A stretch of DNA of 64,000 bases, taken from the NCBI GenBank assembly GCA_029863605.1, contig JAOTVB010000002.1, positions 62,001 through 126,000 of the forward strand, given 5' to 3'. Shown piece by piece: positions 1 to 64,000 of this stretch (positions are counted from its first letter, which is position 1; every line of letters begins with the position of its first letter). Below the pieces are notes generated by a model. It worked only from the letters and a program-made list of their open reading frames with translations. It was not told the DNA's origin and searched no databases. The position numbers and the translations under genes are program-made. This DNA comes from Myxococcales bacterium (GTDB taxonomy: Bacteria > Myxococcota_A > Polyangia > Polyangiales > Houyiibacteriaceae).

Positions 1-1
1 G

Positions 2-739
2 ATGGCGCCGCTTCTCGAGGGTGTCAGTTTCGTCGAGTTCAACGACTTAGCTGCGCTCGACGTGGCTGTATCGGACGAAACAGCGGCGGTCATCTTTGAG
101 CCGGTGCAAGCCGAAGGCGGGATCATTCCCACGTCGCCCGAGTTCATCCAGGGCGCGCGACGCATTTGTGATGAACGCGGCGCATTGTTCTTTCTCGACG
201 AGATCCAAACCGGCTACGCGCGCACCGGCCGGTTTCTCGCGCAGGAATGGTTCGACGTCGTGCCCGATGCATGCTCGCTCGCGAAGGGTATCGGCGGCGG
301 ATTTCCACTCGGCGCGATAGCGGTGACCGAGCGCGTTGCTGGGGGGCTCCCTCCGGGCAGCCACGCAAGCACGTTCGGCGGCAATCCACTGGCGTGTGCG
401 GCCGGTCTTGCAGTCCTATACATCATCGACGAAGAAAACCTCATTGAGAACGCCAACCGGTTGGGCGAGTATCTCGCGAGCCGGCTTCAACAAATCGACG
501 AGCGGCTGCCGAGCACGGCTGGAACGCGGGGGCTTGGCCTCCTACAGGGGCTCGTGCTTGCCGATGACGTTGATCCTGCGGCAACGCTCGGAGCCATTTT
601 CTCGGCGGGGCTCCTTCTGACGTTGGCTGGTGGCAATGTCATTCGGATTTCGCCGTCGCTGAACGTCACGCAGGACGAGCTGGACGAAGGCCTGGCCATT
701 TTGGAGTCGACCCTCGAACACCCGGCGAGGAGCACATGA
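2..739 (+). CDS. argD: acetylornithine aminotransferase, C-terminal part (5' end outside window)
   Basis: Class III PLP-dependent aminotransferase of arginine biosynthesis, converting N-acetylglutamate semialdehyde to N-acetylornithine in the cytoplasm. The visible 245 residues carry the family blocks in order: EPVQAEGG near residue 34, DEIQTG near 66, the Schiff-base lysine in [14 protein letters not shown] (about residue 95), and [12 protein letters not shown]. About 150 N-terminal residues are missing because the gene runs off the left edge; the ATG at position 2 is internal to the gene. The stop overlaps the argF start (ATGA), so the two are probably translationally coupled. A closely related ornithine or succinylornithine aminotransferase is possible from sequence alone, but adjacency to argF favours ArgD. 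Confidence 0.93.
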
Positions 740-1650
740 CCCTACGGCACTTTCTCACGATCTCGGACCTCAATCACGACGAGCTGATTCGGGTGCTCGA
801 TCGCGCCTCCGCGCTCAAGGCACTTCGCGGCGCACCGGAGCACCCGAAACCGCTCGATGGTAAGTCCATCGCGATCGTTTTCGAGAAAGCGTCCACCCGG
901 ACCCGCTTGTCTTTCGAGGTCGGGATTTACGAGCTGGGTGCGAGGCCCGTGACATTGATTTCCAAGGATACTCAGCTGGTACGCGGTGAGCCGATCGAAG
1001 ACACCGCCCGAATGCTGAGCGGCTATGTGCATGGCGTCGTCTATCGGACGTTCGGCCACGATCGGCTCGAAAGGCTCGCGCAGAGCTCGACAATCCCGGT
1101 CGTCAACGGGCTCTCCGATCGTTTCCATCCTTGTCAGTTGCTCGCCGACCTCATGACGGTTCGGCAGAGCTTTGGTCCATCGCTCAAAGACGTCCGGGTC
1201 GCGTGGATCGGCGATGGTAATAACATGGCGAATTCGTGGATCGTGTCGGCTGCCCTGGCCGGGTTTGAGCTCGCGCTCGCGTGTCCGGCCGGGTACCCGC
1301 CCGACTCCCAGGTCCTCGCCGACGCTCACGCGCAAGGCGCCAACGTCCGGCTCGTCGAGCGTCCTGAAGAAGCGGCCGAGGGCGCCACGGTGGTCACGAC
1401 CGATGTTTGGGCGAGCATGGGCCAAGAGGACGAGGCCAAGGAGCGGAGGCACGCTTTCTCCGGTTTTCTCGTCGACGACGCGATCATGAAGCGAGCCGGC
1501 TCGGAGGCCATTTTCCTTCATTGCCTGCCCGCGCACCGGGGTGAAGAGGTGAGCGAGTCGGTCATTGACGGTGTTCAGTCCCGAGTTTGGGACGAAGCCG
1601 AGAACCGCCTTCACACCCAGAAGGCCCTGCTGGAGTGGCTGATTACGTAA
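736..1650 (+). CDS. argF: ornithine carbamoyltransferase
   Basis: Catalyses carbamoyl phosphate + ornithine to citrulline, in the cytoplasm, as a trimer in known family members. The 304-residue product has the usual length. The carbamoyl-phosphate loop STRTR is at residues 53-57, HPCQ with LADLMT near 132, and the ornithine-side HCLPAHRG near 262. The start ATG overlaps the argD stop by 4 nt, supporting one transcript. The pathway partner argG lies 4 kb downstream, separated by three chaperone-related genes. Confidence 0.97.
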   Translation: MTLRHFLTISDLNHDELIRVLDRASALKALRGAPEHPKPLDGKSIAIVFEKASTRTRLSFEVGIYELGARPVTLISKDTQLVRGEPIEDTARMLSGYVHGVVYRTFGHDRLERLAQSSTIPVVNGLSDRFHPCQLLADLMTVRQSFGPSLKDVRVAWIGDGNNMANSWIVSAALAGFELALACPAGYPPDSQVLADAHAQGANVRLVERPEEAAEGATVVTTDVWASMGQEDEAKERRHAFSGFLVDDAIMKRAGSEAIFLHCLPAHRGEEVSESVIDGVQSRVWDEAENRLHTQKALLEWLIT

Positions 1651-1665
1651 GGTGCGCGTTAGAGT

Positions 1666-3129
1666 GTGACGGGGGAGAGTACGAGCCGGGCCATGCAAGA
1701 GGAAAGGATCCCACGACTCGTCGAGGGGGCCGACGTGATGGCCCACAACATCGGCGCCAAGGAAGGCTTCGTCTATTCGTGCATCGACGGGGTTCTCAAC
1801 GTTGAAGACATCGCCGATGTCACCGTGCTGCCTACCGAAGAAGTGTCTCGCGTGATCGAGCACCTCATCTCGCTCCACCTCGTCGAGTGGGTCGACTCGA
1901 AAGTGCACAGCGTACCCGCTGAAGCCGACGTCGAGCCAGACGTCGACATCCCCGAGGACATCCAGAAGCAGGTTCTCGAGGCCTTCCGCCGGGTCGGCAA
2001 GCTCAATCACTATGAGCGGCTCGGTGTGGCCATCGACGCGAAGCCGAAGGAAATCCGCAAAGCTTATTTCGCGCTTTCAAAGACCTTTCATCCGGATGCG
2101 TACTACGGAAAGCAGCTTGGATCGTTCCAATCGAAGATGGAGGTCGTTTTTCGGAATATCACCGACTCTTACGAGGCGATCGGGCGTCCAAAAAAGCGCG
2201 AGGCCTACGACCGATACCTGCAGCAGCAGGTGGCAGTGCTCGAAGCCGAAAGGCAGATCGATCGCGTCGAAGAACGAGCCCAAGCCATGGCTAGGGCGCT
2301 CACGAAAGTGCCCGTCGCGCAGAGGCATTCCGCTCCTGCCCCTTCATCAAGCGGGTGGATGCCGAGCGGAGCCCCTGAGCCGATTTCGATCCGCGATGCT
2401 GCATCTCCTGCGAGCAACGTGGTCCCGGGCTCTCCCGAGCATGCGCGCATGGAGCGGAAGCGCGAGCTTCTAGAGCGCCGACTCAGGGGCAAGGCCAAGC
2501 AGCAACCAAAGGTGCCGGCAAGATCGACTCCCGTCCCGACCGCACGTGTCGGGAAGAAGGCAGCGCTCAGGGACCTCACACGATCGCTCAAGGACACCGC
2601 GGTGCTGACTGGCGGCGTGGACCGCGCACAACACCACATCGAGAACGCGCGCATCGCGGAGCTCGAAGGCGATTTGGCTAGGGCTGCGACGGCCTTGCGC
2701 ATGGCGATCGCCCTCGATTCGAGCAGCCGAGAGCTTCGGGAGCAGTATCGACGCGTGAACTCCAACCTGCGTATTCAGCTGGTCGACATTCACCGCCAGC
2801 AGGCCAAATACGAAGAAGAGAACAACCTCTGGGCGGCCGCGAGCATCTCTTGGGCGAAGGTGGCCGAGGCAGCCCCCGATGACCACGAGGCTCCAAGGCA
2901 CGCCGCCAAGGCGCTATTGGCTGCTGGAGGCGATCTGCGAAAGGCCCGCGACTTCGCCCAACACAGCCTCGAGCTCAAGCCCGATTCGCTCGATACGCGA
3001 CTGCTTTTGGCGCGGATCTACATGGATGCTGGCATGGACCAGAGCGCGGAAAAAGAGCTGAAAGAAGCCGCAAAGCTGGACCCGGGCCACGAGATGGTCA
3101 AAAATCTCAAGAAGCAGCTCGGGGGGTGA
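1666..3129 (+). CDS. J-domain protein with N-terminal helical domain and C-terminal TPRs
   Basis: A 487-residue co-chaperone of unusual architecture. Residues about 20-78 form a small helical domain (core IDGVLNVEDIADV) that resembles the C-terminus of the gene at 5002. A J-domain spans about 114-184 with the Hsp70-activating HPD at 142-144. A basic, proline-rich linker follows, then TPR-like helices from about 323 to the end. There is no zinc-finger or C-terminal substrate domain as in DnaJ, so this is a class III J-protein. The DnaK-like gene starts 36 nt downstream, its obvious partner. The GTG at 1666 is used here; an ATG at 1693 in the same frame is an alternative, and neither has a strong ribosome site. 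The client is unknown. Confidence 0.85.
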   Translation: MTGESTSRAMQEERIPRLVEGADVMAHNIGAKEGFVYSCIDGVLNVEDIADVTVLPTEEVSRVIEHLISLHLVEWVDSKVHSVPAEADVEPDVDIPEDIQKQVLEAFRRVGKLNHYERLGVAIDAKPKEIRKAYFALSKTFHPDAYYGKQLGSFQSKMEVVFRNITDSYEAIGRPKKREAYDRYLQQQVAVLEAERQIDRVEERAQAMARALTKVPVAQRHSAPAPSSSGWMPSGAPEPISIRDAASPASNVVPGSPEHARMERKRELLERRLRGKAKQQPKVPARSTPVPTARVGKKAALRDLTRSLKDTAVLTGGVDRAQHHIENARIAELEGDLARAATALRMAIALDSSSRELREQYRRVNSNLRIQLVDIHRQQAKYEEENNLWAAASISWAKVAEAAPDDHEAPRHAAKALLAAGGDLRKARDFAQHSLELKPDSLDTRLLLARIYMDAGMDQSAEKELKEAAKLDPGHEMVKNLKKQLGG

Positions 3130-3165
3130 TGTCAGTACTGCGTTCGAGCGCTTGGAAACAGGGGC

Positions 3166-4998
3166 ATGGAAAGAGTCATAGGGATTGACCTAGGAACGTT
3201 CAACTCGTGCGTTGCCGTCGTCGAAAGCGGCACGCCCGTAGTCATCGCCAACCGCGGTGGATACAAGGTGACTCCATCGATGGTCGCCGTCACCGAGGGA
3301 GGCAAACGCCTGGTGGGGCACATCGCGAAACGGCAAGCGGTGACGAACGCCGAGAACACGGTGTTTGCTGCGAAGCGACTGATCGGGCGGAAGTGGGACT
3401 CGCCACAGGTGAAGAACGCGATTCAGACGTGTCCGTTCCACATCGTCGAGGGCCCTCACGGTGATTGTCGCATCAAGATGCGTGACAAAGTCTACAGCAT
3501 TCCCGAGGTCAGCGCGATGGTCCTCCAGGAGATGAAGCTGGTCGCCGAGGACTACCTCGGGGAAGAGATCAACAAGGTCGTCGTGACCGTGCCTGCATAC
3601 TTCAACGACAACCAGCGCCAGGCGACCAAAGACGCTGGGGCAATCGCTGGCCTCGATGTCATCCGCATCATCAACGAGCCGACTTCGGCTGCGCTTGCCT
3701 ACGGCTTCGGAAAGAACATCGACCGCACGGTTGCGGTCTTCGACCTCGGTGGCGGGACGTTCGACATTTCAATCCTAGAGATTTCGAGCTCCGGGGTGTT
3801 CAAAGTCATAAGCACGGCGGGTGACACCTTCCTCGGCGGCGAGGACTTCGACCAGCGGGTCATCGATTGGCTTGTCGACGGGTTTCAGCATGAGCACGGC
3901 ATCGACCTTCGCCAGGACCGAATGGCACTCCAGCGCTTGAAAGACGCCGCCGAAAAGGCGAAGTGCGAGCTCTCTGCGGTAACCGAGACCGAGGTCAATC
4001 TGCCGTTCATCATTTCGAGCGCCCGGAACGAAGCGTTGCACCTTCAGCGTCTGCTGACGCGGGCGACACTCGAAGAGCTGACGGCCGATTTGATCGATCG
4101 CACGGTTCAGATCTGCGAGCTGACGCTGGGCGAGGCCGCTCTCGGCAAGGATGAGCTCGAAGACATCATCCTCGTCGGCGGGATGACCCGCATGCCCAAG
4201 GTTCAGGAGCGTGTTTCGAAGTTTTTCCAGCGCGACCCGTGCAAAGGTGTTCACCCCGACGAAGTCGTCGGCCTCGGGGCATCGATTCAGGGCGCCGCTC
4301 TCGTCGACGAGACTCACGAGATGGACATGGTGCTGCTCGACGTGACCCCGCACACTCTCGGCATCATGGTCGTCGGCGGTTACTTCGAAGAGCTCATCCC
4401 GCAGAACACCACCGTTCCGACATCGCGCAGCAAGCCATTTACGACGGTTCGAGACAACCAGACCGCCGTGAAGATCCTCGTCTTGCAGGGTGAGTCGCGC
4501 CGCGCCGAGGACAACGAGCTTCTCGGTGAGTTCATTCTCACCGGCCTTCGCCGCGCGCCCGTAGGCCAGGTAGAGGTCGAGGTGACCTTCGAGATCAACG
4601 CAGACGGCATCGTCAGCGTGCACGCCAAAGATGTGGAGACCGGCAAGGAGCAATCGATCACGGTGACGGCAACCAGCGGTCTTACCGAGGACGAAATCAA
4701 CGACATGATGGTCGACGCGTCCGACTACGCGGTGACGCGGCGCGAGGACGAGGCATCCGAGCAAGTGCGGCAGGAAGCCGAAACTCTCATCGCCGAGATC
4801 GAGCGTCTGTTTCCAGACGTGGAGCAGATCGTCGCGGGAAGCGATTTCGGCCGCGATGCGATCGACAAAGCCAAGGGAGTGGTCGACAACGCGCGGACTC
4901 TGTTGGAGCGGGGCGACATCGCGGGGCTCAAGGACGAGCTGGAGTCGCTCGGCCGCACGCAGCGCATGTTCAAGGGCGTAGTTGGCAAGTCGGCTTAG
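3166..4998 (+). CDS. DnaK/Hsp70-family chaperone paralogue
   Basis: Cytoplasmic ATP-dependent chaperone, 610 residues against about 638 for housekeeping DnaK. The ATPase domain keeps [10 protein letters not shown] (residue 12 is Phe where DnaK has Thr), Lys70, NEPTSAA with Glu171, and GGGTFD. The linker [13 protein letters not shown] and a substrate domain follow. The helical lid is shorter than in DnaK and the tail ends GVVGKSA, lacking the acidic EEVD-like end. No grpE or dnaJ lies nearby; instead a J-protein precedes it and a small domain-sharing protein follows 3 nt later. I read it as a specialised paralogue rather than the main DnaK. Confidence 0.9.
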
Positions 4999-5001
4999 CG
5001 G

Positions 5002-5613
5002 ATGAGCTCGGGCGGTCGCGAATTGAGGGGTTCTGCTTTCCCCAGCGTCCTGGGTACCGATGGCGACATCGATCTGACCGGCGAGCTTGCGTCCCCTGCG
5101 CAGGACGAGCGCCCCACCAATCGGCCTTCGGGTGACGCATGGGTCATCGATCGGGATCGACGAAGTCTTCCGCCTCCGGCCGCGCAGCCGCCCACCCTTC
5201 CGGCTCCGGCCTATGACGAAAGCGGGACGACCACCCGAGACGAGGTGCATCGCGAGATCGCCGACCGGTTTGCGCTCGGAGACTATGCTGGCGCCTTGAG
5301 CGCCGCCGAGCTCCAGCTCGGGCGAGAGCCAGAGGATGACGAGATCCGGCGGTATGCGGAGAGCAGTCGAGAGCGCCTCGAGGTTCGATACGCGACCCGC
5401 ATCGGGTCGCTCGACTACGTCTTCAATGTGTCGGTGGCAGCTTCGAAGATCAAGTGGCTCGGACTCGACCCCCAAGCCGCGTTCCTGTTGTCGTTGGTAG
5501 ACGGCCAGACGAGCGTTGGAGAGGTTCTCGACCTCTGTCAGATGGGCAGGCTCGAGGCGCTTCGCGTCTTTACCGAGCTCCTCGACGCCAACGCCATCAA
5601 GCGAGTGGCATAG
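5002..5613 (+). CDS. uncharacterised protein sharing a helical domain with the adjacent J-protein
   Basis: The product is 203 residues. The first 75 are low-complexity, acidic and proline-rich. Residues 80-125 look like a pair of TPR-like helices. The last 60 residues (core [18 protein letters not shown]) resemble the N-terminal domain of the J-protein at 1666: a hydrophobic patch, then a conserved D-G, a short T/N-V-x-E/D helix and a winged-helix-like end. I have seen this module repeatedly in myxobacterial signalling proteins, but have no assigned function for it. The gene starts 3 nt after the DnaK-like stop, so it is almost certainly cotranscribed with it. It could be an adaptor for the chaperone pair; that is inference. 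Confidence 0.7.
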
Positions 5614-5659
5614 CCGCGCCAGCTTGCGCCGCCTCGGCGGAACACTACCATCCCGGGCC

Positions 5660-6868
5660 ATGGCTGTTTCCCCCAAGAAGATCGTGCTCGCCTACAGTGG
5701 TGGGCTCGATACATCGGTGATTCTGACTTGGCTCAAAGAGACCTACGGAGCCGAGGTGGTCGCTTTCTGTGCGGACGTAGGGCAGGGCGAGGAGCTCGGA
5801 GGCCTCGACGAGAAAGCCCGCGCGACTGGCGCCTCGAAGTGCGTGATCACCGACCTGAAAGAGGAGTTCGCCCGCGACTTCTGTTTTCCGATGCTCCGCG
5901 CCAACGCGGTCTACGAAGGAGAGTACCTGCTCGGTACCTCGATTGCTCGGCCGGTGATCGCCAAGGCGATGATGGAGGTTGTGCGCGAGGAGGGCGCAGA
6001 CGCCATCGCTCACGGCGCGACAGGCAAAGGAAACGACCAAGTTCGTTTCGAGCTCGCAGCAATGGCGATCGATCCCCGAATCCAGGTGATCGCGCCGTGG
6101 CGGACTTGGTCTCTCCGCTCGCGCAGTGATTGCATCGCCTACTGCAAAGACCGCAAGATCCCGATCGAGGCGACCGCCGAGAAGCCATACTCGATGGACG
6201 CCAACCTGTTTCACATCAGTTACGAGGGCGGCGTCCTCGAGGACCCATGGACCGAGCCTCCCAAAGACATGTTCCGCTTGACAACCGCACCGGAGGACGC
6301 GCCCAACGCCGCTGAGTACGTCGTGATCGGCTATGACAAAGGCGATCCCGTCAGCGTCGATGGCGAGCGACTCGGACCCGCCGCGTTGATAGGCCGGCTG
6401 AACGGGCTCGGCGCCAAGCATGGAGTCGGCCGGGTCGACATCGTCGAGAATCGATTCGTGGGTATGAAATCACGAGGCGTGTACGAAACCCCGGGCGGTA
6501 CGATTCTTCAAAAGGCACACCGGGCGGTCGAGTCTATTACGGTCGACCGCGAGGTGCTCCGGATCCGAGATAGCCTGATCCCAGAGTACGCATCTCTGGT
6601 GTACCGTGGCTTTTGGTTCGCGCCGGAACGCGAGATGCTCCAAGCCTTGATCGACAATTCGCAACAGGACGTGACCGGCGAAGCTCGAATCAAGCTTTTC
6701 AAGGGGAGCGCGGACGTGGTCGGTCGTAGAAGCCCGACCTCCCTCTACGACCCGAACTACGCAACTTTCGAAGAGGACGAGGTCTACGATCAGCAGGACG
6801 CGACTGGTTTCATCCGGTTGAACGCGCTTCGCCTGAGAATTCGGGCGCTTCGCGGCCGGCGCGAGTGA
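5660..6868 (+). CDS. argG: argininosuccinate synthase
   Basis: Condenses citrulline and aspartate using ATP to give argininosuccinate, the step after ArgF. The 402-residue product has the normal length. The PP-loop near the N-terminus reads [10 protein letters not shown]. The ATP/citrulline regions [10 protein letters not shown] and SRSDCIAYC, and the late [17 protein letters not shown] block, are all present. I chose ATG 5660 because the protein then begins [15 protein letters not shown] as in the family; the frame stays open upstream but without family similarity. It lies 46 nt after the chaperone trio and probably belongs to the arg transcription unit. Confidence 0.96.
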
Positions 6869-6928
6869 GGGGACGGACGCTTGTTGCGGTAGAAACCGGT
6901 CCTCGGTACCCTAGAGAAGTCTCAAGGT

Positions 6929-8230
6929 TTGGACGTTCCCAGTATACAGCTGGCCGCCGCAGTGCTTGGCGGCGTGGGTTTAGGCGCATTGTTTGCCGGC
7001 GTCAGTGCGGGTCTCCACACCCTTGGGGAAGCGGGTCTTCAGGCACTGGCCGAAACCGAGGGGCCTAACGCGGGGGTGGCAGAGCGAGTCTCGCGGGAGC
7101 TCGGCGCCGTGCAGGCTCGTCTTCTCATGGGGCGGGTGCTCTGTGTCGCCATCTCGGCATCGTTCGTTGGCTACTCGCTCCTCCGCGCGGGGACACTGCT
7201 CGATGCGCTGCTCGGCGTGATCGCAGTCGCGGTCGTGTATGCAGTCGTGGCGACCATCACCGGCACAATCGTCCGCCGGCGTTCCGGTGAAGCTACCCTC
7301 AAGGTCTGGAAGTGGCTGCGCCCGATCGAGCTCTTGCTAGTTCCCCTCGCGGAGCCCTTGAATTGGGTAAGCGCGTTGGTGACCCGTCTCGTTCCGGAGG
7401 TTCGGGTGGGTGACGGAGCGCGCTTGACGGACCTCACAGTCGAGCACGTCATCGAGCAGGGGGAAGAGACTGGCTCGATCGCAGAAGACCATGCACGGAT
7501 GCTCCGGAGCGTCCTCGAATTCAAGAACACGGTGGCCCGCGAGATCATGGTCCCGCGCACCCAGGTCGTCGCTTTCGAAATCGACATCAGCGTCGATGAA
7601 GCGCTCGCCAGCGTCATCGAGTCCGGGCACAGCCGGTATCCGGTCTATCGTGGGCAGATCGACCATGTCGAGGGCATCCTCTACGCCAAGGATTTGTTTC
7701 AAGTTGTCCGCAGGCCAAACGAGTCATCGAAGCTCGTGTTGGCGGACCTCGTTCGAAAGCCCGTTTTTTTCGCAGCCGAGAGTCAGAAGATCGGAGTGCT
7801 CCTGCGAGAGATGCAGGGACGCCGGTCACATCTTGCGGTGGTGGTTGACGAGTTCGGTGGCGCAGCCGGCATCGTCACGCTCGAGGACATCGTCGAGGAG
7901 ATCGTCGGGGAGATCCAAGACGAGCATGACGAAGAGCAACCGATGGTCTTCGAGCGATCGCCTGGGCACTACTTCGTAGATGCTGGGATCTCCGTGTACG
8001 ACCTCGAAGAGCATTTGGGCGAGTCGATTTGCGATGACAAGTCGGAGTTCGACTCGCTGGGGGGCCTTTTGGTGCACCTCGCGGGGCGGGTGCCTGCGAT
8101 CGGAGAGACTTTGGTTACCGGCTCCTATCGGATCGTCGTCCTCGATGCGGACGAGCGCCACGTGCGACGGGTCGAGATGCTGAAGTTCGACATCGAGCCG
8201 GATGAGCAGCCCGCAGCAGCGGCCATCTAG
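6929..8230 (+). CDS. CorC/HlyC-type membrane protein with CBS pair
   Basis: Inner-membrane protein of the hemolysin C/CorC (CNNM-like) group, linked in other bacteria to Mg or Co efflux. The 433 residues hold an N-terminal membrane region of about 130 residues with three to four hydrophobic helices, then a CBS-pair domain (about 195-330, including REIMVPRTQV, SRYPVYRG and VVDEFGGAAGIVTLEDIVEEI). A CorC_HlyC cytosolic domain of about 80 residues ends the protein. The start is the TTG at 6929, preceded by a purine-rich GAGAAG about 10 nt upstream. It follows argG by 60 nt and ends 5 nt before a convergent phosphoesterase gene. Confidence 0.85.
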   Translation: MDVPSIQLAAAVLGGVGLGALFAGVSAGLHTLGEAGLQALAETEGPNAGVAERVSRELGAVQARLLMGRVLCVAISASFVGYSLLRAGTLLDALLGVIAVAVVYAVVATITGTIVRRRSGEATLKVWKWLRPIELLLVPLAEPLNWVSALVTRLVPEVRVGDGARLTDLTVEHVIEQGEETGSIAEDHARMLRSVLEFKNTVAREIMVPRTQVVAFEIDISVDEALASVIESGHSRYPVYRGQIDHVEGILYAKDLFQVVRRPNESSKLVLADLVRKPVFFAAESQKIGVLLREMQGRRSHLAVVVDEFGGAAGIVTLEDIVEEIVGEIQDEHDEEQPMVFERSPGHYFVDAGISVYDLEEHLGESICDDKSEFDSLGGLLVHLAGRVPAIGETLVTGSYRIVVLDADERHVRRVEMLKFDIEPDEQPAAAAI

Positions 8231-8235
8231 CCGCC

Positions 8236-8907
8236 TTACGACGCCTGAAGCTCGTCGTAGCGAATCCAGTCCTGCAAGACGTCTGCGCCGCTCATCCGAG
8301 GCGTGAGCACCGTGTAGTGAGCGATGCCGGTCTCTGGTGCCGCACCGACCGAACCGACATTGACGACGTGATATTCACCTAGCGTGCGCTGAAACGGGAC
8401 GTGCGTCGAACCACACACAATGATGTCAGCCGGATCGTCCGCGAGAAGCGAAAGGATCTCCTCGTCGGTGAGGTCGTGACTGATCTCCTGGCCATTGTCT
8501 GCGGGGGACCCGTGCACCATGAGCACCTCACGCCCATCAACGAGGGGGACCCGCACCTGCTCGGGTAAGCGTCGCAGGCGTTCAGCGACCAGGTCTCCGA
8601 TCGCCGTGCGAGTTTTTGCGAAGAGTCGCGCCAGACGTCTCTGTTCATCGTCGAGCGGCAACAAGCTGCTCGGGTCGACCGAAGCTAGAGCCATGTCCGA
8701 GAGACCGCGAGCGCAAACCGCCTCGAGCTGCTGCAGCCGATGCCAGACGGCAAGCGGCTCGTTCCCCCCGAGTAGTAGGTCGCCCGCGACGTAGATCTGC
8801 TTGACCTCCAGTCGATCGAGCTCGCTCAAGACTGCCTCCAAGGCTGCGAGATTCCCGTGTAAGTCCGAAAGGAAGGCGATCGGGCCGGTTGCCGGGGGAT
8901 GCGCCAT
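8236..8907 (-). CDS. calcineurin-like metallophosphoesterase (YfcE/Metallophos_2 type)
   Basis: Predicted cytosolic phosphodiesterase/phosphatase of 223 residues with no signal peptide. The dinuclear-metal motifs appear in order: FLSDLHGN near residue 13, AGDLLLGG near 41, MVHGSP near 131 and CGSTHVPF near 166. The last is odd because the usual GHTH has become GSTH, losing one metal-ligand histidine. The substrate is unknown. It is divergent from the MerR-TPR gene with about 94 nt between starts, which must hold both promoters. Confidence 0.85.
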   Translation of the reverse strand: MAHPPATGPIAFLSDLHGNLAALEAVLSELDRLEVKQIYVAGDLLLGGNEPLAVWHRLQQLEAVCARGLSDMALASVDPSSLLPLDDEQRRLARLFAKTRTAIGDLVAERLRRLPEQVRVPLVDGREVLMVHGSPADNGQEISHDLTDEEILSLLADDPADIIVCGSTHVPFQRTLGEYHVVNVGSVGAAPETGIAHYTVLTPRMSGADVLQDWIRYDELQAS

Positions 8908-8989
8908 GGCCGGACTCTAGCACCTGCGCAGCGGAACGGTCGGTCAACTTCGACCCTTGCGCCCAAACGGGCACGGCCTATTCTCTCGC

Positions 8990-8995
8990 GGGGAG
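8990..8995 (+). promoter_or_regulatory. ribosome binding site deciding a TTG start
   Basis: GGGGAG lies 6 nt before the TTG at 9002. It favours that codon over the in-frame TTG at 8957, which has no ribosome site. Confidence 0.6.
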
Positions 8996-9001
8996 AGTCA
9001 G

Positions 9002-10009
9002 TTGAACGAAGGCAGCGATCGTGACAACGTGATCCGCGTTGGTTTCGGGGCGGATGGAAAGCTAACGCGCACCTCAACCCCGGAGCCGGCCCCGGCCCCT
9101 GCGCCTTCGCAGCCCACGCCAACCTCGGATCCCACCGCAGGTCTCTACACAGTGACCGAGGTCGCCCGACTTTTCGGATACACTCCGTCTCGATTGCGCT
9201 ATTGGCATCGATCCGGCCTCCTCGAACCTTCGGCGCGGGTAGGCGGTCGCAACTACTACACCTTTCAAGACCTAATCGGTGTGCGGGCGGCCAAAGGGCT
9301 CCTCGAACAGGGGGTGCCTTTGCAGCAAGTTCGGCGCACGGTGGAGTCTCTTCGCAACACGCTCCCCAAGACCATGCAACCGCTCTCCGAGGTGCGTGTG
9401 CTCGCCGACGGCCGGACTGTGCTCGTCCAAGACGACGTGGGTACCTACGAGCCCACTACGGGACAAGCCGTGCTCGATTTCACCATCGATGGCCTCGAGT
9501 CAGATGTGGTGCGCATGCTGCGTGCCGAGGGCGATGATCGGTCGAGGGCGTACGAGTATTACCTCGAGGGATGCAGGCTGGATGAGCAGGCCGGAACGTT
9601 CGAACAAGCCGAGGAGGCATACCAAAAGGCACTGTCGTTGGATCCGACGCTCTCGAACGCGCTCACCAACCTCGGCAATCTGAACTACCGACGCGACCGG
9701 CTCGAAGAGGCGGAGCACTTCTACCGCCTTGCCCTCGAATGCGACCCTGAGCAGCCCGAAGCGCTCTACAACCTCGGGTTCTTGCATTTCGAGCGCGATG
9801 AAGTTGAGCCTGCCATCTCACTTTTTCAGCAGGCACTGAGAAGCGATGCCTCGTTTGCGGACGCCCACTTCAACTTAGCGATGGCTCTCGAAGAGCGCGG
9901 CGACAGGAAGGCCGCCCGGTCTCATTGGCAACACTATCTCGCCCTCGAACCGACCGGATCCTGGGCGGATATCGCGCAGAAGCACATCGACGAGGACCCA
10001 CGTCCGTGA
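9002..10009 (+). CDS. MerR-type DNA-binding domain fused to TPR repeats
   Basis: A 335-residue predicted regulator. After a proline/alanine-rich leader, residues about 48-117 form a MerR-type winged helix (YTVTEVARLFGYTPSRLRYW, then a long helix). A beta-rich stretch follows with a repeated V-x-V-x-DG/DD pattern at about 125-160. At least three TPR units occupy about 180-330. It lacks the dimerisation coiled coil and effector domain of classical MerR proteins, so the TPRs may receive a protein signal. The TTG start is supported by its ribosome site. The stop overlaps the pdxH start (GTGA), suggesting coupled translation. Its targets are unknown. Confidence 0.8.
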   Translation: MNEGSDRDNVIRVGFGADGKLTRTSTPEPAPAPAPSQPTPTSDPTAGLYTVTEVARLFGYTPSRLRYWHRSGLLEPSARVGGRNYYTFQDLIGVRAAKGLLEQGVPLQQVRRTVESLRNTLPKTMQPLSEVRVLADGRTVLVQDDVGTYEPTTGQAVLDFTIDGLESDVVRMLRAEGDDRSRAYEYYLEGCRLDEQAGTFEQAEEAYQKALSLDPTLSNALTNLGNLNYRRDRLEEAEHFYRLALECDPEQPEALYNLGFLHFERDEVEPAISLFQQALRSDASFADAHFNLAMALEERGDRKAARSHWQHYLALEPTGSWADIAQKHIDEDPRP

Positions 10010-10587
10010 GGGAGGACGACCCGATCGAACGCTTCTCGCGCGAGTATTCGCGTGCCCAGTCGAGCGAGCCTTTCGATGCGGGCCGATGTGCGCTGGCCAC
10101 GGCTGACGCCCAAGGACAACCCTCCGTTCGCTTCGTCTTGCTCAAGGGCTTCGATACGCGCGGATTCGTCTTCTACACGAACTTCGAGAGCCAAAAGGCC
10201 CGCGATCTCGAGGACAACCCTCGTGCGGCGTTGGCGTTTCATTGGCACACCACCGGCGTGCAGGTGCGCGTCCGGGGCGCCGTGAGCAGGGTGTCCGACG
10301 AAGATGCCGATGCCTACTTTGCCACCCGTGACCGTGGAAGCCAACTCGGTGCCTGGGCGTCAAGGCAAAGCGCAGAGCTCGAAGACCCAAAGACCCTTGC
10401 AGCTGAAGTCGCCAAAGTGGCCAAGCGTTTCGAGGATGTTTCGGTTGAGCGACCACCATTTTGGGGAGGCTTTCGAATCACACCCGATGCCATCGAATTT
10501 TGGGAAAATCGGGATGATCGCCTGCATGACCGATGGCTCTATAGACGAAGCGGCGACGGCTGGAGTTGCGTGCGACTGTATCCGTAG
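10006..10587 (+). CDS. pdxH: pyridoxamine/pyridoxine 5'-phosphate oxidase
   Basis: FMN enzyme making pyridoxal 5'-phosphate in the cytoplasm. With a GTG start at 10006 the product is 193 residues (E. coli about 218; the missing part is the disordered N-terminus). Family blocks seen are RFVLLKGFDTRGFVFYTNF with SQKARDLEDNP (FMN binding), FHWHTTGVQVRVRGAVSR, SQLGAWASRQS, PPFWGGFRITP, and the C-terminal FWENRDDRLHDRW...RLYP. The GTGA overlap with the MerR-TPR gene supports this start. An earlier ATG at 9925 would lie inside the upstream gene and adds residues with no family match. Confidence 0.93.
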   Translation: MREDDPIERFSREYSRAQSSEPFDAGRCALATADAQGQPSVRFVLLKGFDTRGFVFYTNFESQKARDLEDNPRAALAFHWHTTGVQVRVRGAVSRVSDEDADAYFATRDRGSQLGAWASRQSAELEDPKTLAAEVAKVAKRFEDVSVERPPFWGGFRITPDAIEFWENRDDRLHDRWLYRRSGDGWSCVRLYP

Positions 10588-10684
10588 TGCGTCTCATTTA
10601 AGGCACTTGACGAATGAGTCGTCGGTGGAGATGTTTTGATCGTGACCGGGGTAGCCGATGGGTTTCACGTCCAGTCGAGGGGTC

Positions 10685-10915
10685 ATGCAAACAGGAATGG
10701 TCAAGTGGTTCAACAACGCGAAGGGCTGGGGGTTCATCAGCGGGGCGGATGGGTCCGACGTCTTCGTACATTACTCGCAGATCAACGGTGACGGATACCG
10801 CACGTTGCGACCAGGACAGCAGGTTGCATACGATCTACGCTTGGGGCCGCGCGGGCAGTTCGCCGAAAACGTTCGCGCAGGCGATGAGCGCAGCTCCCAG
10901 GCTCAGGCGAACTAG
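10685..10915 (+). CDS. cold-shock domain protein (CspA family)
   Basis: Small single-stranded nucleic-acid-binding protein, 76 residues, one OB fold. It shows the family opening TGMVKWFNNAKGWGFI with RNP1 (KGWGFI) and RNP2 (DVFVHY). The Gly-Phe of typical RNP1 is Gly-Trp here. I chose ATG 10685 because Csp proteins begin two to four residues before G-x-VKWF; ATG 10658 is an alternative. A possible sigma-70 -35 (TTGACG at 10607-10612) lies upstream, but the -10 is poor. It could act in RNA chaperoning at any temperature. Confidence 0.9.
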   Translation: MQTGMVKWFNNAKGWGFISGADGSDVFVHYSQINGDGYRTLRPGQQVAYDLRLGPRGQFAENVRAGDERSSQAQAN

Positions 10916-10918
10916 CGT

Positions 10919-11362
10919 TCAGGGACGCACGTACTTGTCGAGCTCGAGGGCCCACCGGACTTCTTCGACGACTGCGCCAACGTCGTCGAGCGACTTTCGG
11001 TACGTTACCTCGTGCCACACATCGAGAACACGGGCGTCATCGACCGGATCTTTGACTTCGACGATCTCCGCGCTGGATTCTTCGTAGCCCCTACTCCCTG
11101 CTCGCTCACCCACCGCCTCACGGACACGTCGAAAAAGCTCCTCAGAGTGCGCTGACGGCGCATCGGAGCGCTGAGTGCGCGCCGTAAACTGGACGGCTAG
11201 ACCGTGGTTGGTGACCACGCGTACGCCCGAGTCCATGATGTGAAGGCGCACTCGTTCCGCGATGCGGAGCTCCTCGGCCGCGGAGCGGTAAATCTCGACT
11301 CCGACGTTGGCAAGGGCCCGTTGAATGTCCTGAATCGTCAGCGTTTCCTCCAACCCACTCAC
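10919..11362 (-). CDS. uncharacterised protein
   Basis: I do not recognise this 147-residue product. It is rich in charged helices, begins SGLEETLTIQDIQRAL, and contains a central beta-rich part (VRLHIMDSGVRVV, HGLAVQFTART) and a helical C-terminus. No signal peptide or membrane segment is visible. I use GTG 11362; the frame stays open upstream but overlaps the divergent BtuF-like gene and loses coding character. Its end lies 3 nt from the convergent csp stop. Codon use looks native. Confidence 0.55.
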   Translation of the reverse strand: MSGLEETLTIQDIQRALANVGVEIYRSAAEELRIAERVRLHIMDSGVRVVTNHGLAVQFTARTQRSDAPSAHSEELFRRVREAVGERAGSRGYEESSAEIVEVKDPVDDARVLDVWHEVTYRKSLDDVGAVVEEVRWALELDKYVRP

Positions 11363-11470
11363 GGAAGACTTGCGCTTCGGGTCGAGGAACCTACCACCCC
11401 TTACACCAGGTGCGCAAATGAGCGGCCTGGGGGTGCTAGGAAAGGGTACGGAGCGCACCTCTGTTACCCA

Positions 11471-12349
11471 ATGTTCGAAGTCGAAGACGCCATCGGTCAG
11501 CACTTGGAGCTTGTCAAAGCCCCCACGAGGGTCGTTTCTCTCGTGCCGAGCGAAACGGTGTCCGTGTTCGATCTCGTGGGGCGAGAGCGGCTCATAGGTC
11601 GGACCGATTACTGCGTCGAGCCGGCGGGTGCCATCGAGGCGGTTCCGACTGTCGGAGGAACCAAGCGGTTCGACGTTCAAGCGGTGGTCGATCTCAAACC
11701 GGACCTCGTTCTGGCAAACAAGGAAGAGAACAGCCGGGCCCTGGTCATGGCGTTGATCGAGGCGGGGCTCAAGGTTCACGTCAGCTTTCCTTGCACGGTC
11801 GCCGATTCGAATCGGTACCTTGCAAACCTCTGTCAGCTGCTCGATGTGAACCCGGACGAATCGCCGCACCTCCGACGTTGTCGCGAGGCGGCTGCGCGGG
11901 CGGAGGCAAGCTCGACCACGAAGCTGATACCCGTGTTCGTGCCGATCTGGAGGGATCCTTGGATGACATTCGACGGTCGCGCCTATGCGAGTGACGTTCT
12001 CCGGTTGGCCGGCGCGCATAATGTCTTTGCGGGAAGACCAAGGCGTTATCCATTGGCGGCCGATCTTGGCAAGGGGGTTGCGTGGACCGAGGAAAAGGTT
12101 GACCAGCGCGACACGCGTTACCCTCGGGTTCGGCTCGAAGAGGTCGTGGAACGAGGCGCGCGCGCGGTTCTTCTGCCAGACGAGCCCTATGCGTTCAGCG
12201 AGAAAGATTTTGCCGCGTTTCGCGAGCTCGAGTCGTCGTCGAAGCTCGATCTAGAGCTGATAGATGGCAAGGATGTGTTTTGGTACGGAACGCGGGTGAT
12301 AGTCGCCATCGACCGACTCCGCGCGTGCATCGACCGACTCGGGCAATGA
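11471..12349 (+). CDS. BtuF-like helical-backbone metal/cobalamin receptor without signal peptide
   Basis: The 292-residue product has the two-lobe periplasmic-binding fold of TroA_b/BtuF proteins: RVVSLVPSETVSVFDLV, a VGGTKRFDVQAVVDLKPDLVLANKEEN block, a long linking helix, then FVPIWRDPWMTFDGRAYASDVLRLAGAHNVF and a C-terminal lobe. Family members bind vitamin B12 or siderophore complexes in the periplasm for ABC importers. Here the first residues (MFEVEDAIGQ) give no signal peptide, and no ABC permease or ATPase is near. ATG 11471 is the first plausible start; sequence further upstream does not look like a leader either. It may act in the cytoplasm or be an orphan. Ligand not determinable. 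Confidence 0.75.
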   Translation: MFEVEDAIGQHLELVKAPTRVVSLVPSETVSVFDLVGRERLIGRTDYCVEPAGAIEAVPTVGGTKRFDVQAVVDLKPDLVLANKEENSRALVMALIEAGLKVHVSFPCTVADSNRYLANLCQLLDVNPDESPHLRRCREAAARAEASSTTKLIPVFVPIWRDPWMTFDGRAYASDVLRLAGAHNVFAGRPRRYPLAADLGKGVAWTEEKVDQRDTRYPRVRLEEVVERGARAVLLPDEPYAFSEKDFAAFRELESSSKLDLELIDGKDVFWYGTRVIVAIDRLRACIDRLGQ

Positions 12350-12405
12350 GCGTTTTCGGGTTTGTGGACTGTGCCACAATTGACCCGGGTGCATCCGCCT
12401 GAAGG

Positions 12406-12825
12406 GTGTTCGCGCCGTCGGTTTTCACCGAACGGGCGAACAAAGCGCTAGTCAACGATCAGGCGCTCCGGTATCTTCGCCATGCTTTGACAATCGCGGT
12501 CGATAGACTTTCCTCGATCTTGCCCAAGGGTGGCGCCGATGCCGCCTTGCATCGGGGTGCGCGTCGCCGCGCTCGTCGCTGGGCCCTCGACGCCGAAGTC
12601 GAGCTCTTGTCGCCTGGTCGCGGATCGGGTTTGGCGATCAATGCGAGCGTCGGCGGCCTTCGAATCGCCCTCGACCGCGGCGTGCCGATCGACGAGGCCT
12701 GCACGCTTCGCGTCCGGACGGCGCCCGACCACGAAACCGTCGAGCATGCGCGCGTGGTCTGGTCCAAGGCACGGCCAGACGGGTACGTCCTCGGGTTGGC
12801 CTTCATCGAGCCGCCATCAGCCTGA
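12406..12825 (+). CDS. PilZ-domain protein
   Basis: A 139-residue probable cyclic-di-GMP-responsive protein. The PilZ signature appears as an RRRARRW cluster near residue 53 (the RxxxR motif) and NASVGGL near 80 (the D/NxSxxG motif), followed by a beta barrel ending GYVLGLAFIEPP. The first 50 residues are helical and not part of the fold. The start is taken as GTG 12406, with only a weak purine run before it; later starts are possible. It is flanked by unrelated metabolic genes, so the output is unknown. Confidence 0.8.
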   Translation: MFAPSVFTERANKALVNDQALRYLRHALTIAVDRLSSILPKGGADAALHRGARRRARRWALDAEVELLSPGRGSGLAINASVGGLRIALDRGVPIDEACTLRVRTAPDHETVEHARVVWSKARPDGYVLGLAFIEPPSA

Positions 12826-12933
12826 AACCACTGGCTTTTAAGGGCCTGCATCGATGCCGGCTTGGCTGGTTGCGGTATCGCTGATTCAAGGTTAGCTTGC
12901 CGCTGTCATCTGAGCGTACCCATTGGGACGCTA

Positions 12934-12940
12934 CGGAGGT
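12934..12940 (+). promoter_or_regulatory. strong ribosome binding site for panD
   Basis: CGGAGGT ends 4 nt before ATG 12945 and selects that codon over the in-frame ATG/GTG codons upstream. Confidence 0.8.
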
Positions 12941-12944
12941 TCAA

Positions 12945-13352
12945 ATGCGGCGACGTATGTTTCTCGGCAAGATCCACCGGGCTACGATCACACATGCGGA
13001 CTTGGACTACGAAGGTAGCGTCACGATCGACGCGAACCTGCTCGATGCTGCCGGCATCCTCGAGCATGAAGAGGTCCAGATTTGGAATGTGACTCAAGGC
13101 ACACGCCTGGCGACCTATGCGCTGCGAGGCCCGCGTGGTTCCGGCGTCATCTGCGTCAACGGCGCGGCCGCACACCACATGAGCCCAGGTGACCTCGCGA
13201 TCATCGCAAGCTTCGGCGAGATGACCGATAAAGAGGCACGCGCTCACGAGCCCAAAGTGGTGCTCGTCGACGAAAAAAACCGTATCGTGGACACCGGTCC
13301 GGAGCGCCCGGGGCCGCAAATGCCGCGGCGGGTGGACGAGCTCGTCCATTAA
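12945..13352 (+). CDS. panD: aspartate 1-decarboxylase precursor
   Basis: Pyruvoyl enzyme converting L-aspartate to beta-alanine for pantothenate and CoA synthesis. The 135-residue proenzyme self-cleaves between Gly and Ser in the visible YEGSVTID, giving the pyruvoyl group on the larger chain. Other conserved parts are KIHRATIT near the start, [20 protein letters not shown] and [12 protein letters not shown] 12945 is set by a strong ribosome site. The gene ends 18 nt before tRNA-Leu. The last six bases of the gene are part of the repeat that recurs at 18.06 kb. Confidence 0.95.
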
Positions 13353-13385
13353 CGCAAACCTTCCGGCGTTGCCGGGGTGGCGGAA
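13347..13385 (+). repeat. direct repeat, copy A (panD end plus tRNA-Leu 5' part)
   Basis: The panD stop region, the spacer and the first 15 bases of tRNA-Leu match 18057-18094 at 38 positions, interrupted by a single extra T at 13370. The two copies are in the same orientation and enclose alaA, a lipoprotein gene and a glycoside hydrolase gene. Confidence 0.85.
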
Positions 13386-13453
13386 TGGCAGACGCAGGCG
13401 ACTTAAAATCGCTCGTGAGATTTCACGTGCGGGTTCGAATCCCGCCCCCGGCA
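13371..13453 (+). tRNA. tRNA-Leu (anticodon UAA)
   Basis: Class II tRNA, 83 nt. The acceptor arm GCCGGGG pairs with CCCCGGC, with discriminator A at 13453. The D-arm region is GGCGGAATGGCAGACGC. The anticodon arm is GGCGA-CTTAAAA-TCGCT with anticodon TAA, followed by a long variable arm (GTGAGATTTCAC) and the T-arm GGGTTCGAATCCC. CCA is not encoded. It reads UUA (and UUG by wobble); UUA should be a rare codon in this GC-rich genome. Confidence 0.95.
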
Positions 13454-13684
13454 CTGTTTCAACTTGGAGCAGCACTTCCAGACGCTGCTTCTTCTGATGA
13501 CGCTCGCTGTGATGCAGCAAATCATCTAAACGATGGTAACTTTCTTGTGTTCGGTGCTGCGCCAAGCCGGCAACGTATGGGCGACGTATAAATCGGCATC
13601 GAGATGCGCTCGGAATCCGGACGCCGGCCACTCGACATTGGGGGCGGTGTCTATCATGAGTTCGATTCTAAGTGAGCCGAGACG

Positions 13685-14902
13685 ATGAGCGACAGATTCC
13701 AGAGCAGCGACAGCCTCCGCGATGTTCGCTACGAGATACGTGGGCAGCTGGCGCAGCGCGCGCACCAGATGGAGCGTCAGGGGTACGAAATCATCTCTAT
13801 GAACATCGGAAACCCCGGCCTCTTTGACTTCCGCACACCAGAAACGATGCGCATGGCCATGATCGAGAACCTCCCCAGCAGCGAGGCGTACTGCCATCAG
13901 AAAGGCATCTTCCCGGCGCGCGAAGCCGTAGTGATGCAGCAACAGGAACGCGGCGTCATGAACGTGACTGCCGAGCACGTGTTCATCGGGAACGGTGTCA
14001 GCGAGCTGATCGATCTGACGTTGCGCGCACTGCTCAACGCTGGCGACGAAGTGCTGATACCGAGCCCTGACTATCCCCTTTGGACTGCTGCGGTCACTCT
14101 AAACGGTGCTCGGGCGGTGCACTACCCGTGTCCGCCGGACAAGCTGTTTCAGCCGGACCTCGATGCGTTGGAGGGGATGATTACAGACCGAACCCGTGCG
14201 CTTGTCATCATCAATCCGAACAATCCCACGGGCGCGGTGTACAGCCGTGAGGTCCTAGAGGCGATGGTCGCACTCGCCGAACGGCACGATCTAGTGGTGT
14301 TCAGCGACGAGATCTACGACGGCATGGTCTATGACGACGCCGAGTTCATCCCGATTGCGCCGCTGGTGAGAAATACCCTCTGCGGCACGTTCAGCGGGTT
14401 GTCGAAGGTCTACCGGGCCTGTGGTTTCCGCGTTGGCTGGGTGGCCTTCAGCGGCACCAATGAGCTCGCTAAGGATTACCTGCACGGTCTCGATCTTCTG
14501 GCTTCGCTTCGATTGTGCAGCAATGTGCCCGGACAATGGGGCGTGCAGACGGCACTCGGCGGCTACCAGAGCCTGAAAAAGCTGGTTCGTCCACGTGGGC
14601 GTTTGTATGAGTCTCGCCAAGCCGTGATCAGGGGCGTCGAAGCCAGCGAGTACCTCACCTTGGTCGTGCCCGGGGGCTCGATGTACGCCTTCGTCGGCGC
14701 TGACACCAACAAGCTGCCGGGGTTCGACGATCAAGAGTTCGCGATGGAGCTCCTGGAGACGCAGCACGTGCTCGTGGCACCAGGCTCCAGCTTCAACGTC
14801 GATTACCGCAACTATTTCCGGATCACAATCTTACCGGAAGCCAAGGTCATTGACGACGTGTTCCGGCGGATGGAGAAAGTCCTGCAAGGCGCAGGGCATT
14901 GA
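13685..14902 (+). CDS. alaA: AlaA-type alanine (glutamate-pyruvate) aminotransferase
   Basis: Fold-type I PLP aminotransferase of 405 residues. It matches the E. coli AlaA pattern along its whole length: an N-terminal YEIRGQL, NIGNP, a YCHQKGIFPARE-like block, IGNGVSELI, SPDYPLWTAAV, the INPNNPTGAVYS loop, SDEIYDGMVYDDAEF, the Schiff-base lysine in FSGLSKVYRACGFRVGW, and a C-terminal ITILPE. It would interconvert pyruvate and alanine with glutamate. It is the first gene after tRNA-Leu and lies within the segment bounded by the repeat. Other class I aminotransferases are possible, but the TAAV and SLRLC blocks favour AlaA. Confidence 0.85.
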   Translation: MSDRFQSSDSLRDVRYEIRGQLAQRAHQMERQGYEIISMNIGNPGLFDFRTPETMRMAMIENLPSSEAYCHQKGIFPAREAVVMQQQERGVMNVTAEHVFIGNGVSELIDLTLRALLNAGDEVLIPSPDYPLWTAAVTLNGARAVHYPCPPDKLFQPDLDALEGMITDRTRALVIINPNNPTGAVYSREVLEAMVALAERHDLVVFSDEIYDGMVYDDAEFIPIAPLVRNTLCGTFSGLSKVYRACGFRVGWVAFSGTNELAKDYLHGLDLLASLRLCSNVPGQWGVQTALGGYQSLKKLVRPRGRLYESRQAVIRGVEASEYLTLVVPGGSMYAFVGADTNKLPGFDDQEFAMELLETQHVLVAPGSSFNVDYRNYFRITILPEAKVIDDVFRRMEKVLQGAGH

Positions 14903-15106
14903 ACAAGGACTGCTCTTCGAGCTCCGTGTTGGACGAGGGCGAACTCGACGCAGCGGTGACCGGCGGCAAGGCGGCTTTCAAGGCTAACCATCATGTGCAG
15001 AGTAGCAGCGTGTTATTCTCCGACCTCGACATCGAGAGGCCCGAGCCCGACGTCGTCGACGCAACGCCCATCGACGATGACCTCGAGGCGACCCGTTCTC
15101 CCGATC

Positions 15107-15970
15107 TCAATCAGCCCACTCCACTGCGAGGGTGTCGGTCAGCCGCTGGATATCGCCGTTGAGGGTACCGAGCGCGCGATGGTTCGCCTCGATGCTCCCG
15201 CTGATGTTGCCAGAGTGCTCCACGCTGACAAGGATGCGCAATGGAGTGTCCACCAGCCCGGATAGCTCCCGGTTGATTCGAACCTCCTGGATGTCGTTGC
15301 CGAGCTTTGAGGCGTGCGCGGATTCCAAGGTGGTGCTCAGATCAAAGATCTGCTGCCCCTGCACCATGCGGTACGACGCCGAGCCGGTCATGTCGACTCG
15401 GACCTCGTCACCGACCAGCTCGGTCACCAGAACGTACCCAACATCGTCGTACTCGAAAACCCCGGAGCCGGTGCCCTCGTCCGGTGTCCAGTACTGCCAA
15501 CTGGCGGGAAGGCCCCGAACGGTCGTGCGCATCTCGGCCCGATGCGTCTGGTCAAGCTTTATGCTCACGCACAGTTCAACCGTGTCCAGATTCCACTGGC
15601 GAAAGGACGCCGCCCCCAGACACTCTTCGCTTTCACCGGGGATCCAGTCGACCAGGTCCATGCGGGACACCATGCATATTCGCTCTTCTTCCGCCCCGAG
15701 ACAACGACCGTAGCAGAGCCCAAAAGGTGGATCACTGCAGTTGACCAGCCAGTTAAAGAGGAACAGATCGGAGAGCGCAGCATCGTGGACAATCTGCTTG
15801 TGTCTTTCGGTGAGCACCAGCTCGGGTGGGGAATCGCTTCCGCCGCAACCGAAAGACATGAATGCCAGACTCCAAAAAAGCGCGAGCCCCGGGAGCGAGG
15901 CGGAAAGTACCCGAACGGCAGAGGCCGGGCTCGAACCATGACGGCGGGGCAAAGTAGCGGGCAGGAACAT
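15107..15970 (-). CDS. putative lipoprotein, unknown function
   Basis: The 287-residue product has an N-terminal hydrophobic stretch (LPGLALFWSLAFMSFGC) ending in a cysteine that could be lipidated, although the -3 residue is not a classical Leu. The mature part has several cysteines (CYGRCLG, EERIC, EECLG, LCV) likely to form disulfides. Most of the rest is beta-strand-like, with no recognisable family. The start is uncertain because the n-region is long (about 27 residues); a later start would give a normal signal peptide. It is convergent with alaA across a 204-nt gap in which I see nothing convincing. It lies inside the repeat-bounded segment. Confidence 0.6.
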   Translation of the reverse strand: MFLPATLPRRHGSSPASAVRVLSASLPGLALFWSLAFMSFGCGGSDSPPELVLTERHKQIVHDAALSDLFLFNWLVNCSDPPFGLCYGRCLGAEEERICMVSRMDLVDWIPGESEECLGAASFRQWNLDTVELCVSIKLDQTHRAEMRTTVRGLPASWQYWTPDEGTGSGVFEYDDVGYVLVTELVGDEVRVDMTGSASYRMVQGQQIFDLSTTLESAHASKLGNDIQEVRINRELSGLVDTPLRILVSVEHSGNISGSIEANHRALGTLNGDIQRLTDTLAVEWAD

Positions 15971-16036
15971 AGACCTCCAGTTTCCCCCAATTCAAAGATA
16001 ACATTCTTATGCAACCTTTGTACCCTGCGAGGGGAT

Positions 16037-16058
16037 GGGCGAAACAAACGCCCTTTTT
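16037..16058 (+). terminator. hairpin plus T-run, oriented rightward
   Basis: GGGCG-AAACAAA-CGCCC followed directly by TTTTT is a textbook rho-independent terminator on the + strand. Yet both neighbours are on the - strand, so it does not end a known gene. An outer arm, TGCGAG (16026-16031) with CTCGCA (16063-16068), encloses it. On the - strand this would be a structured leader for the lipoprotein gene at 15107. Confidence 0.45.
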
Positions 16059-16184
16059 CGGTCTCGCAAAGTTAACTTATAGGACGCTCTGCGCAATTCG
16101 GGAGCCGAGTGAGGGCGTGGGAGTGAGTCGGCGCTAGGCACCCAAAACGCTGGACTGAGATTAGAATTACGTGCTTTGGCACCA

Positions 16185-18011
16185 TCACTTCCGGACGAAG
16201 CGGATGCTGTCGAGGTAGATGGTAACATCCGGGCGCCGCCCCCTGAGGGTCACCACGAAGCCTGTCTTGATGCTCGATAGGTCGAGTTTCTTCAGGCGAA
16301 TGCGGTAGCGTCGCCACTCCTTCGTCAGGCGAATGTCCTCGACGGTGGTCTTGCCCGAATCGGGGTGTACCTTGTCCTGGCCGAGGAGACCAACGCCGAT
16401 GTTGATCTTCTCGACGCCGTATTCTCCACGGGCCCACAGCTCCAGGTGTGTCGCTCCGGTGAGATCGTAGCCGCCTTCCTGATCGCCCCAATTGTTGGCG
16501 GGGTGCTGCCACGCAACGCCGACCCAGGTGCCGACCTCGCCGACGAAGTGCATTTTGATGCAGGCGTTGCCTTCATAGGGGTTGCCATAATGGTCGCCGT
16601 CCAGGATCAGCGACTCGATCGCGCCCATCCAACCCGAGGGGGCCCAAGGCATCCCCTCGAAACCATCCCGGTAGACGTAGAAGGGCATGGGCGTGCGCAC
16701 CTTGCCTTTCACCAACAGCGGCACGTTCGCCGTCGCTGCACCGCCCGCCGCATCATAAGCGTAGAAGAACAACCGATACGGCCCGGGATCTCTCGGCATG
16801 CGCACCCGTGTGCCATTGACGTGACCTTCGAGGACTGCGCCCTCCACCTCAGGTGGCATGGGCCGGAAGTCACCGCCGGTCGTGTATTCACCGGCCTCGC
16901 GGCGCAGCACCCAACGCACGCGGATTGCAGCACCTTCGGGATCGGCAACGACGGCACGCACGCGGACCTTGTCACCCGGATCCAACTGCGGTTCACCCTC
17001 GATGACCAATGGCTCCACCGTGGGCGCAAGGTTCGTCGGGCGACGGCCGGACCAGAGCTCGGTCATGACATCGACCGCCCCGAGCCGGGCGCCATCATCC
17101 AAGAACATCCCGTACCAGGTCGGGGTGGCCTCCGTCTTGAAGCCCCAGACAAAAACGTACGAACCTAGGGCGAGACCCGGAGCGGCGATCACGCCACTCT
17201 CGTAGCTGCGCCGGTAAAACTCCGACTTCTCCGTGCTCGTCGGCTCGACCGGCGCGCCCCAGTCGTTCTTCGGGATCTCCCACACCCCGGGCGGCCCGAA
17301 CTCGGTGAGCACATAGGGCTTGGTCGCACCGCCAGCGCGGTAGCGCTCGGCCACAGACAGCGCACCGCCGTAGGAGTTGATGCCGTGAATGTCGATCGCC
17401 GGGCAGCGCTTGTGCACGCCGTCGATGCGCCCGCCGCCGAGCTCGGCGGTGACGGTCATGGTCGGGTGGAGCGGGTCGAGCTTCTTCACCATGGCGGCGA
17501 TGTCGTTCACCGCCGTCCAGATGGCCGGATTATCGCCTGAGCCGAAGCCCTCCATCTCGTTGCCGATGCCCCAGAGGAGGACCGCAGGATGGTCTTTGTA
17601 GCGCAGCACGGTCTGGCGGGCGCGTTCCAGTTGGTCACTGACCTGGGTCTCGTTGCTGTAGTCGAAACCGTGGCGCTCGTGGCCGAGCCAGATGCCCACC
17701 GTCACCGACAGGCCGAGGGCGTGCGCCGCGTCGAGACGGGCGTCGATGTCGTCAGCCCCCCAGGTGCGCACCGAGTTCGCGCCCGCGGCCGCCAGCCGCT
17801 TCAACGACGCATCCCCGCCGGCGCCACGAATGAAATACGGCTCACCGCCACGCAACAGCTCCCAGCCCTGCTCTGTTTGGCGCAGTTCCACCGGGATGGC
17901 CTTCGCCCGGGCGGCCGAGGGCCAGAGCGCCAGGCAGGCGGATGACAGGACGAGCGCGTGCGCGATCGTGTGCAGCAGATGGCTATGTGTCGCTGGTTTG
18001 TTTGCGCTCAT
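16185..18011 (-). CDS. secreted TIM-barrel glycoside hydrolase (GH2/GH5-like) with C-terminal carbohydrate-binding-like domain
   Basis: The 608-residue product begins with a signal peptide (hydrophobic ALVLSSACLALW, cleavage near AARA). A beta/alpha barrel of clan GH-A follows at about 40-350, with the acid/base Glu in WGIGNEMEG and the probable nucleophile Glu in YVLTEFGPPG. Barrel strands such as NSVRTWGAD and DIHGINSYGG are visible. An Ig/PKD-like region (about 375-460) and a beta-sandwich domain (about 480-605) end the protein. The substrate is probably a beta-glucan or similar polymer, but the family cannot be fixed by eye. ATG 18011 gives the signal peptide directly; the frame upstream runs through the tRNA fragment and is not coding. 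Confidence 0.8.
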   Translation of the reverse strand: MSANKPATHSHLLHTIAHALVLSSACLALWPSAARAKAIPVELRQTEQGWELLRGGEPYFIRGAGGDASLKRLAAAGANSVRTWGADDIDARLDAAHALGLSVTVGIWLGHERHGFDYSNETQVSDQLERARQTVLRYKDHPAVLLWGIGNEMEGFGSGDNPAIWTAVNDIAAMVKKLDPLHPTMTVTAELGGGRIDGVHKRCPAIDIHGINSYGGALSVAERYRAGGATKPYVLTEFGPPGVWEIPKNDWGAPVEPTSTEKSEFYRRSYESGVIAAPGLALGSYVFVWGFKTEATPTWYGMFLDDGARLGAVDVMTELWSGRRPTNLAPTVEPLVIEGEPQLDPGDKVRVRAVVADPEGAAIRVRWVLRREAGEYTTGGDFRPMPPEVEGAVLEGHVNGTRVRMPRDPGPYRLFFYAYDAAGGAATANVPLLVKGKVRTPMPFYVYRDGFEGMPWAPSGWMGAIESLILDGDHYGNPYEGNACIKMHFVGEVGTWVGVAWQHPANNWGDQEGGYDLTGATHLELWARGEYGVEKINIGVGLLGQDKVHPDSGKTTVEDIRLTKEWRRYRIRLKKLDLSSIKTGFVVTLRGRRPDVTIYLDSIRFVRK

Positions 18012-18056
18012 ACGTGCGGTCCTAGTATCACCCCTTGTTCGCGGCGCGGGAACTAG

Positions 18057-18094
18057 CATTAACGCAAACCTTCCGGCGTGCCGGGGTGGCGGAA
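18057..18094 (+). repeat. direct repeat, copy B (truncated tRNA-Leu 5' end)
   Basis: This 38-nt stretch repeats 13347-13385 apart from one missing T. It ends after the first 15 tRNA bases (GCCGGGGTGGCGGAA). The following bases do not continue the tRNA, so no functional tRNA can form. An AAAATCG right at the break also occurs in the anticodon arm of the intact gene, which may mean an internal deletion. Confidence 0.8.
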
Positions 18095-18221
18095 AATCGA
18101 CCCGACTTGATCCGGTCTCAGCTCTCGATGCCAGCGTCAATGCGAACGCTGAGTCCACGGCTTGGCCTAGGAATGCAGGTCCGATTTGGGCCTCCGCCGC
18201 ATCGTTCTGCATACTGAGGGC

Positions 18222-18536
18222 ATGAGGGTGTGGGGGTTATTGTTGGTTGGGCTGGGGCTCGTTTGCGGGTGTGGGGATGCTAGGTCGGCTGCAGGGGCGT
18301 GCGGCGAGCTCTGCAGCATGCCGGACGAGTGCTTCGCTCAGCTCGGCGTTCCAGTGCCGGGTGGAGACTGCATGCAGGCTTGCGAGGCGCAGATCGAATT
18401 GGTCGGCGTCGATTGCATCGCCGCGATCTCGGACACGATCGCTTGTCTTCCAACGTGCGATGTGGATTCGCTGACCAACGAGCAGCTGCTGGCCTGCCAG
18501 GACGAAGCCCTGCGCGTCGGCCAGACTTGCGACTAG
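18222..18536 (+). CDS. small cysteine-rich lipoprotein, unknown function
   Basis: The 104-residue product starts at ATG 18222 with a short signal sequence (MRVWGLLLVGLGLVCGCG) that ends in a lipobox-like VCGC. The mature part has nine further cysteines in C-x3-C-x5-C and C-x3-C spacing (GACGELCSMPDEC, DCMQACEAQ), consistent with a disulfide-stabilised periplasmic or surface domain. Such small Cys-rich lipoproteins are frequent in Myxococcota genomes; I cannot assign a family. Its stop overlaps the end of the convergent gene at 18533 by 4 nt. Confidence 0.65.
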   Translation: MRVWGLLLVGLGLVCGCGDARSAAGACGELCSMPDECFAQLGVPVPGGDCMQACEAQIELVGVDCIAAISDTIACLPTCDVDSLTNEQLLACQDEALRVGQTCD

Positions 18537-18772
18537 GCGGCGAAAGTCTCGTCGACTTGATTCGCCTTGTCGACGAATCGGCGGCGTTCCGTGTTGACGA
18601 GGTCGAGCAGTTGCCTTTGGTCGATTAGGTCGGCATCGAGGAGAGCCCGCATGTAGCCGTCGGCGTAACCGCGTGCCTGTGCGAGAGAGGCGTAGTTGGC
18701 GCCGCTGAATCGGGTTTCGATGGTCTTTCGCACGAGGCCGCGCAGCGTCCCCTTGAGCTCGTCTAGGTTCAT
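18533..18772 (-). CDS. small helical protein, unknown function
   Basis: This 79-residue, all-helical, charged product has no signal peptide. The core is TLRGLVRKTIETRF followed by ARGYADGYMRALLDADLI and a C-terminal helix ERRRFVDKANQVDETF. It may form a dimer or bind a partner, but nothing identifies a function. The start is convincing: ATG 18772 is preceded by AGGAGG (18781-18786) with 8 nt spacing. The gene lies between a lipoprotein gene and pfkB, and its stop overlaps the convergent lipoprotein gene. Confidence 0.65.
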   Translation of the reverse strand: MNLDELKGTLRGLVRKTIETRFSGANYASLAQARGYADGYMRALLDADLIDQRQLLDLVNTERRRFVDKANQVDETFAA

Positions 18773-18834
18773 GGGCGTTCCCTCCTGAGACCGAGTGTCG
18801 AAATCGACGCGCTTCGGTCAAGAAAACTGCCGGG

Positions 18835-19728
18835 CTAGAAGGTGGTGAGCTCTCGGAATTCGTGGATGCGGTCTTCGATGTCTTCGCGACTGAGATTCTC
18901 GAGTGCCCCGATGCCCACGTCCTGAACACAGAACGATGCTGCCGCGGAGCCGCATATGACAGCCTGGCGGAGGTCGTCGTGCCCCGCTTGGGCGAGGTAG
19001 CCTAGGAATCCGCCCGCAAACGAATCCCCCGCACCAGTGGGGTCAGCGACGGTCTTCAGCGGATAGGCCGGCGCGCAGAAGATGTCCTCCTCCAAGAACA
19101 GGAGCGCCCCATATTCCCCGCGCTTCACGATGACGGTCTCGGGCCCTAGCGCTCGAAGCGCTTCGGCGACGGCCAACGGGTGATGGTACCCGGACAGTTG
19201 CCTGGCCTCTTCCTCGTTGATGACGAGGATATCGACGCGCGAAAGGAGCTCTTTGAGCGCGGCAAGCGCCGTGTCGATCCATAGGTTCATCGTGTCGGCG
19301 ATGACCAGCCTCGGGGAGCGCACCTGATCGAGAACGTGAAGCTGAAGCTCGGGGGCGATGTTGCCCAGCATCACGAACTCGGAGTCGCGGAAGGGCTCGG
19401 GGATCTTGGGCTCGAAGTCGGCAAAGACGTTCAGATCCGTCTGGATCGTCGTCCGAGAGGTGAGGTCTTCCGCGTAACGGCCTTCCCAGTGGAAGGTGTC
19501 GCCGTTGGCCACCTCGAGCCCGGTCGTGTCGATGCCTCGGCCGCGGAGCATGTCGACGGCTTCTCTTGGGAAGTCCTTTCCGACGACGCCGATCAACCGC
19601 ACCGGGGCCAGCTGAGAAGCTGCAAGGGACGCATACGTCGCGGAACCACCGAGGATGCGGGCGTGGGAGCCGAGGTGATTGTGAATGGTATCGAATGCGA
19701 CCGAGCCGACGACGAGAAGCGAGGACAT
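18835..19728 (-). CDS. PfkB-family sugar/nucleoside kinase
   Basis: Ribokinase-like kinase of 297 residues. The N-terminal signature is LVVGSVAFDTI with the GGSATYASLAASQL substrate-lid region, and the C-terminal signature is DPTGAGDSFAGGFLGYL with the catalytic Asp in GAGD. MLGNIAPE and VIVKRGEYGALLF lie between. The substrate is not fixed. It starts 8 nt after mtnP on the same strand, so a role in nucleoside or methylthioribose salvage is plausible. Known methylthioribose kinase is a different fold, and adenosine kinase is a candidate. Confidence 0.85.
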   Translation of the reverse strand: MSSLLVVGSVAFDTIHNHLGSHARILGGSATYASLAASQLAPVRLIGVVGKDFPREAVDMLRGRGIDTTGLEVANGDTFHWEGRYAEDLTSRTTIQTDLNVFADFEPKIPEPFRDSEFVMLGNIAPELQLHVLDQVRSPRLVIADTMNLWIDTALAALKELLSRVDILVINEEEARQLSGYHHPLAVAEALRALGPETVIVKRGEYGALLFLEEDIFCAPAYPLKTVADPTGAGDSFAGGFLGYLAQAGHDDLRQAVICGSAAASFCVQDVGIGALENLSREDIEDRIHEFRELTTF

Positions 19729-19736
19729 GGGACCTT

Positions 19737-20609
19737 TCAATGGATGTATTGGCCGATGAGCGGTCGCAGCTTTTTGCGCGCCGCCTGGGAAATCGAGTCG
19801 GGGTTGGTGATCAGTGCGCCGGCTAGAGCCGACGTGGCAGGGCGACCGGTGGGGTCTGGCACGGTGTTGGCAAGCCCGACAATGATCTTCTTGGCTTTCG
19901 AGACGTTCGCATTCATGACCTCGATGATCGCCTCGACGCTCACCGCATCGTGGGCTTCGTGCCAGCAGTCGTAGTCCGTTGCCATCGCGAGTGTGGCGTA
20001 CGGGAGCTCGGCCTCTCGTGCGAGGCGAGCTTCGGGCATGTTGGTCATCCCGATCACCGATACCCCCCAAGATCGATAGAGTAACGATTCGGCACGCGTC
20101 GAGAATTGCGGCCCCTCGATGCAAAGATAGACGCCACCGCGATGTGCGGGCGCACCCGCGGCCTCCACGGCGCCAGCCAACGCCTCTGCAAGTTGCATGT
20201 CCACGGGCTCCGCAAACTCGACGTGTGCGACGACTCCGTCGTCTTCGAAGAAGGTGTCGGTCCGATGTCGCGTGCGGTCGACGAATTGATCGACCACGAC
20301 CATGTCACCAGGATGGATGTCGTTTCGCATCGAGCCGACCGCCGACACGCTGAGGATTTGCTCCGCACCGAGCATCTTCAGCGCCAAGACGTTCGCCCGG
20401 TAGTTGATTCGATGGGGTGGGAAGCGATGACCTCGACCGTGCCGCGGAAGGAATAGGAGCCTGGTGGTGCCGAGAGTTCCTGCGATGATCGCGTCGGAGG
20501 GACTCCCGAATGGGGTCGTCTTTTCGAGTTCATCGACGTCCATCAAACCCTCGAGCTCGTAGAGGCCGCTTCCGCCGATCACACCCAACGTTCGCTCGAT
20601 CTTACCCAT
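19737..20609 (-). CDS. mtnP: S-methyl-5'-thioadenosine phosphorylase
   Basis: Phosphorolyses methylthioadenosine (a by-product of polyamine and homoserine-lactone synthesis) to adenine and 5-methylthioribose-1-phosphate. The 290-residue product has GVIGGSGLYELEGL with the phosphate-binding loop, FLPRHGRGHRFPPHRINYRANV, SVSAVGSMR, CIEGPQFSTRAES and the base/sugar site IGMTNMPEARLAREAE. The TNMPEA block is typical of MTAP rather than purine nucleoside phosphorylase. ATG 20609 gives the family N-terminus. It is cotranscribed with the downstream pfkB gene. Confidence 0.92.
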   Translation of the reverse strand: MGKIERTLGVIGGSGLYELEGLMDVDELEKTTPFGSPSDAIIAGTLGTTRLLFLPRHGRGHRFPPHRINYRANVLALKMLGAEQILSVSAVGSMRNDIHPGDMVVVDQFVDRTRHRTDTFFEDDGVVAHVEFAEPVDMQLAEALAGAVEAAGAPAHRGGVYLCIEGPQFSTRAESLLYRSWGVSVIGMTNMPEARLAREAELPYATLAMATDYDCWHEAHDAVSVEAIIEVMNANVSKAKKIIVGLANTVPDPTGRPATSALAGALITNPDSISQAARKKLRPLIGQYIH

Positions 20610-20662
20610 CTCCGCCTGCGGACGCTCGTATCATGTTGGTTGCGAAGCGTCGAATCCACTGG

Positions 20663-21013
20663 CTATCGGTAGGCCTGGCGCATGACGATGAAGGTCTTGA
20701 CCTCGCCCTTTCGGAAGACTTCGAGCTGCACGCTCGAGCCGACTGGACCCCGCAGGTGCTCCACGATCTCCGGATAAGGCATCTCGCGAACCGATTCGCC
20801 GTTGATAGACAGGATCACGTCGTCGGTCTGCAGACCTGCCAAAGAGGCGGCGCCACCGAGCGGGGTGTCGACCACCCGAAGCCCGCCACCCTCCGAGTAG
20901 GCCAGGCGCGCGTGGATCCCGCCAATCAGCTGTCCACGGCTGCTTCCCCCACAGCCTGCCAAGGCCAATGAGGCCACGAGCCAGACAACGGCCGGTCTCG
21001 GATACCGCTTCAT
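20663..21013 (-). CDS. PDZ-domain lipoprotein
   Basis: The 116-residue product has a signal peptide (PAVVWLVASLALAGC) with a good lipobox (LAGC), so it is predicted to be anchored in the membrane. The mature part is a single PDZ domain: GLRVVDTPLGGAASLAGLQTDDVILSINGES, then EIVEHLRGPVGSSVQLEVFR. There is no protease or other enzymatic domain. It could bind C-termini of envelope proteins. It ends 53 nt upstream of mtnP on the same strand, so cotranscription is possible. ATG 21013 is chosen because it opens the signal peptide. Confidence 0.75.
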   Translation of the reverse strand: MKRYPRPAVVWLVASLALAGCGGSSRGQLIGGIHARLAYSEGGGLRVVDTPLGGAASLAGLQTDDVILSINGESVREMPYPEIVEHLRGPVGSSVQLEVFRKGEVKTFIVMRQAYR

Positions 21014-21144
21014 ACCCGCACCGGCATAGCGGGCCTCACGGTGAGTGCAAACGTTCAGTCTGGGAGAATTGACACGATTGGCGGCCGGGGTACCATTCCT
21101 CAACCCCTTGAAACTGTGGATGAAACTGCACTCGGGTCGACGAC

Positions 21145-22650
21145 ATGTTTAAGCTCGTGATCTCGGATGACGAAGGTCAGACCACCGTCGTTCCGCTGCT
21201 CCGCGATCAGATCACGATCGGCCGTCAAGAGGGAAACACGATCCGGCTCACCGAGCGTAACGTTTCCCGAAACCACGCGCGCCTCGTGAAGCGGGAAGAC
21301 TCGTACGTCGTCGAGGATCTCGGCTCCTACAACGGGGTCACGGTGAACGGTCTGCGTGTCGAAGCAGCCGCTGAGCTGTCGTCAGGCGACCAACTCGGCA
21401 TTGGTGACTACGCGCTCGCCCTTGAATCGGACGCGGTTCCGGTGGCACCGAGGCCCGCCGCGCCCACCGCGGACAGCAGGCCACCCCCGCGGCTCGTCGT
21501 GTTGAGCGAACCCGCTGCCGGCGCGGAGTTCTCGCTGAGCAAACCGATCATGCGGATCGGTCGGGATGAGCGGCTCGATATTTGGATCAACCACAAGTCG
21601 ATTTCCCACGAGCACGTGGAAATCCAGCTCGCAGGCGGCGTTGTGACGGTCTTCGACCTCGAGAGCGCAAACGGGGTCCGCGTCAACGGAATTGACACCA
21701 AGCGTGCCATTTTGGAGTCGGGAGACATTCTCGAGCTTGGCGCGGTGAGCTTTCGGTTTGTGGTGCCGGAAGGGACGCATACGCTCGAACGGCTTCCAAC
21801 AGAGGCGCCCGAAGCGCCTGCACCATCTTTTGAGCAAAAGTCGGTTTTCATCGTGGGGCTGCTCGTGCTTCTCGTGTTGGCGGGCGCTGGTGCAATTCTG
21901 GTGACGATGCCTGAAGAGCGCACCGAATCCGCCGTGCCTGTCCAAGTCGCGCCGATTGCCGAAATCGAGCAACCGGAAGCGACACCGGCGCCTCTGGCGG
22001 AGCTTGCGGCCGAGGAAGCTACGAACACTCCGGAGGAGCCCGTGAGCCAGCCCCCGGCGCCCGAGGAGATCGAGCCGATCGACGAGCCGCAGGAGTGGGA
22101 GGAGCTCCTCTCGCGCGCCCAATCCAAGCTCGCCCGCGGACAGATCGACGCGGCTTACGAGATCGCAAGCGAGCTCCCGACGGACAGCGTACTCCGAGAC
22201 ACGCCCGAGTTCGGAGAGATTCGCTATCGCTACGCACAGGTCCACATCTCGGCTGGTGACAAGGCGCTCCGCGATGGAGATGCGGAGCTCGCCAAGAAGC
22301 AGGCGCAGCGAGTGCTTGGGCTGAAGGGCATTACCTCGAAGCAGCGACGGGACGCGAAGCGCCTGCTGAGCCAGGCGAGTCGGCCTTCCCCCCGAGAACA
22401 GCCTTCGGTGAGCCCGGAGGAGGCCCTGGCTGAGGCTCACCAGTGCGTGGCCAGCGGGGACAACGCATGCGTCATTCGGGCCCTCGAAGGGGGGCGAGCG
22501 CGCAGCCCGGCTGCTCTCGCGCTCCTGATCGAGACCTATCGCGCCATGGACGACCTTCCCGCTGCCCATGGGCATATGCGGGCCTTCGTGGACCGCTATC
22601 CCGACAACCCGAGGACGCCAAGATATCGCCAAATGCTCACCTCGGAGTAA
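21145..22650 (+). CDS. double-FHA membrane protein with TPR-like C-terminus
   Basis: The 501-residue product has two forkhead-associated domains in tandem, FHA1 about 5-92 (IGRQEGNTIRL, VSRNHARL, YNGVTVNG) and FHA2 about 115-205 (IGRDERLDIWI, ISHEHVEI, ANGVRVNG). The phosphothreonine-binding Arg, Ser and Asn are present in both. One transmembrane helix lies at about 233-254, followed by a Pro/Glu-rich stretch and TPR-like helices from about 320 to the end. With the FHAs at the N-terminus, they should be cytosolic and the TPRs periplasmic. This would carry a Ser/Thr kinase signal across the inner membrane; the kinase is not in the window. An outer-membrane OmpA/TSP3 gene follows 57 nt later. 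Confidence 0.88.
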   Translation: MFKLVISDDEGQTTVVPLLRDQITIGRQEGNTIRLTERNVSRNHARLVKREDSYVVEDLGSYNGVTVNGLRVEAAAELSSGDQLGIGDYALALESDAVPVAPRPAAPTADSRPPPRLVVLSEPAAGAEFSLSKPIMRIGRDERLDIWINHKSISHEHVEIQLAGGVVTVFDLESANGVRVNGIDTKRAILESGDILELGAVSFRFVVPEGTHTLERLPTEAPEAPAPSFEQKSVFIVGLLVLLVLAGAGAILVTMPEERTESAVPVQVAPIAEIEQPEATPAPLAELAAEEATNTPEEPVSQPPAPEEIEPIDEPQEWEELLSRAQSKLARGQIDAAYEIASELPTDSVLRDTPEFGEIRYRYAQVHISAGDKALRDGDAELAKKQAQRVLGLKGITSKQRRDAKRLLSQASRPSPREQPSVSPEEALAEAHQCVASGDNACVIRALEGGRARSPAALALLIETYRAMDDLPAAHGHMRAFVDRYPDNPRTPRYRQMLTSE

Positions 22651-22707
22651 TGCAGGGGTGCAGAATCGTTGATTAAGAGGCTGTCTCCATGACAGACTGA
22701 GACCGGG

Positions 22708-24744
22708 GTGTTTGGGGGAACACAGAGGATCGGGGGACCGTTCGCGCGCTGTGCGTGGCTGTTGGCGCTCACGCTCGCTGCCTCGGCGGTCCCAGGCGCG
22801 GCCGACGCTCAAGATGCGCGCCTGACTTCGGGCGGGATGGATCTGCACCTCTTCCGGCCGGCGGTCGACACCCGTGGGTACTTCAGCGTTAACGGGGCTG
22901 GGGTGCTTCCGCACAAGAAGTTCAGCTTTGGGCTGGCGATGGATGCCGGCTTTGGCATTCTCCGATACAACGGTTTCGAAACGAATCCTAACGCATTGGC
23001 CAGCGAGGCTAAGAGAGACAGCCGCATTTCGCGTCAGTCGTTTACCGGAAACTTCATTTTCAACTTTGGCATCGTCGATCGGTTGGTGGTGGGGCTCATG
23101 CTTCCGATCACCTTCTTCCGAGGTGATGCCGTGCAAACGCCGGACCGCGGAGGGAGCTGCCTGACCGGATCGACTACGTGCCTCTACAACGTTGGCGCTG
23201 CCCCCGAGGGCTTGCGGTCCCAAGGCATCGGGGATCTGCAGATCCACGTGAAGGCGCGGCTCTTCAGCAACCGTTGGTTCGGAATCGCGGCGATTCTTCG
23301 TGCACAGTTTCCGACGGCCAAGACCGACCAGTTCGCCGGAGAGCCCGGGGTGGGGCTTTGGCCGACGGCGGTGTTCGAGTTCGAGCCACACGAAAAGATT
23401 CGACTGGCGCTCGAGGGGGGCTATCGCTGGAATTCGGGACAAGGAGCGACGTTCATCTGGGATGGAAGGTCGAATCCAGGAGTCGGCATACCACCGGGTA
23501 CGGCAACCGATCCCGTCGACACGGGCGCCGGTAACGTCTTCACCTACGACGACCTGATCACCTTCGGCTTTGGCGCGAGCTTCCGGATCGCTCGGTCGCT
23601 CGACCTCGTGCTGGAGTACTACGGAAGTCAGATCGCCAAGGAAATCGGGACGAAAGGCACGCTCTCGATGGAAGCGCTCGGCGGCTTCAAGTATTTCGTC
23701 GCCGGCAACAGCTTTCTCTATTTTGGCGCCGGTGCGGGAATTCCAAAGACGGGCTTTCAGGCCTCCGACATCCGCGCGCTGCTCGGGATCCGGTATGAGC
23801 CGGCTATCGAGGACAGAGACAAAGACGGCATTCCCGACGACAAAGATGCCTGTCCGGACGACCCCGAGGACAAAGACGGGTTCGAAGATAGCGACGGCTG
23901 CCCCGACCTCGACAACGATGGCGACGGCATTCTCGATGTCGACGACGCCTGTCCACTCGTGAAAGAAGACTACGACGGCGATCGCGACGAAGACGGCTGT
24001 CCCGAGGGTCGCGAGGGCGATCGTGACGGCGACGGAATCCCAGACGACGTCGACGACTGTCCGGATGAACCCGAGGACTTCGATGGCTTCCAAGACGAAG
24101 ACGGGTGTCCGGATCCGGACAACGACGGCGATGGGATTCCCGACGACAAAGATCTCTGTCCGAACGACCCCGAAGATTTCGACGGCTTCCAAGACGAGGA
24201 CGGATGTCCGGACGTCGACAACGACGGCGACCGCATCTTGGATGTCGACGACGCTTGCCCGAACGACCCCGAGACCTATAACGGACACGAGGACGAAGAC
24301 GGATGCCCCGACAAGGGCCTCGTGATCGTCGAAGACACACAGATCACCATTCTCGAGAAGATCTACTTCGAGACCGATAGTGCGATCATCAAGCCCCGAA
24401 GCTTCCCCCTGCTGGACGCTGTGGCCGCGACACTGAATGGCAACCCGCAGATCGCCCTAGTCGAGATCCAGGGCCATGCGGACGAGCGCGGCAGCGACCA
24501 GTACAATATCAAGCTCACGCGGGCCCGGGCGGCCTCGGTGATGACCGCATTGATCGAGCGCGGCGTCCTCAACGATCGGCTGCGATCGGCCGGCTACGGC
24601 GAGAGGTGTCCGGTGGACTCCAAGCACAACGCAGCGGCCTGGGAGAAGAATCGGAGGGTCGAGTTCAAGATCATCGAAACCGACGCCGGTCCCACCGGAG
24701 TTGAGGTAACATGTCCGCGGGGCCGTTCCTTGGTGCCGAGGTGA
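22708..24744 (+). CDS. OmpA-family outer-membrane protein with thrombospondin type 3 repeats
   Basis: The 678-residue product starts at GTG 22708 with a signal peptide (WLLALTLAASAVPGAADAQ). Residues about 40-360 alternate short amphipathic strands typical of an outer-membrane barrel. Residues about 368-535 form a run of Asp-rich, Ca-binding TSP3 repeats (DKDGIPDDKDACPDD and variants, each with paired Asp and a CP/C). The C-terminal OmpA domain (about 540-660; GHADERGSDQYN, LTRARAASV, NRRVEF) should bind peptidoglycan. It probably links the outer membrane and wall, with the TSP3 part as a Ca-dependent spacer. The exact start is uncertain because there is no clear ribosome site. Confidence 0.87.
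   Translation: MFGGTQRIGGPFARCAWLLALTLAASAVPGAADAQDARLTSGGMDLHLFRPAVDTRGYFSVNGAGVLPHKKFSFGLAMDAGFGILRYNGFETNPNALASEAKRDSRISRQSFTGNFIFNFGIVDRLVVGLMLPITFFRGDAVQTPDRGGSCLTGSTTCLYNVGAAPEGLRSQGIGDLQIHVKARLFSNRWFGIAAILRAQFPTAKTDQFAGEPGVGLWPTAVFEFEPHEKIRLALEGGYRWNSGQGATFIWDGRSNPGVGIPPGTATDPVDTGAGNVFTYDDLITFGFGASFRIARSLDLVLEYYGSQIAKEIGTKGTLSMEALGGFKYFVAGNSFLYFGAGAGIPKTGFQASDIRALLGIRYEPAIEDRDKDGIPDDKDACPDDPEDKDGFEDSDGCPDLDNDGDGILDVDDACPLVKEDYDGDRDEDGCPEGREGDRDGDGIPDDVDDCPDEPEDFDGFQDEDGCPDPDNDGDGIPDDKDLCPNDPEDFDGFQDEDGCPDVDNDGDRILDVDDACPNDPETYNGHEDEDGCPDKGLVIVEDTQITILEKIYFETDSAIIKPRSFPLLDAVAATLNGNPQIALVEIQGHADERGSDQYNIKLTRARAASVMTALIERGVLNDRLRSAGYGERCPVDSKHNAAAWEKNRRVEFKIIETDAGPTGVEVTCPRGRSLVPR
23809..24318 (+). 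repeat. TSP3-encoding internal repeats
   Basis: About 510 bases encode successive D-x-D-x-DG-x2-D-x2-D-x-CP units. Two units near 24070 and 24175 (coding for EDFDGFQDEDGCPD) are almost identical at the DNA level, suggesting recent expansion or a slippage-prone tract. Confidence 0.8.
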
Positions 24745-24745
24745 T

Positions 24746-25309
24746 ATGTCGCGCGAGCGCTTCGTCGAACTGATGACGCCTGCACTGAGCCGCTTCAGTC
24801 AGGATCTCAAGTCCGTTTTGCGAATCGTCGAAGACCCGGAGATCGACGACGAGAGTCGCATAGTAGCGGCTGGAGGGCTTCTGCACGTGATCTCTTCGGT
24901 GGGCGCGATTCCGGGAGTCCGCGGCGTGCTCAGACACTTGGGCGACGTCTTGGTGATCCGTCTCATGCTCGATCGCATCCGAACCAGCTCGTCAGATGCG
25001 TTCGAAAGGTACGTCGCTGAGTCGCCCGAGATGCTGGAGCCGCTCTCCGACGAGCTCGAAGCCATGCACGCTTACCTCGGGGATCGCGTCCGCGTGCTCG
25101 AGAGAGTCGTCGACAAGTTCCCGAAGCTCCAACACCAAGGCCACCAGGCTACCGGCTGCATCGGTGACACCGAATCGAGCAACTGGCTCTATGACGCAGT
25201 TCACGAAGTGTTGATCGACGAGATCGAGTTTGACGACGACGATGTGGCGCGCGAGTTGAAGCAGGTGGACCAGATCCTCGATCCGCTCTCGGCGCGTCTC
25301 AATCGTTGA
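24746..25309 (+). CDS. uncharacterised protein, possibly DUF1232-like
   Basis: The 187-residue product starts 1 nt after the OmpA/TSP3 stop. It is mostly helical. The stretch GGLLHVISSVGAIPGVRGVLRHLGD has the layout of the DUF1232/YkvA core (a hydrophobic helix, I-P-x-h, then an L-D/G-D helix), but without the usual DLIPD, so this link is weak. A C-terminal acidic helix pair follows (DEIEFDDDDVARE). No signal peptide is visible, although the central hydrophobic helix could insert in a membrane. Its position implies coexpression with the outer-membrane protein and perhaps with the FHA protein upstream. Confidence 0.6.
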   Translation: MSRERFVELMTPALSRFSQDLKSVLRIVEDPEIDDESRIVAAGGLLHVISSVGAIPGVRGVLRHLGDVLVIRLMLDRIRTSSSDAFERYVAESPEMLEPLSDELEAMHAYLGDRVRVLERVVDKFPKLQHQGHQATGCIGDTESSNWLYDAVHEVLIDEIEFDDDDVARELKQVDQILDPLSARLNR

Positions 25310-25313
25310 AAGA

Positions 25314-26924
25314 CTAGGCTGCTTCGCGGTGGCTTTCAGTGATTTTGCGCAGAAGCCACGTGCCTTTGGACGCCTTGATGGGTTTGGTCGGTGTTTGGCA
25401 TCCGAGTGCCCGGATCACGGCCATCGTATTCGGTTCCCAGTCGACCAGTCTTCCAATCCGGCCATCGGCGCTTCGGAAGTCGGGCTCGACGCGAATTCGC
25501 CGTCTGGCTAGGTCGTCGGCATCAGACTGCGCGCGAGTCTCCACGAGAAGCATCACGCGGCGGCGTGCGACGAAACCAACCATGCGCGTGGTCAACACGA
25601 AGGCGAGGCTCAGAAGCCCGGCTCGCTCCGCCGGGAGAAAGACGCGACATCGTGGGGCCTTGGGTCCACACGTCTCCCAGCGGAAACTCATCGACGGCGC
25701 TTCCGGGGGAAGCCTTAGGTCCGTGACGAACTTGCGCAGCCTTTCGGCAGACTCCTCGGCTGTTGGCGCCGTGTGCTGACGGGTTCCGGTAAAGAATACT
25801 GGCAGGAGAAGAAGGGCGACGAATGGCCGGTCGAACACGACCGCAGTGGCGAATGAAGCTCCGAGGATGACCAGCCCAATCGCGGTGGTGCCATCGAGAA
25901 GATCGATCGGCACCATCTTTGGGGCCCGACGGTAGGTCGGTGAGCTCGGTCGCCACGTTCGCTCGAGTGGGAGTGCGTTTGCTTGGATGGGGCGGTGCAG
26001 CGCCAGCACGAGCAGTGGAATAGCACAAATGATGTCGTGCGGAGCAAGCCACACGCTCGCCGCAAGCATCGCGGCGGCTCCAATGAGCACCAGCGCCCAC
26101 GAGGTGCGCACGACGAGGCTCTCAGGGCCGACCCGCACCTCGATCGTACGACGTTTGAGAAGGACGAGGCATGCCAGCAGCGCAACGGCCCAGGGTAGGG
26201 GTTGGCGCTCATCGACCTCGAGGGGCCGAAAGCCCGAGGGCACGGGCTCATCGGGCGCCGCAAAGGGCAAGGTCACGGCGCTCGTGGGCACGTCGAAGAT
26301 CAATTTCCAGGGGGTGTGTCTCGGTAGGTGGATCCGGCGCCACTCGAGTTGGGTCACACTTCGTCTGTTGGTGACGCTGAGCTCGACGCCCGGGCCCATG
26401 TCTTGGAGCTCCTGGGGAACCAAGGCGCCCCTCGGAGCGCGGATGTCCACCGAGACGTCGTGCAGTCCCGTTTCCCATGCTGGAAGCGTCCAAGCGAGCC
26501 GGGCGCGGTCGCTATCGGTTCCGCCAAGGGGTCGAGCTTCGCCTTGGGTTCGGTAACGGAGCACCGCGCGATACTCGCCCTTGCGAGGTGCGCCTCTCCG
26601 CTCGAAAGAGAGGCGAATCAGACCGTCCTCGGTGATCTCGGCTTCCGGCCGATAGGTCTCGCCGTCGGTGGAGTAGAGATAAGGAGGCCTTCGCCGATCG
26701 AGCTCGATATCGGGTCCAACCCCCGCGAGCTCGAGCTCATGCAGCCAACCGGCCTGAACCTCCACGTCGAGCTTCAGCAAAACACTCATCGACGCGTCAG
26801 GGTCGACCTCGACAGTGGCGTCCGCGCTCTTGACGACCGTCCGGGTCCACGCTCCTGCTGGAGCGGCCACGCCGAGGGTCACGAACAACACGAGCGACAG
26901 GCCGGCACCACGTCTGAAAGACAT
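25314..26924 (-). CDS. exported multi-pass membrane protein, unknown function
   Basis: The 536-residue product begins with a signal peptide (SLVLFVTLGVAAPAGAW). Residues about 25-230 are beta-rich and extracytoplasmic (LELAGVGPDIEL, EYRAVLRYRT, HDVSVDIRAPRG). Membrane segments follow at about 243-256, 275-300 and 345-385, then a basic cytosolic domain with RRR clusters and a C-terminal helix. The arrangement resembles DUF2207-type proteins only loosely; I do not recognise the family. It lies 40 nt downstream of the M50 protease gene on the same strand, so the protease could act on it, which is inference. Confidence 0.65.
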   Translation of the reverse strand: MSFRRGAGLSLVLFVTLGVAAPAGAWTRTVVKSADATVEVDPDASMSVLLKLDVEVQAGWLHELELAGVGPDIELDRRRPPYLYSTDGETYRPEAEITEDGLIRLSFERRGAPRKGEYRAVLRYRTQGEARPLGGTDSDRARLAWTLPAWETGLHDVSVDIRAPRGALVPQELQDMGPGVELSVTNRRSVTQLEWRRIHLPRHTPWKLIFDVPTSAVTLPFAAPDEPVPSGFRPLEVDERQPLPWAVALLACLVLLKRRTIEVRVGPESLVVRTSWALVLIGAAAMLAASVWLAPHDIICAIPLLVLALHRPIQANALPLERTWRPSSPTYRRAPKMVPIDLLDGTTAIGLVILGASFATAVVFDRPFVALLLLPVFFTGTRQHTAPTAEESAERLRKFVTDLRLPPEAPSMSFRWETCGPKAPRCRVFLPAERAGLLSLAFVLTTRMVGFVARRRVMLLVETRAQSDADDLARRRIRVEPDFRSADGRIGRLVDWEPNTMAVIRALGCQTPTKPIKASKGTWLLRKITESHREAA

Positions 26925-26964
26925 GGATGGACCCTAAGAAATTCCGCCCTTTCGGTGAAATTTC

Positions 26965-27885
26965 CTACTGCATTCGCAGCCAGGCGGGCATGAACAGCAG
27001 CGCGAAAAGCGAAAGGGTTAACAAGCCCACGATGCGGCGCCGGGGGGAGAGGACAGAGTCCTCGGTGGGGGGATGGTCGGGCCCCGTAGCGCGGGTGAGG
27101 ATCCACAAGACGAACGCCCACACGAGCCACTGCAAACCGGCGCTTGCGTCGTAGATCAAACGGTCACCTCGCGCGCCCTCGAGGTAGGCCGGCAGGCCGT
27201 ACGCAATGCAGACGAGCAGCGCCAACGCCGGCAAGAACCGAATCACATAGCGAGAGATTTGGTCCTGACGTCGACCCCACAGCGCATAGGCCACATGGCC
27301 GCCGTCCAGCTGCCCGAATGGCAATAGGTTGATCATGGTGACCAAGAGGCCTGCCCAGCCTGCCAGTGCGGTTGGGGTCAACATGATGTCGTAGCCATCG
27401 GGGATCGGACCCTTGAGCGTGTAGAGAAGGCCGAGATAAAAAATCGACCGACCCTCGATCATGTAGTTTCCGTCGGGCAGCGGATCGATCGGCGAAGTCG
27501 CGATACCGTAAATTACGACTGGGATGGCCACGACCATTCCGGCAAGTGGGCCAGCCGCGCCGATGTCGAGCAGTGCGTTTCGCGATCGGATTCGCTCGCG
27601 GATCTGAATGACGGCGCCCATCGTGCCGAGTAGAAAAAAAGGGACCGGGATAAAATAGGGGAGTGAGACATCGACCCGATGGTACATCCCAGCAAAGAAA
27701 TGCCCGAACTCGTGGGCGAGCAGGATGCCCATCAGTGGGAGCGAGAACACCCACCCTGCGCCGAGCTCCTCGAGCGACGCAGGTACGTGACCGAGGACCA
27801 TTCCAGCTCCCACGTAGAAAGTCGACAGAAAGGTCAGCACCACCAGGACGAAGGGTAGACCCCACCGCGTCTTTCGCCGCTCCAC
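26965..27885 (-). CDS. site-2-type intramembrane metalloprotease (M50)
   Basis: The 306-residue integral membrane protein has the zinc motif HEFGH (about residue 58) in a hydrophobic helix and the third ligand in NLLPFGQLDGGH (about 195). Six to seven membrane segments are visible, and there is no PDZ or CBS domain. It resembles the bacterial/plant EGY-like S2P group that cleaves substrates within the membrane. The start is GTG 27885. It is divergent from the GH15 gene (56 nt gap) and upstream of a membrane-protein gene on the same strand. Substrates in other bacteria are anti-sigma factors or membrane-tethered regulators. Confidence 0.87.
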   Translation of the reverse strand: MERRKTRWGLPFVLVVLTFLSTFYVGAGMVLGHVPASLEELGAGWVFSLPLMGILLAHEFGHFFAGMYHRVDVSLPYFIPVPFFLLGTMGAVIQIRERIRSRNALLDIGAAGPLAGMVVAIPVVIYGIATSPIDPLPDGNYMIEGRSIFYLGLLYTLKGPIPDGYDIMLTPTALAGWAGLLVTMINLLPFGQLDGGHVAYALWGRRQDQISRYVIRFLPALALLVCIAYGLPAYLEGARGDRLIYDASAGLQWLVWAFVLWILTRATGPDHPPTEDSVLSPRRRIVGLLTLSLFALLFMPAWLRMQ

Positions 27886-27941
27886 CGAGGGCCTCTAGCA
27901 TGTGCGTTCTAAAGCGCACGATCTGCTATTCTCCTGGGCGC

Positions 27942-29843
27942 ATGGATCTCTACAGCGCCGCCAAGCGTCTCAAGCGGCCTTTCGTCTTCGCCGACGAGGC
28001 GTCGCGACAGGCTCTTTCGATCGCGGACCACGGCTTGATCGGCGACGGATTCTCCGCTGCACTGGTGCGGGCAGACGGCGCGATCGACTGGCTTTGTCTG
28101 CCTCGTTTCGACAGCCCGAGCGTGTTTGCGTCCCTGCTCGACGAACACAACGGCGGGTCGACTTCGATCACGCCCATCCAATATCCGTTCGAGAGTCTGC
28201 AGCGCTACGATCCCGGCACCAACGTGCTCGAGACCCTCTTTCAGATCGAGGGACACGGGACGCTTCGCCTCACCGATTACATGCCTTGGGCCGATGATCC
28301 GCGACTTGCCATCCATGAGGTTCATCGTCGAGTTCAGTGCGTCGAAGGCCAGGCAACAGTCAAAGTCGTGTTCGATCCTCGGTTCGACTACGGACGCAGC
28401 GAGACGACTTTCGACGTCGATGGGCGTTCTGCTCTCGCGAAAGGGGCGTTGGGCGAGAGGCTCGTGGCGGTGCTCGGGGGCGTCGGCAAGTGGGAGCCTC
28501 GGCACGAAGGCGGAGTCCAGGCCGTGTTTCGCTTGAAGGCCGGTGAACGCGGATGGGTGGTGATCAGCTGGAACGCTTCTGAGTCCGAGTCGATCTTGGC
28601 ATACCGGCCATTTCAGTTTCTCCGTACCACCCGCAATCGATGGCGCGATTGGTCGCGATCACTGGAATACGACGGGCCTTGGCGTCACCACGTCATTCGG
28701 TCGGCGCTCCTTCTCAAGCTCTTGATGTATGCACCGACCGGGGCGATGGTCGCGGCGCCCAGCACTTCGATCCCCGAGTGGATCGGCGGGGTCCGAAACT
28801 GGGACTACCGATACACATGGACGCGGGACACGGCCATGGCCGTCCGGGCTGCAAATCTCCTGGGTTGCGATCGAGAGGCGCGCGACTTCTTCCATTTCGT
28901 TCGAGACACGCTCGAGCGTGACCGAGATCTTCACATCATGTACGCGGTCGACGGCGGCCGTGTCCCAGACGAGGAAACTCTCGAGCACTTCGCCGGTTAC
29001 AAGGGCTCGCGTCCGGTTCGAATCGGCAACGGAGCGCGCGATCAACTCCAGCTCGACACCGCTGGAGCCTTGATGGACGCGGCTTATGTCTACGAAAGAG
29101 GCGGGGGTTATCTAACCGTACGAGGGTGGCGCCGGCTCAGAGAAGTCGTCCAGAACGTGGTCGCCACTTGGAAAGAGCCCGACCACGGGATTTGGGAGCC
29201 GCGGGGTGGCAAGCGTCACAACGTACATTCGAAATTGATGAGCTGGCTTGCTCTGCAGCGCGGCGCTGAGCTCGCGCCAATGTTTGGTGAACACCATCTG
29301 CAACGGCGTTGGCGGCGAGTGGCCGACGAGCTCCATGCCGAGCTATGTGCGCGCGGGCTGGATCGCACGGGACGCCGTTTCGTTGCCGCCTACGACCATG
29401 AGCATCCCGATGCATCGCTTCTGCTGCTTCCCATTCACGGTTTCCTGCCGCCAACCGACGACCGCGTGCTGCGCACCGTCGAGCGGATTCGGGCTGAGCT
29501 TAGCAACGGTTCCTTCATCTACCGGTACCGCACCGATGATGGCGTCGGAGGAGAAGAAGGGGCTTTCGTTCTGTGTGGGTTCTGGCTCGCCGAAGCGTTG
29601 GCCATGGCTGGCCAGGTGGATGAAGCGCAGGGTGTGTTCGTCGCCCATGCCGACGCGTCCAATCATTTGGGCCTGCTCGCGGAGCAGATTGAGCCCGCGT
29701 CGCATGCATTGCTCGGCAACTTTCCGCAGGCCTTTAGTCATCTCGGCTTGATCAACGCGGCAGCCAGGATCGATCTAGCGCTGCGGTTGCGAGACGAGGG
29801 GTCGCACCGCGTACCCGAGGTCGAGATCGGGCGTTCTTTGTGA
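27942..29843 (+). CDS. GH15-family glucoamylase/trehalase-like glycoside hydrolase
   Basis: The 633-residue cytosolic protein has no signal peptide. An N-terminal beta-sandwich (about 20-240) begins IADHGLIGDGFSAALVRADG. An (alpha/alpha)6 barrel follows, with VRNWDYRYTWTRDTAM near 290, a likely catalytic-acid region KEPDHGIWEPRGG near 415 and GGEEGAFVLCGFWLAEALA near 550. This layout is shared by bacterial glucoamylase-like and mycobacterial-type trehalase enzymes, so the substrate could be trehalose or maltodextrin. ATG 27942 is the first start with family similarity. Its TGA overlaps the GTG of the next gene. Confidence 0.88.
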   Translation: MDLYSAAKRLKRPFVFADEASRQALSIADHGLIGDGFSAALVRADGAIDWLCLPRFDSPSVFASLLDEHNGGSTSITPIQYPFESLQRYDPGTNVLETLFQIEGHGTLRLTDYMPWADDPRLAIHEVHRRVQCVEGQATVKVVFDPRFDYGRSETTFDVDGRSALAKGALGERLVAVLGGVGKWEPRHEGGVQAVFRLKAGERGWVVISWNASESESILAYRPFQFLRTTRNRWRDWSRSLEYDGPWRHHVIRSALLLKLLMYAPTGAMVAAPSTSIPEWIGGVRNWDYRYTWTRDTAMAVRAANLLGCDREARDFFHFVRDTLERDRDLHIMYAVDGGRVPDEETLEHFAGYKGSRPVRIGNGARDQLQLDTAGALMDAAYVYERGGGYLTVRGWRRLREVVQNVVATWKEPDHGIWEPRGGKRHNVHSKLMSWLALQRGAELAPMFGEHHLQRRWRRVADELHAELCARGLDRTGRRFVAAYDHEHPDASLLLLPIHGFLPPTDDRVLRTVERIRAELSNGSFIYRYRTDDGVGGEEGAFVLCGFWLAEALAMAGQVDEAQGVFVAHADASNHLGLLAEQIEPASHALLGNFPQAFSHLGLINAAARIDLALRLRDEGSHRVPEVEIGRSL

Positions 29844-30799
29844 CGTCATCGGCGGGGCAAGAGCCGCGCGCACTTCGCGTCGTTACCTCGGGATTCGGGG
29901 GGCTCACCTTGGCTCTTTCAGCGGCGACGGGGGCCGGCTTGTGGCTGACGCAAGAGGCCTGGAGCTTCTCATCAGTCGTCGTTTTCGTGCCGTTGGCTGC
30001 GGCTGGCGTCCTGCTCATGACGACCCTCGCGCGTTCAGCGACGCGATCCGATATTTCCCGTCAACTCGACGAGCCGACCATGCCGAGCCCGGATCACCCA
30101 AACCCGACCCCGATCTCGGTGCCACCCGACCCACAGGACCAGGTGGACTACCTGATGGCGCTTCGACACGAATTCCGGACTCCCTTGAACGCGGTGCTTG
30201 GTTTTTCCGACGTGCTTCTCGGGGGCATCGATGGGGAAATCAACGAGTCCCAGCAAGAGGATCTCGAGATCATTCGGGCATCGGGCCTCAAGCTCAGAGT
30301 CCTTCTCGACAGCGCTCTCGATCTATCGCAGCTCGCGACCCGGGATCTCAAGCTCGACATCGAGCCGGTCGACGGGCGGGACGTCGTCGAGCGCGCCGGC
30401 AATGAAGCCTTGCAACTCTGGGCAGGAAAACAGGGCGCGCGGGTTTCTGTTTCAGACGAGCCGTGCTTGGTCGCCACAGACGAGGCGCGTCTTCGACGAT
30501 GCATCGTGGTGCTCGCTGATTTTCTCGCAACAGACAACCGAGGCGCCTCGATCGAGATCGAGCTCGACCACTCGGAGAGTCGCCTCGTCGTGTCCGTAGC
30601 CGCGGTGCCCTCCGAGCGACTCACTCTCGACGCCCTGCCGACGCCGGCCGAGGTGCTCGCTGCCGAGGATCCCATGAAAGTCCGTCGTTGGCCCCTCGCC
30701 GTTACCTCGGAGGTGATCGCGCTCCATGGGGGGTCGCTCTACCACGGAGACGATCCTGCGCGGTTCGTCATTCGGCTGCCAATGGGCGTTGCGACATGA
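29840..30799 (+). CDS. membrane histidine-kinase-like protein with intact H-box and degenerate ATPase domain
   Basis: The 319-residue product has two N-terminal membrane helices (about 14-36 and 43-63), a proline-rich linker, and a HisKA helix with the phospho-acceptor His110 in MALRHEFRTPLNAVLGF. The region where HATPase_c should be lacks the usual motifs. The N-box reads CIVVLADFLATD without the key Asn, no D-x-G-x-G is seen, and the G2/F region is WPLAVTSEVIALHGG. It may be a pseudokinase whose His is phosphorylated by another protein. The GTG start overlaps the GH15 stop and the stop overlaps the next start, so three genes are coupled. Confidence 0.8.
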   Translation: MTSSAGQEPRALRVVTSGFGGLTLALSAATGAGLWLTQEAWSFSSVVVFVPLAAAGVLLMTTLARSATRSDISRQLDEPTMPSPDHPNPTPISVPPDPQDQVDYLMALRHEFRTPLNAVLGFSDVLLGGIDGEINESQQEDLEIIRASGLKLRVLLDSALDLSQLATRDLKLDIEPVDGRDVVERAGNEALQLWAGKQGARVSVSDEPCLVATDEARLRRCIVVLADFLATDNRGASIEIELDHSESRLVVSVAAVPSERLTLDALPTPAEVLAAEDPMKVRRWPLAVTSEVIALHGGSLYHGDDPARFVIRLPMGVAT

Positions 30800-31722
30800 A
30801 GCTTCGTGGGGTGGCGGTGCTGACGGCAGTGTACTTCGTCGCGGTGTGGATCCTGATGGCACAGGAGCACGCGTACCTCGGTGGGGTCTTGGTGTTCGTC
30901 GGGGCTCTGGTCGCCGGTATGCAGGTCGTACGCTCCCTAGAAGCGTTGCCGATTGGTTCCCCCGCACCCTCGGATGTCGTGCTTTCGGCCCCTTCGATTC
31001 AAGAGACCATAGAAACGCATGCGGCCGAGCCCGAGACGCCTGAGCGGCAGCGGGCACGGTTTCTCGGCGCGCTAGGGCACGAGCTCCGGAACCCGCTCAA
31101 TTCGGTCACCGGCTTTGCGGACATGTTGCTGAGCGGGGCGGATGGCGAGCTCAACTCGGAGCAGGAGCGGAGCGTGATTACCATCCGAGCTAGTGCCGAG
31201 CGGCTGTTGCGGTTGGTAGCCACCGTCGTCGATCAGGCGCGAGTTCGGGCAGGCACCTTGCGACTTCAGCAGCAGTGGGTCGCGCCCTCGGAGCTGGTGT
31301 CGGAAGCGACCAATTTCGTACGAACGCGAGCGGAAGGGAAATCGGTAATCGGTGATGTCGCAGATGCGCTGCCGCGGGTGTTCGTCGACCGTCACCGAAC
31401 GATCGATGCGCTGGTAGGCCTGGCTGTTCTCGTCATTCGTTCGTCCGGGACCGACGTCGCAATCCGCGTAGCCCCTCCTCGTCTCGACCAGGTAGGCAAG
31501 GATTTCGTTCAGTTTGACCTGATCACCCACCTCAAAGATTCGTCGGCGGACACGCTTTCGATTGTCGAACGCCTCGAACGACCGTCCGCGCGCACCGATG
31601 CGCTGGGATTGGAAGTGTCGGTCGCGAGAAGCATCGTCGAAGCCCAGGGGGGGCGTATTTGGACCGAGGCAGGGACGGCGGGGAGCCTCCGTGTGTGCAT
31701 GACGCTTCCCACTTCCGCGTGA
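30796..31722 (+). CDS. second histidine-kinase-like membrane protein, paralogue of the preceding one
   Basis: The 308-residue product starts at ATG 30796 (ATGA overlap). Two short membrane helices (about 5-21 and 26-42) precede a HisKA helix with His95 in GALGHELRNPLNSVTGFADM. The helix pair after it (LSGADGELNSEQ) matches the first protein's LGGIDGEINESQ, so the two arose by duplication. The ATPase region again lacks an N-box Asn (IDALVGLAVLVIRSSG) and a D-x-G-x-G; only DALGLEVSVARSIVEAQGG recalls the G2 box. It may form a heterodimer with the upstream protein. No response regulator lies beside it. Confidence 0.8.
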   Translation: MKLRGVAVLTAVYFVAVWILMAQEHAYLGGVLVFVGALVAGMQVVRSLEALPIGSPAPSDVVLSAPSIQETIETHAAEPETPERQRARFLGALGHELRNPLNSVTGFADMLLSGADGELNSEQERSVITIRASAERLLRLVATVVDQARVRAGTLRLQQQWVAPSELVSEATNFVRTRAEGKSVIGDVADALPRVFVDRHRTIDALVGLAVLVIRSSGTDVAIRVAPPRLDQVGKDFVQFDLITHLKDSSADTLSIVERLERPSARTDALGLEVSVARSIVEAQGGRIWTEAGTAGSLRVCMTLPTSA

Positions 31723-31749
31723 GTGTGCGGATCTTTTCGCTCGCACACT
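31722..31749. terminator. possible bidirectional terminator hairpin
   Basis: AGTGTGCG (31722-31729) pairs with CGCACACT (31742-31749) across a 12-nt loop containing TTTT. It lies in the 45-nt gap between convergent genes, with TTTT again shortly after. The U-run is not adjacent to the stem, so strength is doubtful. Confidence 0.35.
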
Positions 31750-31767
31750 ACGTTTTCGCGTCGGAGG

Positions 31768-32604
31768 TTACTCGTCGGTTTCGAGGGCTTCGAGAACCGC
31801 GCGGTAAGCCTTGTTTCGCTTCCAGCCTGCTTCCGTTTGAAGTCTCTGCGTCATTTCCTTCGTCGAGAGGCCTTCGCGTTTCCAGTCGACCACTAGCGTG
31901 CCAACGTCGACGTCGTTTTCGACTGCCTCCCCCGATGCTCCTTCGATCACCAAGGTGATCTCTCCCTTTGCGGGGGCGGCTAGCGCAGCGCGGACTTCTT
32001 CGACCGTTCCTCGGATGGTCTGCTCGTGCACCTTCGTGAGCTCTCGGCAAAGAGCCAATCGCCGCCGGTCTTTCAACGCTTGCCCGAGGTCTTCCAGCGT
32101 TGCGTGGATTCGATAGGGCGACTCGAAGATGACGGTCGTGACTTGCGATCGCGAAATCCGAGACAGGGCTTCCACACGTTCGCGGCCGCTCTTCGGCAAA
32201 AACCCCTCGAACGTAAACCGGTGCATGGGAAGGCCCGCCACGCTCAACGCTGCCACCACCGCGCTCGGTCCCGGGATCGCCTCCACGACAACACCCGCCT
32301 CGGCAGCGCGCGACACTAGATACGCGCCCGGATCACTCACGACCGGAGTGCCAGCGTCGCTCACCAGCGCAAAGTAAGCGCCCGCCACCAGCTCTTCCAC
32401 GAGACGGTCGACTTTCGCGTCGTCCGTGTGCTCGTGGAACGAGCGGAGCGGCGTACGGATGCCATGCTTCGCGCAGAGGGTGCGCGTGTGGCGCGTGTCC
32501 TCAGCAAGAATGGCGTCGGCCTCCCGAAGTATGCGGAGCGCTCGAAGAGTGATGTCATCGAGGCATCCGATGGGGGTGGCCACAACCGATAAGCACCCGG
32601 TCAT
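31768..32604 (-). CDS. rsmI: 16S rRNA (cytidine1402-2'-O)-methyltransferase
   Basis: SAM-dependent tetrapyrrole-methylase-fold enzyme that 2'-O-methylates C1402 in the ribosomal P site. The 278-residue product shows LSVVATPIGCLDDITLRAL (GNL in many members is GCL here), EDTRHTRTL, SFHEHTD, LVSDAGTPVVSDPG, EAIPGPSAV and FEGFLPKSG, all in family order. Length and C-terminal helical extension are normal. It follows the RpoH-type gene by 43 nt on the same strand. Confidence 0.95.
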   Translation of the reverse strand: MTGCLSVVATPIGCLDDITLRALRILREADAILAEDTRHTRTLCAKHGIRTPLRSFHEHTDDAKVDRLVEELVAGAYFALVSDAGTPVVSDPGAYLVSRAAEAGVVVEAIPGPSAVVAALSVAGLPMHRFTFEGFLPKSGRERVEALSRISRSQVTTVIFESPYRIHATLEDLGQALKDRRRLALCRELTKVHEQTIRGTVEEVRAALAAPAKGEITLVIEGASGEAVENDVDVGTLVVDWKREGLSTKEMTQRLQTEAGWKRNKAYRAVLEALETDE

Positions 32605-32647
32605 GGTGGCGCGTTACCACATCTCGCTCAGGCTGCGAACCGGCCCG

Positions 32648-33631
32648 CTACGGCGACTCGTACACCTCGAGCACGGTTTCGCCGAGCTCTTCCCGCAGAT
32701 AGTCTTTGAGCTTTTTCAAGAGGCGCTTTTCGATCTGGCGGACCCGCTCCCGGCTGACCCCGAAGTCGTCCCCGAGAGTCTGAAGCGTCTTCGGGTCCTC
32801 GGCGACGAGGCGCTCTTGAAAAATCATTGCTTCTTTGCCCTCGAGAGTCTTTCCAAACTCCCGGATCTTGGCCGTGAACTGGTCACCAAGCTGCGCGTCC
32901 GCGAGAGCTTCGTCGACGCGCTCACTCTCTGAAGGCAGCAACTCGATCCTCGACACAGGGCGCCCTTCGGAGGTTCCTACCGGCGCGTCGAGAGAGGCAT
33001 CACCGGCCGCGAGGCGCATGTCCATCGATATGACATCACGCTCGGGAACGTTCAGCCTGTCAGCGATCAGCTCGGATGTTGGCTCGATTCCCATTGCTGA
33101 GAGTCGCGCCTTTTCTTTCTGAAGATTGAAGAAGAGCTTGCGCTGCGCTTGTGTGGTGCCGACCTTCACGAGTCGATGGTTGTTGAGGATGTAGCGAAGT
33201 ATGTAAGCGCGAATCCACCACGCCGCGTAACTCGATAGCTTGACGCCCTTGTACGGGTCGTACTTCTTGACGGCCTGCATCAAGCCGATATTTCCCTCTT
33301 GCACGAGGTCGAGGATGTTCTTGTAGGCCTGCCGATAGTCGTAGGCGATCTTGACAACCAGGCGAAGGTTCGAGGTGACGAGCCGCTTCGCCGCTTCGAC
33401 GTCACCTTTTTCGAAATATTGCACTGCGAGGTCGTGTTCCTCGTCTTTGGACAGGAGTGGATAGCGCTGGACGTCCCGCATGTAGACTCCGAGCGGGTCG
33501 CGTCGCGATAGCGCCGAAGACGATGCGAGCAACGCATCGCCGTCTTTCGAAGGATGCTCCGGCGGTCCGTCGAGCACCTCGACGTCCCGCGGTTCCTCGA
33601 TTTCGTCTGGCAGATCTTCGTCTTCGATCAT
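32648..33631 (-). CDS. RpoH-type (sigma-32-like) alternative sigma factor
   Basis: Group 3 sigma factor of the sigma-70 family, 327 residues. An acidic N-terminus is followed by region 1.2 (DPLGVYMRDVQRYPLLS), region 2 (NLRLVVKIAYDY, DLVQEGNIGLMQAVKKYDPYKGVKLSSYAAWWIRAYI), the RpoH-box-like QRKLFFNLQKEK, region 3, and region 4 with the helix-turn-helix GVSRERVRQIEKRLLKKL. The QRKLFFNL motif is the reason for RpoH rather than RpoD. It starts 52 nt after gspN and may be transcribed from the T2SS operon as well as its own promoter. Myxobacteria have several RpoH-like sigmas with developmental roles, so a heat-shock role is not certain. Confidence 0.9.
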   Translation of the reverse strand: MIEDEDLPDEIEEPRDVEVLDGPPEHPSKDGDALLASSSALSRRDPLGVYMRDVQRYPLLSKDEEHDLAVQYFEKGDVEAAKRLVTSNLRLVVKIAYDYRQAYKNILDLVQEGNIGLMQAVKKYDPYKGVKLSSYAAWWIRAYILRYILNNHRLVKVGTTQAQRKLFFNLQKEKARLSAMGIEPTSELIADRLNVPERDVISMDMRLAAGDASLDAPVGTSEGRPVSRIELLPSESERVDEALADAQLGDQFTAKIREFGKTLEGKEAMIFQERLVAEDPKTLQTLGDDFGVSRERVRQIEKRLLKKLKDYLREELGETVLEVYESP

Positions 33632-33683
33632 GGTGTTGGGCCGTGAATGCGATCTCTAGAGCAGGAGCACCCAGACCGTCCAG

Positions 33684-34700
33684 TCAACGCTGTGATCTGG
33701 CCGTTGCGGCCGGTGCCTGGAACGCTTGTTTCCCCGCACCTTGAGGCCGGAGGCGCCCGGAGGCCGACCCGGTGATCTTGTATTGAAGCGATCCGTCGGG
33801 AGCCAAGGCGGCCTTGTAGGCGTCTCCCGTGGAGGCCAGCTCGATCATGGCGGCCATCTTCTGGCTGCGCGCTTTGTAGCTCTCCTCGATCTTGGCCTTG
33901 AGCATCAGGTTGAGCTGCGATCGGCTGATCGGTCGGGCGAGCTTGACGTTGCCGAGCGCATCGAGCTTCAGGTCTTTTCCGTCGGCTTTGAAGCTTTCGA
34001 TGTTGGCCGTCCCCTCCACGACCGTGGCTTGAACATTCAGATCGCCAGCGTCCGCTTGGTCGAGCGTGAGTCCGCCCCAGCCGGGAATGTCGAGCTTGGT
34101 CTTGCCATCGCCGATGCTCATGGCCTCGATCGTCAGCGTGACGCTTCCGTTGGATTCGCTGACCTCGCTGGGCATCGCGAAGGTGATCTCGCCGTCGACC
34201 TTGCCGGTTACGGGGATCTTGGTGAATCTTCGGAGTGCCAGGATCTGCTTGAGCTCGATATCCGAAACCTCCGCGTCGATCTCAAAGTTCTTTTCCCCGA
34301 TCGCGACGTCACCTTGAGCGTTCCCGCCAGCGAGCTCGGCGTCGAAGCTGAACGACTTGTTATCCGAGAGGGCCGACAGAATAGAAGCTCGCACCGTGAG
34401 CTCATCGAACACGACGTCGACGGCTGGTTCATCCCCTTTGGCCGGCAGGACCAGGCGCACCCCTTCCAGCGTCACGCCGCTCAGTCTCGAGGGGCTCAAA
34501 TCGATGATCTCGAGCCCATAGCCGCGCTCGCCGGCCTCTTCGACGAGTCGATCTCGCAGTCGCTCGTAGGGGAAAGTCCAATAGGCGAAGACAACGAAGC
34601 AGAACATGAAAAATACGGGGTACCCCGCCCACCTGAGCACCTTCCGCCATGAAACCTCGGGCAACTTCTCGGTCAATCTCTCCCAGGGAATGTCGACCAT
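33684..34700 (-). CDS. gspN: type II secretion system protein GspN
   Basis: Inner-membrane, periplasm-facing component, 338 residues. One N-terminal membrane helix (VFFMFCFVVFAYWTFPYE) is followed by a long beta-rich AsmA/GspN-like periplasmic domain (LSGVTLEGVRLVLP, VDVVFDELTVRASI, GLTLDQADAGDLNV). The C-terminus is low-complexity and basic. GspN is absent from many T2SS, but its place as last gene after gspL and gspM, 4 nt from gspM, supports the call. ATG 34700 is close to the gspM stop. Confidence 0.8.
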   Translation of the reverse strand: MVDIPWERLTEKLPEVSWRKVLRWAGYPVFFMFCFVVFAYWTFPYERLRDRLVEEAGERGYGLEIIDLSPSRLSGVTLEGVRLVLPAKGDEPAVDVVFDELTVRASILSALSDNKSFSFDAELAGGNAQGDVAIGEKNFEIDAEVSDIELKQILALRRFTKIPVTGKVDGEITFAMPSEVSESNGSVTLTIEAMSIGDGKTKLDIPGWGGLTLDQADAGDLNVQATVVEGTANIESFKADGKDLKLDALGNVKLARPISRSQLNLMLKAKIEESYKARSQKMAAMIELASTGDAYKAALAPDGSLQYKITGSASGRLRPQGAGKQAFQAPAATARSQR

Positions 34701-34703
34701 GGA

Positions 34704-35273
34704 CTACTCCTCCGCCTCGGAGGGGCCACCCTCACGATCGTAAGCATTGACCGCGAGCTTGGCGCTGTAGCTCTTTCGAAGCCGTCCGCCGTCCAGTTGA
34801 ATTCGCTCGATGGCGACTGGATAGGAGCTGTTCTTGATGTCCGCCAGCATGTCAATCAAGGGCCGAAGCTCCACGGTGGGCAAGGATACGCGAACCGAAC
34901 GACGGCTGTAGCCGCCCATGTCGAGCTTGGGCTGGTCGGTGATCGACAACCCGCTCACCCCGTATTGCTGGGCGCTTTCTTCGAGGAACCCACCAAGCGA
35001 TGGAGTCTTGCGGTTGTAGAGGCGGTCGACGGCACGCCGCTCGGCTTTCTGTTGTTCGAGGCGTGCCTCGGACCGATGGATGTCGCTGAGGACTTCGTTG
35101 ATGTCGACGTTCTCAGCCTCGATGTCTGAGATGCTTGCCAGCAGCAGGTACATCGGCAGGACGACCGCCATAGATGCAAAAACGGACCCCATGATGACGA
35201 GCAAGCGTCGTTCGCGTTGGTTCAGCGTATCGAACCAGCCGCGCAGATTGTCGAAGGCGTCGCCAAAAGCCAT
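34704..35273 (-). CDS. gspM: type II secretion system protein GspM
   Basis: Bitopic inner-membrane assembly-platform protein, 189 residues. A short cytosolic start (LNQRERRLLVIMGSV) and one membrane helix (FASMAVVLPMYLLLASI) are followed by a coiled-coil segment and a ferredoxin-like periplasmic domain (VSLPTVELRPLIDMLADI). It would dimerise with GspL and stabilise GspE at the membrane. The start lies 1 nt after the gspL stop. Confidence 0.85.
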   Translation of the reverse strand: MAFGDAFDNLRGWFDTLNQRERRLLVIMGSVFASMAVVLPMYLLLASISDIEAENVDINEVLSDIHRSEARLEQQKAERRAVDRLYNRKTPSLGGFLEESAQQYGVSGLSITDQPKLDMGGYSRRSVRVSLPTVELRPLIDMLADIKNSSYPVAIERIQLDGGRLRKSYSAKLAVNAYDREGGPSEAEE

Positions 35274-35274
35274 C

Positions 35275-36744
35275 TCAGTCTCCCTCAGCGGTGGTTGTGG
35301 GCCCGCTTGGGCAGTCGATCTTGACGACTACCTTATAGTCTTTGCGGTCCTCTGCTGCAGTCGAAATGGAGCCCTTTTCGGCCTCGGCGAAGCACCGATG
35401 ACTTTGGAGCTCGTCGACGATTCGATCGCGTTCAGCGATGGATCCCACCCTTCCTTGGATCTCGAACCGGCCGCTGTTGCCTTCGTCGTCGATCTCGATG
35501 AGAAGTCGGCGGGTGTCGTGTTGAATATCGGTTGGGATGCCCTCGGAGATCGCCTCCAACACGTCGTACGCGTCGAATCTGGGTAAAGGGTCGTCCACCC
35601 TTGGCCCGGCGGTGAGAAGCTCTCGCGCGTGCATGGCGCTCTGCGTTTCCTCCCCGAGAAGATCTGCGCTCACCGAGGCGAGTTTCTCCACGAGTTGCTC
35701 GTGCTCGGTCTTGGCAACCCGATAGCGAGCGAGCAGGGAGACACCGAACGAAAGCATGACGGCCGCCGCGCAAATCGCAATGAGGCGCAGGTTCTTGCGG
35801 ATCTGCCCCGCTCTAGCCTTCGAGGCGAACTCGCCTTGGCGGAGGTCGAGCTTCTTCTTTCGAATGGTCGCTCGCGCGGCCAGCGCTGCCGCCCGCGCGA
35901 ACTTCGGTGCGCTTTCGTCATCGGCGCCGGGTGCGGATGGTAAGGGAACGACGCCGCATTCGATGCCGAGTTGGCTCGAAAGCCATTGCCTGGCGCTCTC
36001 CATTGGAGCCGTTTCGCCGGACAGCAGGATTAGATTGGGCTCTTCGGAGCGCTGGGCTCGGTAACTTGCGAGCGTTCGCTGGAGCGACGACCCGAGCTGC
36101 TCGCGGCGCCCCGACTCGACCAGATTCATCCCTCCCGATACGGTACGTGCAAATGTGCACTCGCCCTCAGTGAGCACGCAGAAGTCGGTGTTCTCGGGTC
36201 CGACGTCGATCACTAGCAAAGTGCGATCTCGCATCGACTCCGGCAGCAGCGGCCCGAGGCCGTCGAAGGCAGACGCGCCGACCGCCAGCTCTTGGGGATT
36301 CACCCCAGCTGCTTGAAGCTCACGCAACCGGCTTGCGACCATTCCCTGGGGAACGGCGACCGCCATGATCTGAACGTTCGCAGCATCGCGGCCGACGATT
36401 TGATGATCGATGATCGCGTTTTCGATCTCGAATGGCAGCACGGATTCGAGCAAGCCGGGCAACACCTCGGCGACTTTCTTTTCGACTCCCGCGGGCAACT
36501 CGATCAAACGGAGGGAAGCCGACTGGCCGTCGAGCGCCGCGATGATCCGATCCGGGGCTCGCGAGCTTTCGCTGATGACCTGCCGTACCGCCGTTCGAAG
36601 CAGTTCGACTGCGGCCTCGGAATCGTTCGAGCTAGGGAGCGCGGCCTCGGCATAGCGCTCCATCTCGAACCCGCGCAGGGTCGTCCGCAAGAACGCCCCT
36701 CGGACGGCCCGCGGTGTCACTTCTAAACCAAGAACCAATGACAT
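35275..36744 (-). CDS. gspL: type II secretion system protein GspL (PilM-like)
   Basis: The 489-residue product has a cytosolic actin-like ATPase-fold domain (about 1-310; LEVTPRAVRGAFL, AALDGQSASLRLIELPAG, LLVIDVGPENTDFCVL), one membrane helix (about 325-345; LIAICAAAVMLSFGVSLL) and a ferredoxin-like periplasmic domain. It recruits the GspE ATPase and pairs with GspM. It starts 1 nt after gspK. Length is somewhat above the usual 380-400 owing to the linker. Confidence 0.88.
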   Translation of the reverse strand: MSLVLGLEVTPRAVRGAFLRTTLRGFEMERYAEAALPSSNDSEAAVELLRTAVRQVISESSRAPDRIIAALDGQSASLRLIELPAGVEKKVAEVLPGLLESVLPFEIENAIIDHQIVGRDAANVQIMAVAVPQGMVASRLRELQAAGVNPQELAVGASAFDGLGPLLPESMRDRTLLVIDVGPENTDFCVLTEGECTFARTVSGGMNLVESGRREQLGSSLQRTLASYRAQRSEEPNLILLSGETAPMESARQWLSSQLGIECGVVPLPSAPGADDESAPKFARAAALAARATIRKKKLDLRQGEFASKARAGQIRKNLRLIAICAAAVMLSFGVSLLARYRVAKTEHEQLVEKLASVSADLLGEETQSAMHARELLTAGPRVDDPLPRFDAYDVLEAISEGIPTDIQHDTRRLLIEIDDEGNSGRFEIQGRVGSIAERDRIVDELQSHRCFAEAEKGSISTAAEDRKDYKVVVKIDCPSGPTTTAEGD

Positions 36745-36745
36745 C

Positions 36746-38098
36746 TCAATTCACCCGATAGTAGTGGAAAACCCCCAAGCCCGGCATCCGTCCGGCATTG
36801 GGTGGTGGTGGAACCCATCGTTCGTGGAAGTTGACGACAGACTCGATACGCACCTGGGAGTTTCCAACCTGTCCGGTCGCCACGATGGTGAAAATCCGAG
36901 CCGCCGTCGCGAAAGTACGCCCAAGCACCTCGCGTTGCGCTTCGGTGAGCTCGACTGGAACGAAAAGAAGCTCGCTCTCCTCGCCGAGAAAACCCTGGAG
37001 CATTCCATACAGGTCTTTGGATCCGCTCTTGCCTTCGATGAAGCCGATGAAGTCTGCAGGCTGCGTGAAGAGGGGAATCGGAATCAGCATTCGCACGGTA
37101 CTGAGGATCTGCGTGAACTTGATCGCCTCGAGGGGGTCGGCGCAAAGTGTAGTTTCGGGAACCTCTCCGCAGAGGCGCGCGAGCAACACCTGAGGGTTGG
37201 CCTCGTTGACGTTCACCAGGCCGGAAGCGTAGATCGTGACAATCCTGGACTCGGGGTCGTTCGGAACCGGTTCGACGAAGGTCGCCCAAAAATCGTCACT
37301 GAAGCCGCGGACCAGTCGCAACTCCTGGATCGAGTCGAATGGGGCATTCTTGTTGCGGTACGAGTCCCCGTATAGTTGATAGATCGAGTCATCCTCTGTG
37401 CCAGTGCCCCCAGTGCGGGTCGTCGCGGCTCCTGGGTCGAAGTCGGTTCGCTGGATGTCGCGGTCCCACCAGTCGATGACGGCAGAAACGACGTCCTGTC
37501 GGGTGGTGATGTTGCCGTTTTCATCTTGGTTGGAGAATAGGAAATCGTACGGGTTGTCCGGTTGGTAACCACCAGTGAGCGAGAACAGTTGCACTGCGAC
37601 GCTGTTGCGTGCCCGTTCGCCATCGAGGAAAAGAGGATCATTCAAGTTAATCTTTCCGTTCTCGCTGACCACCACAATGTTGCAGGTCCCCGGGATTCCG
37701 TCGAAACCCGTCGTGTCGCCAAAGTCGACCCCGAGCTGGGTGAGCGTGTCTCGCTGGTCCTCCGGCGTGCAAAACGGCGACAAGATTGCATTCGCAAAAT
37801 CCCACACCGGAAGCTGTGGCGCAGCACGGCCGGTGGCCGCTTGATAGAGCGGGTTGACGAAGCGACGGATCTCCGGCTCCTTCGCGGTGAGCAGCCTCGT
37901 CAGGTTCGTTGCGCTTTTCGCCAAGTACTCTGCTTGGAGCGCGTCGCGTTGGGCCGTCGAGACTGCAAACGCGGTGCCCGTTGTCTGGTGCATGTCCGCG
38001 AGCATCACCGCAAGAATCGCCACCGTGGTGATGGCGACGATGAGAGCGACCCCTTCCTCGGAGCTCTTTGGGCGTCTGTTCGTAACTTGCGATGTCAT
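36746..38098 (-). CDS. gspK: type II secretion minor pseudopilin GspK
   Basis: Large minor pseudopilin at the tip of the pseudopilus, 450 residues. The N-terminal hydrophobic helix EEGVALIVAITTVAILAVML follows a Gly suited to prepilin peptidase cleavage (EEG-VALI), and as usual for GspK the +5 Glu is absent. A long alpha-helical insertion domain follows, including DLYGMLQGF-like parts. ATG 38098 overlaps the gspJ stop (ATGA). Confidence 0.88.
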   Translation of the reverse strand: MTSQVTNRRPKSSEEGVALIVAITTVAILAVMLADMHQTTGTAFAVSTAQRDALQAEYLAKSATNLTRLLTAKEPEIRRFVNPLYQAATGRAAPQLPVWDFANAILSPFCTPEDQRDTLTQLGVDFGDTTGFDGIPGTCNIVVVSENGKINLNDPLFLDGERARNSVAVQLFSLTGGYQPDNPYDFLFSNQDENGNITTRQDVVSAVIDWWDRDIQRTDFDPGAATTRTGGTGTEDDSIYQLYGDSYRNKNAPFDSIQELRLVRGFSDDFWATFVEPVPNDPESRIVTIYASGLVNVNEANPQVLLARLCGEVPETTLCADPLEAIKFTQILSTVRMLIPIPLFTQPADFIGFIEGKSGSKDLYGMLQGFLGEESELLFVPVELTEAQREVLGRTFATAARIFTIVATGQVGNSQVRIESVVNFHERWVPPPPNAGRMPGLGVFHYYRVN

Positions 38099-38778
38099 GG
38101 GTTGTAGTTTGCGTGGTTGAGTGCGTAGTTGATCGGGATCGAGATCCGAGTGCCGAACGACTGGGTCTTTCCGGATCTATGTGGATCTTTGACGGTGAGC
38201 CGTACTCGCACCTGAGAGGGCAAGCGATTCGGCTGTGCGAATTGATCGTCGGTAGCCCAGCTTTCGACCCACTCGCTCAGCACCGGGTCGAAGTACTCGA
38301 TGTTGAATTCCTCGACCCCCTTCACCAAGATCTGCGACTTTCCTCCTCGCCTCGGGTCCTCGTCAATTCGGTTTTGCTCGCGGCGTGCGAGAACGCGCTC
38401 ACCCGGCTCATCGGGATCCTCGGTCACGAAATAGCTGATCTCGTTCTGGTCGGATTCATGGGAGTTGCGGTAGAGCCGGCGGTGAGAAAAAGACGTGAAA
38501 TCGAGCCGATCGTCTTGGCCGCGGTCGGTACCGACGAAGGCGGTCCGGACGGTTTGGAGATCGGGTGAAGGATTTACGTGCGTCGACACAAACGCCATCG
38601 TGACCTCGCGAACGATTCTCTCGAGGGCCATGTGAACGGTTCGGTAGTGGTCCACATCGGACTCGACCCGTGCCTTGTTCAAGGCAGTCTGGGCAAATCC
38701 GCCGTAGATCATCGTCCCGACGAGCGCGAGGATCGTCACCGCGAGAATGATCTCGAGCAATGTGAACCCTCGCTTCAT
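38095..38778 (-). CDS. gspJ: type II secretion minor pseudopilin GspJ
   Basis: The 227-residue product begins MKRGFTLLEIILAVTILALV, a canonical class III signal with cleavage after Gly4 and Glu at mature position 5. The globular part contains the GspJ-like RRLYRNSHESDQNEISYF segment. Start ATG 38778 has a good GAGGAGG upstream and overlaps the gspI stop (ATGA). It would complex with GspI and GspK at the pseudopilus tip. Confidence 0.92.
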   Translation of the reverse strand: MKRGFTLLEIILAVTILALVGTMIYGGFAQTALNKARVESDVDHYRTVHMALERIVREVTMAFVSTHVNPSPDLQTVRTAFVGTDRGQDDRLDFTSFSHRRLYRNSHESDQNEISYFVTEDPDEPGERVLARREQNRIDEDPRRGGKSQILVKGVEEFNIEYFDPVLSEWVESWATDDQFAQPNRLPSQVRVRLTVKDPHRSGKTQSFGTRISIPINYALNHANYNP

Positions 38779-39395
38779 GAGCCCTCCTCGGTCGTGGTGG
38801 GCTCTTCCGCTCGCGCGGGCTGCTCGGAAACCAGAAACTGGATGACGTCGAAGCCTCTGTCCTTGTCGCCCTCTTTCCATCTCACCGATACGGTCGCCCG
38901 CCGCACTTGCTCTTCCAAGAAAGGCTTGAGGATCGGAAACCCTATTTGCAGTGCCATCAGGGCTAGATTGCCGGCTTCACCTGCAACGACGGTTTCGGGG
39001 GTTCCGCCTTGCTCCGTAATCGACTCATAAGTTTCGTTCAAACGTTGATTGTTCCGGTCCTTTTCGCTCAGCTCGTCGTCTGAGTCCTCGTCCGCTCCGA
39101 GTTCGGGCAAGATGATCCGCTCGACGATCCAGCTGCACTCGTAACCTTCGACCGGCGCGTGCTCGCAGCAGTTGTCGTCGTCGGCCTTGTCCACCAACGG
39201 GAGGCCTTCGATCGCGATCACCTCTTCGATCTCACCCATCTTGCAGCGGGCCAAAGTCGTCGCGACGTTCTGCCGTTTGGCTCGCTGCGCGACATTGGAG
39301 GCCCCGACCTCGCTCGAAAAGATCGCCGTCAGGGCGAGACCGAGGATCGCGACCGCAATCATCACTTCGAGCAATGTGAATCCACGGAGGTTCAT
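38775..39395 (-). CDS. gspI: type II secretion minor pseudopilin GspI
   Basis: The 206-residue product starts MNLRGFTLLEVMIAVAILGL with the prepilin cleavage site and Glu5. At about 125 residues the usual GspI is shorter; here an acidic insertion (GADEDSDDELSEKDRN) and extra helices enlarge the globular domain, and an acidic tail ends the protein. The stop overlaps gspJ and the start overlaps the gspH stop. Confidence 0.88.
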   Translation of the reverse strand: MNLRGFTLLEVMIAVAILGLALTAIFSSEVGASNVAQRAKRQNVATTLARCKMGEIEEVIAIEGLPLVDKADDDNCCEHAPVEGYECSWIVERIILPELGADEDSDDELSEKDRNNQRLNETYESITEQGGTPETVVAGEAGNLALMALQIGFPILKPFLEEQVRRATVSVRWKEGDKDRGFDVIQFLVSEQPARAEEPTTTEEGS

Positions 39396-40084
39396 AGTGA
39401 ATCCCGGACTTCCCCTTCGTCATCGAGATCGGAAAGGGGTTCGTAGGCATAGGGATAGATGCGTGCGTTTCCGGTAAGCGGATGGATTTCGACGCTGTAG
39501 ACGGTATCGCTTCCGTCTTTCAGCTGAACGACCGTGTGCTCGGTGACTCCACCAGGAAAGAAATACACGCCGCCTTCGCCCTCGGTGCGTGGCTGAGAGT
39601 CCCTCGGCGTCACGAGCGCGTGAATCGCGATCCCGTCACCGATGGGCTGGGGTTGGTAGCGCTTGATCGGTTCCCCTTCAAGCGTCGTGATCGGTGAGAA
39701 CTCCGAGATCGGTGGAGGCTCGCGATCGAGTGGTTTTTCGATTCGCAGTCGCGCCAGCTCCCAGGGATCGACCGCCCCGCCGGTGTCGGATTCGAGCTGC
39801 TCGTGGTTGGCGATCGTCACGGGCGCCTCTGTCTCTTCGACCGCCATAGTGTTTTTCTCGAAGTCGAACTGAAGCCGGGTCGTAGTTCCGTGTGTGACCG
39901 AGCGGCTGTATGCGTACTGCGCAGCGCTCATCACTCTGAACGATGCCGATCGCAGTCGCGTCCGCGTCAGCGCCCCCACCCCGAAGGATGCCCCAGAGAC
40001 CACCACGGCAATGATCGCTATCACCATGATCACTTCGATCAGGGTGAAGCCGCCGCGGGGTTGGGTTGGAGTGCGCTGGCGCAT
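39392..40084 (-). CDS. gspH: type II secretion minor pseudopilin GspH
   Basis: The 230-residue product carries the prepilin motif GGFTLIEVIMVIAIIAVVVS after a short basic leader (MRQRTPTQPR). The globular part is beta-rich with the family-type TRLQFDFEKNTMAVE and a glycine-rich FFPGGVTEHTVVQL end. ATG 40084 is chosen because it gives a short basic leader; the open frame extends further without sense. It lies 4 nt after gspG and overlaps the gspI start. Confidence 0.87.
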   Translation of the reverse strand: MRQRTPTQPRGGFTLIEVIMVIAIIAVVVSGASFGVGALTRTRLRSASFRVMSAAQYAYSRSVTHGTTTRLQFDFEKNTMAVEETEAPVTIANHEQLESDTGGAVDPWELARLRIEKPLDREPPPISEFSPITTLEGEPIKRYQPQPIGDGIAIHALVTPRDSQPRTEGEGGVYFFPGGVTEHTVVQLKDGSDTVYSVEIHPLTGNARIYPYAYEPLSDLDDEGEVRDSL

Positions 40085-40088
40085 GGCT

Positions 40089-40484
40089 CTAGATGTCGTC
40101 TTCCGTGTTGAACTGCAGATCCGGTCCGGCCGAGACGACGCCAACGTCTCCGCCCTCGCAAGTGATTTGGAACTCGGTATCCCAAGCGTCCGTGGTTCTC
40201 TTGGAGCCATCGAGGTACCTCTCGCTCACCAGCTCTTCGACCGTCGGACAGCCCCGCGGGTTGTCCGCCACATAGAGCATGACCGCTGACCGCAACGCCT
40301 GCGCATCGGCTTTCGTGCTCTTGATCCGCGCTTTCCCCAGCTGCGGCAAAACCGCCACTGCAACGCCGGTAACCATCATTGCGAGGATGGTAATGACGAT
40401 CATGATCTCGATGAGCGTAAAGCCTTCGCGTCGCCTCCGTCGTCCGAGTCGCTGCTGTCGGCGTGTGTCGATCGTGTCCGGCAT
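40089..40484 (-). CDS. gspG: type II secretion major pseudopilin GspG
   Basis: Main pseudopilus subunit, 131 residues before processing. After a 21-residue, very basic leader (RLGRRRRREG) comes GFTLIEIMIVITILAMMVTG with cleavage before Phe and Glu5. The C-terminal domain has the GspG pattern ADAQALRSAVMLYVADN, CPTVEELV and the end SAGPDLQFNTEDDI. Start ATG 40484 has GGGAGG at 40489-40494. ATG 40505, overlapping the upstream stop as ATGA, is an alternative adding seven residues. Confidence 0.92.
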   Translation of the reverse strand: MPDTIDTRRQQRLGRRRRREGFTLIEIMIVITILAMMVTGVAVAVLPQLGKARIKSTKADAQALRSAVMLYVADNPRGCPTVEELVSERYLDGSKRTTDAWDTEFQITCEGGDVGVVSAGPDLQFNTEDDI

Positions 40485-40488
40485 GGAG

Positions 40489-40494
40489 CCTCCC
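40489..40494 (-). promoter_or_regulatory. ribosome binding site for gspG
   Basis: GGGAGG sits 4 nt before ATG 40484, favouring it over ATG 40505. High pseudopilin demand fits a strong site. Confidence 0.6.
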
Positions 40495-40501
40495 GTTTGC
40501 G

Positions 40502-40924
40502 TCATTGAATGTTGTCGTCTTGCAGAAGCGAGCCGCTCGGGCCCGCAGAGATCACTTCGGCTTGTTCTTCGAAATAACCGGGGCATCGAACAGACAGGGG
40601 CCGGCCCCAACCGTCCTTCGGCATCGAATCGAGATAGTGTTTCTGAGAGCGGGGGGGATGAAGCAGCTCCGCGTTGGAGCTTGGGCATCGGCCCATGTCC
40701 GCCCGAAACCGGTCGATCGCTTGCTTCAATTGGGCGATCGCCACCTGAGTGTCGCGAACTCGTATGCGGTGGCGCGTGTACCGAATGAATCCCGCCCCTA
40801 CCACCACGATCAGCGCCAGCCCCAGCAGCGCTTGCCAACGCGGGTTGCTGAGAGCCCCTCGCCAACGCCCGCCCCGCCTTTCCCAAGGCAGCGAAATGCG
40901 TTCTCTTTTTCGCCGACGCGCCAA
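40502..40924 (-). CDS. GspG-like pseudopilin paralogue lacking a prepilin cleavage site
   Basis: The 140-residue product has a basic N-terminus, a single membrane helix (WQALLGLALIVVVGAGFIRY) and a C-terminal domain that parallels GspG: VAIAQLKQAIDRFRADMGRCPSSNAELL, DGWGRPLSVRCPG and the end ISAGPSGSLLQDDN. The G-F-T-L-x-E motif is absent, so prepilin peptidase should not process it. It would remain a bitopic membrane protein with the pseudopilin head in the periplasm. The start is TTG 40924 with GAGGGA before it. It sits between gspF and gspG. It may act as an assembly or capping factor; inference. Confidence 0.75.
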   Translation of the reverse strand: MARRRKRERISLPWERRGGRWRGALSNPRWQALLGLALIVVVGAGFIRYTRHRIRVRDTQVAIAQLKQAIDRFRADMGRCPSSNAELLHPPRSQKHYLDSMPKDGWGRPLSVRCPGYFEEQAEVISAGPSGSLLQDDNIQ

Positions 40925-40933
40925 AACAGTCCC

Positions 40934-42157
40934 TCATTGAATCATCTCGTTGAGCTGTAGCAGTGGCATGAGGATGGCAAAAGCAATGCCGCCAACGACG
41001 GCGCCCATGACCACGATGAGCAGTGGTTCGAGGATCGACGTCATCGCGCCCACGCGGACCTCGACCTGTTGGTCGTAGGCGTCCGCCACATGGATGAGCA
41101 TTTCCTCGAGCTGACCCGACTGTTCGCCTACCGCGATCATATGGGTGACGATTGGCGGAAAGCGGTCCCCCTCCCGGAGGGGCCTAGCAATTCCTTCTCC
41201 CTCGCGAACGCTTTCCCGAGCGTTTTCGACCACCCGCATCAGCTCGGTGTTGCCAAGCACGTTGCGGGTGATGTCCATCGCGGTGAGAACCGGCACCCCA
41301 CTGGCGAGCAAGGTTGCCAAGGTTCGGGAAAAACGAGTCACGGCGACCATCGTCAACAGAGGCCCAAAGAGGGGAACTTCGAGGACGAAGATGTCCCACT
41401 TCTTGCGACCCTCCTCGGTGTTGCGCCAGCGCCGAAACCAGTAGATACCGCCTGCGAGCAGAGCTCCAAGCAACCACCAGTAGTTGCTGAACAAGTTGCT
41501 GACCCAGATCAGCAAGCTCGTGTACCAAGGCAGTGACTGGTTGAAGTTCTCGAAGATCGCGGTGACCTTGGGCACGACGACGGACATCATGAGAAACAAG
41601 ATCAAAACCACGACGACCGCCATCACGATCGGGTAAGCGAGCGCACCGCGGACCTTACTTTGGAGCCGCGTCTGATCGTCCAAGAAATCTGCGAGCCGTG
41701 CCAGCACCTCTTCGAGCGTTCCGGATGCTTCGCCGGCCGCGACCATGTTCACGTAAAGCGTCGGAAAGATCTTGGGGTGCGCTTTCATCGCGTCGGCTAG
41801 GTTCGCGCCCTCGTTGACCTGGTTGCGGGTATCGGTGAAAGCCGTCTTGAGCTCGGGGTGATCGAGCTGATCGATGAGAGCGCTCAACGCTTGAACCAGC
41901 GGCACCCCTGAACGCAAGAGGACCGACAGTTGCCGAGTCGCGATCCCCACATCCAAGGTCGTGACCCTGCGAAACAATTTTCCGAAGTCGATGTCTCGAG
42001 CGGCCTTCCTGACAGCCTCGGACTGTTCGAGGATCTCGGTGGCCAAGATCCCGTCCCGCTTCAAAACGTTGCGTAGAGCCTTGGCGCTGTCCGCGTCGCG
42101 GACTCCCTTGACCGACTTGCCTTTCGCATCGAGACCTCTGTACGCGTAGACCGCCAT
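40934..42157 (-). CDS. gspF: type II secretion inner-membrane platform protein GspF
   Basis: Polytopic platform protein of 407 residues with two repeated T2SSF domains. The first is near 70-195 (LSVLLRSGVPLVQALSAL, FPTLYVNMVAAGEASGTLEEVL) and the second near 270-395 (LATLLASGVPVLTAMDI, MIAVGEQSGQLEEML). Three membrane helices are visible (VVVLILFLMMSVVVP, a YWWLLGALLAGGIYW segment, and LLIVVMGAVVGGIAFAIL). It connects the GspE motor to the pseudopilus. It starts 3 nt after gspE. Confidence 0.95.
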   Translation of the reverse strand: MAVYAYRGLDAKGKSVKGVRDADSAKALRNVLKRDGILATEILEQSEAVRKAARDIDFGKLFRRVTTLDVGIATRQLSVLLRSGVPLVQALSALIDQLDHPELKTAFTDTRNQVNEGANLADAMKAHPKIFPTLYVNMVAAGEASGTLEEVLARLADFLDDQTRLQSKVRGALAYPIVMAVVVVLILFLMMSVVVPKVTAIFENFNQSLPWYTSLLIWVSNLFSNYWWLLGALLAGGIYWFRRWRNTEEGRKKWDIFVLEVPLFGPLLTMVAVTRFSRTLATLLASGVPVLTAMDITRNVLGNTELMRVVENARESVREGEGIARPLREGDRFPPIVTHMIAVGEQSGQLEEMLIHVADAYDQQVEVRVGAMTSILEPLLIVVMGAVVGGIAFAILMPLLQLNEMIQ

Positions 42158-42160
42158 CGC

Positions 42161-43933
42161 TTACACCTCGGCGGCTTGGGTCGCTGCGAGCACCTCTTCG
42201 ACACTCGTGACTCCAGCGATGACCTGGCGCGCGCCATCATCACGCAGCGGTCGCATACCCTGTTGTTGCGCGACCCGCTGGATGGTCTTCGCGTCACTGT
42301 TGTTCAAGATCTCGCGACGGACCGGCTCGTCGATCAACATCATCTCGAAGATCCCGATGCGGCCCCGATAGCCCGTAGCGCTACATGCGTCGCAGCCCCC
42401 CGGGTGGAAGAACTTGAGGCTGCCCGTGCTCGTGGGCTCGGGGAGCGTGGCGGGATCGGTGCTGCCGAGCACGGTTGTAGCGGCCACTTTCTTGAGCTCG
42501 CCGAGCTTTTCTTGAGCTTCGGATGTCTCGATCCCCAGCTCGAGAAGATCCTGCGCCGTCGGCGTGTACGGAATCCGACACAAGCCACAGAGTCGCCGAA
42601 CGAGTCGCTGAGCAAGCACCGCCATCACCGACGAGGAGATTTGATAGGGTTGCACGTCCATGTCGACGAGGCGGGTGATCGCGCTCGGCGCGTCGTTAGT
42701 GTGGAGCGTGGAAAGTACGAGGTGGCCCGTGAGAGACGCGTGAATGGCGATCTCCGCCGTCTCGGTGTCGCGAATCTCGCCGACCATGATCACGTCTGGG
42801 TCTTGTCGGAGGAAGCTTCTCATGCCCGAGGCGAAGGTGAGCCCGATCTTCGGTTGCACCTGCATCTGCCCGATACCTCGAAGCTCGTATTCGACGGGAT
42901 CCTCGGCTGTGAGGATGTTCTTTTCAGGGGTGTTGATCTTGTTCAGGCACGCATACAGAGTCGTCGTCTTACCGGAGCCGGTTGGGCCGGTGACCAATAC
43001 GATCCCGTTCGGACGCTGGATCAGGTGCTCGAGTTGATCGAGCTCGCGTCTCGCGAAACCGAGGTCGATCAGGTTGAGCAGGACCTGCTCTTTGTCGAGA
43101 AGACGCATCACGACGCGCTCGCCCTTGGCGGTTGGTATTGTGGAAACACGAACGTCGACCACCTTGCCGGCGATTTTCTTCGTGATGCGACCGTCCTGTG
43201 GAAGCCGCTTCTCGGCGATGTTGAGACCGGCCTCGATCTTCACGCGGCTGACGATCGACGCGAGGAAGCCACGATTGGCTTCCTTTCGCGGCACCAATCT
43301 CCCGTCGATGCGATATCGCACGACGACCTTTTCGTCGGTGGGCTCGATGTGAATGTCGGAAGCTCGCTCTTTGACTGCGGTGTAGAACAGGTTGTTGACC
43401 CAGCGAATGACCGGCGCTTCGTCGGTCATATCGATCAAATCGCGGAGCTCTTCGACTTCTTCGCCCTCTTTAGCGTCGGCCAGTGCGGTTTCATCTTTGC
43501 GCTCGTACACACGGTTGATCGCGTCGTCGATTGCCTCTTCGGACGCGGCAACCGCAACGATCGTCTTGCCCAGCAGAATTCGGAGGTCGTCGATGGGGAA
43601 GGGGTCGAGCGGATTTGCAACCGCGACGCGAACCGTGTTGTCGGACTCACCCAGCGGAAGAACCCTGTTCTGGCGTGCGAAGTTGATCGGAACCGTATCG
43701 ATGAGCTCCTCGGGAATTTGCTCTGTCGCGATCCTTTCGACGAACTCCATGCCCACCTCGTCGGCGAGCGCCCTGACGACCTTGCCATCCTCGACGATGT
43801 GGGTCGCGACGAGGAAGTCACGCAGATCGACCGCGCGCTCGGCGGCGCTTTCGAGCGCGTTCTCGAGCCTATCGGGCTCGAGCGCCCCGCGGCGCACCAG
43901 GATTTCACCGATGTAGCGCTGCTCAAAGCTCAT
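42161..43933 (-). CDS. gspE: type II secretion ATPase GspE
   Basis: Hexameric cytosolic motor, 590 residues. The N-terminal MshEN-like domain (FEQRYIGEILVRRGALEPD) should dock on GspL. The ATPase has Walker A VTGPTGSGKTTTLYA, the Asp box AEDPVEYELRGIGQMQV, Walker B MVGEIRDTETAE and the His box HLVLSTLHTNDAPSAITRL. The zinc motif is seen as CGLC and CDAC separated by about 55 residues, with an ELKKVAATTVLGS insertion. It starts 3 nt after gspD. Confidence 0.96.
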   Translation of the reverse strand: MSFEQRYIGEILVRRGALEPDRLENALESAAERAVDLRDFLVATHIVEDGKVVRALADEVGMEFVERIATEQIPEELIDTVPINFARQNRVLPLGESDNTVRVAVANPLDPFPIDDLRILLGKTIVAVAASEEAIDDAINRVYERKDETALADAKEGEEVEELRDLIDMTDEAPVIRWVNNLFYTAVKERASDIHIEPTDEKVVVRYRIDGRLVPRKEANRGFLASIVSRVKIEAGLNIAEKRLPQDGRITKKIAGKVVDVRVSTIPTAKGERVVMRLLDKEQVLLNLIDLGFARRELDQLEHLIQRPNGIVLVTGPTGSGKTTTLYACLNKINTPEKNILTAEDPVEYELRGIGQMQVQPKIGLTFASGMRSFLRQDPDVIMVGEIRDTETAEIAIHASLTGHLVLSTLHTNDAPSAITRLVDMDVQPYQISSSVMAVLAQRLVRRLCGLCRIPYTPTAQDLLELGIETSEAQEKLGELKKVAATTVLGSTDPATLPEPTSTGSLKFFHPGGCDACSATGYRGRIGIFEMMLIDEPVRREILNNSDAKTIQRVAQQQGMRPLRDDGARQVIAGVTSVEEVLAATQAAEV

Positions 43934-43936
43934 CGG

Positions 43937-46678
43937 CTAGTCCTCCCGCACTCCTTCGTTCGTGGGACTCAGCGGCGGTTCCTCCTCGGTGGGCTGCTCG
44001 ACCGTCGCCGCCGACTCGGCGTCTGTCTCCGGCTCGATCACGTCGGGCTCCTCGGGTGCAGACTCAGGCTCAGGCTCGGGCTCGACGTCCGGAGCGATTT
44101 CCGGCTCGTCCGGGACCACCACTGGGGGCGGTGGCGCTCCAGCGCCTTCCTGCAAGTCGGCCTCCGTCGGCTCCGTGGCTTTCCGCTCGATGTCTTCCCT
44201 CGCCTCTTCCCCGTTGGGCCCGATCACGAGGGTCTCTTCCTCGAGCTGGGGCTCGGTCGGCACGTACGACCCGATCGGCGCACGTGGCACGTGGTCCGGT
44301 GGGGGTTCGAGCTCGGCCGCGAGAGCGAGTCGAATCTCTTCTTCGACCGTGTCGATCTCGTTGATGATTTCCGAGACGACGCCGCGGGTGCGAGAGTAGT
44401 CGATGTGGGGTGTGAATTTGTCTTCGCCGAAGACGAAATAACGGTCGATCATCTGCTGCCGTTCCTGCATCTTGCGTTCGAAGATCTCACGAAGATCGCC
44501 AGGGTCCCGAATGATGTAGGGCGTCAGGATCAGCAGCAGGTTGGTCTTTTTCTTCTGTTTGTTCGTCTTTCGGAACAGGGCACCGAGAATCGGGATATCA
44601 CCGAGGACCGGGACTTTGTCTTCCGTGTTTTGAATCGCGTCGCGCATCAGACCGCCGATGACGATGGTTTGCTGATCGCGGACCATGACCTCAGTTCGTG
44701 CGGTTCGACGATTGATCGACACGACCCCCAACGTGCCCGAGGTCGCGCCCTGCTCGGAGATCTCTTCTTCGATTTCGAGCCGAACCTCGTTGTTCTCGTT
44801 GATGTGCGGGACGACTCGAATCGTGGTGCCTACGTCCTGACGGGCAACGCTTCCCAGACCGCCCGTCAAACCGGCAAGAGCTCCGAGGTCTTGTCCCCCC
44901 TGTGCAGCGGTCCCGAGCGCACCGAGGCTCCCAAGGCCTGCGAAGGTGCCTGGCGCCACGCCGTTTGTCTGAAGTGGAATGTTCTCGCCAACGCTGATCT
45001 CGGCTTCGGTATTGTCGATCGCGATGATGTGCGGTGTCGAGAGAACGTCTGCATCACCCGTGGACGCGAGCGCCGTCACTACCACACCGAAACCCGGAAC
45101 CGAGAAGCCAACCAACTGTTGCGAGTTCTCGATGGTCGGGCCACGCACGCCGAGAGCGAGGCCGGTCAAGTTGTTCTGGGTGATGTCGATCGAGGATGGC
45201 GCGTTGAACCCGAACAGCGAGAGGGACCCGTCGGTCGGGAAGTTGCCGGCGCCGCCATGAAACGCAAAGCCAAGCTCCGAAGTTCGCTCTACGCCGAGCT
45301 CCATGACGACCGCTTCGATGAACACCTGCTTGCGCGGTGCGTCGAGGCGTTCGATCACCCGCTTGAGCGCGGTGTAGTCATGAAGCGACGAAGTGATGAC
45401 TAGCGCGTTGGCCGGCTCGTAAGCAGTCACCGCGACAGTGCCCTCGAACAACGACCCTGTCGCGACTTGCCCTGCGGCTTGCCGGGCCTGGGCGGCGCGG
45501 GCAGCTGCTCCACCAGGCGTCGGTCGAGGGCTTGCCGCGCCTACCAGTGCAGTCAGTGCCCCTGCGATGTCCGCGGCCGCCCCATGTTGGACGTAGTGGA
45601 CCTGAATGCGGCCTTCGCCCTCGAGCGGTACATCGAGTTGGCGGATCATTTCGAGGATGCGCAAGTAGGCGCGCTCGGTTGCAATGATGATCAGGGAATT
45701 CGTCCGCTCGTCGGCGATGATGTTTCGAATGGCGCTTTCCGCTGACACGGCGCCGATCACTTGCGCAGCGGTGGGGGCCGCGCCCTTACTGTCCTTTGCT
45801 CGCTGTACTGTTCGTTTCGCTCCCGTTGCCGTCGTCGCAGCGTCATCGGCAGGGAAGATCTCGAGGAGCCGTGCGGCAAGCTCACCAGCATTCGCGTAGT
45901 GAATCGGCTCTATCCAGGTCTGCGTTCCGCTTCTCGGCAAGTCGACCGCTGCGATGAGCCTAAGCATCCGACGGATCTGGGACCCGGTGTCGGTGATGAT
46001 CAGCATGTTGGTGGGCCCGTAAGACGTGATGCTCCCCTCACGGGATGCAAATCGAACGAGCAGATTGGTGACATCGTCGGCAGAGACGTTCTCGAGGTGG
46101 TGCATTCGGGTGACATAGCGATCGGAAGCAGGAACGAGGGTTCCGTCCGTGTAGAGCGGAATCGTGTTTCGTTCGATACCGCCGAGCTCTTCGATCTTGA
46201 GGTATCGGCCGGCGGGAACAACCGTGTAGCCATTGACCTCGAGAACGGAGAGGAACGCTTGGTACGCCTCTGCGACGGTCACCTTGGTTGGAGCAAACAC
46301 GGTCGCCTTAATCGTCCGAAGCTTGCTCGGCAAAATGAAGCGTCGTCCAGTCATGTTCGAGATCAATCGAACCAGGTCGGACAGCTCGGCCTCCTCCAAG
46401 TTGAAGGTAACTTTCGTTCGCGGCGACATGGCCTTGAACTCGACCCCAGTCTCGAACTGCGGAAGCTCCAGATCCTCGGTCCCTTGGACGACCGTATCGA
46501 CGCCTTCGGCTTCTTCAGCCTCTGGCTTCGGAGCCGACCCAAGTGGGACCGGTGCGGTCGGTAACCTCACTGGCGGAGGTTTGGGTTTCGCTTCGTCTTC
46601 TTGGGCTATCGCTTCGTGTCCTGCACTGAGCAAGAGCGATCCAATGACCAAGCACACAAAATGTTTTTGTAACTTCAC
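43937..46678 (-). CDS. gspD: type II secretion secretin GspD
   Basis: Outer-membrane channel, 913 residues from GTG 46678. The signal peptide (HFVCLVIGSLLLSAGHEAIAQ) is followed by N0 (VTFNLEEAELSDLVRLISNMTG), N1-N3 domains and the secretin core (GVRGPTIENSQQLVGF, ALASTGDADVLSTPHIIAIDN, VVPHINENNEVRLEIEEEIS, VGGLMRDAI, VLGDIPILGALFRKT). After the core comes an acidic Pro/Glu-rich tail of about 120 residues. ATG 46732 is an alternative start but would overlap gspC and put 18 extra residues before the signal peptide. No pilotin gene is near. Confidence 0.94.
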   Translation of the reverse strand: MKLQKHFVCLVIGSLLLSAGHEAIAQEDEAKPKPPPVRLPTAPVPLGSAPKPEAEEAEGVDTVVQGTEDLELPQFETGVEFKAMSPRTKVTFNLEEAELSDLVRLISNMTGRRFILPSKLRTIKATVFAPTKVTVAEAYQAFLSVLEVNGYTVVPAGRYLKIEELGGIERNTIPLYTDGTLVPASDRYVTRMHHLENVSADDVTNLLVRFASREGSITSYGPTNMLIITDTGSQIRRMLRLIAAVDLPRSGTQTWIEPIHYANAGELAARLLEIFPADDAATTATGAKRTVQRAKDSKGAAPTAAQVIGAVSAESAIRNIIADERTNSLIIIATERAYLRILEMIRQLDVPLEGEGRIQVHYVQHGAAADIAGALTALVGAASPRPTPGGAAARAAQARQAAGQVATGSLFEGTVAVTAYEPANALVITSSLHDYTALKRVIERLDAPRKQVFIEAVVMELGVERTSELGFAFHGGAGNFPTDGSLSLFGFNAPSSIDITQNNLTGLALGVRGPTIENSQQLVGFSVPGFGVVVTALASTGDADVLSTPHIIAIDNTEAEISVGENIPLQTNGVAPGTFAGLGSLGALGTAAQGGQDLGALAGLTGGLGSVARQDVGTTIRVVPHINENNEVRLEIEEEISEQGATSGTLGVVSINRRTARTEVMVRDQQTIVIGGLMRDAIQNTEDKVPVLGDIPILGALFRKTNKQKKKTNLLLILTPYIIRDPGDLREIFERKMQERQQMIDRYFVFGEDKFTPHIDYSRTRGVVSEIINEIDTVEEEIRLALAAELEPPPDHVPRAPIGSYVPTEPQLEEETLVIGPNGEEAREDIERKATEPTEADLQEGAGAPPPPVVVPDEPEIAPDVEPEPEPESAPEEPDVIEPETDAESAATVEQPTEEEPPLSPTNEGVRED

Positions 46679-46712
46679 GATGATTTCCCGCCTCGGATTG
46701 CCTGCAGTCGCA

Positions 46713-47681
46713 TCATTGAATGTTGTATTCAATGGTCATTTCTTTGTTCTGCCTCTTCACAGCGAGGCTGAGCGCATCCGCCGTGCGCAAGCGCGAATAA
46801 GCCTCGAGTGCCGTGTCGGGGCTGGTCATGTCAAAACCGTTGATCGTTCGCAGCATGTCGCCATTACGAATTCCGAGCTTGCCGAGCAAACTCATTCGAC
46901 GAATGCCATAGAGCTTCACACCTACGACGCGCCCGTCCTCTTCATGCGGTATGACGCGCGCGGTCTTCATGATGCTTCCCTGATTCGCGAGCACCTTGTC
47001 GACGACACTCCGTTGAATGTTGAACTTCGTGTCGCTGATCTTTTCGATCCCTTGGTCGAGCTCTTCGTCGCTGAGCCCTGCGTTCCGATCGTTCAAAATG
47101 GTGCTGACCCTCTCGGCCGTTGCCGGAAGTGGCTTTGCCACAGCTTCTTCCTCTGCGAACATCGAAAGCTCACAAGCACCGGCCCCAGCAGCTTGAACGA
47201 CCACGCTTGACGCGCGCACGGAAAGGACATACGAGCCGTCGACGTTCGATCCCTTACGATAGAGCATCGTCTTGCCCTGATTTCCCGCGATCGCAGCGAA
47301 CGACCACTCGGGATCGTTGGGGCTGACGACCGAACCAACGAGCCTTAGCGTGCCGGTGCATCGCGGTGCCGGCCTCGATGGATCCCACTCGCCTGCGGGA
47401 GGCGCGCCCGGAATGGCTTCCGCGACGGGCTCGAGTGTGAGATCCCCTCGAGACGAGTCGAAGATGTTGCGCTTCAGGATCACGGCTGGGTCTCGTCTGC
47501 GCAGAAACTCCGGATTCGTGGCGATTCGCGCGCCCACTCGCGGTCCGTCCTTGGCCTCCTCCTTGTCGAGAAGCTCCGCCGCAAGAACACGTGTCGTGCC
47601 CTGCGCTAGGAAGAAAGCGCACAGCGCCAGCGTTGCGAGAATGATCGCTGTCGAAAATCGTTGTTCGCGCGGGTTTGCCAC
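46713..47681 (-). CDS. gspC: type II secretion protein GspC
   Basis: Inner-membrane coupler between platform and secretin, 322 residues. One membrane helix near the N-terminus (TAIILATLALCAFFLAQG) precedes the homology-region domain (CTGTLRLVGSVVSPNDPEWSF) and a C-terminal PDZ domain (GVKLYGIRRMSLLGKLGIRNGD, then INGFDMTSPDTALEAYSRLR). A segment KRNIFDSSRG is typical of GspC. The only start seen is GTG 47681, with no ribosome site. A near-consensus sigma-54 promoter lies so close that the message would be almost leaderless. Confidence 0.9.
   Translation of the reverse strand: MANPREQRFSTAIILATLALCAFFLAQGTTRVLAAELLDKEEAKDGPRVGARIATNPEFLRRRDPAVILKRNIFDSSRGDLTLEPVAEAIPGAPPAGEWDPSRPAPRCTGTLRLVGSVVSPNDPEWSFAAIAGNQGKTMLYRKGSNVDGSYVLSVRASSVVVQAAGAGACELSMFAEEEAVAKPLPATAERVSTILNDRNAGLSDEELDQGIEKISDTKFNIQRSVVDKVLANQGSIMKTARVIPHEEDGRVVGVKLYGIRRMSLLGKLGIRNGDMLRTINGFDMTSPDTALEAYSRLRTADALSLAVKRQNKEMTIEYNIQ
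46714..46734 (-). promoter_or_regulatory. perfect inverted repeat at the gspC/gspD junction
   Basis: CATTGAAT (46714-46721) and ATTCAATG (46727-46734) form an 8-bp stem with a 5-nt loop, AT-rich in a GC-rich genome. It covers the gspC stop codon and lies about 35 nt before the GTG chosen for gspD. It could slow ribosomes, protect an mRNA end or bind a protein. There is no U-run, so it is not an obvious terminator. Confidence 0.4.
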
Positions 47682-47694
47682 CGGTTTGTACTAG

Positions 47695-47710
47695 AGCAAC
47701 GCCCGTGCCG
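47695..47710 (-). promoter_or_regulatory. near-consensus sigma-54 (-24/-12) promoter before gspC
   Basis: On the - strand the sequence CGGCACGGGCGTTGCT matches TGGCACG-N4-TTGCW at every defined position but the first, with exact GG-to-GC spacing. It lies 14 nt before the gspC start and between that gene and a sigma-54 activator gene. Predicted transcription starts near 47684-47685. Confidence 0.6.
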
Positions 47711-47730
47711 AGTTTGATCCGAGAAAAACC

Positions 47731-47751
47731 CAATGATCTCTTGGGTCATTG
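47731..47751. promoter_or_regulatory. palindromic site upstream of the sigma-54 promoter
   Basis: CAATGA-N9-TCATTG, 21-37 bp upstream of the -24 element. A second, overlapping pair CCCAA (47729-47733) and TTGGG (47741-47745) shares its bases. It could be a binding site for the neighbouring response regulator, though enhancer sites usually lie further away. It could also be the terminator-like end of the regulator gene's transcript. Confidence 0.35.
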
Positions 47752-47837
47752 CCTGAGACGCGAGTCGTTTCTGCGACAACGTGGCGGGCCTTTGGGGGTG
47801 CGTTTGACAAATTGACACGGCAGGCCTGACGAAGTGC

Positions 47838-49196
47838 TCAGGCTGCCTCGTCTCCCTTTTCGGCGCCGAGCTTTCGATAGATCGTTCGCGCAGAGATTCC
47901 GAGCAGTTGAGCCGCGAGTTGCTTGTCGCCTGCCGTGTGCTGGAGCGTGCCCTGGATCACGCGCCGCTCGACCTCGCTCAGAGGTGTCCCAACCGAAAAT
48001 GTGAACGCATCGACCTGTGGCTCAGCGCGCGCCACGGGGTCAGGCAGGTCGCCGAGCTTGATGACTCCGCTGGTATTGAGAACAACCGCTCGCTCGACCA
48101 CGTTTTGGAGCTCTCGCACGTTGCCGGGCCAATCGTATGCGACGAGCCGCTCGAGCGCCTCCCCATCGACGGCGAGCGGCTCTTTTTGGTTCTTGATGCA
48201 GTACGTTTCGACGAAGTGCTCGGTGAGCAAGGCGATGTCTTCGCGGCGGGCTCGGAGCGGCGGGCTCGTAAGCGCGATGACGTTCAGACGGTAGTATAAA
48301 TCTTCGCGAAACTCGCCTGTGTCAACCGCGGCGCGCAGGTCGCGGTTCGTCGCTGCGATGAGTCGGAAGTCAGCGTTCTTGGTCTGACCGCCGACCGGTT
48401 GGTACTCGCCCTCTTGCAACACGCGAAGCAGCTTTACTTGAACGGCGGGTGACAGCTCACCGATTTCGTCGAGAAACAGGGTGCCACCTTCTGCCTCTGC
48501 AATGCGCCCACCACGACGTGCAATTGCGCCCGTAAACGCGCCCTTTTCGTGACCGAAAAGCTCGGACTCGACGATCGTCTCGGGAAGCGCCGAAAGATTG
48601 ACGCCCACGAACTTGCCGCGTCCGCTGTGTTCGTGGATGAAGCGTGCAAGCAGCTCTTTGCCGGTCCCGCTCTCACCGAGAATCAATACGTTCGCCGACG
48701 ACGGCGCTGCTTGCGTTGCGATTTCGAGGGCGTGCCGCAGGGAAGGCGCCGACCCGACGATATTTCGATCGCTCAACTGCGACAGTTGTTGGCGGAGGTC
48801 TTTGTTTTCGACGACGAGTTGGTGACGCTCGGCCGCTTTGCGCACCGTCTTCACCATTTGTATTCGCTTGAGTGGCTTCTCGACGAAGTCGTAGGCTCCC
48901 GCCCGCATCGCGTCGACCGCTTTTTCGACCGTACCGAACGCGGTCATCAAGACGACCTCGGCGTCGGGCACGACCGTCTTCAACGCTTTGACCAACTCGA
49001 TGCCGTTCATCCCTGGCATCATCAGGTCGCTGACGACCACGTGGACCGCGTTGTGTCGACACACGTCGAGCGCCTTTTGCCCGCTCGCGGCGGTGAGGAC
49101 GGCAAAGCCCTCTCGTTCGAAAATTCTTCGCAGCGACTCGATGTTCGGTGCCTCATCGTCGACCACGAGAACGGAGATTTCGTTTGAATCGGTCAT
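47838..49196 (-). CDS. sigma-54-dependent response regulator (NtrC family)
   Basis: The 452-residue product from ATG 49196 has a receiver domain (1-120) with acidic DD near 13, phospho-acceptor Asp57 in VVSDLMMPGMNG and Lys in FVEKPLK. The AAA+ domain (about 145-385) has GESGTGKELLARFIH, the sigma-54-contacting GAFTGA, GGTLFLDEIGEL and the R-finger region. A Fis-type helix-turn-helix ends the protein (QLAAQLLGISARTIYRKL). It activates sigma-54 promoters on phosphorylation. No cognate kinase is adjacent. It lies just upstream of gspC in the same direction, so it probably controls the secretion operon (inference). Earlier in-frame starts lack receiver-domain sense. Confidence 0.93.
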   Translation of the reverse strand: MTDSNEISVLVVDDEAPNIESLRRIFEREGFAVLTAASGQKALDVCRHNAVHVVVSDLMMPGMNGIELVKALKTVVPDAEVVLMTAFGTVEKAVDAMRAGAYDFVEKPLKRIQMVKTVRKAAERHQLVVENKDLRQQLSQLSDRNIVGSAPSLRHALEIATQAAPSSANVLILGESGTGKELLARFIHEHSGRGKFVGVNLSALPETIVESELFGHEKGAFTGAIARRGGRIAEAEGGTLFLDEIGELSPAVQVKLLRVLQEGEYQPVGGQTKNADFRLIAATNRDLRAAVDTGEFREDLYYRLNVIALTSPPLRARREDIALLTEHFVETYCIKNQKEPLAVDGEALERLVAYDWPGNVRELQNVVERAVVLNTSGVIKLGDLPDPVARAEPQVDAFTFSVGTPLSEVERRVIQGTLQHTAGDKQLAAQLLGISARTIYRKLGAEKGDEAA

Positions 49197-49220
49197 GCGA
49201 GACTCTCTGGCAACCAGTGT

Positions 49221-49233
49221 TGACACAATGTCA
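49221..49233. promoter_or_regulatory. short palindrome in the regulator leader
   Basis: TGACA-CAA-TGTCA, 25 nt before the regulator ATG. A possible sigma-70 promoter lies upstream (- strand CTCACA, 17-nt spacer, TACAAT at 49276-49281). The palindrome would then be within the leader and could be an autoregulatory site. Confidence 0.3.
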
Positions 49234-49355
49234 GCAAATGACAAGTCGTCTGCGTTCATTGTTGCCGGGTAAACCATTGTAATTATTCGTGTTTCTGGTG
49301 TGAGCGGCCATGCAGCCGGCTCGCGTCCGGTCAACGGTGCAATCCGCGGGCCAGC

Positions 49356-50381
49356 TCAGAACAACAGCGGGAGCTGTGGCCCGGAAGGCTCGGCCGGGTC
49401 TTGGGCCACCTCGGGAGTTTCGTCCCGCTCGCGGTGCAGCCCGAGCCGATCGCAGTGCAGCGCGAACAGTTGCTCGATGGCTGCCCATCGAGCCCCCTTG
49501 CCGACCATTCGGGAGCCGAAGTTACTGTCGCTGGTCCGACCGCCGCGGACATCGCGGATTGCGCTCATCACCCGTGGGTGCCGCAATGGGAACGCGTCGG
49601 CCAACCGCTCTTCGAAGATCGGGCCGACTTCGAGCGGAAGACGCAAGAGGATCTTGAATGCATGCTTGGCGCCCGCGTCACGTGCGCGTTTCAGGATGTC
49701 GGGAATCTGATCGTCGTTGAGTCCCGGGATGATCGGGGCGACCCCGACAGCCGTATCGATGCCGGCCTCCGAAAGCAGCCGAAGCGTCTCGAATCGCTTG
49801 CTTGGAGAGCTAGCGAATGGCTCGATCGCGCGCGCGTACTCATCGTTGGCAAACGGGATGCTGAGCGCGACGCGACACGGAGCACTTTTTTGGAGCTCCT
49901 GGAGGACGTCGATATCGCGCCGAACGAGCTTTCCCTTGGTGATGATGGTGACTGGATTGGCGTAATCGACGCAGGTTTCGAGACACCCACGTGTTAAGGC
50001 GTAGTATGCCTCGAGTGGCTGGTAGCAATCGGTGTTGCCGGAGAACGCCACGACCTCACCACGCCAAGATTTCTTTTGGAAGGTCGCCCGTAAGCGTTCT
50101 ACGATGTTCACCTTCACGATGATCTGCCGGTCGAAGTCCGTGCCCGCGCCAAAGCCGAGATAGGGATGGGTCGGACGCGCGTAACAGTACGCGCACCCGT
50201 GAAAACAACCGCGGTACGGATTCACGCTCCAACGAAAGCCCACGTCGGGGCTCTTGTTCTGCGCCAGGGCGGCCTTGGTGTGCTCCTCATGCACGCGCAG
50301 GTCGGCGGGCGGCGGTGCGCCCTCCCATTCCAGATAGGCTTCCTCGAAGCGGTTGGGTGGATTATCGCGGTAACGCGGCAC
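49356..50381 (-). CDS. radical SAM protein, PA0069/SplB-like
   Basis: The 341-residue cytosolic enzyme has the 4Fe-4S/SAM motif CFHGCAYCYAR near residue 59, preceded by FRWSVNPYRG. A TIM-barrel layout follows: VVAFSGNTDCYQPLE, VTIITKGKLVRRD, RVALSIPFANDEYAR, TAVGVAPIIPGLND and a C-terminal region FGSRMVGKGARWA. It matches the Rv2578c/PA0069 group of uncharacterised radical SAM proteins distantly related to spore photoproduct lyase. The reaction is unknown. The start GTG 50381 has no clear ribosome site. It lies 51 nt after the phosphoesterase gene in the same direction. Confidence 0.85.
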   Translation of the reverse strand: MPRYRDNPPNRFEEAYLEWEGAPPPADLRVHEEHTKAALAQNKSPDVGFRWSVNPYRGCFHGCAYCYARPTHPYLGFGAGTDFDRQIIVKVNIVERLRATFQKKSWRGEVVAFSGNTDCYQPLEAYYALTRGCLETCVDYANPVTIITKGKLVRRDIDVLQELQKSAPCRVALSIPFANDEYARAIEPFASSPSKRFETLRLLSEAGIDTAVGVAPIIPGLNDDQIPDILKRARDAGAKHAFKILLRLPLEVGPIFEERLADAFPLRHPRVMSAIRDVRGGRTSDSNFGSRMVGKGARWAAIEQLFALHCDRLGLHRERDETPEVAQDPAEPSGPQLPLLF

Positions 50382-50432
50382 TGAACAAAAGTACAGTATC
50401 CTCCACGATCGCGCAATGGGGATAGTCCCGCA

Positions 50433-51542
50433 CTAATCTGCGTAGGGGATAGCTTCACAAGTTTCGTGGGCGCCGTGCCAGCGCATGAGCGTCGTTTGGG
50501 GCTTTCCGTCTTCGTCGTAGCTGATGACGGCGTAAGTGAGGCCGCTGTGTTGGCCTAGATATTGAAGGTCGAGGTTGATCATCTTCACCCATGTCCCGGT
50601 GTTGACGAGAATCCGGTCGTTGGGGAGCTGCAGGTATCGGGGGCCATGACTGTGGCCGACGATGAGGGTGTGCGCACCGCGGATCTTGTTGAGGGCGCGA
50701 ATCGCTTGCTCGTCGTATCCCCCACGTGCCACCTCGAAGATTTCTTCGCGCAGCAGCCGAGGAAAATTCACGAGGCGGTGGCGCCAAGCTTGAATCGTGA
50801 AGATGCGGTGACGTAGAAAGTATACGGTCGATCGCCATAGGAACTTCATAACGAATCGCGGATCGAGAAAAAGGGAGGACCACAAAAAGCGCCGAAGCGG
50901 CTGGATGCGATCCACGTGACTTCGAACTTCTTTGAGTGGATTCATGACTTCCAAGATCCACAAGCTTCCCCAGGGGAGGGCAAGAACTTCCGTGCCGTCA
51001 CGACGGGTGCGCGTGATCTGCGAGTAATCCACCCGGTGGATTCGCTCGAATTGGTGGCCGTGGCGGATCTGAATCCCCTCGGGCAGATAGTACGTGTCCG
51101 ACGAAGTCACGAAGCTTACGCGGTCCGAAGCTTCGCCAGGTGCGACGTATCGGCGAAAGAGCTCCTGGACCATGGGAAACCAGAGCTCGAGATCGTGATT
51201 CCCGGGTAGATAGGTCACCCGATTGTTGGGCTTCTGAAGGAACTCTTTGATCGCCAGCACGAATTTGGGATGCCCGTCGAGGCACTGCTGAAGCTTGGCG
51301 ACCGCGATCTCCTCGGTCACCTCGATCGGCCATTGGTTCGCGATCTTCACCTTCAGCAGGTCGAAGATGTCACCGTTCAGGATGAGCTCGACGCTACCGT
51401 CCGGCTCAGCCAACTTATCATAGTGTTCGACCAGCTCGGCGAAGCGATCGTCATGGATGAAGTCCTCAAGCGGGTTCAGTTGTCCTCGCCGGGTTCCTGT
51501 TCCCAGATGCAGGTCGCTCAGCACGATGCGATAGAGCTTCAT
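50433..51542 (-). CDS. calcineurin-like metallophosphoesterase (LpxH-like)
   Basis: The 369-residue product from ATG 51542 has the complete metal motif set: VLSDLHLGTG near residue 8, LNGDIFDLL near 55, LPGNHDLE near 110, RHGHQFERI near 160 and VGHSHGPRYL near 290. A helical insertion of about 110 residues (IQPLRRFLW, KFLWRSTVYFLRHRIF) with hydrophobic and basic faces could bind the membrane. UDP-diacylglucosamine hydrolases share this plan but are shorter (about 240-280), so the substrate is open. It lies between the radical SAM gene and cysH, all on the - strand. Confidence 0.85.
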   Translation of the reverse strand: MKLYRIVLSDLHLGTGTRRGQLNPLEDFIHDDRFAELVEHYDKLAEPDGSVELILNGDIFDLLKVKIANQWPIEVTEEIAVAKLQQCLDGHPKFVLAIKEFLQKPNNRVTYLPGNHDLELWFPMVQELFRRYVAPGEASDRVSFVTSSDTYYLPEGIQIRHGHQFERIHRVDYSQITRTRRDGTEVLALPWGSLWILEVMNPLKEVRSHVDRIQPLRRFLWSSLFLDPRFVMKFLWRSTVYFLRHRIFTIQAWRHRLVNFPRLLREEIFEVARGGYDEQAIRALNKIRGAHTLIVGHSHGPRYLQLPNDRILVNTGTWVKMINLDLQYLGQHSGLTYAVISYDEDGKPQTTLMRWHGAHETCEAIPYAD

Positions 51543-51596
51543 CCCAGCTACCCCCAACCGATGGGGTAACGCGAAGCGCGCCGGCAGGCCAGCTTC

Positions 51597-52349
51597 TTAC
51601 AGACCGCTCGATTTCAGGCTCTGGTCTTCGTCCTCGGTTAGCGGGAAGTGAAGGCCACACTCTCGCTTTTTGCCGAGGATGCGCCCGTCGCGGGGATCCA
51701 TCTCCTCGGTCGTTGGAATCGTGGAATGGTGGTCACCGATCGACCGGTACCCCTGCTCGACGAGCGGGTGGTGCGGCAAATCGTGCTCGTCCATGTAGCT
51801 TTCGATATCCCTGGAGGTCCACCGCAGGATCGGATGGATCTTGATCCTTCCGTCTTGTCGGTCGATGCGGCGCAGACCGGCGCGGTGCTCGGTTTGCTCT
51901 GCTCGAACGCCAGCCATCCACGCCTCTGCACCCAAGTCTCTCAACGCGCGTTGCATGGGTTCGACCTTGTTGATCTGCAGGTATCGCTGAACGCCATCCT
52001 CGCCTTGCTCCCAAAGCTTGCCGTAGAGTGCCTCTTGGCGTGCCGCCGACATCGTCGCCGAGTAAAACCGGACATCGAGATCCAGGCGTTTGATCAGGTC
52101 CTCGGCAAACGTATAAGTTTCCTCGAAGAGGTATCCGGTATCAACGCAGACGATGGGCGTTCGAGGAGCAATGCGATGGATCAGGTGCAGCATCACGCCA
52201 GAAGTGGCGCCGAAGCTCGTAGACGCGATCAGCCGTTCTCCATAGCGCTCGTGCGCCCAGGCGATCAGCTCCTCGGGCGTCGAGGCCTCGAGGGCTCGAT
52301 TGTCTCGATCCAAGTCGGCGTCGACGGCTGCGATGCGGGCGGCTTCCAT
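51597..52349 (-). CDS. cysH: phosphoadenylyl-sulfate (PAPS) reductase
   Basis: Reduces activated sulfate to sulfite with thioredoxin. The 250-residue product has the PP-loop-like STSFGATSGVMLHLI, VCVDTGYLFEETYTFA, GVRAEQTEHRAGL, the RWTSRDIESYM helix and the C-terminal redox motif KKRECGLHF. The paired CC and CxxC cysteines of Fe-S APS reductases are absent, so PAPS is the likely substrate. I use ATG 52349; ATG 52391 in frame would add 14 residues. It follows the glutathione reductase-like gene after 144 nt containing AT-rich hairpins. Other sulfate-assimilation genes are not in the window. Confidence 0.9.
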   Translation of the reverse strand: MEAARIAAVDADLDRDNRALEASTPEELIAWAHERYGERLIASTSFGATSGVMLHLIHRIAPRTPIVCVDTGYLFEETYTFAEDLIKRLDLDVRFYSATMSAARQEALYGKLWEQGEDGVQRYLQINKVEPMQRALRDLGAEAWMAGVRAEQTEHRAGLRRIDRQDGRIKIHPILRWTSRDIESYMDEHDLPHHPLVEQGYRSIGDHHSTIPTTEEMDPRDGRILGKKRECGLHFPLTEDEDQSLKSSGL

Positions 52350-52465
52350 GGTGGTCCGGAGTAACTTGACAAGTCTGGTGCAGTTTTGCAACGCGTCGAG
52401 GGCTTATACGGCTATCTAGTCACATAGCACCGCAAATTACAGCAAAATTAGCACTGCGAAGGGGT

Positions 52466-52492
52466 CTATATTCTTGATAATATAGATCAAGA
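52466..52492. promoter_or_regulatory. two overlapping inverted repeats between gor-like gene and cysH
   Basis: CTATATT-N6-AATATAG (52466-52485) and TCTTGAT-N7-ATCAAGA (52472-52492) are both perfect and share the CTTGAT and AATATAG bases, so only one can fold at a time. It sits immediately after the upstream stop codon and about 120 nt before cysH, in a strikingly AT-rich patch. It could be an attenuator, an operator or a terminator. Confidence 0.45.
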
Positions 52493-52493
52493 T

Positions 52494-53831
52494 TTAGCGC
52501 AGAGTGACGAATTCCTCCGCTGAGGTCGGGTGGATCCCGATCGTCGCATCGAAGACCGCCTTGGTGGCTCCGGCCTTCATCGCTACCGCCAAGCCCTGGA
52601 TAATCTCGGCAGCGCCGTGCCCCGCCATGTGGCATCCGACCACACGGTCATCCTCAGCGTTCACGACGAGCTTGATAATGGTCCGTTCTTTTCGCTCACT
52701 CATAGTGAGCTTGAGCGGTGTGAATACCGAGCGGTAGACGCGCACATCCGGACAATGGTGCCAGGCTTCCTCCTCCGTCAGGCCCACGCTGGCAAGCTCT
52801 GGCTGACAGAAGACCGCGGTCGGAATATTTCGATAGTCGATGCGGAAGTCGCTCTCACCGAAGAACCGATGGGCGAAGTGCATGCCTTCGGCAATGGCCA
52901 CGGGGGTAAGCTGGACGCGGTCGGTTACGTCGCCCACGGCGTGGATGGACGGCACCGAGCTCGTGTAGTCGTCATCGACTACGATGCCTCCCCGTGTGCC
53001 AAGCTCCACGCCGAGCGCTTGGAGTCCCAGCGCGAGTGTGTTGGGCGTGCGGCCGATCGCGAACAGAGGAAAGTCGGTTTCGAGCGTGTCGCCGTTGTCG
53101 AGCTTGGCTTCGATGCTGGAGCCGCTTTTGCGAAGCTCTTCCACCTGCATGTTGAGAATGATCCGGACACCCTTCGCCTCGAGCTCATCGTGAAGATGGC
53201 AGCGTAGATCGCGGTCGAATCCCCTGAGAATCTCCTCACCGCGATGCACGATGGTGACGTCGACCCCCAGCGCGCAGAACACCGAGCTGAGCTCTAGGGC
53301 GATGTATCCCGCACCCACCACCAGCATCCGCTTTGGTAGCGCTGCAAGGGAAAACACGGCATCCGAGGTCAATGCCAGCTCCGCGCCTGGAATGTCGGGC
53401 CCGAGGGGGCGGCCACCGGTCGAGATGAGGATCCGCGTCGCCGTTCGCTTGGCGCCTTCGATGCGAACTGTGTGTTCGTCGACTAGCTCTGCGCGGCCCC
53501 GAAACAGCTCGATCCCGGCGCGCTCTAGGAGCTCGAAGTAGATCGCGTTCAGTCGTGCGATCTCTCGGTTCTTGTTCTCGAGCAGGGTGTGCCAATCGAA
53601 TGAAGCTTTGCCGAACCAGCCATAACCCCGTGCGTCATCCAGGTCGTACGCAAAGTGGGAGCCGTACACGAAAAGCTTTTTCGGCACACATCCAACGTTG
53701 ACACAAGTCCCCCCGAGTCGGTCCATCTCGCAAATCGCGACACGCGCACCGAGCTCGCTGGCGATCCGAGCGGCTCTCACGCCTCCGGACCCGGCTCCGA
53801 CGACGATCAGGTCGTAGTCATGGTGGATCAT
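52494..53831 (-). CDS. gor: glutathione reductase-like flavoprotein disulfide oxidoreductase
   Basis: FAD/NADPH class I pyridine nucleotide-disulfide oxidoreductase, 445 residues from ATG 53831. It starts YDLIVVGAGSGGVRAAR with the FAD motif. The redox pair Cys43/Cys48 is in GGTCVNVGCVPKKLF, the form typical of glutathione reductase. NADPH binding is at LVVGAGYIALELSSVFCALG with a downstream HRGEEILRGFD, and the second FAD motif is IHAVGDV. The C-terminal dimer part has HMAGHGAAEIIQG. Trypanothione or other low-molecular-weight thiols are possible substrates. GTG 53843 is an alternative start. Confidence 0.88.
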   Translation of the reverse strand: MIHHDYDLIVVGAGSGGVRAARIASELGARVAICEMDRLGGTCVNVGCVPKKLFVYGSHFAYDLDDARGYGWFGKASFDWHTLLENKNREIARLNAIYFELLERAGIELFRGRAELVDEHTVRIEGAKRTATRILISTGGRPLGPDIPGAELALTSDAVFSLAALPKRMLVVGAGYIALELSSVFCALGVDVTIVHRGEEILRGFDRDLRCHLHDELEAKGVRIILNMQVEELRKSGSSIEAKLDNGDTLETDFPLFAIGRTPNTLALGLQALGVELGTRGGIVVDDDYTSSVPSIHAVGDVTDRVQLTPVAIAEGMHFAHRFFGESDFRIDYRNIPTAVFCQPELASVGLTEEEAWHHCPDVRVYRSVFTPLKLTMSERKERTIIKLVVNAEDDRVVGCHMAGHGAAEIIQGLAVAMKAGATKAVFDATIGIHPTSAEEFVTLR

Positions 53832-53867
53832 GATTTCGGGCACAGGTATGGCTCAGGGACCGCCTTG

Positions 53868-54533
53868 TTACCAGCTCGCGAATTCGCGCAGGGCCTGCAC
53901 AATGGAGATCTCGGTGCAGCCGCCTTGGAGGAGGGTCATCGCGCCCTGTTCGGTAACCCCGACGTAGAGCTCGCGCTCATCGTCCGGGACCAGCGGCACG
54001 AGCCTTTCGTCGACACCCGATTTGGCCAGCAACGCGTTCATCGCCCGGACGAGCGCGCGGACTGCGACCGTACTGCTTGCCCCTGTTTCGTCTTCTTCGT
54101 CAGTGACCGCGCTGAAGTGCTCACCTGCCCGAAGCACGAGCGGACCTCCGTCGGTTCCGATTCGCTGCAATTTGACGGAAGAGACTTCGGAGTTGATGTT
54201 GGCGAGCGCCGCGACGATTTGATGGGCCGTCACAGAAAAGTGATCGTGATGAACGAAGAAGCGATCCCTTGCGCAACGGCGCGAAGCGACCGAGGCGTCT
54301 TCGCCTCCCCCATAGTACAGCTCGAGGATGTCCATTCGCCGGGAGTCGATTCGTTCTTCGCTGACATTCGACGCGATCGCTGCCAGTTGCTTGGCGTCGA
54401 GCTCGCAGGCCAGACCAGCGGCGTTCAGCAGGCTGACGAACTCTTCGTCGCGCTTTGAGTAGCCCGCTGGTTCTTCCTGCGAATGCAGGTCGTCCGCAGG
54501 CGGTGGCACCGACTCTTTCAGCGACGCGCTCAT
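53868..54533 (-). CDS. uncharacterised protein
   Basis: I do not recognise this 221-residue product. It is soluble and acidic in its first 30 residues, then has a helical part (DEEFVSLLNAAGLACELDAKQL), a segment RCARDRFFVHHDHFSVTAHQIVAALANI and a beta-rich C-terminus (ELYVGVTEQGAMTLLQGG). The D-D-x-E and GLTEQG-like pieces do not match a motif I know. Start ATG 54533 has AGGGG 4 nt before it. It ends about 36 nt from the gor-like start in the same direction. Confidence 0.6.
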   Translation of the reverse strand: MSASLKESVPPPADDLHSQEEPAGYSKRDEEFVSLLNAAGLACELDAKQLAAIASNVSEERIDSRRMDILELYYGGGEDASVASRRCARDRFFVHHDHFSVTAHQIVAALANINSEVSSVKLQRIGTDGGPLVLRAGEHFSAVTDEEDETGASSTVAVRALVRAMNALLAKSGVDERLVPLVPDDERELYVGVTEQGAMTLLQGGCTEISIVQALREFASW

Positions 54534-54669
54534 CAACCCCTGTATTAGTGTTCAACAAAAGAAGTCAAAGGTCGACCCTCTGACACAAGTTGGCACCCGT
54601 GAGACCCCTAAAGCGAAGAATTCCGGTTGGCTGCCCTCCTCAACCCGCACAGTTGTTCACTGGATTGCC

Positions 54670-55266
54670 TCAGGAATCATCGCTCCGGCACAGCACAAAC
54701 CATGCAGACATTGGTTTGCCGCCTTTGAATGCGCGACCGATGTTGACGTGCTTCGAGACTCCCCGAAGGACGTCCCGGGTGCCGTTGTAGACGAAAGCCG
54801 ACAGTCGGGAAGAGTTCGGTAGAATTTCCGGCCACTCGGTCGGTCGTCCCGGGGGGACACGTAGGTAGTCCACCAGAACCTCGCCTTCGACCTCGTAGGG
54901 GTAGGCGACGAAGTACCCTGGGCCAACGACCGTCTCGACGAATCCGCCACTTCGATTGTAACCCCAAAGCTCTTTGCTCATCGCCGCGTCGGGTCTGACG
55001 AATACCTTTGCGAAGTGAGAGAATGCCGGGAGCGAGTTCTTTCCGTAATGGACAACCTCTTCCATTGGCGGACGCGTCGGATCGACGATGTCGTCCAACG
55101 AGATCGGTTTGTGCCCCCGGGCCGCTTCGAACAGACGCGCTTGGTGCCTCCGGGCGAGCGTACGAATTTCGGAGATGCGTTGCTTGGAATCGAGGCTATC
55201 GAGGTACGCTTCCACCGCAGCGATGTCGGGGGTATCTTCACTCAGCAGCTCCTGGAGCTGTCCCAT
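54670..55266 (-). CDS. uncharacterised protein
   Basis: The 198-residue soluble product has no recognised family. A helical N-terminal third (TPDIAAVEAYLDSLDSKQRI, EIRTLARRHQARLFEAARG) is followed by a mixed alpha/beta part rich in aromatic residues (VETVVGPGYFVAYPYEVEG, LVDYLRVPPGRP, AFVYNGTRDVLRG, HVNIGRAFKGG). The last part looks like a ligand or lipid-binding pocket, which is only an impression. ATG 55266 opens the frame; the gap of 35 nt to the UPF0262-type gene upstream suggests cotranscription. Confidence 0.6.
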   Translation of the reverse strand: MGQLQELLSEDTPDIAAVEAYLDSLDSKQRISEIRTLARRHQARLFEAARGHKPISLDDIVDPTRPPMEEVVHYGKNSLPAFSHFAKVFVRPDAAMSKELWGYNRSGGFVETVVGPGYFVAYPYEVEGEVLVDYLRVPPGRPTEWPEILPNSSRLSAFVYNGTRDVLRGVSKHVNIGRAFKGGKPMSAWFVLCRSDDS

Positions 55267-55301
55267 GAAAAACGTATGTCCGAAGTCCGGCGCGGCGGCA
55301 A

Positions 55302-55778
55302 CTAGCGAATCGGACGGTGCGTGTGAATACCCACCAGTCTGGTAGTGTCGACCCGCAGCGACAGGAGCAAAGTAAACAGCTTGCGCATGCTTTCGTGGTC
55401 AAAGCCGAAGTCGCGAAGCTCGCGTCTGAGCACTCTGCCGGCCCGGTCATGGGTCACCTTCTTGGCCATGTCGAGCGCTTCCATCTGATTGATCCCCTCG
55501 GCGCTCGCGATTTGGCGAAGAATATCGACGTACTCGATGATGTGCTCTGAAAGCAACTCGTGGGGGATCGTCTTGCTATCGAGGACATTTCCCCTGGGGG
55601 ACCTCGCCTCCACGACGAAGTGTTGCTCGGTCACGGAGATGTGAAGCGCGGCGTCGTGATCGACCGCGTCTTTGATCTTCGCGAGAAGCTCCCGGATGTT
55701 GGCGTCCCACTCGACGTGTTGCGCGTCGGAGCCGCGCGACAAGGTCCGCTCGTCGATTACCACCGCATCGAAGGACAT
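55302..55778 (-). CDS. UPF0262-family protein
   Basis: The 158-residue product follows the plan of UPF0262 proteins, best known from Alphaproteobacteria: an N-terminal strand with VVIDERTLSR, a beta part LHISVTEQHFVVEA, then three helices, HIIEYVDILRQIASAEGINQMEALDMAKKVTHD, and a C-terminal RKLFTLLLSLRVD. The E-A-x-DM and LFTLLLSL pieces are the closest match. The function of the family is unknown. It is divergent from the App1-like gene (64 nt between starts). Confidence 0.65.
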   Translation of the reverse strand: MSFDAVVIDERTLSRGSDAQHVEWDANIRELLAKIKDAVDHDAALHISVTEQHFVVEARSPRGNVLDSKTIPHELLSEHIIEYVDILRQIASAEGINQMEALDMAKKVTHDRAGRVLRRELRDFGFDHESMRKLFTLLLSLRVDTTRLVGIHTHRPIR

Positions 55779-55842
55779 GGCCGGAACATATCAGTTTCGC
55801 CTCGGCCTGCATCTTCCGGGCACGGGCTGCTATGGTCCGCAG

Positions 55843-56901
55843 ATGGCCCCGGAGCTCAGCGAGCGTAGAGACCAGATCGTCTATCGATGGGACCTCGATA
55901 AGACGTATCTCCGAACGGATTTCGACACGCTTCGTGATCTCGTTCGTACGGCGTTCGAGCCTGCCTCTCGCAAACGTGCCTACCCTGGCGCCAGCACGCT
56001 CTTGCGGGAGATCCGCTCCACAGAGCCGGCAGCGATATTCATACTATCCGGAAGCCCCGAGCAAATGCGGAGCGTTCTCGAGGCGAAGTTGAGGCTCGAC
56101 GGGATTCGATGGGACGGCCTCACGCTGAAACCAAGCCTACGAAACCTGGTGCGCGGTCGGTTTCGGTCTCTCCGAGATCAAGTGAGCTACAAGCTCACTG
56201 CCCTACTGCGCTCGCGGACGAACGTAGACCCGACGACCGACGAGATCATGTTCGGCGACGATGCCGAGGGGGACGCTTTCATCTACTCGCTCTATGCGGA
56301 CATTGCCGCGGGCCGCGTGAGCCAAGAGCTTCTCATGCAAGTAGCAGAGGCGGCCCACGTCTACCCGGACGACATCCCCCAGATCGTGCGCATAGCAGCA
56401 CGCGTGCCTCGGCGGGATGCGGTTCGGCGCATCTTCATTCATCTCGAGCGGGTCTCCTCTACGGTCGGCTTCAATGACTTCGGACACCGCGTTTGCCCCT
56501 TCTACAACTACTTTCAGCCCGCGCTAGTGTTGCTCGATGACGGAGCTCTCGATGCGAGTGCCGTGCTTCGAGTTGGCGCAGACTTGGTCGTCGCCCACAC
56601 GTTCAACCCCGAAGTTCTCGGAGCGAGCTTCGATGATCTGCGGCGCCGAGGGTACTTGAGCAAGCGCGTAGTGGATCGAATCTCGGGGAGTTTCGACACC
56701 ATCGTGCCAGCGACGTTTGGACAAGCTTCGGGCCCGCTGCGAGCGCTCGTGAGGACCATGGAAGAGGCGCGACCCGAGCTCCCCGAAGAAGTCGAGGTCG
56801 ACGGGACGAAGGAAGACTACCTCAGCTTATTCAAGCGGGACCGGGCAAGGGCGCGCGCGGCCAAACGTCGTGCCGTCTGGACACGAGAGACGCCTCGCTA
56901 G
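55843..56901 (+). CDS. App1/DUF2183-type HAD phosphatase
   Basis: The 352-residue product from ATG 55843 carries the HAD nucleophile motif WDLDKTYL (Asp17, Asp19) near its start, a Ser motif FILSGSPEQM near 65, a Lys in RDQVSYK and the acidic motif FGDDAEGDAFIYSLYADI near 145. This order matches App1-like phosphatidate phosphatases (DUF2183). A helical C-terminal domain (about 220-340) is of unknown role. The substrate could be a phospholipid; that is family inference. ATG 55777 upstream is possible but overlaps the divergent gene. Its end overlaps the convergent HEAT gene by 4 nt. Confidence 0.72.
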   Translation: MAPELSERRDQIVYRWDLDKTYLRTDFDTLRDLVRTAFEPASRKRAYPGASTLLREIRSTEPAAIFILSGSPEQMRSVLEAKLRLDGIRWDGLTLKPSLRNLVRGRFRSLRDQVSYKLTALLRSRTNVDPTTDEIMFGDDAEGDAFIYSLYADIAAGRVSQELLMQVAEAAHVYPDDIPQIVRIAARVPRRDAVRRIFIHLERVSSTVGFNDFGHRVCPFYNYFQPALVLLDDGALDASAVLRVGADLVVAHTFNPEVLGASFDDLRRRGYLSKRVVDRISGSFDTIVPATFGQASGPLRALVRTMEEARPELPEEVEVDGTKEDYLSLFKRDRARARAAKRRAVWTRETPR

Positions 56902-57563
56902 CGAGGCTCGAGACCGAGCATGCCGAGCGCATCTCGTGCAAGCTCGCCGATCGTGGTCTTCTCCTCGTCTTCGAAGTCTTCCAGGGTCACTTCGCGGGGA
57001 TCGCTGATGAGGCTTTCCAGGTCCGTTACCGCCCCCGGGTCTTGGAGTTGGGCGAGAGCTTCAATCGCGGCTGCTGCCACGTTGGGATCGGGATGCCCCA
57101 AGAACCTGCGGATCAGAGGCAGGGCGCTCGGTTCGCCGATCTCTGCCAACACCCAAGGGAGCTCGCACATCGCCGGGCCACTCCGTGAAACGTCTTCATG
57201 GGGCTCCCGTGCGTCGGCTTCGAGTGCGCGTTCGATGCCGCGGGCTACCTCCGCATAGCGTTCGAATCCGAGATCGCGCAGGGCCTCTCCGGCTGCTACT
57301 CGTACGCGTGGCTCGGGGTCGTCGAGGATCGCGATCAAGGCGTCCGTCATTCTAGGACCCGGGACCTGGGCGCAGAGGTCAGCCAACCTTTCCAAACGCA
57401 TGGTTGCTTCGTCCCTGTCACCCATGCGCAATGCTTGCTCGGTTTCGTTCTCCAGCAGTGCGATCAGCTCTTCGGAGCTTCGGTTGCGAAGCAGTGCCGT
57501 CTCTGCGGTCCGCATCGCGCGATCCGCGTCGAATATTCGTCGTAGCTCGTCCGAAAGTGACAT
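56898..57563 (-). CDS. HEAT-repeat protein
   Basis: The 221-residue soluble protein is built of helical HEAT/PBS-lyase-like repeats. The clearest units are DALIAILDDPEPRVRVAAGEALRDLG and PLIRRFLGHPDPNVAAAAIEALAQL, each with the D-P-x-V-R/A-x-A-A turn. It has an acidic C-terminal segment (EDFEDEEKTTIGELARDALGML). Such repeats are protein-binding scaffolds; no partner is evident. It starts 6 nt downstream of the mfd stop and is probably cotranscribed with it. Confidence 0.8.
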   Translation of the reverse strand: MSLSDELRRIFDADRAMRTAETALLRNRSSEELIALLENETEQALRMGDRDEATMRLERLADLCAQVPGPRMTDALIAILDDPEPRVRVAAGEALRDLGFERYAEVARGIERALEADAREPHEDVSRSGPAMCELPWVLAEIGEPSALPLIRRFLGHPDPNVAAAAIEALAQLQDPGAVTDLESLISDPREVTLEDFEDEEKTTIGELARDALGMLGLEPR

Positions 57564-57569
57564 GTGAGC

Positions 57570-60500
57570 TCAGCCCTTCTCCGCTGCGGTGCGCAGCGGC
57601 TGGAGCTCTCGAAGCAGGGATCGCACGCGGTCCACGGCATCGAGAGGTTCATCTTCCCGATAGCGCCGTGTCAGCTTCATGTCAGGTGAAAGGCTCCACC
57701 CGGCGCTCGGGATTGCGACGAGAGGCGTCAATTTAGCAGGGTCGAGCGGGGTGTCCTCGCGAAGATACAAGGTAACACGTTCTGAATCAGCCTCGCACCC
57801 GAGTGCACGAAGCTCCCGAAGCGAAGGTTTGAGCGACATCACCCGCACGAAGTCACGGGCTGGTTGAGGCGGCGCGCCGAATCTCTCTTCCATCTCGTTC
57901 GCAAGGTCATCGACCGCCTCCTCGTCCGCGGCAGTCGCAAACCGACGGTAGAGCGACAGCCGCAAACCGATGTCGTCGATATAGTCTTCTGGAAGATAGT
58001 GCTCGACTTGCACGGAAAGCTCGGGGTCGACGTCGTGCTGCACATGGTCTCCCCGGAGCTCGCACACCGCTTCATCGAGCATCTGCACGAACATGTCGAA
58101 GCCCACCAATGCAGCGTTGCCACTCTGTTCGGACCCGAGAAGGTTTCCTGCGCCGCGTAGCTCCATATCGAGCGTAGCGATACGAAAGCCGGCGCCGAGC
58201 CCCGAAAAACGCTCGAGCGCCTCCATGCGAACGCGCGATTCCTCGGACATCTGGTTGGGCGGTGGTGTGATCAAATAACAGTAGGCGCGCTGGTCGGACC
58301 GGCCGACCCGGCCCCGCAATTGGTAGAGTTGTGCCAGCCCAAGCGCGTCAGCACGGTCGATCAACATCGTATTGGCCCGCGGAATGTCGAGGCCGCTCTC
58401 GACGATCGCCGTCGAGCACAACACATCATAGGCACCCTCGACGAAGTCGGTCATCGTCCGGTCCAGCACCGCGGGCCTCATCTGGCCGTGCGCGATCGCG
58501 ATTCGCGCGTTTGGCAGCAGGTTTTGAAGGCTTTCCGCGCGTTCGTAGAGCCCGTCGATGCGATTGTACACGAAGAACACCTGGCCCCCGCGACTCAACT
58601 CGCGTTCGACCGCTTCCTTGATCAGATGTTCGTCCCAGCGACAAACGAACGTGCGAACCGCGCGGCGATCCTGCGGTGCGGTCGTTATCAGGGAGAGGTT
58701 GCGCATGCCGCCGACGGCGAGCTGAAGGGTACGTGGGATCGGAGTTGCGCTCAGTGTCACGACGTCGACCTTCGTGCGCAACTTCTTGATGCGCTCCTTG
58801 TGCGTGACACCGAATCGTTGCTCTTCGTCGACGACGAGAAGTCCAAGCCGCGCAAAGTGGACGTCCTTGGACAAGAGCCGGTGTGTGCCAACGACGACGT
58901 CGATTGTGCCGTCCTTCAGTCCCGCCAAGGTTTCGGCTTGCTTCGATCGGGAAGCGAATCGCGACAGCACCTCGACGCGCAGGGGATAGTCCTTCAGACG
59001 CGCTGAGAACGTCCGGAGGTGTTGCTGCGCCAACACTGTCGTCGGGCAAAGAAGCGCGACCTGCCGTCCACTCATCGCGACGCGAAACGCCGCGCGCAGC
59101 GCGACTTCGGTCTTGCCAAAGCCTACGTCTCCACAGACGAGGCGATCCATGGGCTGAGGCCCGTCGAGGTCGGACAGGACGTCTTCGATCGCTTTGGCCT
59201 GGTCGCGAGTCTCCTCGAACGGGAAAGTTGCTTCGAACTCGGCATACGCCGCCGGAGAAGACTCTATCGGTTCCCGGCGCGCGGCCGTCCGCTCGGCGTA
59301 GAGCTTGAGCAGCTCTTCAGCCATTTGCTGCACCGCCTTTCGAACACGGCCCTTCTTCGTAGCGAAGGTCGTTCCCCCGAGGCGATCGAGCTTCGGCTGG
59401 TGCCCCTCCTGCCCCTTGAACTTTTCGATGATCCCCAGGCGAGTGACCGGAAGGAACAGCTTGTCGCCGCCCGCGTACTCGACGACCATCACCTCCACGG
59501 TTTGGGGGCTTCGGCCATGCAGTCGGTCCATTGCAGAGATGCTGAGAGCCTTGTGCTGCAGCCCCAGGTACTTGCCAACGCCATGATCGGCATGCACGAC
59601 GAAGTCGCCGACGTTGAGCTCTCTCAGGTCTTCGAGGAAACGCTGCTGTTGACGCCTGGAGGCATGTTTGGTTCTGCGCTGCCGGACGCGTGTGCCAAAG
59701 ATCTCCTCTTCGGTGATGAAAGCCAACCCTTCACTCCATAGGACGGACCCGTCTCGAAGCTCACCGAGCACGAGGTGGTCGAGCACCTCCGCAGGCACTT
59801 TGTAGCCTCGTAAAAGATCGGACAGACGGTCAGCTTGGTGTTGCGTCCGGCTAACCAGGGAGACCCTCAGCCCCTGGTCGGCCCATTCCTGCAACTGGTC
59901 CGCCAGTGGCTGCAGTCCCCGCTCGCCCGAGCCCCTTTGGGTTCGCAATTCAGAGATCAAAGCGGTTTGATCGGATGCGTTGACGCGAAGAAGCCCCTCG
60001 CTCGGTGGCGCGAACACGGACATAAGTGGGCTTTCGTTCTCGGTTGGCGCACCGTGGATGGCCAGTCGGTGTGCCACCAAAGTAGCGCGCGGCTTGAGTC
60101 GATCGACCAGCTCCTCCGGATCCATGTAGTATTCCGACAGATCGAAAGTTGGTCGATCTGATCGGGCGTCGTGCTCGTTTTGTGCGTTTCGGTGCTCGAT
60201 TTCGATCGAGTCCGCGATCGCAACTGGGTCCGTCCATACGAGGCGCGTATCATCAGGAAGGTAGTCGAACAGGGTGTCCAGTTGCTCGTAGTAAGCCGGA
60301 AGAAGCGCGTTCGAGATCAGCGCTCCCGACCCACGGTCTAGCTCGGCCGTGATCTCGCGTGCTCGCAAGGTGGGCATGTTCATTTCGTCACACAGATCTC
60401 GGACGATCTTTTTTGCGCGTTCGAGCGCCGTGGGTGCATCCGGCACCTCGCGCGCGGGCCCGAGTCGAATGGAGCCAACCTCGCCGGCAGTCTTTTGATC

Positions 60501-61139
60501 GTCGGGATCGAACGTGCGGATGCGTGACACGACATCGTCGTCGAGCTCGACGCGATACGGGGGCTCTGCCCCGGGTACGTACACGTCGACGATTGCCCCC
60601 CTCGCAGAGAATGTCCCGCGATCCTCGACCAGCGGTACCCGCAGGTAGCCGAGTTCCTGAAGCAGTCGCACAAGCTCGTCCCGCTCTATCCGCTGGCCCA
60701 CCGCTAGCGTCTGCAGGCTCGACGCGAGGTAGCTCCTCGGGGGCACACGACGGAGAAGGGAGGAGGCCGGGATGATCAAGACGCGCCAGGGGAGGCCGTC
60801 AGCCAGACGATCCAAGACCGCCATGCGATGCATTTCAGCCCGCCGGTCGGGAACGACATCGAGGAGCGGGCTCGTGTCGGCTCCCGTGAACACCATGACC
60901 TCGCCGTCGTTTCCTTCGAGCATAAACCGAAGGTTGGCTTCATGACGGTACGCCTCTTCCAGGTCGGAAGTTACGATCACGAAGCGAAGGTCGGCGTTCG
61001 CGGAGGCCGCCTGAGCCAAAGCCCAACCGAGCGCCCCGACTGGTAACCCCGCAACGTCGACGCGAGGGTCATGGTCGAGTTTCTGCACCAGGTCGCGGAT
61101 CGACGCATTTGCGATCTCGAGCGTGGCTTCAAGCGTCAT
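57570..61139 (-). CDS. mfd: transcription-repair coupling factor
   Basis: SF2 translocase that removes RNA polymerase stalled at lesions and recruits UvrAB; 1189 residues, close to the 1150 of E. coli. The N-terminal UvrB-like region spans about 1-370, the RNA-polymerase-interacting domain is seen at VVHADHGVGKYLGL near 520, and the motor has VCGDVGFGKTEVALRAAF near 665, DEEQRFGVTHKE (DEEQ box) and LSATPIPRTLQLA. A TRCF C-terminal domain follows. ATG 61139 overlaps the upstream antiporter stop by 11 nt. Confidence 0.97.
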   Translation of the reverse strand: MTLEATLEIANASIRDLVQKLDHDPRVDVAGLPVGALGWALAQAASANADLRFVIVTSDLEEAYRHEANLRFMLEGNDGEVMVFTGADTSPLLDVVPDRRAEMHRMAVLDRLADGLPWRVLIIPASSLLRRVPPRSYLASSLQTLAVGQRIERDELVRLLQELGYLRVPLVEDRGTFSARGAIVDVYVPGAEPPYRVELDDDVVSRIRTFDPDDQKTAGEVGSIRLGPAREVPDAPTALERAKKIVRDLCDEMNMPTLRAREITAELDRGSGALISNALLPAYYEQLDTLFDYLPDDTRLVWTDPVAIADSIEIEHRNAQNEHDARSDRPTFDLSEYYMDPEELVDRLKPRATLVAHRLAIHGAPTENESPLMSVFAPPSEGLLRVNASDQTALISELRTQRGSGERGLQPLADQLQEWADQGLRVSLVSRTQHQADRLSDLLRGYKVPAEVLDHLVLGELRDGSVLWSEGLAFITEEEIFGTRVRQRRTKHASRRQQQRFLEDLRELNVGDFVVHADHGVGKYLGLQHKALSISAMDRLHGRSPQTVEVMVVEYAGGDKLFLPVTRLGIIEKFKGQEGHQPKLDRLGGTTFATKKGRVRKAVQQMAEELLKLYAERTAARREPIESSPAAYAEFEATFPFEETRDQAKAIEDVLSDLDGPQPMDRLVCGDVGFGKTEVALRAAFRVAMSGRQVALLCPTTVLAQQHLRTFSARLKDYPLRVEVLSRFASRSKQAETLAGLKDGTIDVVVGTHRLLSKDVHFARLGLLVVDEEQRFGVTHKERIKKLRTKVDVVTLSATPIPRTLQLAVGGMRNLSLITTAPQDRRAVRTFVCRWDEHLIKEAVERELSRGGQVFFVYNRIDGLYERAESLQNLLPNARIAIAHGQMRPAVLDRTMTDFVEGAYDVLCSTAIVESGLDIPRANTMLIDRADALGLAQLYQLRGRVGRSDQRAYCYLITPPPNQMSEESRVRMEALERFSGLGAGFRIATLDMELRGAGNLLGSEQSGNAALVGFDMFVQMLDEAVCELRGDHVQHDVDPELSVQVEHYLPEDYIDDIGLRLSLYRRFATAADEEAVDDLANEMEERFGAPPQPARDFVRVMSLKPSLRELRALGCEADSERVTLYLREDTPLDPAKLTPLVAIPSAGWSLSPDMKLTRRYREDEPLDAVDRVRSLLRELQPLRTAAEKG

Positions 61140-62442
61140 CGGATCGCGTGAGCATCACTTGCCGCAGGCGCTGCGCCAACCATGGTGGCGTCACCACCGT
61201 GCTCGCCATCACCATGAGAACGATGGCTGCATATACCCCCGCGGCGATCAGTGGCTTGCCTTCCAACCTGATTCCCGCGCCCACGTTGGCGAAGATCAAA
61301 CCGACCTCGCCGCGCGGAACCATCCCAATGCCGACCGTCAGGCGATCGGCTGTCTTGCCACGAACGCCGAGACCAGCGACGAGCTTGCCGATGATCGCGA
61401 CGACCGTCAGCGCGAAGGCGAGGAACAAGGGCTCGGTCCCGATGCCCGAGAGCTGCACCATCATGCCTGTGCGCACGAAGAAAATCGGCGCCACGACCGC
61501 GACGATGGGCCCAATGATTTCTGTCAAGTCATGCGCTGATGTCTTGCCGAAGGGCCGAACATGGACCTCGTCCAAGATGAGGCCAGCGGCGAATGCTCCG
61601 ACGATTGGCGCTAGGCCCGCCTCGCCCGAGACGCCGGCGAGAAGCAAACAGAGGCCGATTGCCACCGCCGCGAGGACGTCTTGTGTGCGGAGCTTCGAAG
61701 CGGCTCGAAACACCCCCGGCATCACGTACGCTCCCAGTACCAAAGCGCCAACCAGAAAACCAGCCGCGAGACCAATGATCCTGGTGAGATCCATCGTTCC
61801 TGGCATCGCGCCAAACTCGGCGATGCTGGCGACGACCGCGAGGACGATCAAACCCAACACGTCGTCGATCACCGCAGCTCCGAGGATGACACGCGTCTCC
61901 GGTTGAGCCATCGCGTTTAGGTCCTTGAGGACGCGTGCCGTGATTCCTACGCTAGTCGCGCAAAGGGTGGCACCAATGAAGAGGTGAAGAGAAAAAGGCG
62001 CATCCGGAAGAAGCCAAAGACTCACGCCGTATCCCAGCGCCATCGGCGCTACGACGCCGATGATCGCGACCATGCCTGAGGTCGGCGCGACCGCGCGCAT
62101 CTCGGTCAGGGTCGATTCGAGTCCGACTTCGAACAGCAGGAGCACGACACCGAGCTCCGCGAGGAATTCGATGGGCACGAGCTCGGCGGCTCCGTCGAAC
62201 ATGTGAACGCCGATCATCCCCAGGTTTCCGAGCACGATGCCGACACACAGCTCGCCGAGGACCGACGGCTGGTTCAATCGGACGGCGACCTCGCCACCGA
62301 TTTTCGCGGCCAGGATCATCCCGGCGAGGATCAGCCAGATCGTGGCATCGAGACCGTGACCATCCTGGCTTGCGAACGCGGTCGCCGGTACGGCGGCGAA
62401 CAAAGCTAGCATGAGCGAAAAGCGAGCCGGACGGCGACGCAT
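61129..62442 (-). CDS. Kef-type CPA2 cation/proton antiporter
   Basis: The 437-residue membrane protein has a hydrophobic N-terminal segment and about 12 further helices. Typical parts are QPSVLGELCVGIVLGNLGMIG, VVLLLFEVGLESTLTEM, FIGATLCATSVGITARVLKDL, VIDDVLGLIVLAVVASI and a PIVGAFAAGLIL stretch, as in CPA2 Na/K:H antiporters. The TSVGIT and DDV residues are those used for transport. There is no TrkA-N/RCK domain. ATG 62442 is chosen over an upstream start; it gives a cleavable-looking first helix. It ends inside mfd (11-nt overlap). The ion is not determinable. Confidence 0.88.
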   Translation of the reverse strand: MRRRPARFSLMLALFAAVPATAFASQDGHGLDATIWLILAGMILAAKIGGEVAVRLNQPSVLGELCVGIVLGNLGMIGVHMFDGAAELVPIEFLAELGVVLLLFEVGLESTLTEMRAVAPTSGMVAIIGVVAPMALGYGVSLWLLPDAPFSLHLFIGATLCATSVGITARVLKDLNAMAQPETRVILGAAVIDDVLGLIVLAVVASIAEFGAMPGTMDLTRIIGLAAGFLVGALVLGAYVMPGVFRAASKLRTQDVLAAVAIGLCLLLAGVSGEAGLAPIVGAFAAGLILDEVHVRPFGKTSAHDLTEIIGPIVAVVAPIFFVRTGMMVQLSGIGTEPLFLAFALTVVAIIGKLVAGLGVRGKTADRLTVGIGMVPRGEVGLIFANVGAGIRLEGKPLIAAGVYAAIVLMVMASTVVTPPWLAQRLRQVMLTRSDDA

Positions 62443-62526
62443 AGGGGCGGGACCATAGAGAGGGCAGCTCATCGCTGCAAGGCCGCAGCCTGTGAATACC
62501 TTGCGACCGCGCGGTGCCTCGGGTAA

Positions 62527-62540
62527 TGAATGCTCATTCA
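62527..62540. promoter_or_regulatory. TGAATG-CT-CATTCA palindrome, operator-like
   Basis: A perfect 14-bp palindrome 14 nt before the acyl-CoA dehydrogenase ATG and about 85 nt upstream of the divergent antiporter gene. Its half-site TGAATG/CATTCA equals the arms of the TGAATG...CATTCA sites described for FadR-type TetR regulators of fatty-acid degradation in Bacillus, though with shorter spacing. A repressor bound here would block the dehydrogenase transcript. Confidence 0.55.
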
Positions 62541-62554
62541 GTCAGGGAGTTGGC

Positions 62555-63697
62555 ATGGAACGCACCATTTTCTCCGAGGACCACGACATCTTTCGCCGCA
62601 ACTTTCGACAGTTCGTCGACACTCGGGTCGTGCCGCGACAGGCCAAGTGGCGCGAGCAGGGAGTGGTCGACCGCGAGATCTGGTTGGAGGCGGGCAGCGC
62701 CGGGTTTTTGTGCCCGTGGCTCGACGAGGAATACGGAGGTCCCGGCGGGGACTTCTTGCATTCTGTCGTGGTGATGGAGGAGCTTGCTCGAGCGTACGAG
62801 TCAGGTTGGGCAGCGGGCCTCCACTCCGACATCATCGTGCCGTACATCGAGGCCTTCGGGACCCCGGAGCAGAAGAAACAATGGCTTCCCAAATGTGCCA
62901 GTGGTGAGGTGATCACGGCACTCGCGATGACCGAGCCAGGTACCGGATCCGACCTCGCAGCCATTGCCATGACCGCCAAGCGGGATGGCGACGAGTACGT
63001 GCTGAACGGGGCCAAGACCTTCATTTCGAATGGCATGTCCTGTGATCTCGTGGTGGTAGCGGCGCGGACTGAAAATTCGGAAGACCCACACCGGAGCGTT
63101 TCGTTGTTCCTGGTCGAAGGTGATCGGCCTGGCTTCATTCGAGGCCCCAAGCTGGAGAAGATGGGTCTCGAGAGTCAGGACACCGCCGAGCTGGCGTTCG
63201 ACGACTGCCGGATTCCTGCGACGAACCTCATCGGCCAAGAAGGCGGCGGCTTCATGATGCTCATGCAGAACCTCCAGCAGGAACGACTGACGGTGGGCGT
63301 CATGTCCCAGGCAGGCGCTGAGAAGGTTTTGGAAGAAACCATCGCGTACACCAAGGAACGAAAGGCGTTCGGCCGCCCGATTTCGAAGTTTCAGAACACG
63401 CAGTTCAAGCTGGCCGAGTGCGCGACCGAGATCGAAATCGGCCGCGCTTTCCTCGACAAGCTGCTGGCCGAGCACGTCGCCGGCAAATACTTAGTCAAAG
63501 AGTGCTCCATGGCGAAGTATTGGCTCTCCGAGATGCAGGGACGGGTCGTCGATACCTGCCTTCAGTTCTACGGCGGCTATGGCTACATGCTGGAGTACCC
63601 AATCAGCCGTGCCTTCATGGATGCGCGCGTGCAGCGGATTTACGCGGGCACCAACGAGATCATGAAAGTCATCATTGCGAAGCAGATGGGTCTGTAA
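62555..63697 (+). CDS. acyl-CoA dehydrogenase
   Basis: FAD enzyme oxidising acyl-CoA to enoyl-CoA, 380 residues from ATG 62555, which is preceded by GGGAG. The signature LAMTEPGTGSDLAAI is near residue 120, FISNGMSCDLVVVAAR near 155, LAFDDCRIPATNLIG near 210, and the helical C-terminal domain has RKAFGRPISKFQNTQFKLAE and FYGGYGYMLEYPISRAFMDAR. The catalytic Glu fits YAGTNEIMKVIIAKQM at the end (after the short-chain pattern). It is a probable short/medium-chain or isovaleryl-type enzyme. The next gene, a LuxR-type regulator, starts 75 nt on. Confidence 0.92.
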   Translation: MERTIFSEDHDIFRRNFRQFVDTRVVPRQAKWREQGVVDREIWLEAGSAGFLCPWLDEEYGGPGGDFLHSVVVMEELARAYESGWAAGLHSDIIVPYIEAFGTPEQKKQWLPKCASGEVITALAMTEPGTGSDLAAIAMTAKRDGDEYVLNGAKTFISNGMSCDLVVVAARTENSEDPHRSVSLFLVEGDRPGFIRGPKLEKMGLESQDTAELAFDDCRIPATNLIGQEGGGFMMLMQNLQQERLTVGVMSQAGAEKVLEETIAYTKERKAFGRPISKFQNTQFKLAECATEIEIGRAFLDKLLAEHVAGKYLVKECSMAKYWLSEMQGRVVDTCLQFYGGYGYMLEYPISRAFMDARVQRIYAGTNEIMKVIIAKQMGL

Positions 63698-63772
63698 GGG
63701 ATGGGTTCATCCCTCAGCCGAGACGCAAATGGCAGCTTGACCAACTCATCGGTTGTGTAGATCCTCTTGATC

Positions 63773-64000
63773 GTGCCGGAGAGTCCCGATCCCAGAGACG
63801 ATGGCGGTTCGCGAGACGAGCCGGCTGGCCCGGACAAAAAGCCCGAAACCGAGGCGGGTCCCCGAGTGAGCCGAATCCGCGTTGGCGACGCGGACATCCT
63901 CGTGTTGAGCGTTCCGCTGCCGAAGCTTTGCTATCCCGAGGGCACGACGTCGGCGGAGCACGAGATCATCGATTTGGTGCTGCAGGGGTTGACGCCCAAG
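63773..64000 (+). CDS. LuxR-type (GerE) transcription regulator, N-terminal part (runs off window)
   Basis: The frame from GTG 63773 stays open to the edge (76 codons). A proline/acid-rich N-terminus is followed by RIRVGDADILVLSVPLP and then TSAEHEIIDLVLQGLTPK, which resembles the first helix of the LuxR/GerE helix-turn-helix (LTxAExEVLxLVxxGLSNKEIA). The DNA-recognition part lies beyond the window. TTG 63767 in frame is an alternative start. It may regulate the neighbouring acyl-CoA dehydrogenase, which is inference. Confidence 0.6.
   Translation, partial: MPESPDPRDDGGSRDEPAGPDKKPETEAGPRVSRIRVGDADILVLSVPLPKLCYPEGTTSAEHEIIDLVLQGLTPK

Follow-up and report, generated by a model that had tools for sequence, protein, structure and literature searches.

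What can two neighbouring sensor kinases do that have both kept the phospho-acceptor histidine and have both lost the ATPase motifs? This question is raised by HK1 and HK2, two adjacent genes in the window, i.e. the whole stretch of 64,000 nucleotides analysed here (Table 1). The reading favoured in the following, with a probability of about one half, is that the two proteins would form a membrane-bound DHp phosphotransferase and/or response-regulator phosphatase, for which another kinase would be the phosphoryl source. The stop codon of HK1 and the start codon of HK2 share an ATGA overlap, and the GTG start of HK1 overlaps the stop codon of the preceding GH15 gene. From these overlaps at both junctions, GH15, HK1 and HK2 look translationally coupled.

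Table 1. Features of the window discussed in the text; positions are counted from its first nucleotide.
Feature	Position	Strand	Remarks
675-aa protein	16185..18212	-	
GH15 gene (glucoamylase/trehalase-like)	27843..29843	+	upstream, overlaps HK1 start
HK1, membrane-anchored pseudo-histidine kinase	29840..30799	+	319 aa, GTG start
HK1 H-box codons	30167..30190	+	HEFRTPLN, His110
HK2, membrane-anchored pseudo-histidine kinase	30796..31722	+	308 aa, ATG start
HK2 H-box codons	31078..31101	+	HELRNPLN, His95
RsmI-like methyltransferase gene	31768..32604	-	convergent, bounds the pair, conserved in the genus
Type II secretion cluster	33684..47681	-	
NtrC-type response regulator	47838..49334	-	

Both proteins have the same domain order, with N-terminal helices followed by HisKA and, at the C-terminus, a region derived from an ATPase domain. 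Hydrophobic membrane anchors at both N-termini are supported by hydropathy as well as by the helices of the AlphaFold models. In a Pfam profile search, HisKA (PF00512) is matched with E-values of 3e-11 by HK1 and 2.1e-14 by HK2. For HATPase_c (PF02518), the same search returns no match in HK1 up to E=10 and a C-terminal similarity in HK2 that stays below threshold (E 0.087; 13.7 bits at a cut-off of 26.4), while sampled relatives score at about 1e-27 for HK1 and about 1e-12 for HK2. Among the 16 genomes of the same genus in which both genes are readable, the N-box Asn position is occupied by F/L in HK1 and by L in HK2, and the first glycine of DxGxG is replaced by S and by L/I, respectively. 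G2 has disappeared from HK1 with a deletion spanning the ATP-lid/G2 region, and it reads DALGxEV in HK2 (DALGLEV in the window). The initial annotation, which had recognized H-box helices and membrane anchors as well as the loss of N-box Asn and DxGxG in both proteins by eye, is thus confirmed in these respects, and a working G2 has to be added to the losses. Judged by these motifs, the pair has DHp domains with a phospho-acceptor histidine, lacks an HATPase_c domain with N-box Asn, DxGxG and G2, and is not a functional histidine kinase.

The acceptor side is conserved in the same 16 genomes. The histidine and the proline of the H-box are present in 16/16 sequences of both proteins, the residue after the histidine is E in every HK1 sequence and in 15 of the HK2 sequences (D once), and position His+4 is always T in HK1 and always N in HK2. 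HK1 therefore reads HExxT throughout and HK2 reads HExxN in 15 cases and HDxxN in one, which corresponds to E/DxxT/N, the phosphatase motif of HisKA proteins (PMC11502775). Outside the genus, T or N occurs at His+4 of HK2 in none of the 54 sequences scored (S in 38, A in 8, G in 7, L in 1).

The pair is present in 17 of 19 same-genus genomes, one of these copies being cut by a contig end, and its order and synteny are the same across the genus where flanks were compared. A frameshift or assembly artefact is excluded, as the reading frames are intact in 16 genomes, two of which are single-contig assemblies. From the H-box onward, dN/dS in nine genome pairs is 0.10-0.22 for HK1, with the lowest values in the DHp domain, and 0.03-0.07 for HK2, which indicates purifying selection on both genes. 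Compared with relatives in the family, identity amounts to 45-58% in the H-box domain and 18-31% in the ATPase-derived domain.

For the origin of the pair, 85 genomes of myxobacterial relatives were sampled across the class; they were drawn from larger groups, and many are probably metagenome-assembled. The same tandem pair is found in many of the sampled families across the order and the class, as overlapping adjacent genes with HK1 preceding HK2. In the gene tree, HK1 and HK2 fall into two separate clades (split support 0.999), within which the genus clades are monophyletic. Because of these two clean clades, HK1 and HK2 are regarded as old paralogues that separated before the class radiated, and a recent duplication in the window is excluded. 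Their H-box domains are 44% identical, their ATPase-derived domains 18%. The description of the genes as a tandem duplication, which the initial annotation had given, is accordingly right for tandem paralogues of an ancient event and wrong if a recent one is meant.

Four states of the pair can be distinguished by four alignment columns, namely the histidine and three ATPase residues. Both proteins are intact in 7 genomes, and in 49 genomes, one of them with a gene fusion, HK1 is intact and HK2 is ATPase-dead. In 8 genomes of one family, an HK1 with intact N-box, DxGxG and G2 but without the histidine is paired with an HK2 that retains only the histidine (loci L215-L222, corresponding to G151, G228, G200, G189, G233, G159, G167 and G175). 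The histidine of these HK1 proteins is replaced by A, R, K, L, V, V, V and Q in six genera, and among 14 genomes searched in this family it is lost in 8 of the 8 that hold this HK1. The fourth state, with both ATPases dead and both histidines kept, comprises 18 genomes: 16 of the window genus as well as G065 and G040 of another family (L223 and L224). Two further members of the latter family, G057 and G069 (L225 and L226), lie on contigs that are cut; the ATPase region of their HK1 is dead, and the histidine is retained wherever it is visible. In G023 only HK2 is readable. Across the class, the histidine of HK2 is kept in 85/85 cases.

The pair of the window genus sits on a very long stem branch in the gene tree. 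Its double-dead HK1 groups next to that of G033, the natural HK1-HK2 fusion (597 aa, two H-boxes, L042:4832-6625), with a support of 0.81 for the full length and 0.91 for the DHp domain only. This sister placement is possibly a result of long-branch attraction. Synteny argues for descent within the family: GH15 is the recurrent upstream neighbour of the pair there and also directly precedes it in three genomes of other genera (G022, G025 and G031), so that the common GH15-HK1-HK2 order supports vertical descent. Since other genera of the family have an intact HK1, the double-dead state of the two families is most simply explained by two separate events, although the gene tree leaves both options.

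The reciprocal losses in the relatives suggest what the pair once did. An HK1 that keeps its ATPase and loses its histidine next to an HK2 that has only the histidine is difficult to account for if HK1 does not phosphorylate HK2, and the ancestral pair was thus most likely a trans-acting pair of kinase and acceptor. In this ancient two-gene kinase module, which probably was a heterodimer, the catalytic ATPase would have come from HK1 and the histidine that accepts the phosphoryl group from HK2. In the window genus, where the ATPase of HK1 has been lost as well, the pair should no longer be able to phosphorylate itself because the ATPase is dead on both sides. It is proposed that phosphoryl groups pass between the remaining membrane-held DHp module and a response regulator charged by another histidine kinase, and that HExxT of HK1 and HExxN of HK2 serve transmitter phosphatase activity. 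Phosphotransferase and/or phosphatase activity is favoured because the histidines and both motifs are kept, the asparagine of HK2 being specific to the genus. The suggestion of the initial annotation that the pair receives a phosphoryl group and cannot generate one is partly supported: it is consistent with the lost motifs, with histidines that never vary, with purifying selection and with the states seen in the relatives. With about 31 HisKA and about 56 receiver domains above the cut-off, the genome encodes possible donors and acceptors. Similarity clustering and reading of the neighbouring genes revealed no recognizable response-regulator or receiver gene beside the pair, either in the genus of the window or in the relatives, so that the local gene neighbourhood does not indicate a partner. 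As a more tentative extension to the whole class, a heterodimeric module may have split the kinase chemistry between its subunits and then dropped the kinase half here and, apparently separately, in another family, leaving a two-subunit membrane phosphotransferase/phosphatase that is fed by an unrelated kinase.

Other explanations differ in whether the histidine is used at all and in whether ATP is still bound. AlphaFold predicts a full histidine-kinase fold with a Bergerat-like domain for both proteins (mean pLDDT of 80 and 83), so that structure prediction does not follow the loss of profile motifs noted above: the nucleotide contacts are gone while the predicted fold persists. Non-canonical nucleotide binding may therefore occur, and one or both proteins might allow the pair to phosphorylate itself, for which the weak C-terminal HATPase_c similarity of HK2 can also be cited. 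Such a cryptic kinase is nevertheless improbable, as both proteins lack N-box Asn, DxGxG and G2 in 16/16 genomes and the ATP-lid/G2 region of HK1 is deleted. A degenerating relic, in which the function of the module is lost in this lineage and both genes drift, has some points in its favour: the N-terminal sensor/HAMP regions are shorter than in the relatives, the stem branch is very long, and the full-length dN/dS of HK1 in one genome pair (0.27) is the highest of seven genes compared. HK1, being constrained less than HK2 and the neighbours, could be partially relaxed, whereas the value of HK2 (0.14) falls among those of the five neighbour genes (0.04-0.18). Drift of both genes is very improbable against the intact frames and synteny of 16 genomes, dN/dS values far below 1 in both genes, the invariant H-boxes and the similar double-dead state of another family. 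The motif loss is not decay at the sequence level, because both H-boxes are kept in 16 genomes at low dN/dS.

The main rival is a scaffold or kinase modulator that acts independently of the histidine. According to this explanation, the pair forms heterodimers with another kinase or controls it allosterically in the manner of DivL, of mechanism 3 of RetS or of ChrS, with its own histidines chemically unused. For ChrS and DivL, an action on other kinases that does not involve their own phosphorylation site has been published (PMC9491836). In a Foldseek search, in which many solved kinases match, both models have RetS (6dk7/6dk8) among their best matches, and that of HK1 also has DivL (4q20); RetS is also among the best sequence matches of both proteins. 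A structural role alone could explain why H-box residues are retained. What makes this rival doubtful is the pattern of retention, as histidine, proline and the T or N at His+4 are all found in 16/16 genomes, and the histidine of HK2 persists in every sampled genome even with a dead ATPase, whereas occasional loss would be expected in a pure scaffold; HK1 did lose it in one family.

Several characterized systems share a conserved DHp histidine and a degenerate ATPase domain with the window pair. In Pseudomonas aeruginosa, RetS lacks the G-boxes, does not autophosphorylate and has an HExxT-dependent receiver phosphatase activity (PMC5992135), but it is a single hybrid protein that carries two receiver domains and whose target kinase is known, whereas the window encodes two proteins without receivers. 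PhyT/PhyP of Sphingomonas melonis has a membrane anchor and a degenerate ATPase, and it moves phosphate between response regulators by way of a conserved histidine (PMC5898713). The window pair resembles PhyT in its membrane anchors, degenerate ATPase and conserved histidine; it differs in being a HisKA gene pair without an adjacent regulator, while PhyT has an HRxxN DHp and is a single gene beside phyR. ChpT is a kinase-derived dimeric phosphotransferase with an ATPase-like fold that does not bind ATP (PMC3433190), and Spo0B, as cited in PMC5898713, is another one whose ATPase-like domain does not phosphorylate its histidine. In contrast to these homodimers from single genes, the window pair consists of two membrane-anchored paralogues with a canonical HisKA H-box. 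FasB and FasC of group A Streptococcus are encoded by neighbouring genes and are proposed to form a heterodimer in which FasB phosphorylates the histidine of FasC, a proposed pseudokinase (PMC12675982). This comes close to the relatives with intact HK1 and dead HK2. FasB keeps its kinase, however, and the regulator FasA is encoded in the locus, whereas the window pair has neither an active kinase nor an adjacent regulator; the one active kinase domain of a FasBC-like heterodimer is found in HK1 of most relatives and is missing here. By inference from these analogies, the pair would work like RetS, PhyT and ChpT and would descend from something like FasBC.

In view of dead-ATPase proteins such as Spo0B, ChpT, PhyT and RetS and of the FasBC heterodimer, the suggestion of the initial annotation that the locus represents an undescribed phosphorelay is overstated. 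Another lead for comparison is the split kinase Rv0600c/Rv0601c of M. tuberculosis. Dead-ATPase phosphotransferases and kinase/pseudokinase pairs are already known; the novelty lies in the combination and in the series of evolutionary states. No description of the module was found among the titles and abstracts listed for tandem kinase pairs and for myxobacterial two-component surveys in the open-access literature. The relatives provide a natural series from both proteins intact via one dead and via a split of ATPase and acceptor to both dead with the acceptor kept. With these orthologues, the transition from a two-component kinase to a phosphotransferase/phosphatase could be studied stage by stage, and trans-phosphorylation between different sensor kinases would have a natural test. 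Annotations as "sensor histidine kinase" in these bacteria should be treated with caution, as they may cover proteins without kinase activity.

Downstream of the pair, reading of the neighbouring genes in a number of relatives points to candidate MoxR ATPase-, DUF58- and transglutaminase-like genes (L035, L038, L195, L199, L202, L203 and L207). Elsewhere in the window, the NtrC-type response regulator consists of a receiver and a sigma-54 activator. Besides those of HK1 and HK2, no HisKA domain was found in the 64,000 nucleotides, so that the kinase of this regulator is encoded elsewhere or was not recognized. The 675-aa protein has only a weak C-terminal match to glycosyl hydrolase family 2. 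In the type II secretion cluster, the secretin GspD, GspE and a GspC-like protein are assigned by Pfam and the other components by position.
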